Assembly: GCF_014066305.1 (NCBI RefSeq)
Contig: NW_023501044.1
Location: 62,001-126,000, forward strand
Length of the DNA: 64,000 nt
Direction of reading: 5' to 3'
From: Letharia columbiana
Lineage: Eukaryota; Ascomycota; Lecanoromycetes; Lecanorales; Parmeliaceae
This document shows positions 1 to 64,000 of the stretch, in pieces (the first letter of the stretch is position 1; the number at the start of each line of letters is the position of its first letter). Made by a program: the position numbers and the translations under genes. The notes under the pieces were generated by a model that saw only the letters and a list, made by a program, of their open reading frames with translations, had not been told where the DNA came from and did not search any database.

Positions 1-1070
1 ATTCTCGGTACTCTCCCGCTTTCCCGCCTGCCCCACTTTCTACTGGCCGCGCCTACGGGCCTCTCTCACGCGAGTCACACAAACATACTTTAATCCCAGT
101 CACACACAAAATTCAAGGTATCGCCGAGCCCCTAAATGAGGCACCACAGCCATTGGTAGAGCTATCATGCATACCTGACATGCATAGATCAAATGATGCA
201 TGAATTAAGTCGGCAGAAGGACATGACACGCCCCACATGCCGATGCCGTCCACCTATTATTGTCTCCGCCTTCGAGATTGCTGATAGAAGCATTCCAATG
301 GAGATAAAACGTCCGTAGCATGGCCAATAATGATGGTAGAAGGATCTCAACCAATATCCGTGCGAAGATGGGATAATCCAGGCACGCCAATAAGCTGTTG
401 TATCGTGACGTAAGAGCGTTGATTAGCCCCCCACACACACACACACACAGAAGCGGAGCCCCGGTCAAGTGGCAAACGGGTGGGAAGGGAGTCCGTTGGA
501 TTACCGTCCTCATGCAACAGATCTTAGCGTCGTGAACTTGCGACTCAGCCGCATTGCTGATGCAGGTACCTCGGAAAGTATCTATCTTGCACGGCAGGTA
601 CTCAAGAGGCGTGCAACCATTCATGACTTGCTCCGAAACGTTCGAGCGAAGAGGGAAGTTGTCCTCGGTCATTCACCAGGCCGGGACGGTGAACGGACAT
701 GAGGAAGGCGAGCTCTCTGCCAATGATCAGATACCAATTCTGAGCGAAATGAATGAAAACATCCCGATTGGATGGAGGTCCGCTCTCGGAGTTCATCTAC
801 TATTTAAAGCCGAAGCGTCCAGATGTCTATGGAGATCCAGCAAGTACCGTGATACCTGCCACAGACACGATAACGCAGGAGTCAGGAGTATTAATGGGTA
901 TGAACCTGTCATACTCTCATGATTCTCTTGTAATTCCACAGGCTTCATAGCCGACCCGACTCTCTTGAAGCCAGCTGAATAGTATACTAGTCCACGCAAG
1001 ACTTGCCTCTCCGGGCTTGCCCATTGGCATAAACCCGGGGGTGCCCGCACTTGATAGCCCGACGACCCTA
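1..1070. other. Intergenic, no gene supported
   Basis: GC-balanced sequence with several overlapping short open frames on both strands. None resembles a known protein or has a convincing partner exon. It holds a short CA microsatellite. It probably includes the 3' flank of the Zn2Cys6 gene that ends at 1071. Confidence 0.5.
431..449. repeat. CA dinucleotide microsatellite
   Basis: About nine uninterrupted CA units. A shadow reading frame across it gives a VCVC peptide that should not be taken as coding. Confidence 0.9.
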
Positions 1071-3150
1071 TCATGCTCTATGTACTAACACAACATCTGG
1101 CTTCTGGTTCGCAAGACCCCACGTTTTCCCCAATGCCGCCATTTTACGCAATACCCATTCCTTCTCTTCCGGTTTATCCAACATTCTGCTGATCGCTTTC
1201 AATGAGAGTATGATGAAGATGGGCCCCAGAAATGCCGCGGTGGATACATTTTCGACTGATTTGCAGATCTGGTGGGCGCAGTGTCTGTTTTCGGCCATGT
1301 ACATTGCCCGTCGCTTTGCGGTGTCGTTTGGGCTCATGGTGGGACAGTCGGATGGGCTGGTTGCTGCTGGTGTTGAAGATCCAGTGGATCTAGTCCTCAT
1401 AGGCACGTCTGTAATTGGGGAAGACGATATCCGATCTGGCAAGGTTTGCGGGGTTTCTCCGCTGCTCGTGACGTTGGTCTTTCTTGTAAGAGCAGCGCTT
1501 TCGACATCTCGGGGCGGCGTAGACTCTGCGACGATGACACTGGTCAAGGTCTCGCGAGAGAATACCATGTTGCGCGCTGCAAGTTTTTGGGCTGGTGTCA
1601 TCGGTTCCCGGGACGTTTGGAAGGTCGATTCCATGGCTGAAAGCTTAGCTTCTAGCCCAATCAAAGCGATGTTCAAGACTTTCAAAAGCGTCCAGTAACA
1701 GCAAAAAAAGGAGGCGACAAGAATGCCATGGTACTGATAGACGGTGGGAAACACCTTGTCGTCGACAGAAGATGGTACTTCTGTGGGTTCTTGTCCGGCC
1801 TCCGTCAATGCCTCAACGCATTTCTTGTGAATGGCTTTGTGATTCGACCTGTGCATATGCCCTCGGCGGACCAGATCCTGCAGCACCGAGCGATCCCGGC
1901 CCCCACTCGCCATGTAGTGTACCGCCTCCATAACGTACCCAGGCTGCTGCACAATCTCCTGAAAGAATGCCTCTCGCGCGTCTTCAAACGCACTTTTACT
2001 AGCCGAGGAGTCGTGAATCTCTTGGGATAACTTCCGCCATGGCGCCAACGATAGGAAACATGGCTTCCCTGTATGGTACGATTCCAAAACTATCGAGTAT
2101 CGGCAGGCTAGAAATACAGCTTTATCAAACTCCGTACGGTGCCGAGCCACTCCACGGAGCTGCATTAGATGGGCCGCCCCGCCCGCATGGCGGACCCACG
2201 AGTTATGTTCCGTGCAGTTCAGCAGTTCGTAGAATGTGAGGAGAACCGTCGCACTAAGAGTGTCGGAATCAAGCCCTTCTGTTGGGTCTTGGAGAGATTG
2301 GTTCAATTTGAGTAGTGTTTTACCGTAAATCAAGCGGGAGTTCTGCACCAGATTTCTGTCCCGTGTTTGGCGGCCCAAAAACGAGAGCGATATGGCGCGG
2401 ATAGCGTGATTAAGGGTCGAAGATACTTCGGTACGACTTGCCATTTGAGCAAGCCAAATGCTGTGGCAATTGAAGGTTGGTGCGATGTGCACGGGATTAT
2501 CCGACACAACTGTACCGAGGAACAATGAGAGCAGCTGGGATTGGTATGCTGTCGGTGACAAGATGGACACCAAAGCGGATCTCTCGATGTCTTGGGATCG
2601 TCCACTGTTATCCGGTACCGGATTGATGCCACTTTCACGAGAGACATCCTGGGTCAAATACTCGAAAGGCGCAGAGTTGACAGGTCTACTACCGGAAGAA
2701 GTCAACAATGATGGGGGTGACCCCCTATCGATAGGTCTTTCGCCTTTATCGTCCGTCTTGTATAGATCCCGAATTGATGGGCCCTCGTCTACGAAGCTTA
2801 TAGTCTGGTAGCCAGGACATTGCCGACCAGCTTTTCGGCACCGCAGACAGGTAGGTTGCTCTTGGTCGCACTAGACAGCAAGTCAGCGCATGCGATAGGC
2901 TGCAGGCTAAATTATCTTTGCGTTTCGATGAGGCTCTTGATTTTAATGATCCCAATCCGGCAAAACCTGAGGTTGCCCCCTAAGCATGTGGGTTGAGACA
3001 TGCGCGCAACAATGTCGGCTAATTTGGACTTGCTTACCTTGACACGGCGTTGTACACATACTCGGCAACCTTCGCGAGGGTGTCAGCCAACCAAGCGATA
3101 CAAAGATTTGAGGGCCATTAATCACCTTTGCTTCTTGGTGCTTTTACCAT
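1071..3150 (-). CDS. Zn2Cys6 fungal transcription factor
   Basis: Probably a nuclear DNA-binding regulator. Three exons are inferred: 3150-3126, 3069-3038 and 2870-1071, with introns 3070-3125 (56 bp, CTGAC branch point) and 2871-3037 (167 bp). The join restores a perfect binuclear zinc cluster at residues 10-37, C-x2-C-x6-C-x6-C-x2-C-x6-C, including CRVCVQRRVK and CLRCRKAGRQCPGY. The 57 nt of the first two exons are in frame with the 600 codons of the third, giving 618 aa. After a Ser/Pro linker, the middle region (WVRHAGGAAHLMQLRG) matches the fungal-specific TF domain 2 typical of such regulators. The C-terminus is low in complexity (Ser/Thr/Pro), then helical. The start is the only ATG in frame with the cluster. 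The target genes cannot be told from sequence. Confidence 0.88.
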
Positions 3151-3196
3151 TGTACGGTTTTGAGTGACGCTCTCTTGCCTTCCTTTTTGAGTAGGA

Positions 3197-3802
3197 TCAA
3201 GATCGGTCTAGCATTAGGAGCGCTTGGGATGACGCCTTTTGATCGCGAAGTGTGTTTAGGTATATATATCGATGCAACTGCCAGTAGCATATATAAGATA
3301 AATCATTCGGTAGTGGCCGGTTTCTCTCACTGCTCAGCCTCAAACGTGGGTTAATTAACTTTTTAGTCTGCATCAGCCACTCAGCTGTCTCGCGAAACAC
3401 CACGAAAAAGGTTAGCCTGGAAACTATACGAGATCTACACCAACAATGCTTGAAATTTCTTTTATCTTGCTCTACCGATATCAAGATAGAAAACCTAAAT
3501 CTACAAGCTATCTCAATTCTCTCAGGGTTGATCCCAATACAAGGGACGAGCTCTTGCCATAGTCTGCACGCTGCATCAACATCTGTTGCTATGTCCTTCC
3601 GTCTCTGTCGATATGTGAAAATCTCTGCGTCTATGTTACGCAACTCGTCTTCGGTCTTCGGAATCGGCGTAAAGGCCCAGATCAAATTTGTACAGATCAT
3701 TCGAAGACTTTTTGGGCGCTGCTTTAGAACGCAAACAATCCACGACCAGAGAATTATTCTATCATAATCAAGATCAAGGGTATATGAGTCTCCTAGACGG
3801 CT
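3197..3802 (-). pseudogene. Unrecognised coding-like remnant
   Basis: A frame on the minus strand is open from just after a TAG at 3805-3803 down to 3197. The first ATG is at 3700, but the peptide before it (DYDRIILWSWIVCVLK) looks as protein-like as the part after it (KTEDELRNIDAEIF). The first 115 or so residues resemble a helical, charged globular segment. The remainder becomes low quality around a TTAATTAA tract near 3350. I do not recognise a family. It could be an internal exon of a gene with lost ends, or a decayed copy. Confidence 0.3.
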
Positions 3803-3972
3803 CTATATGTTTCGTTTACTGGAGGTGGAAAACAACAAATAGATAGCTCGACATGACTCATCTGGAACTTCCATCAACCGCTCTCAACATCGGCAAAGGA
3901 TCGTCTATACCAAACAAAGGCCATGATTGGTACCATTGGGTCCAAAGTACCATCACATTGACAGTAGCACGA

Positions 3973-6900
3973 TCAAGCATACCCTTCTCGGTAAACCGGC
4001 GCTTGATTCGCAAGATTTGCCGGCGCAGAAGGGCCAGGCTCATACACCGGCAGACGCTCATCCGGAACATCAAAATCAGGATGGCAGTACTGCGGGTTCG
4101 GCGCTTGTGCTTGCTGCGCAATATACTCCGGATTTGGGGAGTAGCCATGCTGGGCCCTGCCCCACGGGGCATAGCTAACAGAACCGGCAAGAGGTGGTAT
4201 CTGCGCTGTTGATGGGTTGTGATATGGCTGGTATAACTCAGGATGGCTGGCTTGATGGTTGCGAGCGTTAGCGTGTAGAGCGTTATTGAGTCTGTTGGTG
4301 ACTACTGTCCGAAGATATATTTCCACGGCTTGACCTTTTTCCTTGTTGGGACATTTCGTACACTCGTCTATCGGACTTCTGCCGTATGAAGAGCCGCTTG
4401 TCCGGGCGCTGTCATCCGCGCGATGGCGGCAGAGTTGTTGAACGGTTTCCAAATCTCCCCTTCTGGCTGCAAGATGTAATGCAGTGATCAAAGTACCTGG
4501 AACTTTAGCATTCACCTTGGCCCCCCTCTGGAGCAACAAATTGGCCAAATTAGTATCCTCGGTCTCAACTGCCATCATGAGCGCTGTCGCCCCTTCTGGA
4601 GTGGGAGCGTTGACCAGAGCCTCGTGATCTAAGAGTAAGAGGGCCATTTCGAAATCGTGAGTGCAGCATGCATAGTGTAAAGGAGTCATCGAAGACCCTT
4701 TTATCCTAGTGTGAGACAGCACCTGCGACACGCCGAAACTAGGCCCGGCCCAAGGATTGACGTCGACAAGCTTCGTCAGAAGATATTTCGCAAGTTCCAG
4801 ATCTTTCTTCAGACAAGCCAGGTGTAGCAGCGTCTCGCCTGATTTAGTTTGCTTGTCAAGGTCTGCTCTTCCTGTAACAAGTGCTTCGATGGCAGATGGG
4901 TTTCCTCCCCAAACAGCGGAGTGAATAGGCTGATTACCATTAGCATCAAAGTCCCATCGCTTTGCCCCGTTTTCCAGGAGGGTTTCGATCATGTTTGCCT
5001 GTCCAGCTTGTGCTGCCAAATGCAATGACGATGCAGACTTTGCGTCCACTGCGGCTATCTTGGCACCGCTTCGAAATAGTGTGTCGAATGAATCGCGGCG
5101 TTTCGAGATGATTGCTCGGTGAAATGGTGTTCGTCCCCAATTGTCCTTAGAATCGGTGTCAACGCCTGCTGCAATAAGTGTCTTCACCATACCTCCTTTG
5201 TCCAATTCAGCGGCTATGTGTAATGGCTTTGAGCCTTCTGCATCAGACGCTTCTCGCAAGTTCTTCTGCGACCTAACGCCTTTGACTACATCTGTTGCCC
5301 GAAATAGTATTGAAGGTCGGTGCCTCATCTGATCAGGTCTAGGCGGAGGATAAGCTTCTAACAGCCATTTTACGGCAGCCAATCGATTGCTTGCCACTGC
5401 TATATGAAGGGCGGTCCTTCCGTTAGCATCTACGGCAATCTCGTCGGCGCCAGACCGCTTGAGCAACTTCATACACTCGATGTGCCCATTCATTGCCGCT
5501 CGCATCAGAGGGGTCTTGAAGTTGTCCGATCTTGAGTCGACGTTCACCTTTTCTTTCAAAATCTTTTGGACCGAAATCGTATTGCCAGATGCCGCAAAAT
5601 CGCCGAGCGTCACACCCTTTGTTGAACCAGGCAGAGATGGGAAGCGCATGAGGTTTGATCGCGCTTTGCTAAGTCGAGGATTCGGGGAGTTTGCAGGTGC
5701 ATTGATGTCCTCAGCTGGTGATCCTGCCAAATATGTACGTCTGATGACTTCGATTGATCGCTGCAAAGAATCTTGCACTGTGCGGCTGTCGCCTCTGACT
5801 TTGGCTGTAGCAAGCTTGTTCTGTAATCTGCGTAAATCAGACTGCGCTTGATCCCGATCCAATCCTGGCGCGTGAGTACCGATAGAAGTTGCTGTGGTGT
5901 TGCAGGTAGAGTGTTGTAAGCTCAGGATTGTGCTGTCTTCAGGCGCCTCGGAAGAGGATATAGTGGACGTTGCATCATGCGCAGACGAGCCTCTGTTGGA
6001 AGATAGCGTAGATTGCTCGCTTTCAGGATTCCTGGATTCCGTGGATGGGGAGAACACAAGAGCTGGTGGACTTTGGGAAGATAAGACTTTCGCGGGTGCA
6101 GCGCGTCTAGGAGGAGGTTGCATGGTTAAAGGCAATTCTGTGATCACCTGAGGATGAGGGTTGCTCATCTCTGGTGCCTTGACATGCTGCAGGCCAAGGC
6201 CGGCAGTGGACCGCGACGTCTCGATCCGCTCGATTTCTTCAGACCCCGGCTTGGCAACATTGTCTACAGGAGGAGTGGAACGCGTTGCGAGATCCCCAAC
6301 GTGCGTAGGTTGTTCGACGCTTGTGACCTTTGGGAAAACGGGCAAGACACTCGTTGAACGCTGGGACTGTGACTCATTCGAAGTGTCAGCACCGGCACTC
6401 ACTGGGTTCTGTTGACTCTGGTCCAGTATACTGGAATTCATCAAATTTCTGTCAGTTGCAATTTGTTGTACATCGGCGCTTCCGTATTCTGATTGCGGAC
6501 TTAAACGGACAAGATGATGTATCTCCGCCTCCAGTATATCATTTTCCAAAATGTGGTCTGTTGCACCACCATCCCTGCAGGAGACACAAGAATATGGAGA
6601 AGACGTCCTAGTACTTTGCTCCTTCGACACCGCGATTATGCTGCATTCATAGAGACTCGAGTGTGTTGACATCGGCCTCTGAATTTCTTCTCGTAAGCTT
6701 TTTTTGCCACCGAGATCAAGACCCAAGTCTTCAGATTCCGGCTTCTTATGGCGCCTGAGATCTTTCGAACGTTTGCGAGAGACAGCTTGCGAAGTCTCGT
6801 CTCTTGTGACAACAACTTTATGGCTCTCCTCACTTTGGAAAAGCATGGCCGTTCCATACAAGAGCCCCAAATCACGTTCACCGTTATGGGAAGGGCTCTT

Positions 6901-8061
6901 CCCTTCAAACGCAAGATTCAGCTGGTTCCTAAAATCCTCGAGAGCAGAAATTTGCTCTGTGTCATCGACTGCGGCTGGGAGCGCTGTTGAGACAACCTTC
7001 TCGGCCTGCATCGACAAAGATTTAACCTCCGAAACACTGTCCTGGGAGAACTCAGCGCCGGTCGTTTCCACTTCGCTGTTAACGCTCTCTGTTACTTCTT
7101 CTTGACGCTGCAGCGGGACATCGGGCTCTCTTTTTGACTCTTCATTCAGTTGCGATGCAGCAGCGCTCCCCTGCGTCTCCCCTGGAAGCTCAAAGACATC
7201 GCTAGAGTCCGCCATGATCGTCGCATCAACATTGTAGTCCTGCTCTTCTTCGCCAGGATAAAAGTCCCAGACATTGATCCTGCCTCGACTCTGGGGCATC
7301 GATTTCCGAATTGGTCGTGAGGGCAGAGGTGGCGGTTGGAGCGTTTTGTTTAGGACAGGTGTGGGTCCTGGACGGGCTTCCTGTTCGCTATTTCCAATGG
7401 GACTCGCGCTAACTACAGGTGATATACGCAGCCGCGCATCTCCATACACACGCTTGTAGGCAGGCGATTTCATGAGTATAGAGTCGATATCGAGGGTCAC
7501 GGATGGATTCAGTGACAATACAGAGGCCGCATCTTGGAAACCCATGTTGTCCAGCGCCAGGGATGCTGTCTCTGCCCGCACTTGCTCTATTATAGTTCGA
7601 CTCTCCTCGTTTGCAAGCTTTTGCCTCTTCTCCGTCGCAGTCCTGCATTGGAAGATGGTCAATAGAAGCTGTAGAGCCCGGACCTGACCTTCGAGGTTTG
7701 ATATGTACTCTTTGAGAATGTCTTCCAGCCAAAGGTACTTGATCTTTTGTTTCAGCCCAGGCATATGGCCAGAGTCGTCCAGTTTGCCATCGATAACGCT
7801 GATCAGGATTGCACAGCAGCTCAGGGACATACCCAGGTCCTTGTCGAGTTGCCTTGAGGGTCCAGTCGAGTCTCGGTCGCTTGCTCGCCATTCATAGAGA
7901 GCTTCTAAGGCGGCTCGAATTGTAGACAGCTGGCTGGCGACCAGGGTAGTGTTGAGCGCGACATTGTTGTAGCTCTCTCTAACTTCGTTCAAACGCTTAG
8001 CTACTTTGGTGACGCTTTCGATAACTTGCAGAATGGAGCTGATGCCAGCGATGGCTTCCAT
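3973..8061 (-). CDS. HeLo-like N-domain / ankyrin-repeat protein, 1362 aa
   Basis: A single uninterrupted frame of 1362 codons. Residues 1 to about 190 (MEAIAGISSILQVIESVTKV start) have the helical, alanine-rich pattern of the fungal N-terminal domain found in STAND/NLR-type proteins (HeLo-like). Residues about 190-810 are long, polar and presumably disordered, with Ser, Glu and Pro runs. Residues about 815-1215 carry at least ten ankyrin repeats, for example DANGRTALHIAVASNRLAAV and SGETLLHLACLKKDLELA. The last 100 residues are rich in Pro, Tyr and Gln, with a LPVYEPGPSAP tail. No NACHT or NB-ARC P-loop lies between the N-domain and the repeats, so it is not a complete NLR. It probably acts in protein-protein contacts or signalling. 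The next gene (9015-10628), same strand, starts with a similar N-terminal domain. Confidence 0.85.
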   Translation of the reverse strand: MEAIAGISSILQVIESVTKVAKRLNEVRESYNNVALNTTLVASQLSTIRAALEALYEWRASDRDSTGPSRQLDKDLGMSLSCCAILISVIDGKLDDSGHMPGLKQKIKYLWLEDILKEYISNLEGQVRALQLLLTIFQCRTATEKRQKLANEESRTIIEQVRAETASLALDNMGFQDAASVLSLNPSVTLDIDSILMKSPAYKRVYGDARLRISPVVSASPIGNSEQEARPGPTPVLNKTLQPPPLPSRPIRKSMPQSRGRINVWDFYPGEEEQDYNVDATIMADSSDVFELPGETQGSAAASQLNEESKREPDVPLQRQEEVTESVNSEVETTGAEFSQDSVSEVKSLSMQAEKVVSTALPAAVDDTEQISALEDFRNQLNLAFEGKSPSHNGERDLGLLYGTAMLFQSEESHKVVVTRDETSQAVSRKRSKDLRRHKKPESEDLGLDLGGKKSLREEIQRPMSTHSSLYECSIIAVSKEQSTRTSSPYSCVSCRDGGATDHILENDILEAEIHHLVRLSPQSEYGSADVQQIATDRNLMNSSILDQSQQNPVSAGADTSNESQSQRSTSVLPVFPKVTSVEQPTHVGDLATRSTPPVDNVAKPGSEEIERIETSRSTAGLGLQHVKAPEMSNPHPQVITELPLTMQPPPRRAAPAKVLSSQSPPALVFSPSTESRNPESEQSTLSSNRGSSAHDATSTISSSEAPEDSTILSLQHSTCNTTATSIGTHAPGLDRDQAQSDLRRLQNKLATAKVRGDSRTVQDSLQRSIEVIRRTYLAGSPAEDINAPANSPNPRLSKARSNLMRFPSLPGSTKGVTLGDFAASGNTISVQKILKEKVNVDSRSDNFKTPLMRAAMNGHIECMKLLKRSGADEIAVDANGRTALHIAVASNRLAAVKWLLEAYPPPRPDQMRHRPSILFRATDVVKGVRSQKNLREASDAEGSKPLHIAAELDKGGMVKTLIAAGVDTDSKDNWGRTPFHRAIISKRRDSFDTLFRSGAKIAAVDAKSASSLHLAAQAGQANMIETLLENGAKRWDFDANGNQPIHSAVWGGNPSAIEALVTGRADLDKQTKSGETLLHLACLKKDLELAKYLLTKLVDVNPWAGPSFGVSQVLSHTRIKGSSMTPLHYACCTHDFEMALLLLDHEALVNAPTPEGATALMMAVETEDTNLANLLLQRGAKVNAKVPGTLITALHLAARRGDLETVQQLCRHRADDSARTSGSSYGRSPIDECTKCPNKEKGQAVEIYLRTVVTNRLNNALHANARNHQASHPELYQPYHNPSTAQIPPLAGSVSYAPWGRAQHGYSPNPEYIAQQAQAPNPQYCHPDFDVPDERLPVYEPGPSAPANLANQAPVYREGYA

Positions 8062-9014
8062 ACCTTCCTATGCACAGGCTGTGGAAAGTAAAGAAACAGC
8101 CCGGATGGGCAGATTGAAGGACTGCGCCGATCCATGGCCAAATCGTCGAGGGCTGGGCGAGGCGAGCTCTCTCCGAGCACAGCCGCACAGAGGATTACAA
8201 TCCCTGTTGTTGCCAAGCTTTTTCGGGGACATATTACTCCTACTCCGATTATCTTATCTAGACTAGCAATTTCACAATCCAGATCGTAATCCTCCGTTAG
8301 CTTTTCCAATCTTCCAAGCGACAGTCGTGGGAATATAGTCACAGTGATTGAGGTCAAGACGCTCGGATGGCGGTCACGACAACGGCTTTGATGCCTTGTT
8401 GAACGCTATCGTGCATTGCTAAAGGAGATAGCCAGCTGGTTTGACTGCCAGTCCAATTCTCTGCAACATCAAGGAGCAAGATTAGTGGCATACCTAGACT
8501 TTGTCCCTCGCCAATATCTTGTCTTTAATTCATTTCTTATTTAACCTCCGGTACTCTTCGATCCCGTCGCCAGCCTGAACTAAAGATTTGTTGTTACCGT
8601 ACACCTTCATGGCTTCTAAATCATGCGGACCCCTCATTCACTCGGGCATCATGCTTCCTTCGACAATTGTTTGACCTTCGCCCCTACGACGAAAACGCTG
8701 CTTTGCCTATTCATTCAAAAATATCTTTCCTATCCTCAAATATTGCTCTATTACATTTATATCATACAGCACAAAACCCTCACGATCCTTGGATCAGGCG
8801 ACCGCTTCTCCCGTAGATGCCGTGATTCAAGTAGAAGAGCCTTCAACTTGGATAATCACTTTAGTGAAGCCTATGGAATGGCAAAAGGGCTTCTCGAGAT
8901 TCGCAATCTCTTTTCATGGATGACTTGGACAATTTCTCCCAAAGATGGCTTCATGTAAGCCAAAGGGCCGATGGCTAAACAGAGCATCTCCAGCTGAGTA
9001 GAGCTCGCACAACA
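8062..9014. other. Intergenic between two HeLo-like genes
   Basis: GC-balanced to mildly AT-rich. It holds the 5' flank of the ankyrin gene and the 3' flank of the next gene on the same strand. Short frames here show no family features. Confidence 0.5.
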
Positions 9015-10628
9015 TCAATACGGTTGTGGGACCCTCTTTGGGATTACGAAAGCCTCATCGTAGGTTGGTGGGGGTGGTGTTACAATACCTTGCACCAATG
9101 GTTCTCCAAGTTCGAAGTTGGTGTATTGAGCCAATAGACTTCTTACCAATTCGTCATCTGATGGTTCGCTGGCGAATTGCGGCTCCGTCCATCGTTGGCT
9201 ACCAGGACTCTCCCCTTCGTGCTGGTGGACCGGTGGCCTTTCTATCATTTTGTTCCTGATAATACTCGTCTGTTCTTTGTGCTTCTTCTCATCGATGTCC
9301 TGCTTTCGCTCCCACTCATCCGGTCTTCTTCTCCAAAAAGAGGCCGTTGGGTATGCTTGACTTGGACGCCTCCTTGTCTCGAGAGAGGGCACTGGAGGTA
9401 CTCGAGCTGGACGTCTCCTTCTACGTCTTTCATTACCCCCTGCAGGCGGCGAGGGGCTTGGCTCAGGCTTATCCGCTTCTGTCCCATGGATGCTGTCAGA
9501 ATCGGAATAGCTAACGTATGCATGGGGGTCAGAATTAAACTTGTAATGCTGCGCCTCATGCATTGCATATCCCTGTCTGTGGATGGGGCCAGGCGATTTA
9601 TGTTTTATGTTGGTCCCTGAGGATTTGGATATGCCAACTCGTCGTTCGATTATCAATCTGAACTTGCGACTAGTGACGTTCCCAAACAAGTCATGAGAGC
9701 CTGTCCAGCTTTGAGATGAGATTGACCGCATGGTTGGGTCATCTGGGTGTGATCGATTGTTACCTAGGACCCTTCCGAGTATGGCGTCCCGTTCCGGAAC
9801 GGACAAGCTATCTATCATCGAAGCAATCTCACGAAAAGCTTGTGGCGAAGTTTCCAATGCTCTTTCAATTTGTTGCTGAGATATCGGTATTGGCGTGATT
9901 AGGAAATTTTGGAAGCTTTCGTCAGACGAGGTGTTGGGAGTAACAGACCAAGCTTCCAATATATTTCGAACTTCTGAAGAATTCCTGGAGTCAGAGTCCT
10001 CGGTATCGCCGGCGTCTAAATCTTGATAGCCGCCTCCACCACCACATTTTGAGATCAGCTGTTGCCGCCTCATTGCAGCTATCATCCGAATGAGATCGTT
10101 CTGCTCTTCCCGGTCGAGGCTGGCTGTGGTGTGGGCATGTCGTAGGTGAACGACTTGAAGTATCAATGTCAGCGTGCCTTTAGCATCTCTCAGTGCTCCC
10201 TTGAGTGACTCCATGGAAGGCTGCAAGAATGGCCATTTCATGCGCTCCAGTCTCGACAATTTGATCTTTGCAGATGCGTCTTGGCTCTTCGTCTTTTTCT
10301 TATAAACGTCCCGCAGTTGCTGACTAGCTTTGCCCAGGATGTTTTTGAGCTCGTCGAATATTTTTTTGCATCTAGTGGAGGAAGCCACAATATTCTGGAC
10401 TTGATCGGGGTTGAATATCGCGGTCGATTTCTTAGAAGGCATCTTCTTGTTCATGAACTCGCCTAGCTCTCGAAGCGTCCCGGCCGTGACCGAGACATCT
10501 GTACCAACATCTTGGATCCTCTTGGATGCCGTTCCGATCTGGTCCGCGAACGCGATCAGCTTTAGTGATATTTGGATTCCTGCTCCTGCAATGGCAAGGA
10601 TAGAAGCAGCGCCTCCAACGGCCTCCAT
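9015..10628 (-). CDS. Fungal HeLo-like N-domain protein with PPxY tail, 537 aa
   Basis: One open frame. The first 200 residues begin MEAVGGAASILAIAGAGIQI and continue as amphipathic helices, with IQDVGTDVSVTAGTLRELGE, matching the N-terminal domain of many fungal STAND-associated proteins. An arginine-rich, Ser/Pro-rich linker follows from about residue 340 (RRRRRRPARVPPVPS). The C-terminus holds a PPPPTYDEA motif, a PPxY of the kind bound by WW domains of Rsp5/Nedd4 ubiquitin ligases. No ankyrin, WD40 or NTPase domain was seen. The gene is co-oriented with the ankyrin protein downstream (954 bp gap), and the two share the N-domain type, so they may be diverged duplicates. A role in signalling or heterokaryon-type incompatibility is only a family-level suggestion. 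Confidence 0.82.
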   Translation of the reverse strand: MEAVGGAASILAIAGAGIQISLKLIAFADQIGTASKRIQDVGTDVSVTAGTLRELGEFMNKKMPSKKSTAIFNPDQVQNIVASSTRCKKIFDELKNILGKASQQLRDVYKKKTKSQDASAKIKLSRLERMKWPFLQPSMESLKGALRDAKGTLTLILQVVHLRHAHTTASLDREEQNDLIRMIAAMRRQQLISKCGGGGGYQDLDAGDTEDSDSRNSSEVRNILEAWSVTPNTSSDESFQNFLITPIPISQQQIERALETSPQAFREIASMIDSLSVPERDAILGRVLGNNRSHPDDPTMRSISSQSWTGSHDLFGNVTSRKFRLIIERRVGISKSSGTNIKHKSPGPIHRQGYAMHEAQHYKFNSDPHAYVSYSDSDSIHGTEADKPEPSPSPPAGGNERRRRRRPARVPPVPSLETRRRPSQAYPTASFWRRRPDEWERKQDIDEKKHKEQTSIIRNKMIERPPVHQHEGESPGSQRWTEPQFASEPSDDELVRSLLAQYTNFELGEPLVQGIVTPPPPTYDEAFVIPKRVPQPY

Positions 10629-12280
10629 ATGTACCGTACTGGGTTACAGTGTTCCAAGTCTGACGGACCCAGCAAGGAATTTGATTAAAGCATTTACTTG
10701 GTCACCGATACTAGGTGCGGAATATCTGTAGACCCTTTCGGTGAGGTATTGGTAGCGTCAAAGACACAAGCGCACTTTGCGGAGTATTGTGCTCAAAATC
10801 AAGAGCAAATTCGTCGAACAATTTTTCTTTGAAAGCGCTGAATAAAGGTCAGCCGAGTTAGAGGTCAACATCCTTAACAGCGATATCCATCCATATAAGG
10901 CGCATCTCGTCTGGGAATGAGCCTGCTGGGTCGAGGCTAACAATCGGGTGCAGTCGGGTGAAGCTGTCTGTCCATGCCCCACTCTTGGCTGTGGAAGAAA
11001 AAGGCTAGCAAATGAGAGCGCGGCCTATTTTCTGGCTGCGTAAGGCTGGCGGTCACTCATGATCTACAACAGGCTGTCATCTGATGGCGGTGTCGATAGA
11101 ATGCGCCTTAGGCTGATTGTTTTGCGCGACGAAAGCATTGGTCAACATCGGACATCCCAATGGACCGCCCCTACATGTCAATAGGGGAAGAGGCAGGTGG
11201 CTACACTGCATTACTGTGAATACCAGAAAAGCACTAAAGGCTGACATGACTTTGCCTACCTAGACGACGTCCCTATCGCAATGGTAGGTCAATTTCCCTT
11301 TCGTCCGGCTGCATTTTGGCGTAAATGTCTCCGTTCATGCCCTCTAGGCTTGCGCAGACTGTACCAATTTCTTTTCTTGAATTATCAGGCGTGAGAAACA
11401 AAGGACAAGTGTCATTAGGTATGAAGATCGTGGTGTCCGTCAACAAACATTCGAACAGGTCATTGCCCGCATAACCTCGCCGACACACGATGCGAGAGCA
11501 GGCCTTCTATTTCGATAACAGCCATCTCTGGGGAGCAGCGAATGGAGCTTGCTGCAGCATCTCTACAGCCCAAAATCTGACGCGAAGTCAGCTCACACTA
11601 CTTACTCCGCTTCAAGGCTCATGAGTGCCTGCGGCACTTAAACGAAGGCTCAAAGTCTGGGTAAGAGAGAACGGGAGACGCTGAATCGCTCAATATCAGC
11701 GAGCGATCTTCTCCACACCATGCTATCAGGGTTATCTTCAAAAGGGGACCATATGGCACCGGCATCAAACGCAAATTCAAATAGGCTGTATAAATCTTTA
11801 CAAGCTGTTCCGGCGCCCTTCTGGTATAAACCTCACCTTGTAAACCTAGGAGACAATCATTTCCATCAATCTACTGGATGCAGGAAAGGTTCGCTTTTTC
11901 CACAACTTCCCGTTCTTTCTGCTCCATGAAGGTCATGGACACTCTCTGACCGTAGCAAAACATCGGAACATCACCTTCCGGGGCAAAGACAGTCAAAGCC
12001 ACACCGCAGATTCAGTCCGAAGTCTCTACTGTCTCTTGAGGTACGATGATGGCGTCGCATGCAGAATCGATCGGTTTCTCCGGGTCTGTTGTTGAGATGA
12101 AAATGACCGCGTTGTTATCCAAAACAACCGCAAAAGATTGCGCGACATTTGACCACCGTATCCCTGCACGTACTTGATATGTGAGATAAGTTTCGTGGAG
12201 ACCTTCATCTGTGACAGCGGCACTGTCTCAGCCTTGGCCTCCAGGGAGTTCGTCCATTGGTAGGCTACCTTGCACAGACA
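10629..12280. other. Gene-poor interval
   Basis: GC-balanced sequence with only short frames. A 71-codon minus frame at 11273-11488 looks faintly protein-like (FECLLTDTTIFIPNDTCPLF) but has no start context, partner exon or recognised family. From about 11720 the plus strand may hold worn 5' remains of the metallopeptidase-like pseudogene that follows, but I could not trace them. Confidence 0.4.
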
Positions 12281-12282
12281 TT

Positions 12283-12834
12283 AACGACTTCGGTGCCGAC
12301 CCGGACTTTGGTTCAACGGACAAGATGGCAGCTCTTACGCTCACACGGTCTGGGACGAGGACACTGAAACTGGTTCCATCAATCTCTGCGATCCGTGGTT
12401 CGACAACACCAACTTTCCAAGCACTTCGGACGTGTTGGATGATTGCGGTGGTAACGATCGTACCGTCGAAGAGTTCGAAACTCCAGCTGCAACTTTACTA
12501 CACGAATTTCTTTACCTTGGCATCTGCGACAATACCCAGGCACCTTTCAATCTGCGGGTGAGAGATATGGCTCTGTGGAATGCTATAATGTGCCCAAAAC
12601 GACGAGCACCAGGCTCCGGAAAACGCAGACAATTGAATGCTTGCAACCATCGGCACTTATTGGGACAAGACGTGCAATCGCCGCATCTTGACGGGGGTAC
12701 CCGCCCTTGACACCCCACCCATCACGAATGCAACTGCAACTGCTGGCACGCAGGCGACAAGCGCGGCTCCTGCACCATCACCTCCTCCTCCACCTCCCCC
12801 ACCTTACGCACGGGCACATGCTCCTTCCCTTTGA
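12283..12834 (+). pseudogene. Decayed secreted metallopeptidase-like gene
   Basis: Three reading frames must be stitched to follow one protein. The first, to about 12560, gives SYAHTVWDEDTETGSINLCD and then TPAATLLHEFLYLGICDN. A second gives YGSVECYNV. A third gives AQNDEHQAPENADN, a TGA, then TIGTYWDKTCNRR. This resembles fungal secreted zinc-peptidase-like proteins with an HExxH helix followed by the common 'NADNYA..YW' ending. Here the helix reads HEFLY, so the second zinc-binding histidine is replaced by tyrosine. With two frame changes, one internal stop and no identifiable signal-peptide exon, it is not functional. The third frame then runs through a proline tract to 12834. The family call rests on motifs only. 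Confidence 0.55.
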
Positions 12835-12862
12835 CAGAAATCCGGTATCACCATACTTACCC

Positions 12863-13486
12863 TCAAGCACGCCACCAATCAATCAAGTTCTTCACTCTGA
12901 TCCTCTCAAAACCAGGACTAGCTGCCACCTCAAATTCGTCTCCAGGAGCCACCCACACAACACTCAACTGCACATGATCAAAAGTCATTTGATGCTGGAT
13001 CGGCAGCCCCATTTTTGCCATTGCAATCCTCTTTGCTTGATCTATGTGTCCTTCCAACACGATTGCAACGACTTCCTTGTCGAAAACAGCGACTTCTTCC
13101 ATCCTGCGCGTTTTCCCCGGGGTGGCCGGATCTCTAGGGTCAAACAGAAGCCGGATCCTCGTGGACCAAGCACCATAGTGGCCATGTGATATGATGACTC
13201 CGATCTTGCCATCGGCTCTGACGTAACGCTCTACCGGTTGATGTGTTTTTGAAGCTTCAGACTCAGCGTATGGAGGTGGAGGTGTGGTGGCATTCAACTG
13301 TTCTCTACCTGTGCCCGGGGAACCTTCAATTTCACTGGCTGCATCAGCATCGCGGGCTCCGCTTGGCGATGCCATCGCGTCAGTTAACCTCCTAGTGGCG
13401 TCCATCGCTCCAGACAGGTCCGGTGTGTTCCCTCGACCGCCCCCAGCTGTCCGCAGACGTTGTGGCATTTTCACAAAATTGACCAA
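12863..13486 (-). CDS. Hypothetical protein with PPPY motif, 207 aa
   Basis: An open frame whose start is an ATG at 13486 (MVNFVKMPQRLRT); a second ATG lies six codons in. Residues 1-75 are Gly/Ala/Ser-rich and probably disordered, ending in TTPPPPYAESEA, which contains a PPxY motif. Residues about 85-205 look folded, with alternating hydrophobic strands (KIGVIISHGHYG, EVVAIVLEGHIDQAKRIAMA, QLSVVWVAPGDEFEVAA). No transmembrane segment or signal peptide is evident. I do not recognise the family. It is the third protein within 10 kb to carry a proline/tyrosine motif of this kind or a Pro/Tyr-rich tail. Confidence 0.65.
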   Translation of the reverse strand: MVNFVKMPQRLRTAGGGRGNTPDLSGAMDATRRLTDAMASPSGARDADAASEIEGSPGTGREQLNATTPPPPYAESEASKTHQPVERYVRADGKIGVIISHGHYGAWSTRIRLLFDPRDPATPGKTRRMEEVAVFDKEVVAIVLEGHIDQAKRIAMAKMGLPIQHQMTFDHVQLSVVWVAPGDEFEVAASPGFERIRVKNLIDWWRA

Positions 13487-14980
13487 AGTTTCTGTGAGCT
13501 TATGGTGTAGATAGAGTTCAAGGTCATTTTAATGTCGAAATGGAATTTTTCATTTAGCAGAAAACATACTGTTGGCAAGCAAACTTTTTTAGAAGCTCAA
13601 TTGGACATATGCAATGCCACGTACTTGGTTCATGTCGTGTCTGTCAGCACACTAAGATCAAGTGCTTTATTTGTGATTCGCTTGGCCAAGTTGCTTGCCA
13701 ATCCTCTTGCCTTCTACAGCAATCCAGTACCCTATTGAGTGTCCTATCTGGAAGGGTAGATGAAATGACAGCAGCGCTGGTTGCATGTCATCGTGCTGCT
13801 CATGGAAGTAGAAGACTTAATGAAGGCTTCAGCGTTATCTATTGCTTCTCCTTCTGTATCGAGGGATGACAGCAGATTGTCGGCAAAATGTAGATTAGAG
13901 CCATGTTCTACGGTCCAGAGGGATCTTCACCAAAACAAGAACGCCAAAAAGATGTGGACCAAGGCCGGTATGATGTGGCAGTATGATGCCTTGGAAAACA
14001 ACAGATTGTTATAAAAAAGTGCGCGAGCAGCGGTACGAGGTGGCAGAGTAGAGATTTGGCAAATAGAACTCCGTTCCAGGAAAGAGGATGAGAGTCTGCG
14101 TCGAGTGGCAGGATGAGACTTCAACATAAAGAAATTATTGACAACGATCGGGAAAGATTCAGTGTTATTAGCAAACCGGGGCTTCAACAGGCAGAGCCTG
14201 GATGATATGAGTGGTCTTAGCGTCGTCTGTTCGAATGTAGGTAGCGCTTGGTAAGTTCGTTATTGAGTGGTTCTTACAGCTATTGAGATCGCAAGTAAGT
14301 CAACCAGCCTCAGCTTATTGTTCTCCGGCTCTAACATTCCCTGAACCAGTCTCAATATCAGTCTCTCCTCGGTTGCTAAAGCTATACAATACTAGTCTCG
14401 GGCAATAATGGAAGAGAACCAAAGATAAGGGATATTTCACTGGCAATGCTCTCCATGCTCCGGATCGTCGGTCCAAAGGCCTGGACATGTTCAAATTGAA
14501 GCCATTGTTGTGGTCTGCAATTCTTCCACCGTCTGCACATGTCCAGACCAAATGGAACCGTCCATCCTGATTGTCCAAGAGCCTAACGTCACAACATCTA
14601 GTGAAACTCTTAAAGAAACTATGCTCATGATACTCAGATATCCAACCCAAAATCAGGACATCGGACCATTGGTCCTGGCCGTCCATCCGCGTCCTCGTAC
14701 ATTGCCATGGCCGTCCGTTCGAACACCTGGACATGTCCATCCTAATGGTCCAAACGGTGGGGGCGGACCATTGGAAGCCTTGGATCATACTTGGCGGTTA
14801 GATGGTTGGCCCAGAACACTTTCCGGCAGCCCAGCTTTCCTGCACCAAGATGAATGGGTCTCCTACCGGTCACGCTTGCAATGCGTCAAGTAATTTCATT
14901 GTCGTTGTTGTTAGGGTCCTTGGCCACTCATCAACACACTAGTTGCCATAGTGTGAGGAGTGACATCTGTATCTTAGCCT
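13487..14980. other. Intergenic, with diverged short repeats
   Basis: Short frames occur on both strands between 13.53 and 14.19 kb, none recognisable. The 14.47-14.78 kb part is full of copies of a short GTCC/GGAC motif (separate entry) that account for the opposing frames there. Confidence 0.45.
14471..14780. repeat. Cluster of degenerate GTCCA/TGGAC repeats
   Basis: A 21-bp direct repeat with three mismatches, beginning GTCCATCCT, lies at 14560-14580 and 14735-14755. CCTGGACATG occurs at about 14480 and again near 14726. A near-palindrome GGACCA-T-TGGTCC sits near 14664. The set looks like a worn non-autonomous element or satellite-like array. No flanking target duplication was identified. 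Confidence 0.45.
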
Positions 14981-14989
14981 CAAACAGGA

Positions 14990-15588
14990 CGTCTTCGCGC
15001 CTCATCTACCCCTTTCATCCTCAATCCCTTCGCCGACATAAATCACGCCAACCTCGCTTGGTATGCGACTGTGACGGCGCCCGAGACGAGAGAACATCTT
15101 CTCGGACCGAAGCTTGCTTTTCGGCGCCATTGCACCTTGGACTGCTCTCTACCTGCCGTCAGACCTATCTCGAGGCTTTCCCAATTTTATGGTCAACCAA
15201 TTTCTTCTGCTTTGAGGACAGCCGTGTCATGTTCTTCAAGAACCTTCGCCTCGACATAAACCACTTCGTTGAAGGTTGTGAGTGGGAACTCAACCTCCAA
15301 AAGTCAGACTTGGCATCTTTGCGGGGCCTGCGAGAGTTATAACTTTTCTTTAACACTTACGAGTCGCCCTCGACGATGGTGCGATATCGGGACTCACAGC
15401 TGGTCGACTCGGTCCAGAAGCTGTCAGCCCTACGACAGTCCTCCGCAGTGATCTCTATCAGACATGGACATGTTTATCACACTCACAGTCCGGGTGAATT
15501 GGCACTGAGTCTCAAAACAAAGGAAGCCCTTCAACGTCTTCAAGAAACGCTTGTCGATAAAGCGCATGCAGGCCGGGAGAGAGGTTGA
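14990..15588 (+). pseudogene. Decayed DUF7730/F-box-like gene
   Basis: Pieces of one protein are spread over two frames. RLIYP is followed in a shifted frame by FILNPFADINHANLAWYA and TAPETREHLLGPKLAF. The frame then returns for LSTCRQTYLEAFPILWSTNF, the pattern of the fungal DUF7730 (F-box-associated) family in which a parental residue exits to 'LLxTCRxxYxEAxPILYSxN'. The frame reaches TAA at 15340-15342, then continues without shift (LFFNTYESPSTMVRYRDSQL) to a natural stop at 15588. The TAA is what a single CAA-to-TAA change would give. Two frameshifts plus one nonsense codon mark it as a pseudogene. Function of the family is not established. Confidence 0.6.
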
Positions 15589-16458
15589 CCTGGGCCAGTC
15601 CTCGGTTTCGGATGCGCCAGAACATTCACCTTTTCGGACCAAAGATTGCGAAGAAGTTGCAGAAGGGGATATTGAGAGGAATGACTGGTTCTTTGCTAAG
15701 TAGTAGTGAACGTGGGAGGACTTGAGAAATGGCTGGCTGGTCGATGCATGATCGAGAATTTGGAATAAAGTCATAAATAGCCCGACACATGTATGGCGAA
15801 TGCAAACTTATTCCTTCAGCTGCTCACACACTCGTAACACAACTTCTCGATGCTTTCATCATGTTATTCAGTACACACGCCCCCCATCCCTACTAATGGC
15901 GACCAGTCCAGAGTTTCCTTTCAAGGTTTACATACGCGAGTTCATGGACGGTCGTAATGACAGTTCTAGAGAAAAGGAAGTCGCTACCTAGCATTTGGGT
16001 CGGCTGTTGTTTGACCAACTCGAAGGTCAACTTCGGTTTCTGCTGTCTCGAAGCAGTTCTTCTAGGGTTGCAGCGCAGTATGATGTATGGACCGTCCATG
16101 TCATAGTCAAATATGAACAGAATACTGTTTGGTAAAAAAGTGATTGCGTCCACTCAAGTCTATCGATATTTCTGCCGTTATAAAAGGAGTGATTAGGTCT
16201 GCCCATGGTTTACCATCACCAAATTCACCCAGAGTGTGATGAGGCGTAAAAGGGACAGTGGTGATACCGATATCAAAATATCAAAAATTGCGAGTCATTA
16301 AAGAATGTGATGCCTGTATCACCTATGCATAGAAGACTCGCTCGTTCTCCACATTTTCTCGGCGAAGACCATTCATCTCCTTCTTCCCTTCAGCATGCCC
16401 ATCGCTAGATTCTCGAGGTACTGCAGCAGTCCTGAGAACCCACCGTTCTCTACACCCC
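15589..16458. other. Intergenic, nothing recognised
   Basis: Short frames only, the longest being 86 codons on the minus strand (15893-16153), without family features. It includes the 3' flank of the C2H2 gene. Confidence 0.45.
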
Positions 16459-17358
16459 CTACGCACCAATGCTACTGGACCCTGATGCTTCGGCGTGGGA
16501 TGAAGCTGGAGCTGGCTTGATTGCTCGTGCGGCCTGGCCGGGAATTTTCTGCCCCTGGTGCATGTTCTTGTAGTGGGCTGTGAGCTTGTCCTTTCTGGTG
16601 AAGCCATTGCCTTCTCCATGGTACTTGCATCCGATCACAGAGCACGCGAACGTGTTGGGACTGTTGCAATGTTTGGCGGTGGTATGGCGGCGGAGGTCCG
16701 ACCAACGCTTTGAGCTGAAGCGGCAATTCTCGACGAGGCAGTAAAAGGGGGTTTGCGAGTTTTCTGGACCTCGCTCGTAATGGGTCTTCTCATGCTGCAC
16801 CCGATACTCGGACTTTCTGGCCCAAATCGCAGGATCCCAGCTGCAGCCTGCAAAATGACATAGATACGGGATCGAGCCACGACTAAATACTATGCCTATT
16901 CCCAGGCACACCATGCAGGCACATTTCTTACTAGGGTTTGTGCTTGACGACTCTTGGCCCAAGCTTGGAGTGTCGACGCCACCTGGTGGTGGGATGGGAG
17001 CGGCGGTGACCTGGTCGGTATCATCATTGGCGGTGTTGGCACTGTAGCCAGGTATCGCTTCTGCTAGTGGCTGCGCATGCCCAAAAGTCGCACTTCCAAG
17101 CGGGTCCCTTCTGTGCCCTCCGGTTAGCCAATAAAAAAAAACCTCTCACCCATCCTCGCCCCCTGCGGCATCATGCGCGGGGGACACGTTATCGGGCCAA
17201 TTGATGAAGGCGTCGAAATCAAAGTGATCGTCCATCGGGAAGTCCATGTCGATCTTGGCAGGTGAACGCCCTTTCGCTTGCAGGTTGGGGGTAGGATGTG
17301 TTGGCAATGGCCCCACTTCGGACGAGGCAGGAAATGCAGGTGAAAAGCTGGTAGCCAA
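16459..17358 (-). CDS. C2H2 zinc-finger protein, 286 aa, two exons
   Basis: Exon 1 is 17358-17150 and exon 2 is 17110-16459. The intron (17111-17149, 39 bp; an acceptor 3 nt further is equally possible) has GTGAG donor, CTAAC branch point and CACAG acceptor, and splicing keeps the frame (861 nt). The N-terminus is disordered and acidic (MDFPMDDHFDFDAFINWP), like an activation domain. Three zinc fingers follow at about residues 154-185, 191-218 and 223-254. Two are clear C2H2 fingers: C-x4-C...H-x4-H in YCLVENC and CSVIGC units. The first is less regular (CHFAGC...QHEKTH). The Lys/Ala-rich tail is short. Presumably a nuclear DNA-binding protein; targets unknown. Its start codon lies 292 bp from an 8.1-kb transposon end, so the promoter may have been displaced. 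Confidence 0.8.
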
Positions 17359-17650
17359 TGAGAGCTGCTGACGGGGAGGACTTGGTGGGCAAAAGTCTGA
17401 GAGAGAGGGTGAGGGAGAGCGTTGTTTATGTAAAGGTGCTCTACGCTAGCTCGCTAAATTAGGGCGTCTTGGAGGAGGAGGAGAGTAGGGTAGCTTGATG
17501 TCAGCTTGGGTATGGTATTCGATCCTGATTGGCAAAGTCTTCACCTGTACTTGTGCTAGCTCCTGCCACCGCGAATGCCGTCATCCAAGAGGCATATAAC
17601 TGATCTTGTATCAGAGGGCTGACAGAGAAGGCCGACCCTTAACGCCTATT

Positions 17651-17725
17651 CGTATGGGAACACGCTACACTTAGTATGGGCCACCCCAACGCTAAGGCCA
17701 CCCCAACACCAATTTTTTCAATTAA
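17651..17725 (+). repeat. Left terminal inverted repeat of the 8.1-kb element
   Basis: Matches the reverse complement of 25677-25751 except one C/T difference near the inner end. The 12-mer GGCCACCCCAAC occurs twice inside the repeat, 18 bp apart, as expected of transposase-binding sites. RIP has hardly touched it. Confidence 0.9.
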
Positions 17726-17762
17726 TCTACCTACAGTTGAACGAAACAGTTCTACTATGTGG

Positions 17763-17885
17763 GTAGCAAAGGATATAGAATCTATAAAAGCCTACGGCAG
17801 CAAGATATTTATCCCACCAGGTTAAGCTATACTATATGTGGCTAGCTGTAAAAGCCTGCAAGGAAGTTACGCCTGTTAACTACTC
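17763..17885 (+). repeat. Internal direct repeat, left copy
   Basis: Starts GTAGCAAAGGATATAGAATC. It is matched in the same orientation at 24889-25011, where most differences are C-to-T or G-to-A. This copy keeps GGCAGC, CCCACC and GGCTAGC that are altered in the other. Its outer edges are roughly inverted (GTGGGTAG / CTACTCCCA), as in short LTRs. The nature is open: LTR pair of a nested element, or subterminal repeats. Confidence 0.7.
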
Positions 17886-20800
17886 CCATACAAATAAGAC
17901 AGAGAGCCCCAGCGACTGAAGCTATTCGCAAGCAAGATAGCAGAAAGCAAATAAACTATAGTAAAGAATGTTCCTAAAGCCTATCGCAGGCTATATAATA
18001 TGCATCATAGTGTAGCACAACAACAACAATAATCGTAGCAATCTGAAACTTCTATCTATAAGACTACTATATCTACTTTAGAACTCCCTCATATATAGGT
18101 CGGTTAATACTCTTTTAGTATGCGAGTTCGTTTAGGTTAACAAAGTTATCTATAATGATCCTAGGTAATAAAAAGCTTCTTACGAGATCTTCTAATATTC
18201 TACTACTATAATAAAATAGATAGAGAAGAATCTATTACTAAATAGCCTATTTGAGATATATAGGTCTTTAAATAATCTTCGTAAAATATATTTCTAATAT
18301 ATCTATTATTAAGCTATCTTAGTATAAAGCTTTATTTATATAATTCTCCGTAGTCCGAAATTCTAAATAATCTACGTTAGCGAGATTATAGCTTATTAGC
18401 CTTCTTCTAATAGAGTATAGCGAGTTCGTTTATATAATATACTACTCGCTTAATATCTTTATTATAGCGTATTATTATATTCTTCTTTTAACGTAATAAC
18501 GCTACTTTAATAGTATTATAGACTTTAACTCTATATCTTAAATAAATATAAACTTTATTTCTATAAATAGCTTTCTTTAATTAAGTAGTTTACGTATATA
18601 TATTATATTTTAATAGCGATCGTAAGATAGTAGTTATACGTGAAGTCTCTAATAAGAAACTAAGAATGATTTCTTTAGAAGAGATATCGAGATAGCTAAT
18701 AACTCGCGAATTAATAGAACTTCTAATATCTACTAAGAAGTAATCCTATTCTTTTTCTAGCTTATAAACGACTTCTTTTAGAATTCGATTTATAACTTTA
18801 ATTATATTAGTTAACTTATAGAAAGCTATAGAACTATAGTTAATAGTAATATTCTTATATCGTAGAAATTCTCGAAGCTTATTATAATTAAAGTATTATT
18901 TTTAATTAATATAGAAGACGTAAGACTTTCGATATATAGTAAAGAAATACTTTAAGTATTAAATAACGTTCTCGACGTTATTATTCTTATAAGCGAAAGA
19001 TATATTAAATCGAGATATATAATAATTTAAGTTAAGAATAAATCTATTTTCTACTATTATAGTTTTAAGCGAATCGATAAAATTCATCTCTATAAGCTAA
19101 AAGAAATACGTTATAACGATAGAATTAAGAGATTAAGAACGAGTAATAAAATTATACTAAGTATATATTAAATATTTCTTAATATACTATTTTACGTCTT
19201 AAGATTAATCTAATTAATAGTAAAGATTACGAAGTTAAGTTATAATACCTATTTTAATCTAATAGCTATTAGAGTTATAAGCTTTTATAAAAATTAATAA
19301 TATCTTAAACTTAGATATATATAATAAGTAAAAATTATTATAACGATAGATTTATAGAATATTATTATATATACGATAATTAAAAGTCTTTCGTAGTAGT
19401 ACGATAAAGGGCGACTCTTTCTTATACTAATCTAAAAGAAATTTATAGATTTTATTAAACTATTATAACTTAAAGTATACTTCGTTCTATAAAGAAGCTA
19501 TTATAATAATAAATATAGTAGCGAATATTAAGATACTATAGATAGTATCTTAATTAATAATTTAATCTTTTTCTACGATTATAAGAGAGCTAAGAAAAGC
19601 TTTATAATTATCCTTTTTATTCTTTTAGATTTACTTCGCGCTATACTATATAAGTCTACTATAAGCTTTCTATACTTACTACGTACTACTATAATTCGTA
19701 TTAAATAAGATTCTTAATAATACGTTTACTATCTTATTTTTATAGTCTAATATATACTTAATTTTAAAATTAAGACGTTTTATTTAATCCGCCTAGTACT
19801 TATAAATTCTTTTATATATATTAAACTTTAGAAAGTAAGTAAGAGACTTATAATTAATATATATTATAGAGATATAATAAGAGTGCTTATATAAGTAGTT
19901 ATACTTTTAAACGAACTCTATAATAATATATAATTCTCGCTTATAAATAGAGTACTTTCGATGAGTAAAAGTAAATATAAAAGAATTATAGATAATAGAT
20001 ACTTCTATAAGAAAGTTATCGAAGACTTTTATAATATAAATAAATTAAAATTAAGTAATAGTAATATCTTCTATAAAGTCTAACGTATTCGTATAAAAAT
20101 AAATTATAAGATTAAGATTAATTTTATATATACTAGAACGAGTAGAATACTTAATCTTAAGAATCTCGAAGAATAGCTTCTTAGATATAGTCTACTTTTA
20201 ATCTATCTTTCTCGTAAATATTATAAGAGATTTAATAATCTCTATAAAGTTCTTTACTTAACGATATATAATTTCTATTATCTCGAGAAAAGAGTATACT
20301 TTAATCTAATTTATAGAGGTAAGCTACTTAACGATCTTCGAGATTTAATCTTCTAAAATACGTATAAAACCCTCGATATTATATATAATATTAAGAGCCT
20401 TAATCTTATTAATAAAGAGCTTTAACTTCTTAAAAGATAGCCTTAGACGAGCTTACTCGATTCGAGATAAAAAGTACTTTCGTAAGAAGTTATACTATTT
20501 TTAGAAAGAACTAAATCTATTAAATAGATTATTTATATAGAATATAAATATAGAAAGATTCTTATAATTAGATAAGTAAAGAAATAAGAATTCTTTATAA
20601 GAAGATAAAAGAGATTTAAAAGTTTTATAATTAAGCTTAGTTATAATAAAGCCTATTAATTTAAAACTCTACTATATTCTCGTAGATTATAGCTATTTAA
20701 TATCTAAAATAATAAAAGTAAAGTAGTAATAATTCTCGAGATAAAGAGATATCGTTAGATACGTATACTTGAGATTCGCTATAAAAAGATATTTATACCT

Positions 20801-23800
20801 TAAATTCGAAAGATTATTATACATCTTAAAGCTAAGTTTTATATAGATTTTTAGAAGATCTTTCTTAATACGAGAATAATTAAATATAATTCTCGACTTA
20901 TTCTAAGAAGTAGAATTATCTACTTTATCGATTATTATAGCATAGATATTTTACTATAAAAGCCTTTTATTAATAGATTTCATAAGCTTATAAATACCTT
21001 TATTAAGATCTTTCTAAATAATCTTTCTTAGTTATTACTCGATATAAATAAGTTATTATTTCTAAATAATATTAGAAGCTAGCCTTATATTAGATATAAC
21101 TCGTATTTAATATAAGATAAGATTTATATAAGAAAGATTTATAAGATTTATATTATTAAGATAACGATAGTAATATAATAACGTAAGAACTTAAAGTCTA
21201 GTAATCTTCGAAGAAATAAGTAATTCTAATATAAGTTTTATAGATTTTATTTAATATTTTAGAGTCGTAGATAATATACTAGTCGAAATACTTAGATATA
21301 AAATTAGCTTACTAGAATAAAGAGATTTATATAACTTAATAGATTTCGTATTAATCTAAGAAATATAAGAATAATAAAGTAAATTAAATATACTAAGAGA
21401 ATTAATAGATTAATTAAACTTACTAATAGAAAACGAATTATAATTATTAATTAATAAGGTCTTATAAGAAACTTCGAGATTCTTATTATAATTATAGTTA
21501 TAATTATAATAATAGACTTTTATAAGCAAAGCTTTTAATAAACTCTTACTAGAAAATCGTATATATTCTTAAGATTTAATTAATTTCGAGTTATACTAAG
21601 AACTTAGCGAAAAAGCGTTATAGAATTCTTAATATTCTCGATATTATTACTCTTATTAGAAGAAGAATTAAAAGAAGAAGTATTATTATTATTAAACTCG
21701 ATAGCTTCGATTTAAGAAATAGTAGACTTCGAATATATAAGAAGATTATAATCTTTATAGAATATAAATTATAAGTTTATAATAGTACGAATCTATTCTC
21801 TAATATCGATATTATTAATAATAATCTTAGACTAATATATAAATATTATAATATTTACTAAATAAAGCTATAAAATCTCGAGAATTAAATTTAAATATTT
21901 AATCTCTTTAGTAATAGTAGTATAAAATAGCTTAGAAGTAATAAAATATTAAATATCTCGAATAATTCCCTTAACTATTAGACGTAACTAGATCTAGTAA
22001 TATAGAATAATCTTATAATAATTAGTAGTATATATAGAGAAGCTCTTAAAGCTAACTTCTTCGAGTAAGCGAAGCTATAGAATAAGAAATCGAATAAATT
22101 CTATCGATATTATATTTATATCGAATTCTTAATTCGTCTAAATAAACTTCTTATTAAGAGTTATTATAATATTATTAGATTTAGAAATAGTATAGAGAAT
22201 ATAAAAGGCTTTATTAACTTCTATTATATTAGATAGAAAACGAATATACTTCTTAGCCTACGCTATTATAAGAGTAAAAACGATTTTAATAGATTAAGTT
22301 CTTCGAAATAGCTATAAAGAAGAATTCTAATTCGAATTAAAAGTAGAAGAATTCTATAAACTACTACTTATTATAGATTAAAAAGATAAAACGAGTATTA
22401 TATATAACGATATAGACTATAGAATCTAAGAAATAGACTAAAACGTAAACTACTATTAAAATAATATCTATTATAATATTTAAGATTAAGTATTCTTAGA
22501 AATATATTTCTTTATAACTCTAATATATAAACGCTTAAGTTCTTTATATATTAAAGATAACTACGTAATTAGATTTATTTACGTTATATTAATCTTATTA
22601 TTCTAAAGAATCTAATATATCGAAATAAAAGAATTATACTTTCTAAGAGTATCGTTAAATATTTCTATAAGTAATTAAGATTCGACTTTCTTCTCGACTC
22701 TCTTCTTATCTTTACGCTTAAGACGTTTCTTATTCTTAAATATAGCTATAAAAGACTATTATAAAATAGTTTAAAACTAATAGAATTAACTCGACTAAAT
22801 ACTAGATTCTTTAATTTATAAGATACTAAGATACGAACTACTACTACTAAAATAAGAATCTAGAATTCTTAATACGAGATCTCTTATTAAAGTCTAATTC
22901 TTTCTCGAGATTTACTATAATACTCTTAAACTTAATAAACTTAATAAGAAATAAACTAATAATATTAATATAAATAAAATTTATCGAGTTAATATATAAA
23001 TTAGAGAATAAACTAGTAGTAGATAAAGTATAAACTATAGAAGACTTCGAAGATAAGCTACTTCTATAAGAAGAAGTATTACTATCGTAGTTATCGAAGC
23101 CTACTATAGTAAAGCTTACTTAAAATAAATTCTTAAATACGATATCTTTTAGATATACTTATTTTTAAGTAGAAAGTATCTCGTTTATATAGTCTTTTAT
23201 AATATAACTTAAATAACTATATCTAATATATAAATAACCGTTTACTCTATAATTAAAGAACTTCGATTTATTAATATAAAGATTCTTCGAAGTCTTACGA
23301 TTAGAAAGATTCTTTAAAAGAGATTATTAGTAATAGAAACGATCTTAAAAGAATAATTAATTTCGATATAAAGGTCTTTAGTTTATACGATTAGAATTCG
23401 TTATAAGAGATTTCTAAGAAGATATCGAAGGTATTAAAGATAATACTAATATAGATATCTTAGATTTCTTAAACTAATATAAAGAAGAAAATTAATAATT
23501 AAAATAGTTATTACGCTTCTAAAGTTAACTCTTATTATATATTTTAATATAATATATAATAAGTAGAGTATCGATCTAAGTCTTAAGTATATTTCTCTAA
23601 ATAATCTCCTTATAAAATTAAAGCTTATTCTCTTTAACTTTATTCTTAAAAAGCTTCTAAATCTCGAGATTAACTTGATATATAGATTCGACTATATTAT
23701 AGAGTATTCTAAGTAATTAATTAGAAGATCTTATATACTTAAGTATACTTACGTTTAATAGAGATATTAGTTAGATTACGAATCTATATATATAGAAATA

Positions 23801-24888
23801 TATTAATAAGAAACTCTCTATTAGAGATAGAAGCTCTATCGAGCTACGATTCTTAATATTATACTTTTATATTAGATTAAGCGTCTTATTATAATAAAAG
23901 ATTATAGTTTTTTAAGATAGCTATTATAGTTTAGCGAGCTCGATATTAAATATAAGAGATATTACTTTAATAATCTTCGCGGAAAACCTCTACTTAAAGA
24001 GTAAGATAAATTAATTTATAACTATTTAAGTAGAAGAGATACTATTAAGAAGATAAATAGCTTTAAGATTCGACTTTATTTATTTAATAGCATTTTTAAA
24101 AAGAAGAAGATTTAAATATTTAAGATAAGCTTATAAAGATAATAAGTCTAAATTTCTTAAAGAAGTAAGTTTATAATTTAAGATCTTTAACTAGCGAAAA
24201 ACTAATATATCCTTTTTTATAAATCTTTTATAAAAAGCAAAGAAAGAAATTATTATAATTAAGATAGCTTCTTAAAATAGTAAAAGAGATAGTATAGAAA
24301 TAAAAAATATAATAGACTTAGACTAAGAAGTAAATATTCTCTCGTCGTATAAGCTTATAAAATTAGTTAGACTTTTAATAATAGAATCTTATAAAAAGTC
24401 TAGATAGTTAAGAGCGTAGAAGTACGTAAGTTCTTTTAATAAGATTCTTTTTATTTTTCGAGATAAAAATATAAATACTAGAATTAATCTAATAACGATA
24501 ATTTATAAAAGACTTTTTAAAGAATAATACTAATAAAAAAGGTTTTAAGAAATAAGAAAAACGATAAGAAAAGCGATAAGAAGAACGATAACGTTACGAC
24601 TTTCTTCGAGAAATTACTTTCTTTAATAACTCTAGAGTATAGTAAGATATAAATAAGATTATATAATAAGATATAAGAATAGAGATATATAAAGAAGTAT
24701 AGAAATAAGGATCTTAGATATACGAAAAATAAGAAAATAGGTTATATAGTTATATAAGTAGATTTAATTATAATAAGTTTTACACTAATAGAACAGACTT
24801 AGATAAGAAGAATAAATCAATCGATCTCTTATAAGGCCACTATAAGTCTCCCTAATATCGCTAGATTTAAAAGGAGAATCGTGAGTAG

Positions 24889-25011
24889 GTAGTAAGGATA
24901 TAGAATCTATGAAAGTCTACGATAGTAGAATATTTATTTTACTAGATTAAGCTATACTATATATAAACTAGCTATAAAAGTTTATAAGAAAGTTACGTCT
25001 ATTAACTTCTA
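24889..25011 (+). repeat. Internal direct repeat, right copy
   Basis: RIP-altered counterpart of 17763-17885, 7.1 kb away. It begins GTAGTAAGGATATAGAATC. Confidence 0.7.
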
Positions 25012-25676
25012 CTTACCTATATATATATTTATTTAGAGCTATCTACTATAATCTATTTTAATCTTTTTAATTACTTTAATCTTAATTAACTTTCTAATTC
25101 TTTATATAGTAGTCTTAAATTACTTAATATTCTTATTTATAAATATATTATATATCCGAGACTTCTTAGTATTTACCTACTTTAAAGCTCTTAAAGTTCT
25201 TTTAATTTTTATTTTCTTATATATAATAATCTAAGACCGAGCCTAATAAGAATAATAATACCTCTCTTCTAAATCATCGTATTGATTTTACTTTTCGAGT
25301 TACTTAGACTATTATAACTTATTAAATAATATCTAATTCTCGCTTAACGAGTAGATCTAAAAAAAAATTATAATTTTTATAAACATCAGATAATAATAAG
25401 ATATTCCCGATCTATCGAGTCGTTATATGTATTAATAAAGAATCTATTTTTTAAGATCTATGGGCGCGTAAGAGTGATTATCTTTAAGGGGGATCTTATT
25501 ATAGCGATATAGGAGCTAATCGTAAGGCACGTTAAATTAAGTAATCAATCGAGTGACTTTGGGCTTTATTCCGGGGGCAATAGAGACTAAGGCCTGTTAA
25601 ATATGTTCTTGAATAACGGTATATGAGTTAGGCATCGTTGTGGTTGTGGTAGATAGGTGGGGGATGGATGGGTCAA

Positions 25677-25751
25677 AAAATTGAGAAAATTGGTGTTGGG
25701 GTGGCCTTAGCGTTGGGGTGGCCCATACTAAGTGTAGCGTGTTCCCATACG
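25677..25751 (-). repeat. Right terminal inverted repeat of the 8.1-kb element
   Basis: Inverted copy of 17651-17725. It ends 228 bp from the fibrillarin stop codon. The 300 bp just inside it (25.4-25.7 kb) are GC-balanced, unlike the rest of the element. Confidence 0.9.
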
Positions 25752-25979
25752 ATTATGATCTAGTTCTTCGATCCTGGCCGCTGGATGTTTGACTCACCTT
25801 CTATGGTTTTCAACCACACTACTATCACGGACAGTAGACCTAGCGTCATGGGCATCGTAGTAACGAACATTTGATTGTAGTAAATCTACATCGTTGCAGA
25901 AGGGATTTACAATCGCCGAGCTCCGGCGCCTGAGAAGCATGCAGGCTTGTCACCTCCCATTCACATATCCTGATATTGT

Positions 25980-27289
25980 TCAAGTCATAGAACGCACGTA
26001 TCTGCCCGTCACAATGCAATGATCTATAAAACCGTGTCAGTCTGAAGCAAAACCATGAAAGGCAGCACTCACCCCTCTCAAAAGGCTCCAATGTCAACTG
26101 TTCAAATGGCTTGATCCTCTCTTCCTTCAGTTTCTGAACTTCCCTCGCGAAAACGGCCTCTGGGGCTGCCGTACTGTCGATACAGTTGGCTTTGACTGAG
26201 ACCACGACTCCTCCCCCTACCTTCAGGTATAGATGGGCGTTCAGCCCAACTATCCTAGCCTGGTCAGGCTGCGCCACATCGGCAAATATGACGTCGACCA
26301 TTGATACTAGCATGCGGTAGCGGAGAGGGTGGCGGGCGTCTTCTATGATTGGGATGACATTTGTGCGGTGTGTGGCCATGTTGATGAGATCTCTACCTGA
26401 GCGGTGGGAGAATTCGACCGCGAAGACTGTGCCTGTAGGGCCAACGATATCGGCAACGTGAGAGACGGATGTGCCGCTTGCTGCTCCCAGATAGAGGACC
26501 TTCGCGCCTGGGCGGATGCTACCGGAGACGTCAGAGGCTGAAGATGCCAACCAGTCGGGAAGGATTACTCACAAGATCTCATCAAGACCTCCGAGGATAC
26601 CTGCGGCAAGCTATGGTTTGTCACTATATGGTTTCTTTCTTGCCAACAGCATTCATACCTTGGAGCGGAAAGGATTCCAGACACGGTATTCCGTCTTGGT
26701 GGCTGGCGCAGCGTCGCCGTTTGTAAGACCAGTTGTTGCGCTAGATTCCACTGAGATTCTCTTCTCCCCGTAGACTGACTCTCCTGGTGTGATGTTCTTC
26801 GTTACCAGCATGTCTTCCTTTCCACGAGCGACGAAGACTCCCGGATGCCTATGGGGCTCCTGCACAAACCCTGAGCTCTTGTCTTGTAAGGGAAAGCCCC
26901 TAAACGTACGATAATAGTTTTTGCGCCGCCTTTTGCGCCAAATGCGCTTCCTCCCCTTCCACCTCCACGGCCGCCTCCTCTAGGGGCGCCACGACCCCTT
27001 GGTGCTCCTCGCCCTCCACCTCTACCTCCTCGGTCGCCGAATCCACCTAGGCAGAATGCTTTAGCAAGAGCTCCCTAGACACCGCGTAGCTGTCTGTCTG
27101 ACTGAGTGCAAGCATGGTGACATGAACGTCATGCAGCCCAGCGGCACCAGGAACCACAGGGACCATACGAAAAGACTAACCTCTACTACCACCGCGAGGC
27201 GCACCACCTCTGCCTCCACGAAATCCACCTCGATCTCCTCCTCTCGATCCTCCACGGTCTCCACCGCGACCTCTGGGTGTAAATGCCAT
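25980..27289 (-). CDS. NOP1: Fibrillarin (rRNA 2'-O-methyltransferase), 324 aa
   Basis: Nucleolar methyltransferase of box C/D snoRNPs, which transfers methyl from S-adenosylmethionine to rRNA riboses. Six exons are inferred: 27289-27181, 27046-26910, 26859-26659, 26610-26573, 26518-26073 and 26023-25980. The introns are 134, 50, 48, 54 and 49 bp, and the total is 975 nt in frame. Residues 1 to about 75 form the Gly/Arg-rich domain ([18 protein letters not shown]). Then come [20 protein letters not shown], the SAM-binding loop [17 protein letters not shown] near residue 170 and [12 protein letters not shown] near 238. The C-terminus is [19 protein letters not shown]. Length matches the family. 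It is divergent from the ribosomal protein gene at 27721, with a 431-bp shared spacer. No defects seen. Confidence 0.96.
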
Positions 27290-27720
27290 AATCCTGTATG
27301 TTTATGGATGTTCGAGAGTTACGGCAATAGCATAGGTTTTTGGGAAGGATCTGTGGTTGTTGTAGTAATTTTGTTCCCAATTCTGGAAATTGCAATTTTT
27401 GTGACTAGGATATCCAGCATGTGGTCCTCAATTCTGCGAAGCAAAAGCTGGTCAGCAAGCTTGGGACTCAAGAGAGGCCTTGATTATCCGTAGGAAACAT
27501 ACCTCGCGCCATGTCGCGGGCTCTGATAAATTATTTGGTAGCAATTGGATATCGTGAGAGCTCGAAGCAAAAGTTCGCGGACGATCATTTTCCAGATCTG
27601 CTAGTCTCTAAACAGACTAGCGGCACACAAATGCTAAGCGACTCTGAATTTGGAGCATCGTCAACGCCCGCCAACTTCAGCAGGACCACCAACAACGACA
27701 ACAGTCAAGGCACCATCAAT
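27290..27720. promoter_or_regulatory. Shared divergent promoter of NOP1 and the uL22 gene
   Basis: 431 bp between the two start codons, including both 5' leaders. Coordinated expression of two ribosome-biogenesis genes from one spacer is likely by inference. A plus frame at 27511-27852 runs over the leader, start codon and intron 1 of the ribosomal gene and is not considered coding. No factor-binding site was assigned. Confidence 0.6.
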
Positions 27721-28698
27721 ATGGTAAGCTACTCTTCCTCCGGGCCTGATGATTCCTACCGTGTACTTTCCACTACTCCAAACGCACCAAGCACCGCCGA
27801 ATCGTCTGCCCTCGATCACGCATCTCTATCATCACCTGTGTCTCATTCTTGATTCTACGCCGACTAATCCGCTCCTCCTCTTCTAGGTCCGCTACGCAGC
27901 CACCACGATCGAGCAAGGCAAATCCGCCCGCGCTCACGGCTCCTATCTCCGCGTCTCCTTCAAAAATACCCGCGAAACGGCTCAGGCTATCAATGGCTGG
28001 AAGCTCGAGCGCGCTCTGACATATTTGGGCAATGTGATCGATCATAAAGAGGCGGTGCCCATGAGGCGGTATGCTGGAAGTACGGGGAGGACTGCGCAAG
28101 GTACGTGGGATGGTGCCATCTTGGTGGGATAGGGCTGGGAAGGAGGACGCCGGTGGAGTGGAAATTGGGTTGGGAAAGGGAAACTGGGACTCTTGAGCTT
28201 CGGATAGCTCTACATCGCTACTCTGCATACAACTATGTGAATGCGATGCTGACGTTGAGGTAACGGACAGGCAAACAATTCGGTGTCTCCAAAGCCCGCT
28301 GGCCCAAAAAGTCCGCCGAGTTCCTCCTCAGTCTCCTCAAGAATGCCGAGTCAAACGCAGACACCAAAGGCCTTGACACTGGCAACCTGATCGTCAAGCA
28401 TATTCAAGTCAACCAGGCCCCCAAGCAGCGCCGTCGTACCTACCGTGCTCATGGTCGTGTATGTCACCCCCTACTGCGCACTCAGAGTCTGACACAGTAG
28501 GATCTTTGGGACCATCATTGCTAACTTTAGCGATTACAGATTAATCCTTATATGTCAAACCCGTGCCACATTGAGTTGATTCTGACGGAAGGTGAAGAGG
28601 TCGTGCAGAAGGGCCCTCAAGTCGCGGAGATCGAGAAGAAGAGATTGAACAGCAGGCAGCGCGGCGTGAGGTTGAGGAGGACTATTACGCAGGGATAG
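27721..28698 (+). CDS. RPL17: 60S ribosomal protein L17 (uL22), 187 aa
   Basis: Large-subunit protein that lines the peptide exit tunnel. Four exons: 27721-27723 (the ATG alone), 27887-28100, 28271-28458 and 28540-28698. The introns are 163, 170 and 81 bp with GT-AG ends, and the sum is 564 nt in frame. The protein reads [20 protein letters not shown], continues with [20 protein letters not shown] and [20 protein letters not shown], and ends [14 protein letters not shown]. Length and sequence fit eukaryotic L17 along the whole protein. A start exon of a single codon is typical of intron-rich ribosomal protein genes, and is why ORF-only searches miss the start. It pairs with NOP1 head to head. 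Confidence 0.97.
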
Positions 28699-29491
28699 AT
28701 TGCGGGTGTTGGTGCCGAAAAGGTTCTGATCGTTAGCTACTTAGCTTAAAATGCTCTAGCTAGCTAGTCACCATCATATCATTGCAAGCCGGAGAGGATT
28801 TTATCAACCTAGAATCAAGCACTACGCTCTGAATCAGTTCTCTTTAGAGGAGGCACAATTTCAATGAAGTCTTTTTTGGTTTGCAAACGCTATCTATCAA
28901 TGGGCTGAGTATCGCTGGTAAAACGTATGTACAAGCATGAAGCTCTCTCACAGAGGAGCGGTAAAAGAATACTCTACCATCACCCATCATAAAAAGATAT
29001 CTATCGAATTGGCTTTGTGTTCAAGCTCATCAATAATCTCAGCATGAAGATATGCTGTATCATGTAATCTATATCCGTCATAGCGTCTCTCATCTGGCTC
29101 GCTGAAATAGGTTAGATGATGCTGCTGAGGACATAATGCGGCTAGGTAAATAATGCCGGATCACGTCAAAGACGTGGGGATCTTAAGACAAACTATTGAC
29201 AGGCCTTGGTGTGGAGGTTTCATCGGTTGTGCCGGCGTTGAAGTCGTGTGCTGAGGTATGGAATGAGGTGGTGGGCTGGGAATGCTGCTCGTGTGGACCG
29301 AAGCACGTAAAGCGAAGCAGAGCTCTTCAAAAGCCCATCAATGAGTTGTATTCGCATTGATCTATCTGTCGAACTTTTGTAACGTTGAACGAGCATGATA
29401 ATCGAGAACGTCGTAGGTTCGGGAGGTTGGGCTGAAGGTTATACCAAGTGACGAGGGTCCTGTAGTTTTGGCATGAAATTGATGGAGACGA
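28699..29491. other. Intergenic, nothing recognised
   Basis: Convergent 3' flanks of the ribosomal gene (+) and the F-box gene (-). No frame of note and no RIP signature. Confidence 0.6.
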
Positions 29492-32400
29492 TCAACACTC
29501 GGTAGGGAAAATCAATTTTTTCACATGGCCACTGAAGCGACCGGATCCGCCGATGGGTTGCCCGTCCTGACAGTTGTCCCATTCAGTCACATCCTTCCAA
29601 TTGGTCTCCATGGGGAAGGCAGTCTGAAAAACCTCCAGCTCGTGGTCGTGCAACAGTGGGATGATTTGTCCCAGAAGAGGGTCATCATTGCGATGCATCA
29701 TAATAGGCATCAAATCGAGAGCACGCTTGCGAAGGCAATGGGGAGGATTGTTGTTGACCTCGCCGAGGAAGGCTTGGTTGAAGTCCTTCATATTGACAAG
29801 CTTGACATAGCCGCATGAGACGAAGTTAATACGCTCAAGTGGACCTGGGTTACGCATTTTAGGCACGTCGTGGAGGTGTTGATAGGCGTAGCGCAAGAGG
29901 TTGACGGTAGGCCCTGGAGTGATTGCGTCGATGACATTGCCCCAGGAGCCGATGCGACGTGATTCGACCATCCATCCAGTCCCGTCAGATCGTGGATCTG
30001 GGGCACTGCCTCTTTGCTGGAATAGATTTCCCACAGCAGGATCGCCGAATCGTCGTGGAGGTCCATCGGGAATACGTAGCACCCCATTATCAAGCGGATT
30101 AGGCTCCATGTTGTCCAGGACCCCCGAGTGACCTGTGAGCGATACTGAATCTAATGTGAGGGTACGCAGACTGGCTGCACGCATCTGCGCGACGAAGGTC
30201 TTGAGTGCAGGTGGAGTAATCCAACAATTGGTGAGAGTTAGGTGCTCGACATGTGGTAGCGCAAGCATGTCAGCATTGACGCTCGTAGCAGCATGGTGAT
30301 CGGAGAAATTGGTCAGAGGCGCAGGAAAGATATGCTTATTACGCCCGAAGATTCCAACTTGATGCTCCCCACCACCAAAGTAGCCTAGGCTCAAGGTTTT
30401 GATCCCTGGAACAACAGCAATACATGTCGCAAGAAGCTTGTGGAATTGCGTTGTAGCGCCAGAGGGGCGAATATCTGGAGCTTCAACAACACCAGAGTCT
30501 GATTTGATAATGTTGCGCCAGTCGGCGGAGACGTTGATGGTCAGGGTGTTTAGGTTCGGAAGAGCTTTCCAAAAGTCTTCGCGTTGAAGAGCTGACAGGT
30601 ATCTGCTAGACAATTTGGCCACAGTGAAAGACTGCACATGTTGAAATGTATGCGAATTGTCCGTCAAGGCCATGCAGTAGCTTGAAAGGAACGCACGTTG
30701 AGCCCATTCGGTCTCTAAGAGCCATTCCTTCTGTGCAGGCGTGAGGTTGTTGGGAATCAAAGCAGCAGTATGAAAGGGGCTCTTTTCCCGCCCCTGGAAT
30801 GAAGCAGGGTCATGAATGTTCACATCTCCGATTGTGAGGGCCTCCGTCGCTCCACCAGTATGAGGAGTGTAGGCGAGGTTGATACCTTGAAAGACGAGAG
30901 GTCGATCCGTAGGCCTGTCTCCATTTGCATCGACGAACACGACGCGAGGGCCTCTAAGTCTCGGAGAGCCCACAAGCCAGGAGTCCGAACGAGGGTTTGG
31001 CGGGAAGTGGAGGTGGACTTCGAAGTATCCCAATTCATTTGGCATGAGCGAAGTTTGATTGGCCAGGATGGTGTCCCCTTGTATGACATAGTCTGTAGCA
31101 GTGGCGGGACCGAGCGAGCGTACGATGCCGTTCCATAAACCTTGACGCTCGAGAAGTTTCAAGCTCTTCTGAGTTTCTGAGACACCAAAGATCTTAGGCT
31201 TCTCTTGGAAGAGCTGAGCATGATCAGAGATGTCTGGTCCACAAAGGTATCCGAGACCACTGTCGATGGATACACCGAGCTCACGGACTCCCTGAAGGTT
31301 GGAAAGTGCCGCAGACATGCATCGGAATTCGTCGGCTTTCTTTTCGAGGCCTGCGCAGAAGTCGAATCTACTGTAGTATGGATGGGGCCATTTGTACTTG
31401 CCCCAAAATTCCGAGAAGAATTCGAATTTGCCTTTGACTGGAGGCTTCACCAATTGGTCTGTGGATGGGTCAGCGTAAGATTTGGAGATCTTCAGGAGGA
31501 GCACGCCACGAGCTTACCCTCTTCCACATCGAAAGCCATTGCAAACTTCTTGATGTGGGGCCCCCATGCTTGGAATACCTTCATTCCGTCATGGACAGTC
31601 CTTTCTTGCTCAACCGGTCCATATATTTCTGGAAGCAATGAGTCAGCACATCGGTTCCGGCATGGGATTTGGGTCGGTCCTACCTGTGGCCTTTCCTTTG
31701 CCCTTGGTGTCAATTTTTGTGTCCAGAGCAGGACCATCATGAATCATCATGCCATAGATCTCTGGCCGAAAAGGCACGACCACTGTATGAAAGACAATGT
31801 TGGATGTCTTCCGCTCAAATTCAGGGTTTACCAAGCGCATCTGCAACAGGTCATCGCGAGAAAGATGACCAGCGATGTTATGGAACACCTCGAGAGGCAG
31901 GCTATCCTTTGGCCAACCCAGCCTATTTGGTCCAAGTGGTGCATGATAGGGCACATTATCAATTGGAGGTTTCTCATCAAAAACGTGATACTGCATCCTA
32001 GGCATACCAGGAGCAATGTTGATGCACGCTGGTATGTACGGTGCTTTTGTCCGGAAAATGTTTAGAATAGCCCGGCGCTTTTGCGCGCCAAACCTATGAG
32101 GGAGAAGCTCAGAGGTAAAGACGAGGCGGCGGGTACGAAGGTATCTGAATGGTGGCAGATAGGATGAGGGTCGAGGAAGAGAAGGAAAGTAATTGGCTTG
32201 GCGCTCCATTTGGCGAGCAAGGGTTAGCCTTATGGCTTCTAGCGCCGCCATGTCCTCGGACGTTCGTCCACTCGTCGCTGCCAACCCATTTACAAATACA
32301 GGAGCTTCAGCACGCAAAACGGAACGTTGCTGCGGTTCGGAGGTTCCAGTACTAGCACGTCGACCATGACTTGCGGGAGCTGGAACGTGTTAGTGGGGAT

Positions 32401-33702
32401 CCGCTGGGCTGATATGTGTTATTGCTTGCCTTGTGGTAGGCCCGCAGTCAGTGTAGTTTCTTCTGTACTGACATCTTGAGGTGATACGGCGTCACGCCTC
32501 CTCTTTCGATGTGGGCTCTGAATTGCTTCCGCTCTTCGTGTCAGTCTCCGTACGGCTTGGGGTTCCCAACCAGCACGAGTCCTAGCATTTGTTGAGCTCA
32601 TACCCATAGATCCTCGAGACCTTAGGTTGAAGGGACGCGAATTCTGAGTGGTCTGGGCAACGACGGAGGATGATTCGCTTGACGAAGACGCATCAGATCT
32701 GCCTCTTCTGATTGATACAGGGGCTTGCGACTTTTTCTGCGCAGGATCTGTCTCGAGCTTCACCATTAGTGAAGGCTTCGCCAGTCGCTTCCTCTCTCTT
32801 CCAGTTGATGCTGGACGTGTCTGTCGTGGGACTCCCAATGCAAAAACCCCGTTTAGACTTGGCGGATCCAGCGATGAGGTAGGGGGGCCCTGAATGCCAA
32901 AAGGGCTTTCCAGGTTAGGGAAGACAGGGTCAGGAGCGGTACCATATGAGCTATGTGAGCCGGCTGGGGATTCTCCGACATCGAGGTATGGGAGCATAGC
33001 AGGATAGTCATCATGGTATTCTTCTTCGCCTAGATCCTCGGCGGCCGTACTGCCATCGTAAGGATGCTGGAACCATGACGCTTCATGTGCAGCTGGTAGA
33101 TCGGCATTTACTCCTGGACGATTCAGACCTTGCCTGACACGGGGGCGAGGACCCGGCGCCATCCACGATGCATGGCTGCCGGCATGAACATGAGCTAATG
33201 GTGGACCAGGGCCGTTTTCAGACAACGGCGACTGTGCAGGAATCAATGGATCTCGAGGTATATCCATCATCTCTGGATCCATCCGCCCAGCTTCTATCTC
33301 TTGCAACATATATTCCTCGGAGGTATGCGGCGCATACGGGTTGTACTGATTTCCATCCGAACCATACTGGCTGTCCAAGGGGCGAGTCCGCATGTTTGTG
33401 CTTTCTCGACTGACATCTGAATCGTTTCGATTGTGCAAAGCGCGGTACCGCGCGAGGGTCCTTTCTTCGTGTTGAGCCCAGACATTAACAAGTCTAGAAT
33501 TTGACTCCGAATACTCTTCTGGGGTTGTATGTGCTCTGGCTTCATCATCAAGCTCTATTAGGCGCTGAGCAGTATCTGCAGCGTTCCAATCATCAACCGA
33601 TATTTCGGGGAAATTGACCATCGGGGTAGCTGCTAGGTGAGGTAGCCAGATGTCCTGAGCATTGGAATGGCTGTCAGGCCCGCCGCGGTGCGCATTGGCC
33701 AT
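29492..33702 (-). CDS. F-box protein with long disordered N-terminus, 1348 aa
   Basis: Four exons: 33702-32430, 32379-31684, 31628-31518 and 31458-29492, total 4047 nt in frame. Introns 2 and 3 (55 and 59 bp) are GT-AG. Intron 1 (32380-32429, 50 bp) has a GC-AG pair with donor AAG|GCAAGC and a CTAAC branch point. Residues 1 to about 424 are polar and Pro/Ser-rich (RRGRSDASSSSESSSVV) with basic clusters that could be nuclear signals. An F-box-like helix set lies near residues 580-630 (SLPLEVFHNIAGHLSRDDLL). The rest has spaced Leu/Ile strands like leucine-rich repeats (VEHLTLTNCWITPPALKTFV; LRTLTLDSVSLTGHSG). Such proteins usually serve as SCF ubiquitin-ligase adaptors. If intron 1 is wrong, this would be two adjacent genes, but the retained frame and lack of a good start downstream favour one. 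Confidence 0.78.
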
Positions 33703-34690
33703 AGTGGGGAGCGGCAGAAATGTCTGCTGAGATGAGGAAGGAATGGATGTGTTCTATTTGCAGAAGCTGTCAGCGAACCCTTGATGTTGACTTGCCATTG
33801 AATTAGCTTCTCTTCCTACTTCATACGCACCACAACGCTAAGTTACCATGCTTGCTACTTCAACTGAAACCCACCGCTGTAAGGCGATGTTGTGGGTAAA
33901 TCTGTCTGTGGTTCCTTTTTCAGATTGTGCATCCACAACCAAGCTTGAAGTACTAGACTAGAGTCTCTTAGCATCAAGATCAAGCCAGTAGATTCAAGTC
34001 ATATGTATGGCTAGTCTTACCTGATAAAAGTTAGAGAGGTGGGAACCCCGATCAAGCTTAGAGCTACCTATGCTGGAATGCGCGGCTTTGCCCACTTGAG
34101 TTGGAGCCGGACCGGAGAAAAGGTTTATTAACAGGTACACGTTGAAAAGAAGCAGCTATAAGAGGCATACGATGGGATCTGTCTTGAAGACATGCGGGTA
34201 TATGCATGTTCGTTGAAGGACGTTTTTGTGCTGCATGAACTGGTCCCACTGCCATAAGGCGTCAGTAGCGCCTTGGCACCAAAATAGGGGGCTGAGCTCC
34301 TAAGGAAGAAGGAAGACCTCGTGGTGGGACCCATACTTTCCGTTTACAGAGGCTATTTCGCACACTTTTCAATAATGATAATTCCTCGAGTGCTCAGCTT
34401 CACCATTGATCATTAGTTTAGTGTTGGTTTCGAATTGCAACGCAAGGCAATCAGTCCAACCGCTCTTGGAGTACATGCCACCCCAGCCTGCTGGAGTTTA
34501 TCATCGTGATGTTATGCCGGGCAGCGGAAAACTCCGAGCTTCCCTCATTGTGCTCTAGCACTAACTGATGCACGAATCAACACCTCCTCATCCCTATCTT
34601 GTGGTCCGCACGATCACCAAAACTTTCGCACAACGCTCATGCTATATTATTGAGCTATAGAAAGTAGATATACGTATTCAAAACACTCAG
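33703..34690. other. 5' flank of F-box gene up to the AT-rich block
   Basis: GC-balanced. Short minus frames at 34.06-34.33 kb have no family features. The change to TA-rich sequence occurs near 34.67-34.75 kb. Confidence 0.5.
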
Positions 34691-34729
34691 TAAGGCCAGT
34701 ACCTCTTCAATTAACTTTAGGGGACGTCT

Positions 34730-37700
34730 ATACTCCTATAATTATACTAAATAAAATTAGCTAGTCCTAATAAGATTATAGTAATTACGATTTTAAGAAG
34801 CACGTATTTATATTAAAGTTATCGATAAATATTATATTAAAAATAATAGATAAAGACTAGAAACTATTAATAAATAAAGTAGTTACTATCTTTAAAACGA
34901 TAATAATATTTATAAAAAGAGTAAATAATAAATTTAAAATCTAGATAATTTTAAATAAAATATATAAACTAGCTATTAATTTAAGTAATCGAGATAATAA
35001 TATAGAGAAAAAGATTATATATATTAAGTATTAGATAGTTAGTCTAAGAAGTAATATATTAATAATTAGCTATATTAGCGTACTAAGCTAATTCTTAATA
35101 TTCTTCTCTACTATTAAAGAAATTTCTATTATATTATTAATAATATTAAAATAAGATTAAGTATTATATAATAAGCTAAATAAGATTATTATAAAGTTAT
35201 AAGATAAGATAATAAATAAAGTATTAAAGAGAAAGATATCGAGCGAGATAATTATAATAATTAATAAATATATAAAAAGTATAAATATTATAAGAAAATC
35301 TATTAAAACGACTAGAAGACTAATAAGTAATAATATATATATTATAATTATAAATAAGAAGAAGATAAATAAATTAAGAAAAAGTAAAGATTAAACTTTA
35401 AAGATAAGTAATAGTATAAGAGTAATTATTAAAATATATAATCTTCTACTTTATAAAGTAAGAATTAATATATTTAATATTAAAGATATAACTATAATAA
35501 TTAAAAGAGTTTAAAATAAGAATATTAATATACTAAGTCTTAATATAATATAACTAAACTAATTTAACGCGAATAAAAAGAGTTATAATAAGAGTTTATT
35601 GATTATTAAATTAATATCTCTAGAGAAAGAAAATAGAGTATTAAAAGAAGATCTAGTTATCGATTTAAAATTATATAACTATTATATCTATAATAAATAG
35701 TATAAATTAAAGTAATACTTCGTATACTGAAAATATAATTATCTATTAATTATATATCTTAAAAAGAATTACTTAATATACGGGAAATGCTTAGAGAAGT
35801 ATTATTATAAAGAATATATAGTCGATACTTATAAATACTCGATTTGCGAGAGACTATATAAGACTTAAAATAAGATATATATAATAAAGAAGAGAGAGAT
35901 AGTAAGAATAAGAATGGCGAGATAATAGACTCTTTTACGATTTATAATAATAAAGAAAGTATCGACTAGCTATTAAATAAGCGATTAATTAAGTAATTAC
36001 TTTTAGAATATATTTAATTATAAGCGAAATAAGAATTTTTTTTAAGGCTAGTATTTATATATAATAGACTAGTAGATAGAGATAGAATAGTTAATAGAAG
36101 AGAAATTAGAGAGCTAAATCTTAAAAGAACTACTATATTAAATCTTTAATTAAATAAAAGAAGATATACTTCTATATTATTAATAAGAATCTCGCTTAGA
36201 AATAGATTATTCTCTAAAGTAATAGATAAAGCTAAATAATATAAAAACGATATAGCGATAAGAGAAATTAATAATTTTAAGAATAATAGATAGTCTCTAA
36301 GTTAAAAGAGTAGTAATAAGAGAATTACGATCTTCGTTAATAGGAATAAAAAGAGATATATTCGATTTATCGATAATTAAGAAAAGGAGAATACTTAAAA
36401 AGAAGATATAAACTTTATAAACTAGGCGAAGCGAGTAAGTAATATTAATAATAATATTAAGAAATAGTAATATATTCTAATTAGCTATTAATATTATAAT
36501 ATAATATAAGAAAATTTAAAATAATTATAATAGAACTCTTCGATAATAAAAAGATTTATAATATTAATATAGTAGTAATTTAGAAGCTTTAAAGAAATAT
36601 TAATATAAATATATTATATTATTCTCTAAAGAATAGATTTAACTTAATCTATCTTTATTATAATAATATATAAATATATTTCTATATTAATAAGAGAATA
36701 TTATTAAAGTAATAATATTTATTATATTATTTATTAAACCTCTATACTCTTAATATTAAGTTTAAAAATAATAGAATTATATATATATATAATATTTATA
36801 ACCTCGATAATTAATAAATAGATGAACTTAACGAACTATATAAGACGCTTATAAAGTTTAAAAATAATAAATAAATTATATTAGACGACTTTAATCTTTA
36901 CTATACGATATAAGAGAAATTAAATACTTATATTAATAAGAGAGTAGAAGAATTAATACTTATAACGAAAGAATTTATTATAAAATAAGTATTACTAATA
37001 GAAATAATAATATATAAAGAAAACTATTAAATAATAATAGATCTACTATTTATTATTCTAGTATTAATAATAAATATTATTAATTATAATATCGAAAATA
37101 ATTTAAAAAGTAAATTTAATTATCTTTTAATTTTTATAAAGCTTAAGCTAGTCGTAATAGAGTTAATATTAATAATATACTAAAACTTTAATAAACTAGA
37201 TATCGAGATTCTAAGAGAGATACTCGCTAGAGCTATAATATCGAAAGAGTATTTAATTAATTCTCTAAAAAATAATAGAAATCTTATTAACGATGATATC
37301 GATTATTAAATAGCGACTATTATTAACTCTATTTAAACTACTATAAAGAAATCTACTTTAATTATTAGATTATCGCTATAATCTAGATTAGAATTTATAT
37401 TAAAATATAAGAAAGTATAAAAGTATTATAAATCGCTAAAAAAAAGTTAAAGAATAATGCTTTTAAAGAAAGTATAGAATAAGTATAAAGTCGCTAAGAA
37501 CTTTAAAAATAATCTAATTAAGAGAATTATTAGAAAGGCGTTTAGAGAGTTTATAATAGAGATATATAAGTTATTATAAATAATATAGAAAAAGATTAAG
37601 TAAGTTAGAAAATAACTTATAATATAGATATATCTTTCTTCGCTATTTAATAAAGATAAATAAGAATATAATAAATTAAACTCGAAGGTAGATCTTCTTA

Positions 37701-38078
37701 TAAGAACGTTCTTTTTATTATCGATATAGATAAAGTTAGATAATATTAATATTAATATAATATATCTATAAATCTATTTAATAAATATAATTATTATAAA
37801 TAAGATAAGAAAGATTATAATATAAGTATTATTAAAGAGAGTCTCGAGGGAAAACGCGATCTTTAATCTAATTCTTAAGAAGATTTTAAAGTCGTTATTT
37901 TTTTATCTATATAGAATATTTAATATATATATAATAAACGGCTATTATTTAAAGCACTTTAGAATATTAATAATAATTATTCTTTTAAAGTTAAATAAAA
38001 ACTACTCGATTTCTAAAGAATATTAATTAATAGCTTTACTTAATACTATAGAAAAGATAATAAAGTTTATTCTTTACT
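34730..38078 (+). mobile_element. RIP-degraded Tad-like LINE, truncated in reverse transcriptase
   Basis: Non-LTR retrotransposon read through RIP stops. At about 35.69-35.93 kb the frame gives a worn zinc-knuckle region ending KREIVRIRMAR, as in Tad-type ORF1. At 36.54-37.15 kb is an apurinic-type endonuclease: a stretch ending YINKRI, and at 36879-36914 LDDFNLYYTI-stop-E, which restores to the family's GDFNLHHxxWE with only C-to-T and G-to-A changes. At about 37.98-38.07 kb the start of the reverse transcriptase appears (ISKEY-stop-LIALLNTIEKI, family motif YRPIALLNT). Similarity stops abruptly at about 38078, where a GC-richer sequence begins. The 3' rest of the LINE was not found in the window. 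Confidence 0.7.
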
Positions 38079-38640
38079 TAACCTGGATTCGGGTAAAAAG
38101 GTCGCCATTTTCGGCATACTTAAACGCCGTTTTAAGCACCTTTTGCACCAGGGTCCCCTATTTAAGCGCTACGCTGCCTGAACGTCTAATACACTCTCTT
38201 ACTCTCCCTTTCAATCTCTTAACGGCTGTATATAGGCTTGCGTACTAGTAATCGTATCGAGTTAAGTCGTTTCTATATCTCCTTAATCATCTTTATTACT
38301 TTATCATAGGTCGCTTATAAAATTCTTAATACGTGAGATATAGAGGTGAGGAGGGAAAGAGGGAGAAGAGGGAGAGAGAAAGAGGATACTGGGACCCTCG
38401 GCCGTTTCAGGTGACCATAAAAATAGCCCTACTCCTTCCTTCTATCTTTCTCTCTACGTTCCTCTCTATTCAACTTACTTTCCTCTATTTATTTCTATTC
38501 TTAAGAACTTATATCTCCTTCTTTTATATATAGATAAGCCTTCTTACTATTATTCGCTATAGCTTATTATAAAATATTATTATATACTTAACGATAAGAT
38601 ATAAACTTATCTTACTCCTCTATCTTTATGAGAAATTAGC
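38074..38640 (+). mobile_element. Left end of a Starship-like element and captain leader
   Basis: The LINE reading frame breaks here, at TTTACTTAACCTGGATTCGG. The first 400 bp or so are far less RIP-mutated than either side. They contain a hairpin CTTAAA-CGCCGT-TTTAAG near 38124-38141 and a purine tract at about 38340-38392. The distance to the captain-like gene (about 0.55 kb, reading inward) is as in Starships, where the captain is the first gene at the 5' end. The exact terminus and target duplication were not established. Confidence 0.5.
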
Positions 38641-41460
38641 TTTTAGCTCGAGAATACTATAATATACGATATAAGAAGGTTAATAAATACTATCGATTAA
38701 CGACTCTTTATATTAATATCATTAACTCTTATATTAATTATCTCGAAGATTTATAAAGAGAGTAAGTTATCTCTAATATAGAATTTATAATTATTTTATT
38801 TAGATTATTAATTCTTAATCTCTAGATATTACGATATTATCGATATTAATTTCTATTACACTCTAAAATAATTAATAAAAAATTAAATTAAGAATTTCTT
38901 TTATTAAATATATAATTATTACTCTATTAAGAAAATTAGTTTAATTAAAATTTATTAGTATTAACTAAGTTAACTCTATATTAAATAAAAGAATTAATAA
39001 ATTAATTTATTAATCTTAAAGTAAATTTATAATATAAATCGAGATATATAGATTAATGTTTCTATATATATAAGTAATATTAAAATAATTTATTAACGAT
39101 TTATTAATAAAAGAATATAGATTAGATAATAGCGAAATTAATAAGTCTCTCTTAAATACGATTAATTTTATAGAGTTACTACGTTACTATTAAGTAATAA
39201 ATATTAATATCTTCTCTTATAAACGATAATGAGTTTAGCTAATAACGATTCTACTAATCGCGATATTTACTAAATCTTAATTTAAAGCTCTTCTCGAAAT
39301 TATTTATCGCGATTTAGGTTTATTTATCTAGCGCGATAAGATTATCGAAGAAATAGCGCTTATCTTATAATTAAAGTTTATTTAAATTAAGTCTTATAAG
39401 AAGTATAAGAAATTATAAGTAATTATTAAGAAATTCGAGTTTATTAATCTAATAGATATATAGAAAAATCTATATATTCTTTATCGATACTAATTCTCTC
39501 TTTTATATTATATCTTATATTATCGATCTTATCTACGACGATAACGCTTATCTTTTTTTAAATATAAATTCTAAGATAATTCTAACTCTTAACATTTTAA
39601 AGAAATTAAACTATTAATTAATTTTATAAAAAGAGAATATATTAAATATATCGTTATTTTATATATTTATATAATTCTTTAGAAGTTATATTATCGCGGC
39701 TAATATCGCGCTTTTCTATAATAAGTATTACGAGTAAATTAAATAATTAAAAGAAGAGACTAGCTTCGTATAGATCTTTATAATTTATTATCTTCGATAA
39801 ATAATAAAAAATATTATTAATAGTAAGTTCGAAGGTTTTTAATTTTACGGAGTTTAGATTAATATAATTATTTATTAGATAATTTTAATTTTAATAAGAT
39901 CGTTTATAATCTAATTATAAATTATATTAATTTAGCTATCTTTTAGCGTAACTATCTATCTTATATAATTTAATATAATATCTAAATTATATATAGAGAT
40001 ATAGCGTCTTAAATAAGATTAATTTAAGCAGCTAATTAAATAAATTAATAGATTAACTCTCAATAATCTAAAGAGCTAATTAAGGCGTAAAATATAAGTA
40101 TTCGCTAGAAGAAAGATATTTAGAAGCTTCGCGATCGTCGAGATAAACTATTCTAACGTATTTATTATTAATTTATATTTATCTATTATATAGAGAAATA
40201 AGCTATTTATAATTAATATAAGAAAATTAAATAAATTATAAATCGAAAGATTAAAGCGCGAAAGTAAAAACTTATAAAGTAGATCTAAAAAGAATATAAT
40301 ATTATCGTTTTTATATAAGATATATAAGCGTAATTTAAGAAAGATATAAAGTTATTTAATTCTATTCTTTATATCTTAAAACGCGTTTAATACGCGTTTA
40401 TAGAACGATTATATATCGTTAAGATCTTCTTTAACTCGCTATTAACTCGTAGTATTAAAAGCGATATAGATTAATATATCTTTATTATCGATAATATAAT
40501 ATCGCTCTATATTCGATAGAAGAAAGTATTTCGTAAAGTTTATTAAATATAAAGAAGTTAGACGAGAGAAAATAGTCTTAATAATATAGAACGTTTTTTA
40601 AACGCCGTTAAGTTCGAGTCTAAGTCAAACTTTTTAATCTTTTATCTCTTTTCTATAAGATATAAATTCTATTAATATCTTTACTATCTCGATAATATCG
40701 ATCTATCTTTAAAGAAGCGACTTTATAATCTTAATAATAAATATTTATTATAGCGATATTTCGACCGCCGTCACCCTTTTCGACCCCGCGAACTCTATTC
40801 TTTCTCTTATCTTAAATATACGATAGTTATACTTAATAATATAATATATTTTAAGAATTATATAGCGACCGTTTATAGAGTCTATATATCTAATAAAATT
40901 AGTATATCTTATAAAGTTTTAGACTAATTATTATTTATCTAGTCTTATAAATTTATTATATCTATTAGAGTAATTATTCTATATTTTTTTTATCTCGATA
41001 CTTTAATAACTTAAAAAGCTCTAGCGCTAAGAAAGTAAGAATATCTTATTCTTTTCTAGATTTATCTTTATAAGACTATATTCTAAGATAGTATATTAAC
41101 TCGAAGAATATATATTCTTCGAGAGTATACTTTCTATTATATATTATTATATTATCTAGAATAATAAGATAATACTAAAGTTTTAAATATATTAAACTTT
41201 CTAATATTATATATTCTAATTCTATAATAATATTTAAATTTATATTTAAATTATATAGCCTTCGATTTTATAAACGTTTTAAATATACTTACTTTTAAAG
41301 TTTATATAATCTTTAAATTATTATACTATCTTAGAGTGTATAGACTTCTAGAGATAAATATATTAAATTCGAGGATATTCTTACTCTCTTAATACTAGAA
41401 TCGAAGCGTAAGAAAGGAGATTAAAAGTGGAACTTTGTTTTAAGAGGAGGGTTTTAAAAA
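38640..41460 (+). pseudogene. RIP-degraded DUF3435 tyrosine recombinase (Starship captain-like)
   Basis: No open frame survives, but one can be followed through TAA/TAG/TGA codons. At 39224-39241 the reading R-stop-stop-V-stop-L (CGA TAA TGA GTT TAG CTA) restores to RQRVQL by C-to-T changes only. It sits in the DUF3435 context 'xVFPHERQRVQLALxLLLxAxTxxRP'. Upstream is NINIFSYK; downstream ALLEIIYRDLGLF. Further on, at about 39.9-40.1 kb, RNYLSYII and SQTRLI-type segments fit the family's 'YLxRHIxADTQAxYR' and 'LIRAA' region. DUF3435 proteins are the tyrosine recombinases that mobilise Starships and related Crypton-like elements. Catalytic residues could not all be placed. The alternative is a small captain-only element rather than a Starship. 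Confidence 0.6.
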
Positions 41461-42558
41461 TGAAACTCGAGGGACGATTTAAAAATGAAGTATAGAAGTG
41501 CGAGGAAGATAAGATAAAGTAATTTAAAAGTGGAGTAGGAAGTTTAGAGATATACTAATACTCGTCTTTAATATATTCTCTCGTCTATTCTCTACTAAGA
41601 ATATTGTTAACTTAATAGAAAAGATAGAAAATATCTTACGTAGTAAAAGCAAAAGCAAAAGCATAGTAGTTTACTAGAAGAAAATTAAATTTAATAAAAA
41701 AAGTAGATTAGCTAGCGCGATTATCTTACGTAGACGTTATATTAATTATTCGTAGAAATAAAAGCTATTATACTTATCGATTAACTAATTATAAATAATA
41801 GTCTTTTAATATAATAGAGATTATATATATAAATTCGATATATCGACCTTTAAGCTAACTTAAGCTTAGAAAGCCTTATACTCATTATCTATTAATCTAC
41901 TATTTAAAGACTTTAATTATATTATTTATAAGATTTTATATAACTTAAACTTAAAGAATTTATCGAATAAGAAATTTAATTTAATTAAGACTTCGAAAGA
42001 TATATAAGTTTAAGAAATTTAATATTATATCGTATATATTTAATAATATAAATAATACTATACGATAGCGACGTTAAGGAAGCCGAGATATAATATTAAT
42101 ATCTACTCTCTTAATAGGGGTATCCTCGAAGTAAGCTGATTGTTAAAAATTCTTTTTAACCGGCTAGTTGCGCTTAATAATATATTAAAGGTTCTATTGC
42201 ACTTTGATATATCTATTCTATAGTTGAGTGGGGGAAGAAGTAGTAAAGAGTAGAAGTAGGATGGATAGAAGTAGAAAGATGGGGAAAAGAAGTGGGCATG
42301 CATTCGAGCCCGAAGAAAAACGGCTCCTATTTTAACCGTCGGTTACATGAAAATTCCAATATATAAATAGTAGGAGGATGAAGCTAGCACTGGCAGAGAC
42401 AGTCCTATGAAGCGCAGTGAAAGGCTGCATCGCGGAAAGCAAGATAGTAAAAGCCGGGACCGTGAATGCCAGAGGGCGGGGTTGCCAGAATGGAGCGGGT
42501 TGCTAGAACGTGCTAGAACTAGCTCTCTCGATCTATTTAATTTTGGATACTGATACAA
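41461..42558. other. Downstream of captain relic, mixed composition
   Basis: RIP-type sequence to about 42.1 kb, then GC-balanced DNA. A purine-rich tract lies at about 42231-42297, similar in style to the one near 38.34 kb. Two short minus frames (42103-42303 and 42343-42576) show no family features. Confidence 0.4.
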
Positions 42559-42559
42559 G

Positions 42560-42729
42560 TACCCTCGCCCAGACAAAAATAAACTGCACTCAGGGCCCGC
42601 TACAAATTACTCTAATTGACTGGTTATATAAATTCCTAACCAAAATTAAAAGCGTATATTGAACCGTTGAAGATTTATTCAACGTCAGAATTGCGCCCGT
42701 CTGCAGTTTATTTTCGTCTGGGCGAGGTA
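42560..42729. mobile_element. MITE with TA flanks, about 170 bp
   Basis: Imperfect terminal inverted repeat of about 28 bp: left CCCTCGCCCAGACAAAAATA, right the inverse of CCTCGCCCAGACGAAAATAA (one extra C and a few substitutions). TA occurs at both outer edges (42560-42561 and 42728-42729), as in Tc1/mariner-type MITEs. An inner hairpin CGTTGAA-GATTTA-TTCAACG lies near 42665. It ends 182 bp before the NLR start codon and is not RIP-mutated. Confidence 0.75.
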
Positions 42730-42911
42730 CCTTCATCTGGTCAAGCGTGAGCTAATTATTCGGCTTGGCAAGGAAGCCCCGCGCTAAAAGTAATTCAAGG
42801 TAGCACCGTGTAGATCTAGCCCGTGTGGTAGAGCGAGGCCGCCCAAGGCTAAGGGTTGACCACTTCTTCATAACTCCAATACCCAGTCTTTGATTGAGGA
42901 GACTTGCGAAC

Positions 42912-45900
42912 ATGGCTGACCTTCATAGACCGTTCCGGTTGCTTTCCCTAGGTATATAGAGTTATGACTCATTTTTCTAACGAAAGCGCTGACGATGCCC
43001 AGATGGAGGAGGAATTTAGGGTCTCTCGACCCTCTATATGTTAAGAAGCATTATGGCCGTCTTAAGCCAAAAGGCTAGACTTAGCCTTGATTCGCCACTT
43101 TATTTTTACGATTATTTCGATCTTATTGCTAATATATCTATAGGCGGGTTAGTAAGAGATATACTATATCGTAAATTATATTAATAATTATAGTTTAATC
43201 GCTATTATACTTAAAATACTTTAGATAAATATCTAGATATATATTAATAAGTATTTAAAATTAACTTCTAAGATATTCTTCGTTAAAGGTCTTATAGAGA
43301 AGAGAGTAAAGTTGAATAATTTCTTAAAGTAGTACGTAGTCGATAACGTTTTAAAGCCGAGTCTTTAAATTTAACTATTAAGAGATTAGTAAAGAAGTAT
43401 CTAAGAAAAAGAAGTATAAAGGGCGAGAAGATTCTCTTTAGATTTAAGGCTTTTAAGCTTAAAGAGGATTAGTCTTATAATATATAAGTTAAACTCTTTA
43501 TCTCTATACTATTTTAGTTAATTAATTAATAATAGATTTATATATGTAATATCTGAAAAACTGGGAAAACCTTTTCGATTTCGAAGCTATAATAGCCTAT
43601 GAAATATTCTCGATAACTATTCGATCTAATAAGTATATCGAGCGACTTCCGCTATATTTACCTTCTTTTCTTCTATAGAAATTAACAATTCTTCGATAGT
43701 ATACGTTGACGAAGGTATAGGTTATAACAATTCGATAAGAGCGTTAATTGAAGAGACTTCGTATATATAGCTATTAGATAGGATTAATTATATCGTTAGC
43801 ATTAAGACTAGAATTCTAATCTCTAGAAATGTTAATAGAACTATTAAACTACTCTTCGATAAGCTTATAGAGATGACTATAGATATCGAGAAACTTATTA
43901 GAAAATTCGAGGAAGAGATAAAATATAGATATAATATTAAATAAAAGATATATTTTCGCTTTAATATATAGTATAACCTCGAGTAAGTTAAATTAAAAGA
44001 GTAAAGAGAATTAAATAGAATTAAAGTAATAACTTAAGATTATCTAAAGAGTTATTAAAGTAGGATAGAAGTATACTTATTATAGATCTTCGATCTAAAA
44101 AGTACGTAAGACGTTTCGTATTAGAGTCTTATATAAGAAGATAATTTTCTTAAAGTAATACTAATCCGTAATCTCTATTATAGCTTCTACTCTTCTTACT
44201 AGTAATGAGAATATAAAGATAAATAATTATAATAGTAAGTGTGATAAAGAATCTTTTATAAATAGATCTTGCTGAGATAGTATATCAGCTATAATAAAGG
44301 AGATTAAATATTTACGATTACTATAGTCTAGTAAAATCGATTATAAATCTTAGAAGAATTAAAATCTAATACGTGTATCTAGTATCTATCTGTGAACTCT
44401 TTAGAACTCGAAGTATATTAAATAGCGCGATAATGATATAAAGAAGCTACTCTAAATTTCTACTAATTCTAGCTATAGAAAGTTTGTTCTTACTAGATAT
44501 ATTATTAATAAAGACTTTCTTAAAGCCTTTTAGAATAATTTATTAAAACGCGTTCTTTATTACTTCTTTAAGAATATTAGCTCTAATTAATAAAGCGTAA
44601 TTTAAGTAATATCTACGATCTTATATTAACTATTTGCGTCTTAATCTTATTTAATTTAATACGCTTTATCTAGCTATCGTGAAACTGATAAAACGCTTTT
44701 TATAATATTTCTTAAACTCTAATTAATCTTTATAGTAGCTGCTATAGATCTATTAACTAAAAATATAATTTATATACTTAATACCCTTAATAAATATAAC
44801 GAATAAAAATATTCGGAGTTGATTAAAGTTCTTGAAGACTTCTATCTCTATTAACGATCTTTATTCGTATCGAATTTTAAGCTTCTTATTACTAGTCGAC
44901 TATATTTTCTAATTAGATATAAATTTAATAAATTACTTTAAGCCTTCGATAATATTAAGCTAGTAGATAACGATAAATTAGTAAGTATAAAGATAGAGAT
45001 TAATCTTGTTATTAAAGATAAGATTATAAAACTTACGTTAGAAAATCGTCTTACTTAGAGAGTTTCAAATTATTTAGAGAAGAGACTTCTAGAGATAGAA
45101 AATAGAATATATCTATAACTTCGACTTATATAGGAAATTATTAAGAAGAATCTATTAGATATTATTTAAGAGATAAATAAGCTTATTAATAATTTATCGT
45201 CTAGTATATAAGATTTCTATAAGATACTACTTTAAAGATATCTCGATTATCTATTTACGAAAAAGGTATTATAAATCGTCTTAATAACTGGTTAACTCTT
45301 AACTTTAGATGAGATTAATCTTACTTTTAAAGTAAATAAGTAGATCTTATCATATATTAATCTGAAATTAAAGAAATCCTCTCGACTATAAGAGATACTT
45401 TTAAGTCGCTATAATTTTATAGTCTTAATTATCGAATTAAAAGTTTACTTTATTTATTAAATAGTTAAGAAGTTTTTACTTAGTAAGATTAATATTAAAT
45501 CTTCGACTAAAAGAATCTAATAATAATCTCTAGATCTAGAGGAATCTTATTATCTTATAATAGAGATCTATTTATAGTCTATTTTCTTTTTAGAAGTTTA
45601 ATTAAATTAAGCGAACTTATATAACACTTTACTATCTAAGAATTATCGAGAGATAAAATTAAATATATACTATTAAAGCTATAAGTTCTTATTATATAGC
45701 GTAATCTATTAGATAGAGTATTTTAATTATTAAAAAAACAGTAATGATATAAAAACTATTAAATATTGCCTGGAAACTAGCGACTATCGTTTAGTTATTG
45801 ATCGATGGAGAATAAATTACGATACTATATTACACGCTATATTACTTAAAGGCCACGAGAAGATCGTATAGATGTTGCTCGATAAAGGAGCTGATATCAA

Positions 45901-46147
45901 CGCGTAAGGTGGAGAGTATAGCAACGCACTGCAGGCGGCGTCAGAAAGAGGTTATAAGAAAGTGGTGACGATGCTGCTCGACAAAGGAGCTGATATCAAC
46001 GCGTAAGGTGGATACTATGGCAACGCATTGCAGGCAGCGTCATATGGGGGTCATGAGAAAGTGGTGACGATGCTGCTCGACAAAGGAGCTGATGTCAGCA
46101 TCGTGCCTTATCCGGTTCCAGCACCAGATCCTGCTCCGTGTTCTTGA
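42912..46147 (+). pseudogene. RIP-inactivated patatin-NACHT-ankyrin NLR
   Basis: Exon 1 (42912-42951) gives MADLHRPFRLLSL. After a 51-bp intron (42952-43002) the frame gives DGGGI-stop-GLSTLYMLRSIM, the oxyanion loop of patatin-like phospholipases. The nucleophile motif follows at 43119-43151 (DLIANISIGGL, restoring to the family GTSTGG by C-to-T/G-to-A changes). The P-loop at 44468-44482 reads SSYRKF where GCGKS is expected, each change being G-to-A or C-to-T. At 44762-44803 NIIYILNTLNKYNE matches the NLR 'ILDALDEC' Walker B. Near 45.28 kb an ITG-stop-LLTLDEI segment fits the post-NACHT 'ARPLTLxE'. The P-loop and the ankyrin repeats are in one frame. Three 33-residue repeats close the gene (stop 46145-46147). 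Fungal NLRs act in non-self recognition. This copy is dead. Confidence 0.78.
45868..46108 (+). repeat. Near-identical 99-bp ankyrin repeats with matching RIP stops
   Basis: Units start at about 45860, 45959 and 46058. The core MLLDKGADINA is nearly the same in each. A TAA stands at 45905-45907 and again at 46004-46006, at the same place in successive units, where CAA (Gln) is expected. Otherwise this segment has normal GC. Confidence 0.8.
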
Positions 46148-47170
46148 AAACCAATACGTTATTCAAAATGACATTCAACTCGGTCAATTGGTGGATGCAG
46201 CTTGGCGGATTTTCATTGTATCTCTTCTCTTGATCCCCAATGTTTGACTGAACCTAAGCAAGCTTGTCCGGCCGCGGCGGTTGTTGATTATATGCTTGGT
46301 ATGGTTGCAAAAGTAATGTTTCGTCGAAGGGATCAGTGCTGCTAATCGCATGGATCGCTGATCTGGAATGGGACTCAGGGGAGAATCTTTAGAATGCCTA
46401 GAGGTTGAGTTGTACCATGCTCTAGGGGATCGCGCGGTCCTGCGTTCGCCAGGCACCATCTATTGGGAGAATGTCACAAGTGGGCGGCTCAGTTCCGATG
46501 CCTGAATCTCTGGTTGGGAGTCTCCACTGCGCAAAGACTCTTGGCATCGCAGCAAATGCCAAGCCACTACATCCTGTTCGTCGACTTCTCCCCACTTCAC
46601 TTGGGCTGCTACTATCTGGGAGATTGAAGATTTTGCTTAGCCGCTTTGTTCGACTTGGAAGCTTTGCTGATCACACCAAGAGGATTTTAAAGCTTATTTC
46701 TATCTCTATCCAATCGCACTTTAATTCTGGTGGGCTTGACAATCCCTTTGGCCAGCGAGCTCTACGATCACCTGCGCGAGCTGAGCCTGCCATCAATATT
46801 GGGGCTGATCCCGATGGCGGGCCGCGAAAGGCCAGATCGCAGCCCGTCCCGACCCCGTCATCAGTACGAACACATCCACATCCACGACCGAGCCCACCTC
46901 GGGGATAGTATCAGTGAGTTCGTCCTAGAGATTTCAAAGAGCGTGGTAATTATATTCGAGACCTAATTAATCCGCTGATAGATCCCTCAATACAGCTGCC
47001 ATACGAATATTGTCTGGCAGAAGCAGTCAGTGTTACGCCCGTCACCTACCAGCGCAAAAGTGACGTCGTATGGATTTTTATTTATTCTTCATATCTGTAT
47101 GCAGCCGAAGGCTATGACAAGGTCTGCGCGAGTTGGAGAGGGACCTACGTAGCTGGCAGCCAGAAAAGGA
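46148..47170. other. GC-balanced island after the NLR, no gene assigned
   Basis: Overlapping frames on both strands (minus 46184-46459, plus 46471-46908) lack family features. A plus frame near 46.86 kb reads HIHIHDRAHLGDSIS, loosely like sequences in fungal NLR-associated proteins, but this is too little to call. TGTTACGCCCGTCACC at 47031 resembles an LTR start but no partner was found. Confidence 0.35.
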
Positions 47171-47219
47171 GCCAGCAAAGAAGCCAGCAAAGAAGCCAGT
47201 AAAGAAGCCGGCAAAAGAA
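47171..47219 (+). repeat. 12-bp tandem repeat, four units
   Basis: GCCAGCAAAGAA repeated with small changes. In frame it would give KKPAKKPVKKPAKEP. It lies just before the next TA-rich block. Confidence 0.85.
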
Positions 47220-47249
47220 CCACAGCTTTTAGAATTCATTGAAATCATA

Positions 47250-50200
47250 GATTTTTCTATCCCTATTATCGTTCGAAGGTTAGACTTTAGAATTAACGCC
47301 ATCTATATTGCTAAACTTAATAGTCATTTAAGATATATAATAAGAGATCTTAGAAAGTAATTAGATTCTAAGAAGTATACGATTATATAAGAAAATAGTA
47401 AGTATTAGAGTATATATATGAATTTCGATATTAAAATAAAGTAGTATTAAGAATACGAATTATCTAAGCTAGAGAAGCGATTTTATAGTTTAAAATATAT
47501 TTTAAAAGAATTAATAGTAGAAATAGAGTCTAATTATATCGAATTTTAAATCTTAATATTAGATATAATCTCGACGCGAAATAAGAGCTTTAAGTCTAGA
47601 GATATCTAAAATTAAGATTTATTTCTAATATTATTAGAAGAGTTTATTTTCGATAAGTCAATCGAAGTAGAGAATATAAATAAGATAAATTTAAGTTTAA
47701 ATATAGTAGGCTTAGAGAATAGTATTATATCTTATAAACTTTATTCGATATAATAAAACGCTTAATTAATATTATTAATTCGTTATATAAATAATATAAT
47801 ATTATTATATTCGCTAGTACGTAATAGTAGATATTCTCTTCTTAAACTTATAGATTCTTATTTATCTTTTATTAAAAGTATATAATATAAGATTTAGAAT
47901 TCTCGGTCTTAACTCTCGAAATTAATAGAAGTAGAATCTTAATTAAGACTATTTAGTTAAAAAATAATCTTATACTATAGTAACTTAAGTAATTTATTTA
48001 TATTAATATAATTAGAGGTTAATAATAGAGTTCGATTTATATTAATCTTAATGCTAAATATTATATTATAAATTAATAATATATATCGCTAAGTCTCTTT
48101 ATAATAAGCTCTATAAGAAGACGTAGATATTTCTAGAGATAGCTAGAAAGAGAAAATTAATAAATTTATAAAATAGAATTAGAGATTAGAAGTAGTAATT
48201 AAACGAGTAAAGTTAGAAGGGGAAAGTAGAAAGTAAATATTACTATTCTAAAGATGATGTGATATAAACCTTCGCTTAAGAATTAATATTAGACTATCTA
48301 ATCACTCGACTACTTAATCTAAAATCTCAAAAAATACGCGAGGATATTTCGCTTCATGCGAAATCTACTACTATTAGAGATAATATTTCTTATAATTAAG
48401 AGCGATAACTATATCTAAATCTAGCTTTCTCTTCTTTTTATTATAATTAATATTAACTATTAATAATTCGTCGATAAAAGCGTAATTTAAGATATATAAT
48501 AGCGATATTCTCTCGATTATTACGGGAGTAGTTTAAGGTATAGCGCTAATTTTTATATTTTTTATAAACTCTTAAGGAAATCCTAGTTAAAATATTTAAG
48601 TCGTTATTAATAAATTCTTATTTCTCTAATATAAATAAATACTTTATAACGTAGTTATCTCGCGATGTAATTATTCGAAAGAAGAAGAGATATTCGCATT
48701 TAAGTTAATTAATTTCGAAATATTATCGATATCCTCGATATTATAAAAAAAAGAAGATTCTAATAATAGACTTTTAGATTTCTAATATTACGTTAGTATT
48801 ACTTTATATATATATAAAATATAGAGATAAGCGTATAATCTAAGGCGCTAATAGCTAGATTATTATATTATTAAATCTATATTTATAATACTTATTATCT
48901 AGAATAATTATTAAGATAATATTAGTTTTATATAGAATATATAATATATAAGCCTTCTTAATCGTCTCTCGAGCTCTCTTATATAATTTCTTCTTTCTTC
49001 GCCTCGCTTTATTATTAATAGTTATATTCTCTTAATTTTAATAAATAAATAATCGTTTAGCGGAGATTATCGATAGTATAAATATACTAATTTAGCGAAC
49101 TTTTATAAATCTCGACGATTTTATTATAGCGTTATATATAATAAGATAAGAGTATAAAGAGAATAGTATTATAAGTAGCTATATTAAATAGCTTAGCTTA
49201 TTTTAGAAATTATATTTAAATTAAGAATTTAGAATAGATCTTTAGTCTATTTTAGAGTATATAGTCTTTTAAAATCGATAGATAGTAGCGATAGCTTATT
49301 TATTATTAAAGTCTTTCTACTTTATTAATTAATGAAATTAGAATAGATGCTAGAGAGTAGAATAAAAGCGAATATTTAAGTTATAAATAAGTGTTCGAGT
49401 TAGAAGTAAATATATCGTAAGAGTAATAATTAAACGATAGTATAAACGTTAAAGATTAATTAAAAATGAATTATTCTAAATAAATGTATTTTCTTAAAGA
49501 TATACTTAGAGTCTAAACTATATAGACTTAATTTACAACTTCTTTCTATAAGTTAAAGATAACGATATTTATTAGTATATCGTAATTATATTTATACTTA
49601 GATCGCTACGCTCGAATCTTAACCTTAACGTAAGTAAAGAGTTAAGATCTATAAGAGAATATCGATAGACGAATTATCTCCGACGAAAATGGCGTATTAC
49701 TTAAGATAAGAAAATTCGAAAAGAGAAGAAGCTTCGCTATCGAAATTAGGCGAAGCGATATAAATCGCTTAACGAACTATTTGTCTTAAACTTGGAACTC
49801 TTAAAAGTATAAGATATAAAAGAATATATATTAAAGGTGTAGAGAATATTATTAGAAAAGCTCGCGATAGAAGAGAATCGCTTAAGGAGATTAATAGAGA
49901 TTTTAAGCTAATCGATTATAGACTTTAACGAACGAGTTAAAGAGATATAAGAGATAATATAATCGATATAATATTAAGAACGTTAATTAAGCTTCGATTA
50001 TAAGAGTAAAGTATAAGAAGAGGAAGATTATAGATATCGTGAAAGACTTTTCGAATAGATGAGTAATTTAGATCTTTAAGTATAACGCTGCGAGATCGTA
50101 GATTCTACGTTATCTTCTCTTAAAGGCTTTATATAAGTCTAATATTTAAAGCGGTGGGGTTAAACGGGCCGACGTATTATAGCACTCTAGATATTAGCTA

Positions 50201-50850
50201 GAGAGCTATTTCTTTAACGCTATAAATGAGATATTTTACTCGATTACTCGAGAAATATATATAGCGAGTTATAGACCCGATATATAGTATTAATAATAGT
50301 AGATATATTTAAAAGATAAATTATAGTAAAGAATATTGAAGAAATATAAATGAAACGTTCGCGATCTATATAATTTACTTCTTTTATATATAATCTTTCT
50401 TAGAGATATTATTATTAATAGCTCTTTTTTTTATATTTCTCTTTATTAATCTAGCGTTATCTTCTAATTTAAAAGTAGATATAGCGAGATATTAGTTAAT
50501 ATAAATTCTTTCTATAAGAAATATAAGAATAATATATAAGCTATAAGCTATAGTAGCTTTAAAGTATTCGATAGAATATAATAATTAGAGAGCTATATCG
50601 AGGAGATATCGTCTCTTACTTACGTACTTATTTACTATAAGCTTTATTAAAGAGAAAAGATAGAGATTAAAAGAATATTCTTCTATTAAAACTTAATTAT
50701 CTCTATCGCGATAGATGAACTTAAATTGTTTTTAAGCGAGTTCGTTCTTTTCTATAGCTTCTATATATACTAAAGCTATTATCTAAAGAGAAGTTTTTTT
50801 AGATAAAGTTTATTTCTCGAGTAAGTCTTCTTTAAGCGGGATCTCGTCTA
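47250..50850. other. RIP-mutated block, content not identified
   Basis: TA-rich and CpA/TpG-poor. On the plus strand about 49.61-50.06 kb, a frame containing only Gln/Trp-type stops gives basic coiled-coil-like text (KEKKLRYRN, then AKRYKSLNELFVLNLELL; IEENRLRRLIEI). It once encoded protein, but the family is unknown. Confidence 0.5.
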
Positions 50851-53200
50851 AATAATAACTTAACGAAATTATAGAAGGCGCTATAGAACCTTACTCTTCC
50901 TCGCCGTTATCCGTTATCGACTCATTTATATCGTTTATTAATTAAGATTCTTAATCTTCTCTAATACTTTATAAATAAAGTAGACTATTAAATAGATAGT
51001 TTATATCTCTTAGTTATTTTATATAATTTTGCCATTCGCTTATATCGCCTAAGTTAAAGTCTTTTTACTTCTTATTAATCTTCGCTTACCTCTAATCTTA
51101 ATTCTTATACGTTTCTTTCGCGTTTAATTACTCTTAAAGTATATATCCTTAATCTATATATTTTAGCGTCGATTCTCGATCTTACTCTTAATTATTATTT
51201 TCTCTTTTCTAATTATTTATTTCGGGTTTCGAATAGGTTAATAACAATCGATTCGATAAAGAAGTTATTAACCGATATAATTCTTTTACTAAAGAGTTCG
51301 AAATAGTAGATTCGCTATTATAATTACTAAATACTCTTCTATTAAAATAAGTTAGATATATAAACTTTCTAACGAAAACGAGCTAAATATTACTCTCTTA
51401 ACTTCTATCTATACTATATATATTATCGAGGAAAAGAAACTTTCTACTCTTCTCATAAGCTAGATTATATGAATATATATATCTTCTCTTTAAGTACTCT
51501 TTAGATTCATCGATTATAAAAGTAGGTTTTCGTAATTTAGTCTATAATCGTTTATTTATATAATTGAAATATTTCGCCTTTAACTCGCTAATCTTCGTCG
51601 ATTCGAATTCTAGTCGCTTCGCTAAGTCGGCGAGTTTATATAATACGAATTTATTAAAGTTCTTAGTCGTTTAAATTATTCTCTCCGCCGGCTTAGGCTT
51701 TATCTTTATAAATTTTAATAATAGCTTACGGAGATATTATATAACGTAGAGAAATACTTATCGATAGTATAGAGCTACGCGGTTTTACGTGTTATAAAAT
51801 CTATAAGTAAAGATTAATTCCGCTTTCTAGATAATACATTTATCTCTTTTTTAAGTTATCTCGAAGAAGCTATATACTATCGCCGTATATAATATTCTTC
51901 TAAAAAACATCGTTATTAAGCTCTTTACGCGATTAGCGTATACTTCGATATACTTAAAATTTTCGAAGAAAGTTTAAAGAGTAGAGATGAGATTCTCTTA
52001 TATCTATAGTCTCGTCTAGATCTTTATACGACGGTTTATATTAAACGCGTTAAATATTTCCCTCGTTTTTAGCTAACGAAATAGAGTTATAGTATCGAAT
52101 ATCGATCTACTCGATACTTTAAGTTTTAACGCCTTTACGATAATGCGATTTATCTTCTATATATCGCGCTTATTATATCGAAATAAACCCGTCTAGAATA
52201 CTTTTACGTAGTTAAGATAGTAAAATATCTTCTATCGCTTAATAATTAATAAGCTTGAAAGGTATATAAAAGATAACCTATCTCGTCGTATTTTAAATTT
52301 ATTATATTTTTCGTTACGCTTAGCCGTATCTCGTTCGACTATAGACTCGAAATATCTAATAATATATTAAAGGTTGCTATAAAGTCGTTTCTTCGTAGTA
52401 ATCTCTTTATTTCATATCGCTTATTCTTAATTAAGTATATTTATTATCGAGTCGCCGCGAGTAACTTAAGATAGTGTTGATAGATCTTATAATATATTTT
52501 ATCGTCGCTAGATATTCTCTCGTTAGATAGTTACTCGATTAAGGAGATTCTTAGATTATCGCTTAAATCTAAGAGCGTTAGTAAGAGATATTCTACTTAG
52601 TCGAGATCGAGCTAGTTATATTAGCTAGATATAAATCTATAGTTTATTAAAGCTAAGAAGAAATTATCTCCCTTCTCGCGTAAATCTAATATTGATTATA
52701 TAAATATTTAAGTTGAAAGTCTAAAGGAAATCGTAGTTCTAACGTTTTAGTCTACGTATTGCCGAGTAATAGGTCGAAAGCGATTCTTAAAGAATAAAGA
52801 GCGAGGTCTAATTACTCTCTATCGATTACGATAAATATATAATATCGACTATCTCGGTGAAAGTAGTCTTTCACTTCGAAAATTAACACTAAATTCTTCA
52901 CGATAGATTTATTAAGTATTTTAGATTCGTTCTTTAAGAAAGTAAAGTACTTAAGTCTAATTCGTGCCGAGTCTTTATACTTAATACGCTTCTCTTATTT
53001 AAAAGTTTCTTTCTAATTCTATACTAAAGTACGCTATATTATAAGAGTATCGTTAAATAGTTAGTATTATAATTTTTATCTATAGAAGAGAAGCGTTAGC
53101 GTTAAGAGATTATTAATAATACTCTATAAGTAGAGCTAGCTAGAATAAAATTAAATAGAATCTAAAAAATAGATAGATTGTCGCGATTAACGATCTAGGA
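50850..53200 (-). pseudogene. RIP-degraded DUF3723 gene
   Basis: The frame is followed through stops on the minus strand. At 52712-52664 LKYLYNQY-stop-IYARREI restores to the DUF3723 hallmark LKCLHGQHRI(x)AAREI by C-to-T/G-to-A changes, followed by TIDLYLANI (family WWTVDLYLxxL). At about 51445-51405 KFLFLDNIYSIDRS, then VFVRKFIYL, fits the family's 'FLFLDxxH...TSFFVRRSVYFAFFG'. Between them YYKIYQHYLKLLAATR and KRYEIKRLLRRND are well kept. DUF3723 is one of the accessory genes repeatedly found in Starships; its function is unknown. The ends are approximate, and the C-terminus may extend below 50.85 kb. Confidence 0.62.
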
Positions 53201-53695
53201 TATTAGAAGTAAATATTATCTTAATCGTTAAATAGTACTTTTCTATACTTTAAATAGAATACTACGTTCTTCGATCTTTTATTCTATTTCGATTTTTATC
53301 TATATCCTTCCCTACGTACTTTTTATTCTTATCTTTCTTCTTTTTAATTATTCTTCGTTTAGTAATTATTAATGAGACTCTATTATATAATATCTTAAAT
53401 AGCTTTTCTCTTCGATAAGCGATTTATAATAATTCGCTACCTAAATTCTAGAGTTAATTTACTATCTTTAAAGGATATATCGTCTATTAATGATAACCGC
53501 TTAATTTCTAGAAATATCTAAGATTCGTTAATCTCTAAGAATAAGATTACTGCTAACTCGAGAAGGAAAAAAAGATACTCCGATATAGAAGGCAATGAAC
53601 GTTTTGATAAGTCTTTAGACGAAAAACGTTTAGCTTCTACGAGACCTAGCGTCGAGTACGATATTCGAAAGGTCGAGTCATCTCCTCGAAATGAC

Positions 53696-54487
53696 CTATA
53701 TCCTTCCAGCGAATGTACTTCTATCGGAGTAACGGCTAGAAAGGAGGGCGCTACTGGCAAGCTGAGAGAGAGAAGACACTCCGACGCTGATCTCCGTGAG
53801 GCCCGCATTTGGTGGATTCAAGTCTCGCTGTAGGCCTGCTTCGAAATGGTGGAATGCAGTCATAAGGCCGTCTTTCTGAACCCAGTTAAGGCCTTTGGTG
53901 ATTCGCATGACGTCTTGAATGTAGGCCGTAGCATCTTTCTTTTCGGCCGCATCCTTTCTCGTATACTGACATGCCTCCAATTGAGTCATTAGCTCGGAAT
54001 GAGTGGGGCTAAATCGTTCAATGAGCGCGGTGCACCATGGTTTAATTGAAAGATTCAAGTTGTAAACGCCTTTGGTGTTATCCAGTACTTCGTATTGGTA
54101 CCAGTTGAAGGCCGTCAATTTCAACACTGAGACCAAATTTGTCTGCACCAATTTGACTCCTTTTTGCGACGCCGTGCTTCTCAGTCGATCAGTGAAGGCA
54201 TATACATCACCGGTGCCGTCAAAGTAGCCTACTTCCTTAGGCCTCCATCGCTTATCTGCCTCGGGCGGAATGGTCTCAGGCTGGGGAGCTGTTTGCGGAG
54301 TTGGTGTAGGCGATCTGGATCTCGCTTCTAATGCTTCCATTCGTACGTTCATAGCATTCATCATTGCCGTCATCTGTGTATTCATTTGTGCCATTTGTGT
54401 TGAGAGTGCTGAGATTGCAGTGTTATCAGGCTGAGGAGGAGGAGCGGTTTGCTGAAGGCTCGTCTGGCCTCTCGTGTTTCCAGCCAT
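53696..54487 (-). pseudogene. LTR-retrotransposon gag fragment, 263 codons
   Basis: An open frame starting at an ATG near the likely LTR. Residues 20-60 hold a short Met/Gln-rich coil (MAQMNTQMTAMMNAMNVRME) followed by a Pro-rich linker. Residues about 80-225 match the retrotransposon gag fold of Ty3/Gypsy-type elements (KEVGYFDGTGDVYAFTDRL; KLTAFNWYQYEVLDN). It becomes RIP-mutated at its 3' end near 53.69 kb. No zinc knuckle, protease, reverse transcriptase or integrase follows; instead the DUF3723 relic begins within 0.5 kb. So it is a 5' remnant, with LTR and gag only. Confidence 0.65.
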
Positions 54488-54705
54488 GATGTATGGTGTA
54501 TCGACAGGCCTATCGAAAGGATCGATTTGGTAGACAGTGTGTCAAAAGGTACTCGATGACGCGAGTGTATGTGAGGACCGGCTTGGAACGTTGCACTATT
54601 AGGATTTGGTGCAGGCTTTGCATGTAACTGGTGGAATTCCACTGGATCTCTATCGTCTTGATAGTAACCGTAGTGTTGCTGCCATTTATCACGGAATATC
54701 AATGA

Positions 54706-54849
54706 TGTAAGTCATGAATATGGTATGTGGTAATAAATGTATATAGAAGGAAGAGTATCTACAGGAAGAATCCTCCTCATGAGGCCCCCAATGCCAAGGC
54801 GCGCTAGTGAATGGTATGTTCGGTATGTCCGGTGAAGGAATCCGTAACA
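54706..54849 (-). repeat. Probable 5' LTR of the gag element
   Basis: In minus orientation it begins TGTTACGGATTCC (end at 54849) and may end ...CTTACA near 54706. A TATATACATTTATTACC stretch inside could hold promoter or poly(A) signals. The second LTR was not found, so the borders rest on the TG...CA pattern only. Confidence 0.45.
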
Positions 54850-55142
54850 CTTAACTACACTATAAGATTATTTCTATTTAAGTGTCTTATTTATTAATAT
54901 CTATAAATCTCTAAAAGTTATACTATCTAGATAAACTAGCGAAAGGGAATATTATTTCTAATTAGAGTTTAAAGTTATTTATTAAGAATAAGAAATATCG
55001 TAAGAGCTTTCTATTTAATTAAATGTACTTTATAAGACTAACGTTAACGTTATTAAAATAAAATATTAGGGCCTAAGTAAGGCGCGAGATATAATTAAAT
55101 TACTATATATTTACTATAATATCGAACTCTATAGAGAGTATT

Positions 55143-55446
55143 TGTTACGGGGCAAGGTTCCCCTATATCAAAAGAGCGCCGAGCCCCCGCCAAGACGGGA
55201 ATTCGTATCTAAATCACCACATATCCGTAACAATTGCACACTTCGAAAAATGGCGCATGCCCTCATGCGCTAGCCCGAGGCGCATTCAATGTAGGGGCCC
55301 CCCAGGGTGGAACACCCCGTAAGCTACTTCAAAGCCTGGTGGTCACGGGGGGAGTCTGTCACGGGGCAAGGTTCCCCTACACCAAAAGAGCGCCGAGCCC
55401 CCGCCAAGACGGGAATTCGTACCTAAATCACCACATATCCGTAATA
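55143..55446 (+). mobile_element. TRIM-like miniature LTR element, 304 bp
   Basis: Two 90-bp direct repeats (55143-55232 and 55357-55446) differ at only a few C/T positions, mostly in CpA context. Each begins TGTYACGG and ends CCGTAAYA. The 124-bp spacer ends in a purine run GGGGGGAG just before the second repeat. A perfect 5-bp duplication GTATT lies on both sides (55138-55142 and 55447-55451), as expected for LTR retroelement integration. It codes for nothing; the plus frame across it is a chance frame. Surroundings (54.85-55.14 and 55.45-55.69 kb) are RIP-mutated, so it probably arrived later, or is too short to be a RIP target. Confidence 0.82.
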
Positions 55447-55703
55447 GTATTTAAGTTAGATAGACGGTAGTAAGATTTAGCTTAAAGATACTAATAGCGT
55501 TAATCTATATATAGATTCACTACTAAAGAGATTTAGTATAAGCTAGGATAAGGTTTATAAGTATAGAAATAAGGTTCGTTAGGCTAGAGATAACTAGAGT
55601 AAATTATTATTATAGACTAAGTAAAAGAGATTAGTTAAAATAGGCTCTAGAACTAAAGTAAAAAGATACTAAGAGAACTTATTTATTTAAGTTAATACAA
55701 GTT

Positions 55704-55765
55704 TAGGCCCATGAAAAAATTTCATGGTTTGTAGCCGAAAAAAACCGAAATCGCCTAAGGGCCTA
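55704..55765. repeat. Nested palindromes at Helitron 3' end
   Basis: Outer arms TAGGCCC (55704-55710) and GGGCCTA (55759-55765) enclose an inner perfect hairpin CCATGAAA/TTTCATGG with an AAA loop (55709-55727). Confidence 0.8.
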
Positions 55766-55978
55766 CTTCTTTTTATCGCATATTTAGTAGCAATGCGATA
55801 TTACCATAATGTAGGCCTCCCACGAATCTCAGTACAAATTGCTGGAGAGGCAATGCGATATACGATATGCCTGCCTTCTACATATGCTTCTACATGGCTA
55901 CATTCAATGGCCCCATGCACCCTGTTCATCGACCGCCTTGCCCGGGCATGCACCATGTGCATCCACCGCCCTACCTCC

Positions 55979-58900
55979 TCATGTTGCCGGTAGCAACACC
56001 TGCTTAATTACCTTGTTTCTGATACACTTGCCAAAGGCCATTGGTGGAAAAGGCTGCTTCCGAGGCAATGCGCCTGGGCACACGATATGTAAACCGGCCT
56101 TGCTGGTGACTCGGCTCAAGGCCACATACAATTGGCCATGGGCAAACGGCTCAGGCTGCAAAGAGACGCCGACGTGCTTTAGGGACTGTCCTTGCGACTT
56201 GTTGATAGTCATAGCGAATGCAAGACGAACTGGGAACTGGTATCGCCGAAAGGGTGCATGTAACTCGTTCGAATCGGGCGGAGCAAGAGGTATTCGGGGT
56301 ATGAAATGTCGTTCACCGTCATGTTCACCACCGAGGATATGCACGTCGAGTGCGGTGACACCAATCTGCTTGACTTGTAGACGTGTTCCATTGCATAGAC
56401 CCAGCTTCTGTTCCAGATTCCTCAGTAGCATGACCGGACACTCGTTTTTTAGCTCCAAATGATGCGGAGGCAGCGAGACCGGTTCGAATGCATTCATGAT
56501 TTCAGTGGGCAGTAGGAAGCTGTCCTCCTCGTTCACGACTTGATCCAGGCTATTGCACACGATCTTTGCCCCAGGGAACTGATCGATGACTTGCCGGTTG
56601 ATGTCAGCGACGTTCTTATTGAGGGTGGTAAGGATCGCTCTGGCGGTGTAGAAATCACGTGTCTGGTGAGGACCAAGACCATGGTAGATAGCGTTAATGA
56701 GGCCAGGCACGGTATCGTCCTTGTCTTCTTCGGGCCACCCGGTATGCCAATTGGCTGCATGAGGCCCTCCGGTGCTCGGTGCGGTACCATTACCAACATC
56801 TAGTAGATCCTGAGCGAATGCCTCCATGTCCGCACGGCCTTGTTCAGTGAGATTTGGGTCTCGTAGCCTCATGTTTTCTGTGAGGCGTAACACCCGAATG
56901 GAGGCCCAAAGATATGACGTCCTCAGTGTAGACCGTGCAATGCGACCGGATTCAGCACCCTTAACCACCGGAAGGATCTGACGGAAATCGCCGCAGAAGC
57001 AAGTGGCTATGCCACCGAATGGCCGTTCATCCTTCCGAACGTCTTGGAGCATGCGGTCCACGGCCTCGATGTCATAGCGATTCTGCATAGAGATCTCGTC
57101 CCAGAAGATAAGCTCGGTTTTAGCCAACAACTCAGCGAGATCCGATTGAAGAGATACACCACAGGAGGACATGGCATTAGCATTGAGAGGAATCTTGAAC
57201 CGGGAGTGAGCAGTACGGCCACCGGTCAAGAGGATCGAGGCGATGCCAGAAGAGGCCACAGCTAGGGCGACCTTATCGTCATTGCGCACCTTACGAAGCA
57301 CGGTGTTTTGGAGCATGGTCTTCCCAGTACCGCCATATCCGTCCACAAAGAAGAGCTGACCGCTCTGAGTATCGACTGCATCGCAAATGGCCTCAGCAGC
57401 AATCTTCTGAGCATGGTTCAATGTGGCCCAGGCAACATCCCAATGATCCGTCCGATAGTCGTGCTCTTCGCGTAGTAGTCGATTGCGTCCATTGTCATGG
57501 TACTGTTCATACTCTTGCTGCACAGCTGGGAGACCGAATGCGCTGAGGCTGACATCGTTGGTGGAGCTGGTGTTATTTTCCTCCAGGCGAATTTGGATCA
57601 AATGGAGGCAAAAGTCTTCGGCAACAGCTTGCTTGCCTGGTGTATCGTCAGGGAGGGTAAGGATGGAGTATTCATGCTGAAGTATGTAGATGCAGTCATC
57701 GGATAGACTATATAATAGAGGGAAAAAATTAGTCAAGGAAGTCCGTTAGAATGCGGGGGGAGATGTATGATAAATGCGGGTAAAAATGGTTACAAAACGC
57801 GTAGCGCGAAATTTTTGTGTGCAAAGATACACCACACCACACCAAGGCGATTTCTGGATGTTTTATTACCGTAGTAGCGCTGAAATTTTCCCCTCGTCGC
57901 ATTCGAGGACTTCAATCCACCAAATGAAAATCACCCACATACCTTGTTTTGTGCTTATTCCACAGATTTAATGGATTTTCGACATTGTTCAATAGCAAGA
58001 GGCACACGAAGACACCCCGCAATGGCCTTCCACCGTCCCAGGCTGAGCATTCCCGCAGGGTATCGTCAGGGGCGGAGTCATGAAGAAGGAGGCCTCGTGC
58101 CATGCAGGCAGCGTGGAATGTAGGCTCCAGGTTACCGTTCACTGTGCGAAGGTCTTCGAAGGATGTAGGATTCGGTACATGAAGTAGAAGATACCGTAGA
58201 TAGAAGAGTTCGCCGGCGGTGGGATTGATGTAATATATGCGGCCGATCTTTCCTGTGGTCCTTTGACGTGGATGCCACTTCTTTGGCTTTAGATCTTTCC
58301 TCCATACATAATCGGTCAGCAGATCCGTATACAGAAGGTCGCCCACTTGTCCTTCGACCTGGCGTTGTTGATTCAGCTGAAAGAAGGCCGTTAGCATGGT
58401 CTGTCGTTCAGCCTCTTCCCCCAGTATCAAGGAAAGATCATCGTCGTCATCGAATTGAACGCCTTGTTGATTGGGGAGGTGCAGTTGCAATCGTTCAACA
58501 GAGGGCTTGTGGCCATGCATATCGAATCCAAAGATCCTCCAGCAGGCCTCTGCAGAGCCTATCCACCGTGCATCGCGGTACTCCTCGACCTCATCCACCT
58601 GTTCTTCGTCTACACCATTATCGCGCTGTATGCGAAGACTGGCCCGGTCGCTACCCTTGTGGACATACTTGAAGATGTATTTGCATGCCTTGACATTCGC
58701 GCAGATCTCGACATTGATGTGGGCGTCGTATTTGGCCGTCAGATATGGGTTGTGAGGCACCACCCAGTTATTTTGTTTGGAATCGTCCTCAGGGACCCCA
58801 GCAGGCCTGCGGCGACGGTATTTGGGGTATCCAAAGTCCGGTTCGAATACAGTCTCATCGCAGAAGTCCTTTGGAAACTGCTTGCTGCATTGGTCCTTGT

Positions 58901-59165
58901 CTGAGTCCCAGCATGGAGGCACGGTACCGGTTTTGGTGGTGGCATAAACACTGCAGTTTCCATGGAGCATGCACCTGGTAACGGTCTCATAAAGATTCGG
59001 ATAAAGCGCTTGATCAGGGATCTCAGCACTGACAGCCGCATCTACTTCGGCAATGGACTTGAATCGATCCTCAGGTGTCAATATAATGAGGATGTGGGCA
59101 TGCGGTAGGCCTCTTTTTTGAAATTCAATGGTGTAACCATGGGCCGGAGCATACCCTGCGGGCAA
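55979..59165 (-). CDS. Helitron Rep-helicase (PIF1-like), partial, 983 codons
   Basis: Rolling-circle transposase/helicase. Two exons are inferred, 59165-57943 and 57707-55979. The 235-bp intron has an AAG|GTATGT donor, a TTGACTAAT branch point and a TATAG acceptor, and the 2952 nt join in frame. Near the N-end EFQKRGLPHAHILI carries the two histidines of Rep motif 2 (residues 22 and 24). The tyrosine motif KYIFKYVHKG lies near residues 160-168. The PIF1 helicase has Walker A GYGGTGKT near 528, Walker B ELIFWDEIS, GDFRQILPVV, and the end motifs INKSQGQSL and LYVALSRVTSKAGL. About the first half of the normal N-terminal domain is missing, and the displayed ATG at 59165 is only the first in frame. 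No nonsense codon follows, so the rest is recent or has been spared. Confidence 0.85.
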
Positions 59166-59407
59166 AAAAACACGTTAGGGCTAGGAATATATAGTATTTT
59201 AGGACTGCAACTAGAAACAATATCAATAGTGGTGTGTAACGAGGATTCAATTGATAGGGAGCAAATCTACATATAGTGGTGAAAGCTATTTGTGGGCCGC
59301 AGTGACTTTGCCAAGACACGCTAGGCCAAAATAGGTCGCTAAGCGTATGTTTACGACCATAGAAGCTGTCACACTCGTAACAGACTATTCTATAAAGATA
59401 ATTATCT

Positions 59408-60347
59408 ATGTATATATATTTCAGCGTTGGCGACTTCGTTGCCGTAGGCGATCTGATTGTGAAGTGCATTAACATTCTTCGAAATACTCAGTCCGAGCAC
59501 CAGGAGCTTATTCGCGAGCTTGAGAGGTACGTCCAGTCACCGCTCCTGCTTATCAGCTCAGCATCAGATCCTGCCTTGTGGTTGAGCTGACTTTTGATAC
59601 AGTCTCAAACAAGCCCTGAGCCAGGTAGACAAGCTCAAGGGCCGTGGAGACCAAGCCGTCGCCATCGATCAAATCAAGTGCGCTGCCCTGACCTGCAAGT
59701 ATCCGCTCGAACAGCTCTTGGCCAAAATTCAAAAATATGAAAAGAGCTTGGGCCCAGGAAAGTCGGTTGCCAAAGTCAGAGATGCCGGTAGGAAAGTTTG
59801 TTGTGCGTTGGGAAAGAAGGATGAGGCCAACAGGCTACGGAATTATTTCAACCTGCACATTTGGACGATCAATATGCTCATGTTACAAGAAGGCTTGGAA
59901 AGGCTTGATGTTGCTTCAGAACAGAGCGACAAGAATCAAGAAGACACTAAAGACGGAATTGAGGGTTACTCTAGAGAGCTTAAAGAGGTAAAAGGTAATG
60001 TAGAGGCTCAGGTTCCTGCTGTCAGAGAGAACAACTCTATAATACAGAAGCTCTTCTGTATGGATTTAGAAGCTAAAGACGACAAAGGTAGAACATCGCT
60101 ACTGAAGGCTATGTCAACCTACCCGTACGACACATTGAGAGCGAAGAGACTCGTTGAATGTGGAGCTGACGTTCATGCAAAAGACTCCGTGGGAACGACT
60201 GTTCTTCACTACGTTCAGAGCTCAAGCGAAGGACTTCTGCAGCAGTTTCTGATCACTGGGGTCTGTGCCGGCGAGCTCATGCTGCGAAGCAAGCCGAGAG
60301 GGATGATGAGGCCGAGAACTTATGTGGGGGAAGAGAAATGCATGTAG
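59408..60347 (+). CDS. Truncated HeLo-like/ankyrin protein, 287 codons
   Basis: Exons 59408-59526 and 59603-60347 (intron 76 bp; GTACGT donor, CTGAC branch, CAG acceptor) join in frame (864 nt). The N-terminus (FSVGDFVAVGDLIVKCINIL, then LRNTQSEHQELIRELESLKQ) is the helical domain that opens many fungal NLR-type proteins. A coiled region follows to about residue 185, then one to two ankyrin units (MDLEAKDDKGRTSLLKAM; ECGADVHAKDSVGTTVLHYV). After this the frame becomes basic and unlike the family, while another frame from about 60.25 kb continues with acidic, protein-like text, so a frameshift near there is likely. The first codons lie in AT-rich sequence and may replace a lost original start. 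A NACHT domain is absent. It is a probable gene fragment at the edge of a RIP block. Confidence 0.6.
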
Positions 60348-60640
60348 AGTATGAATGCGGCGCCGGACTGATTGCACCTTTGTAATTAAATTTGTAATCA
60401 GTCGTCGTAAGTAAGATGGCTGCAAGGCAAAAGTATGTCGATGGTCGCCATTGCACGACGATTTGCTCGTCCGTGAGAGACGAGTGGGACTAGCGTCCCT
60501 ATGAGCCTCTATAGGGCACGTATCTATTGCTGATGTTGGTCACTTCTATTCTGGATCTCTTGCCTCAGATTTTATCGCTTCTTCGGCCTCGCACTTGGCA
60601 ATTTCTATCTTCTTTCCCGAACTGAAATTTTTAGGCGGTG
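60348..60640. other. 3' flank of the truncated ankyrin gene
   Basis: GC-balanced with no frame of note. Composition changes to TA-rich near 60.66 kb. Confidence 0.5.
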
Positions 60641-63600
60641 TAACTTACCGATATATCTTCCGGCAGTTGAATAAAAGATTAGATTATATACCTTATTGCG
60701 TGCTTTTAATATTATATCTAATCTTAATATTATATAGAAAAGAATAGAGTTATTTATATATAATTCGAATAATAATTATACTCTACGTTTATTAAGATAT
60801 ATCGGCGAAGTAATTTTCTAATATAAAATTATTAAGCTAAAGAGATAAGCCTTATTCTAAAACGATAGCTTCGTTATTAGTATGAAATATTTATTAAAAG
60901 TAAGATTATTAGTATTAAATTAATATAGATATCGATTAATAATAAGTAAGTAGGGAAGCTATTATATTCGCTTCTCGAATACTAAATATCTTTAAAAGAA
61001 TATCTTCTTTCTTCTTCGGATTTAGTATAAATCGAGGTCGCTAGATAAAAAGCGATATCTTCTTCGACTTAACGCTATATTTAATATCGAGCCTAAAAAT
61101 TATAGCGATATTTTTATTAAAATCGAATATATATTTATTAGTTAATCTTATTAACTCTTTCTAGCGCTATAAATATAACGTCTTAATTATAACGAAGAGA
61201 TATTAAGAATTAATATACGTAAAGGAGATATCTAATATATACTTAAAATAACGTTTATTAATAACTTTATATCTATAGAGATAGATATTTAAGCTAGATT
61301 CTAATCTAACTAGATTAAGAATTATAGTAATATTCGTATTCTTATAAATAACGCTCTTTAGCTGAAATTTAATCTTCTAAATAATAAGCTCTATAAATAT
61401 ATTATACGTGAATATTAATATTCTAATAATAAACGAGAAAGTATATAGAGATTAATCGAATCTGATACTTATAATAATTCTTATTAATACTATACTTTTA
61501 TAACGCTAAAAAGAATTTATTTATTTATCAAAATTTATCTAATACGTAATTATAAAGCGATTTATATCTTTCTAATATCGACTATATTATCTAAATCTCT
61601 TTCGATATAATATTAAATACTATCTACGATTTTATCTCTTATTCTCTATAATATAAGATTAGAAAGTTAAGAAGATCGCTAGCTATCTTTAATAATATAA
61701 TTATCTAAATCGATAAACTTAGTAAAAGATTCTAATTTAAGATATAAACCCCTCGAGCTCTTTCTTCGCGATATTTGAAAGGCGTAGTAAATCTCTTATA
61801 TTTAAGTATAATAAATAGCGATCGAAGCGAGTATAATAGCGGTCGAGCTATTATACTTACTTTATAGTATAATACGATATAGATAGTCGTTAATATAAGG
61901 AGTTAAAGGAGTATATTCGAGTAATTATCTAAATATTAGAATAAAGCCAGCCCGAAAACGAGCTAAGAATTCCTTCGATATACTTAATTTTCTTTCTATT
62001 TAGATAAATAAGTATAAACGATAGTCTAAAGATATTCTAGATAATCTACGAATATATAATAATATCGTTAGCTCTATATACTTATTAGTCTCCTATATAG
62101 ATATCTAATTTAATTATATTTAATAACTAGTTAGTAGAGAACGTCTAGATATATAAGCTAGCAAATTCTTAATCTTGCTAGAGCTTTAACGTAGAAATTC
62201 TTAAAAAGACTAGTATTACGGGATTTTACTTTCTTACTACTAGCTATTTTTAATCTAGAGACTTCTAATAGAGTAATACTTAGCTTCGTAGTTAGTTTCA
62301 AGAGCTTCCGCTTAAGAACGTTCTTATATAAAAATCGTATAGTCTAATATAAGTCTATAACTCACAGAAAACTTCGATATATATGAATTCTAAATGTATA
62401 AACTTTTTATTCGATCTTTTGCGGTTAAGTTATATCGGAAAGGGAGTTGAATAGAAATATACGCGTCTTCTTTATTAAGAAGTTCTCGATAGCCGGCGAT
62501 ATTGGCGTAAATCAGAGATTCTCATCTTCGAACGCACTATTATAAAGAATTAATACGTCGTTAAGCTCGATATTATAGACTCTAGTAATAGCTAATTAAC
62601 CTTTATAATCGTACTTAATAAACTCCGCCGCGTCGATATTATAGTTAGCAATATAGGGGATAGTAAATATAACTAGAAGTTAATTTCTTTAACTCGATTA
62701 ATGTTACGAGGATGGCTAGAAAGATCATAAGGGATTAGAAGCTTAAAGGGAGATAGATTCTATAGGTCGTCTCTATCGAAGACTAAAGAGATTTTAACTC
62801 TCTTTAATTTCTCGAAATATAAATACTACTAACACCTATACTCGCTTAGAGTATCTATATTCAAAATCTACTACGCCTTTATATAGGCCGTCGAAGACTT
62901 TATTAAAGTTCTCTTCTACGAAGTTAAAGTAGAATAGAACATTTACTTTATATGCGTTAAGCCTAGCGATTTTTATATACTAAAATAAACGCTTCGTAGA
63001 CTTTCTTACTTAATCTATAATCACATAAGCGCTAAAGAATAAATAGCGAAGCGAAATAAAAGTTAAGCTAGAAATTCGATTAAGGATATAAAGTCGAAAT
63101 ATTAGTTAATAGTTATAAAGAAGTCGCTATTAAGCGTAATCATAGAGATAAATATATATAAGGCGACTCGAGCGAAGATTAAAACATACGATAAATAGTA
63201 TAAAAGATTTAAGAGGGCTAAGTAATAGTATTAATATTAAGAAGTATAAGACTTCTTAAGATAGCTAGATTATATAAGTTTAGATAACTATACTAAGATA
63301 CTACGAGTATTTTATATAAGCATTATATATATATAGCGAAATAGTATATCTATTCTAAGTTCTTCTAATCCTTTAGTCTATTATATATACTCTTTCGATT
63401 AAATAGAATTTCGAAAGTAGTAATCTTTATATAAATATCTTGCGAAAATAAAGCGTTAGCTTAGTACTTATCTTCTTAATATTAATACTATAGCTAATTA
63501 ATCTTTACGAATTAAACCTCTTTAATACTATTTCCCAGCGATATTCAACTAAACGAAGTTATCTCTATATCTTCTCAACTATTTAAACCTCTATATTCCC

Positions 63601-64000
63601 TTCGCTAAGAAGATATAGACGATATTATAAAAAGCTAAAGTCTTAGTATTTCCTCTACTTATAAGCTTAAATTAAGTACGCTATAAATAACTTAACGCGG
63701 ATAAAAGATTAAAACTATTTCTATAATTATCTAGTAATAAGAAATCTATAGCTAACTTATATTAATCGAAAGTAATACCTCTAAACTCGAATAATTATTC
63801 TTATAGACTCTAGTTAATAGAGTTACTTTTAAGAGTAATACTCGAGAAATATTAAATATAGAAAACGTATCGCTTAAACTAGTTATAGAGAGAAGAAATA
63901 GAAATATAGTACGTAGTTAGCGCCTTATTAGTTTATAGATAGTAGAAGCTATAGTATTAGTAAATAAATAATAGAATTAGAAACTTGTTACTAAGGCTAA
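60640..64000. other. RIP-mutated block to the window end
   Basis: TA-rich, CpA/TpG-poor, with no open frame. On the minus strand around 62.45-62.85 kb, short protein-like runs occur between Gln/Trp-type stops (SPFKLLIPYDLSSHPRNI), so coding DNA was mutated here, but no family was recognised. The block runs off the window. Confidence 0.6.

What the first reader, a model, noticed from the sequence alone, without database searches (positions are those of the whole stretch)
38074..53200. RIP-silenced Starship-like giant transposon with captain, patatin-NLR and DUF3723
Reading through RIP stops reveals, in order, a DUF3435 tyrosine recombinase reading inward from a sharp junction, a patatin-NACHT-ankyrin NLR and a DUF3723 gene. 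Captain plus patatin/NLR plus DUF3723 is the known Starship gene set. No frame in this stretch is open over the diagnostic domains, so standard gene prediction would call it empty AT-rich DNA. Seen: the motifs and the junction. Known: the Starship association of these families. Inferred: that they belong to one element.
Basis: partly seen in the sequence, partly recalled or inferred. Interest (0 to 1): 0.92.

Follow-up and report, generated by a model that had tools for sequence, protein, structure and literature searches.

The report
Dead 115-kb Starship giant transposon
A 115,000-base insert that splits one copy of a repeated, likely LINE-type element in a fungal genome begins with a recombinase gene full of RIP-type mutations, and it is most likely a Starship giant transposon that can no longer drive its own movement, leaving its predicted immune-receptor-like cargo genes stranded.

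Summary
Read through its stops, the block contains a DUF3435 captain (E 1.4e-10), a patatin-NACHT-type-ankyrin gene and a DUF3723 gene (1.9e-32). The junction at 38074/38075 is a real element end.

The element is far larger than the finding. The repeat left of the junction resumes in register and in the same orientation 115 kb away, so the insert is contig C9:100075-215155, its right end outside the window. 39 of 39 other long matches of that repeat that were scored cross the insertion point unbroken. The unbroken site fits the published Janus/Phoenix Starship target core. The 3' terminus recurs, to the same base, at two places on contig C8; the 5' end recurs at two other places.

Against a lightly mutated captain copy, the window differs by 823 transitions and 61 transversions; 285 of 309 CpA sites are changed.

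It is a RIP-damaged Starship, a new member of a known kind; RIP-degraded and nested Starships are already published. Not settled: the family by captain tree, the borders of two further internal captain loci, and why genes without a second copy are RIPped.

The parts
34620..38074 (+). Left half of the RIPped repeat (likely LINE-type) that is the insertion target; its right half resumes at contig C9:215156, outside the window
   Evidence: 87.4% identical over 3456 positions to an uninterrupted copy at C9:227387-223932; right pieces at C9:215156-215271, 216861-218557 and 219352-219645. Endonuclease-RT domain in the uninterrupted copy only at E 2.9e-4, under the curated cut-off
38075..64000 (+). 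Part of the Starship that lies in the window; the element is C9:100075-215155, about 115.1 kb
38073..38090 (+). 5' terminus and target junction; two-base exact overlap TT, or TTAC/TTAT if one T slip and one C/T difference are allowed
38075..42197 (+). Conserved 5' module (leader plus captain), shared with C8:1232769-1236786 and C9:205580-201554 (minus)
   Evidence: 79-83% identity, transition-rich differences
38640..40902 (+). Captain: DUF3435 tyrosine recombinase relic, first gene, reading inward; approximate limits read by eye against the C8 copy
   Evidence: DUF3435 E 1.4e-10; lightly mutated relative at C8:1060334-1062759 scores 164.8 and 128.5 bits to DUF3435
43104..46140 (+). Patatin - NACHT-type (NPHP3_N) - DUF7069-like (E 0.0025, under cut-off) - ankyrin NLR relic; ankyrin part little RIPped; limits approximate
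47194..49440 (.). RIPped segment duplicated, inverted, elsewhere in the same element (C9:144473-146607) and in part on C8:486675-487831
   Evidence: 84-87% and 69% identity
51344..52569 (-). DUF3723 gene relic, in two frames
   Evidence: best E 1.9e-32
55982..59174 (-). Helitron-type Rep/PIF1 helicase frames, not RIPped, inside the Starship
   Evidence: PIF1 E 2.3e-74; Helitron_like_N 9.9e-6, 26.3 bits, under its cut-off of 28.9

Best explanation
The stretch is the 5' part of a 115-kb insert that splits a repeat copy and starts with a RIP-mutated DUF3435 recombinase gene, and it is most likely a Starship whose captain once inserted it there and has since been inactivated by RIP. Shown: two ends in one repeat copy, uninterrupted versions of the target, a captain as first gene reading inward, the DUF3723 and patatin-NACHT-ankyrin relics between the ends, and C-to-T/G-to-A damage focused on CpA. 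Inferred: the captain joined the element's circular ends to the target at a short TT/TTAC core; because the 5' module is present in several copies in this genome, RIP then recognised and destroyed it; cargo of normal GC (TPR and NB-ARC genes, a peroxidase; copy number not tested) escaped and is now stranded. Movement by a captain acting in trans is not excluded.
For: Split target in register; 39 of 39 other long matches of the repeat that were scored run through the site (75 candidates, 40 scored, the C9 reference copy among them, 35 not scored). Same 3' terminus at C8:482945 and C8:1012030. Same 5' terminus at C8:1232769 and C9:205580. Domains. RIP: 823 transitions to 61 transversions, 796 of 884 differences are C>T or G>A, CpA 285 of 309 changed against 80 of 290 at CpT, and 44 of 53 stops at Gln/Arg/Trp codons of the other copy. 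Target core and left end as published for Phoenix-family Starships. No N in the 2-kb bins across the element.
Against: The direct repeat is only 2 bases if no mismatch is allowed. Terminal inverted repeats are weak (32 of 1000 shuffles reach the score). The genome-wide DUF3435 search did not list this captain. No strain comparison was possible, so the empty site is a paralogous repeat copy and not the same locus. The two other 3' ends on C8 have no detected partner 5' end. Two more DUF3435 loci inside (C9:174 kb and 205.6 kb) mean the 115 kb may be partly composite.
Confidence: 0.93

Rival explanations
1. A small Crypton-like recombinase transposon of about 4.1 kb (38075-42197) inserted in the repeat, and everything else came in later by unrelated insertions.
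For: Similarity between the three 5'-module copies stops near 42.1-42.2 kb.
Against: The repeat does not resume at 42.2 kb but at C9:215156, next to a separate 1.2-kb 3' module that recurs elsewhere and ends on the same base each time. Published Starship filtering reports that captain units under 15 kb are indels of captain genes, never transposition of a full element (passage).
Confidence: 0.03
2. A composite: two or three Starships nested in one another, the outermost owning the two ends found here, with the inner ones contributing much of the length.
For: DUF3435 loci at C9:173980-175148 (+) and C9:205580-201554 (-), the latter with the same 5' end. Nested Starships with unidentified boundaries are suggested for Verticillium (passages).
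Against: A search with the 3' end found three places in the genome, none of them a second one on C9, though a heavily RIPped copy could be missed; no split target could be shown at the inner 5' end. This modifies the best explanation more than it opposes it.
Confidence: 0.45
3. Independent relics: captain, NLR and DUF3723 are unrelated RIPped repeats that accumulated in an AT-rich gene desert.
For: The region also holds Helitron frames and short repeats.
Against: Both ends of one insertion enclose all three. A related element's 3' end on C8 lies 23 kb from a patatin NLR. Among the longest repeat pairs listed none flanks the NLR or DUF3723 (list cut at about 70).
Confidence: 0.03

Closest known systems
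Starship elements, Phoenix family (Janus, Horizon, Thetis, Limos)
   Same: Captain first at the 5' end. Uninterrupted target ATTCTTACTAGAA fits the core A(N3)TTACTA(N2)A of the Janus target in PMC12153272 (passage); the left end carries TTTACT, as given for Thetis in PMC12257634 (passage). Size is within the published 20-700 kb.
   Different: Captain phylogeny not tested. The right end reads TTAT rather than TTAC. The end of the longer Janus motif (CT) reads CG here (by eye).
RIP-affected Starships (Gaeumannomyces type A; Fusarium Limos copy; Frontier)
   Same: RIP signatures; transition-dominated damage and captain hit in the Limos and Frontier cases (passages).
   Different: Here the damage is patchy: captain, NLR and DUF3723 are hit, while long cargo stretches keep about 45-50% GC. 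The Gaeumannomyces case is described as element-wide.
Starships with several YR genes in Verticillium (PMC12289983)
   Same: More than one captain-like gene within one region (passages).
   Different: There, the majority of transposable elements in Starship regions lack RIP signatures.
Cryptons
   Same: Tyrosine recombinase elements, only very distantly related to captains (passage).
   Different: This element is 115 kb, carries cargo, and its 3' end is far from the recombinase.

Membership tests
Starship superfamily | DUF3435 captain as first gene at the 5' end, reading inward | tested here: met
Starship superfamily | Both ends of one insertion defined against an empty site | tested here: met
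   paralogous empty sites in the same genome; same-locus empty site in another strain not available
Starship superfamily | Flanking direct repeat | tested here: inconclusive
   TT exact; TTAC/TTAT only with a slip. Published range in one species is 2-12 bp
Starship superfamily | Size over 15 kb with cargo | tested here: met
   115,081 bases; cargo
Starship superfamily | Accessory families (DUF3723, patatin-like, NLR, ferric reductase) | tested here: met
   DUF3723, NLR and patatin seen; ferric reductase did not appear among the frames scanned, 20 of 70 listed plus a few read-through stretches
Starship superfamily | Terminal inverted repeats (common, not universal) | tested here: inconclusive
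   32 of 1000 shuffles reach the score
Starship superfamily | Captain-dependent mobility | not testable with these tools
   needs living strains; the captain here is broken
Phoenix family of Starships | Target and direct repeat of TTAC type | tested here: inconclusive
   target core A(N3)TTACTA(N2)A present at the site and TTTACT at the left end, but the right end reads TTAT; 37 such cores on both strands of 256 kb of C9, 3 in the 6.8 kb around the uninterrupted repeat copy
Phoenix family of Starships | Captain in the Phoenix clade | not tested
   protein search timed out; no reference captains held
Crypton | Small element ending just after the recombinase gene | tested here: not met
   3' end at C9:215155, about 112 kb after the captain

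The most novel reading that the evidence does not exclude
RIP acted here as an engine-killer that spared cargo: it destroyed the captain and the accessory genes and permanently anchored a 115-kb, NLR-rich cargo in the genome. Because the NLR body and the DUF3723 gene are RIPped although the genome search found no second DNA copy of them, the element either once existed in more copies here or arrived already RIPped from another fungus.
Probability: 0.3. Interest if true: 0.62.

Novelty: new member of a known kind. Interest (0 to 1): 0.45.

Why it matters
The Starship finder Starfish starts from predicted captain genes and, according to published work, cannot identify fragmented Starships, rearranged insertion sites or insertions in lineage-specific regions (passages). 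Here a split repeat and read-through domains delimited a dead element inside a single genome. The same recipe could recover other dead Starships and show which cargo survives once the captain is lost.

Tried and rejected
A Crypton-only reading was tested and rejected. A low-stringency self-comparison gave only AT-rich noise and was replaced by stringent scoring. A genome search with the 3' end found no second one on C9. A search for a split repeat at the inner 5' end, C9:205580, gave only five short weak matches besides itself. The patatin profile alone failed, and the N-terminal patatin fragment of the C8 protein found nothing at the window motif. Terminal inverted repeats were inconclusive. 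The protein database search failed on time in 4 of 4 attempts, so neither the host species nor the captain clade is known. Not every frame was scanned by Pfam: 34.5-48.6 kb all three plus frames; 48.5-54 kb two of three plus frames and all three minus frames; 41.5-48.6 kb one of three minus frames; the minus strand of 38.1-41.5 kb not at all. For the rest of the element I scanned 20 of the 70 non-overlapping frames listed for C9:96001-219000 (12 of the 20 had no family at the limits used) and nine read-through translations of three stretches.

Full report
What was claimed and what is there. The window is contig C9:62001-126000 of a 52.2-Mb assembly without a name; that it is a fungus follows from the gene families and RIP. 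Stops were read as X. With that, the stretch gives DUF3435 (E 1.4e-10), NPHP3_N (1.1e-5), ankyrin (4.9e-17) and, on the other strand in two frames, DUF3723 (1.9e-32 and 4.8e-8) (first seen). The five other frames gave nothing better than E 0.089. The genome-wide DUF3435 search listed 11 matches but not this one, so the captain is visible only when its own frames are read. Patatin was not found by its profile (genome-wide 25 matches, none on C9). A gene at C8:503500-507300 with a patatin match (NB-ARC and TPR parts read by eye) was therefore used as query: its patatin part has its best hit in 256 kb of C9 at window 43546-44049 (38.9 bits; best of 200 shuffles 32.7). Its N-terminal fragment did not find the GxSxG-like motif at 43116.

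Ends. Left of the junction lies a RIPped repeat, window 34620-38074. An uninterrupted copy of it lies on the same contig at C9:227387-222130 (minus strand). Compared with that copy, the window's repeat breaks at C9:100074 and resumes, same orientation, at C9:215156-215271. It is then broken by a second small insert with 164-bp end repeats and continues at C9:216861-218557 and 219352-219645. The two breakpoints overlap by six bases in the repeat. The insert between them is C9:100075-215155, about 115.1 kb; the 2-kb bins across it hold no N. Of 75 candidate places for a 1-kb piece spanning the insertion point, 40 were scored. The list has 40 long matches, one of them the query's own place, and 39 of 39 others cross the point without a break; a 41st row is a 65-base match. 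The repeat is called likely LINE-type from one endonuclease-RT hit under its cut-off.

Junction letters. Target ATTC-TT-ACTAG; left ATTC-TT-TACTTAACC; right GACGTAGATTA-TT-ATTAG. This parses without any indel as a crossover at TT, leaving one C/T difference to the right of it. A TTAC duplication needs one extra T and one C/T difference. The uninterrupted site contains A(N3)TTACTA(N2)A, the core of the target given for the Phoenix-family Janus elements (PMC12153272, passages seen). Direct repeats TTTAC, TTTACT and ATTAC are given for Phoenix-family elements in PMC12257634 (passages). The core occurs 37 times on both strands of 256 kb of C9, so it is supportive, not proof.

Recurrence of the ends. 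A 640-base query from the 5' end matches at C9:205580 (minus) and C8:1232769 (plus), both from query base 5. A lightly mutated captain copy lies at C8:1060334-1062759. The last 1.2 kb match at C8:484170-482945 (minus) and C8:1010795-1012030 (plus), both ending on the base that corresponds to C9:215155, and all three are followed by ATTATT. Independent recurrence of each end is what a Starship family would show. Against this, the C8 3' ends have no detected 5' partner.

RIP. Against the C8:1060 captain copy the window has 823 transitions and 61 transversions; 796 of 884 differences are C>T or G>A in the direction from that copy to the window. CpA is changed at 285 of 309 sites, CpC 230 of 315, CpG 199 of 344, CpT 80 of 290, and the reverse change (T>C or A>G) at 27 of 1136. 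Of 53 in-frame stops, 44 sit at Gln, Arg or Trp codons of the other copy, 6 at its own stops and 3 elsewhere. [quoted passage not shown] A motif recalled as the first catalytic arginine of tyrosine recombinases is lost in the window copy (by eye).

Cargo. Beyond the window the element holds a 999-aa TPR frame, a gene with NB-ARC and TPR in one frame, and a peroxidase domain (E 3.2e-30); in the window it holds a Helitron-type helicase with PIF1 (E 2.3e-74). Of the 20 frames scanned had no family. The copy number of this cargo was not tested, except that the last 9 kb of the element contain a stretch with a 70%-identical copy on C24. Two more DUF3435 loci lie inside, at C9:173980-175148 and C9:205580-201554. 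Multi-captain regions with unidentified boundaries are published for Verticillium (PMC12289983, passages), so this is not new in kind.

Open points. The NLR body (43.1-45.8 kb) and the DUF3723 gene are heavily RIPped, yet the genome search with window 42000-54000, which scored 39 of 40 candidates, shows no second DNA copy of either beyond ankyrin-repeat matches and short stretches. Leakage from neighbouring duplicated segments, lost copies, or arrival in the RIPped state could explain this; none was tested.

Known or new. RIP-affected Starships are in print: Gaeumannomyces (PMC11905480 and PMC12134995, passages), and Limos in Fusarium and Frontier (PMC12257634, passages). Accessory gene sets with NLR, patatin and DUF3723 are in print too (PMC12506042, passage). 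A search for Starship, captain, RIP and fossil together found no paper; that is one narrow search. I rate this a new member of a known kind. Its main value is the clean delimitation of a dead element from one genome.

Noticed in passing
contig C9:173980-175148 (+) and C9:205580-201554 (-), right of the window: Two further DUF3435 captain loci inside the same 115-kb insert; the second shares the 5' end of ours, in opposite orientation. Possibly nested Starships with unresolved borders.
   Followed up: partly
window 43100-45800 and 51344-52569: Heavily RIPped genes for which the genome search found no second DNA copy: RIP without a partner.
   Followed up: partly
window 55982-59174: Helitron-type Rep/PIF1 frames, GC-normal, inside the Starship.
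   Followed up: no
window 53699-54541 (-): Open 281-aa frame that looks gag-like by eye; no Pfam family.
   Followed up: no
contig C9:215272-216860: Insert of about 1.6 kb with 164-bp direct end repeats in the right half of the split repeat, with a short target duplication.
   Followed up: no
contig C9:221420-228004: The uninterrupted repeat copy is flanked by 443-bp inverted arms, 89.6% identical, unusual for a LINE.
   Followed up: no
contig C8:482945-507000: Likely relative of the element: same 3' end, a shared internal segment, and a patatin NLR-like gene about 23 kb from that end.
   Followed up: partly
window 18100-25600: Second very AT-rich block (about 20% GC), not studied.
   Followed up: no
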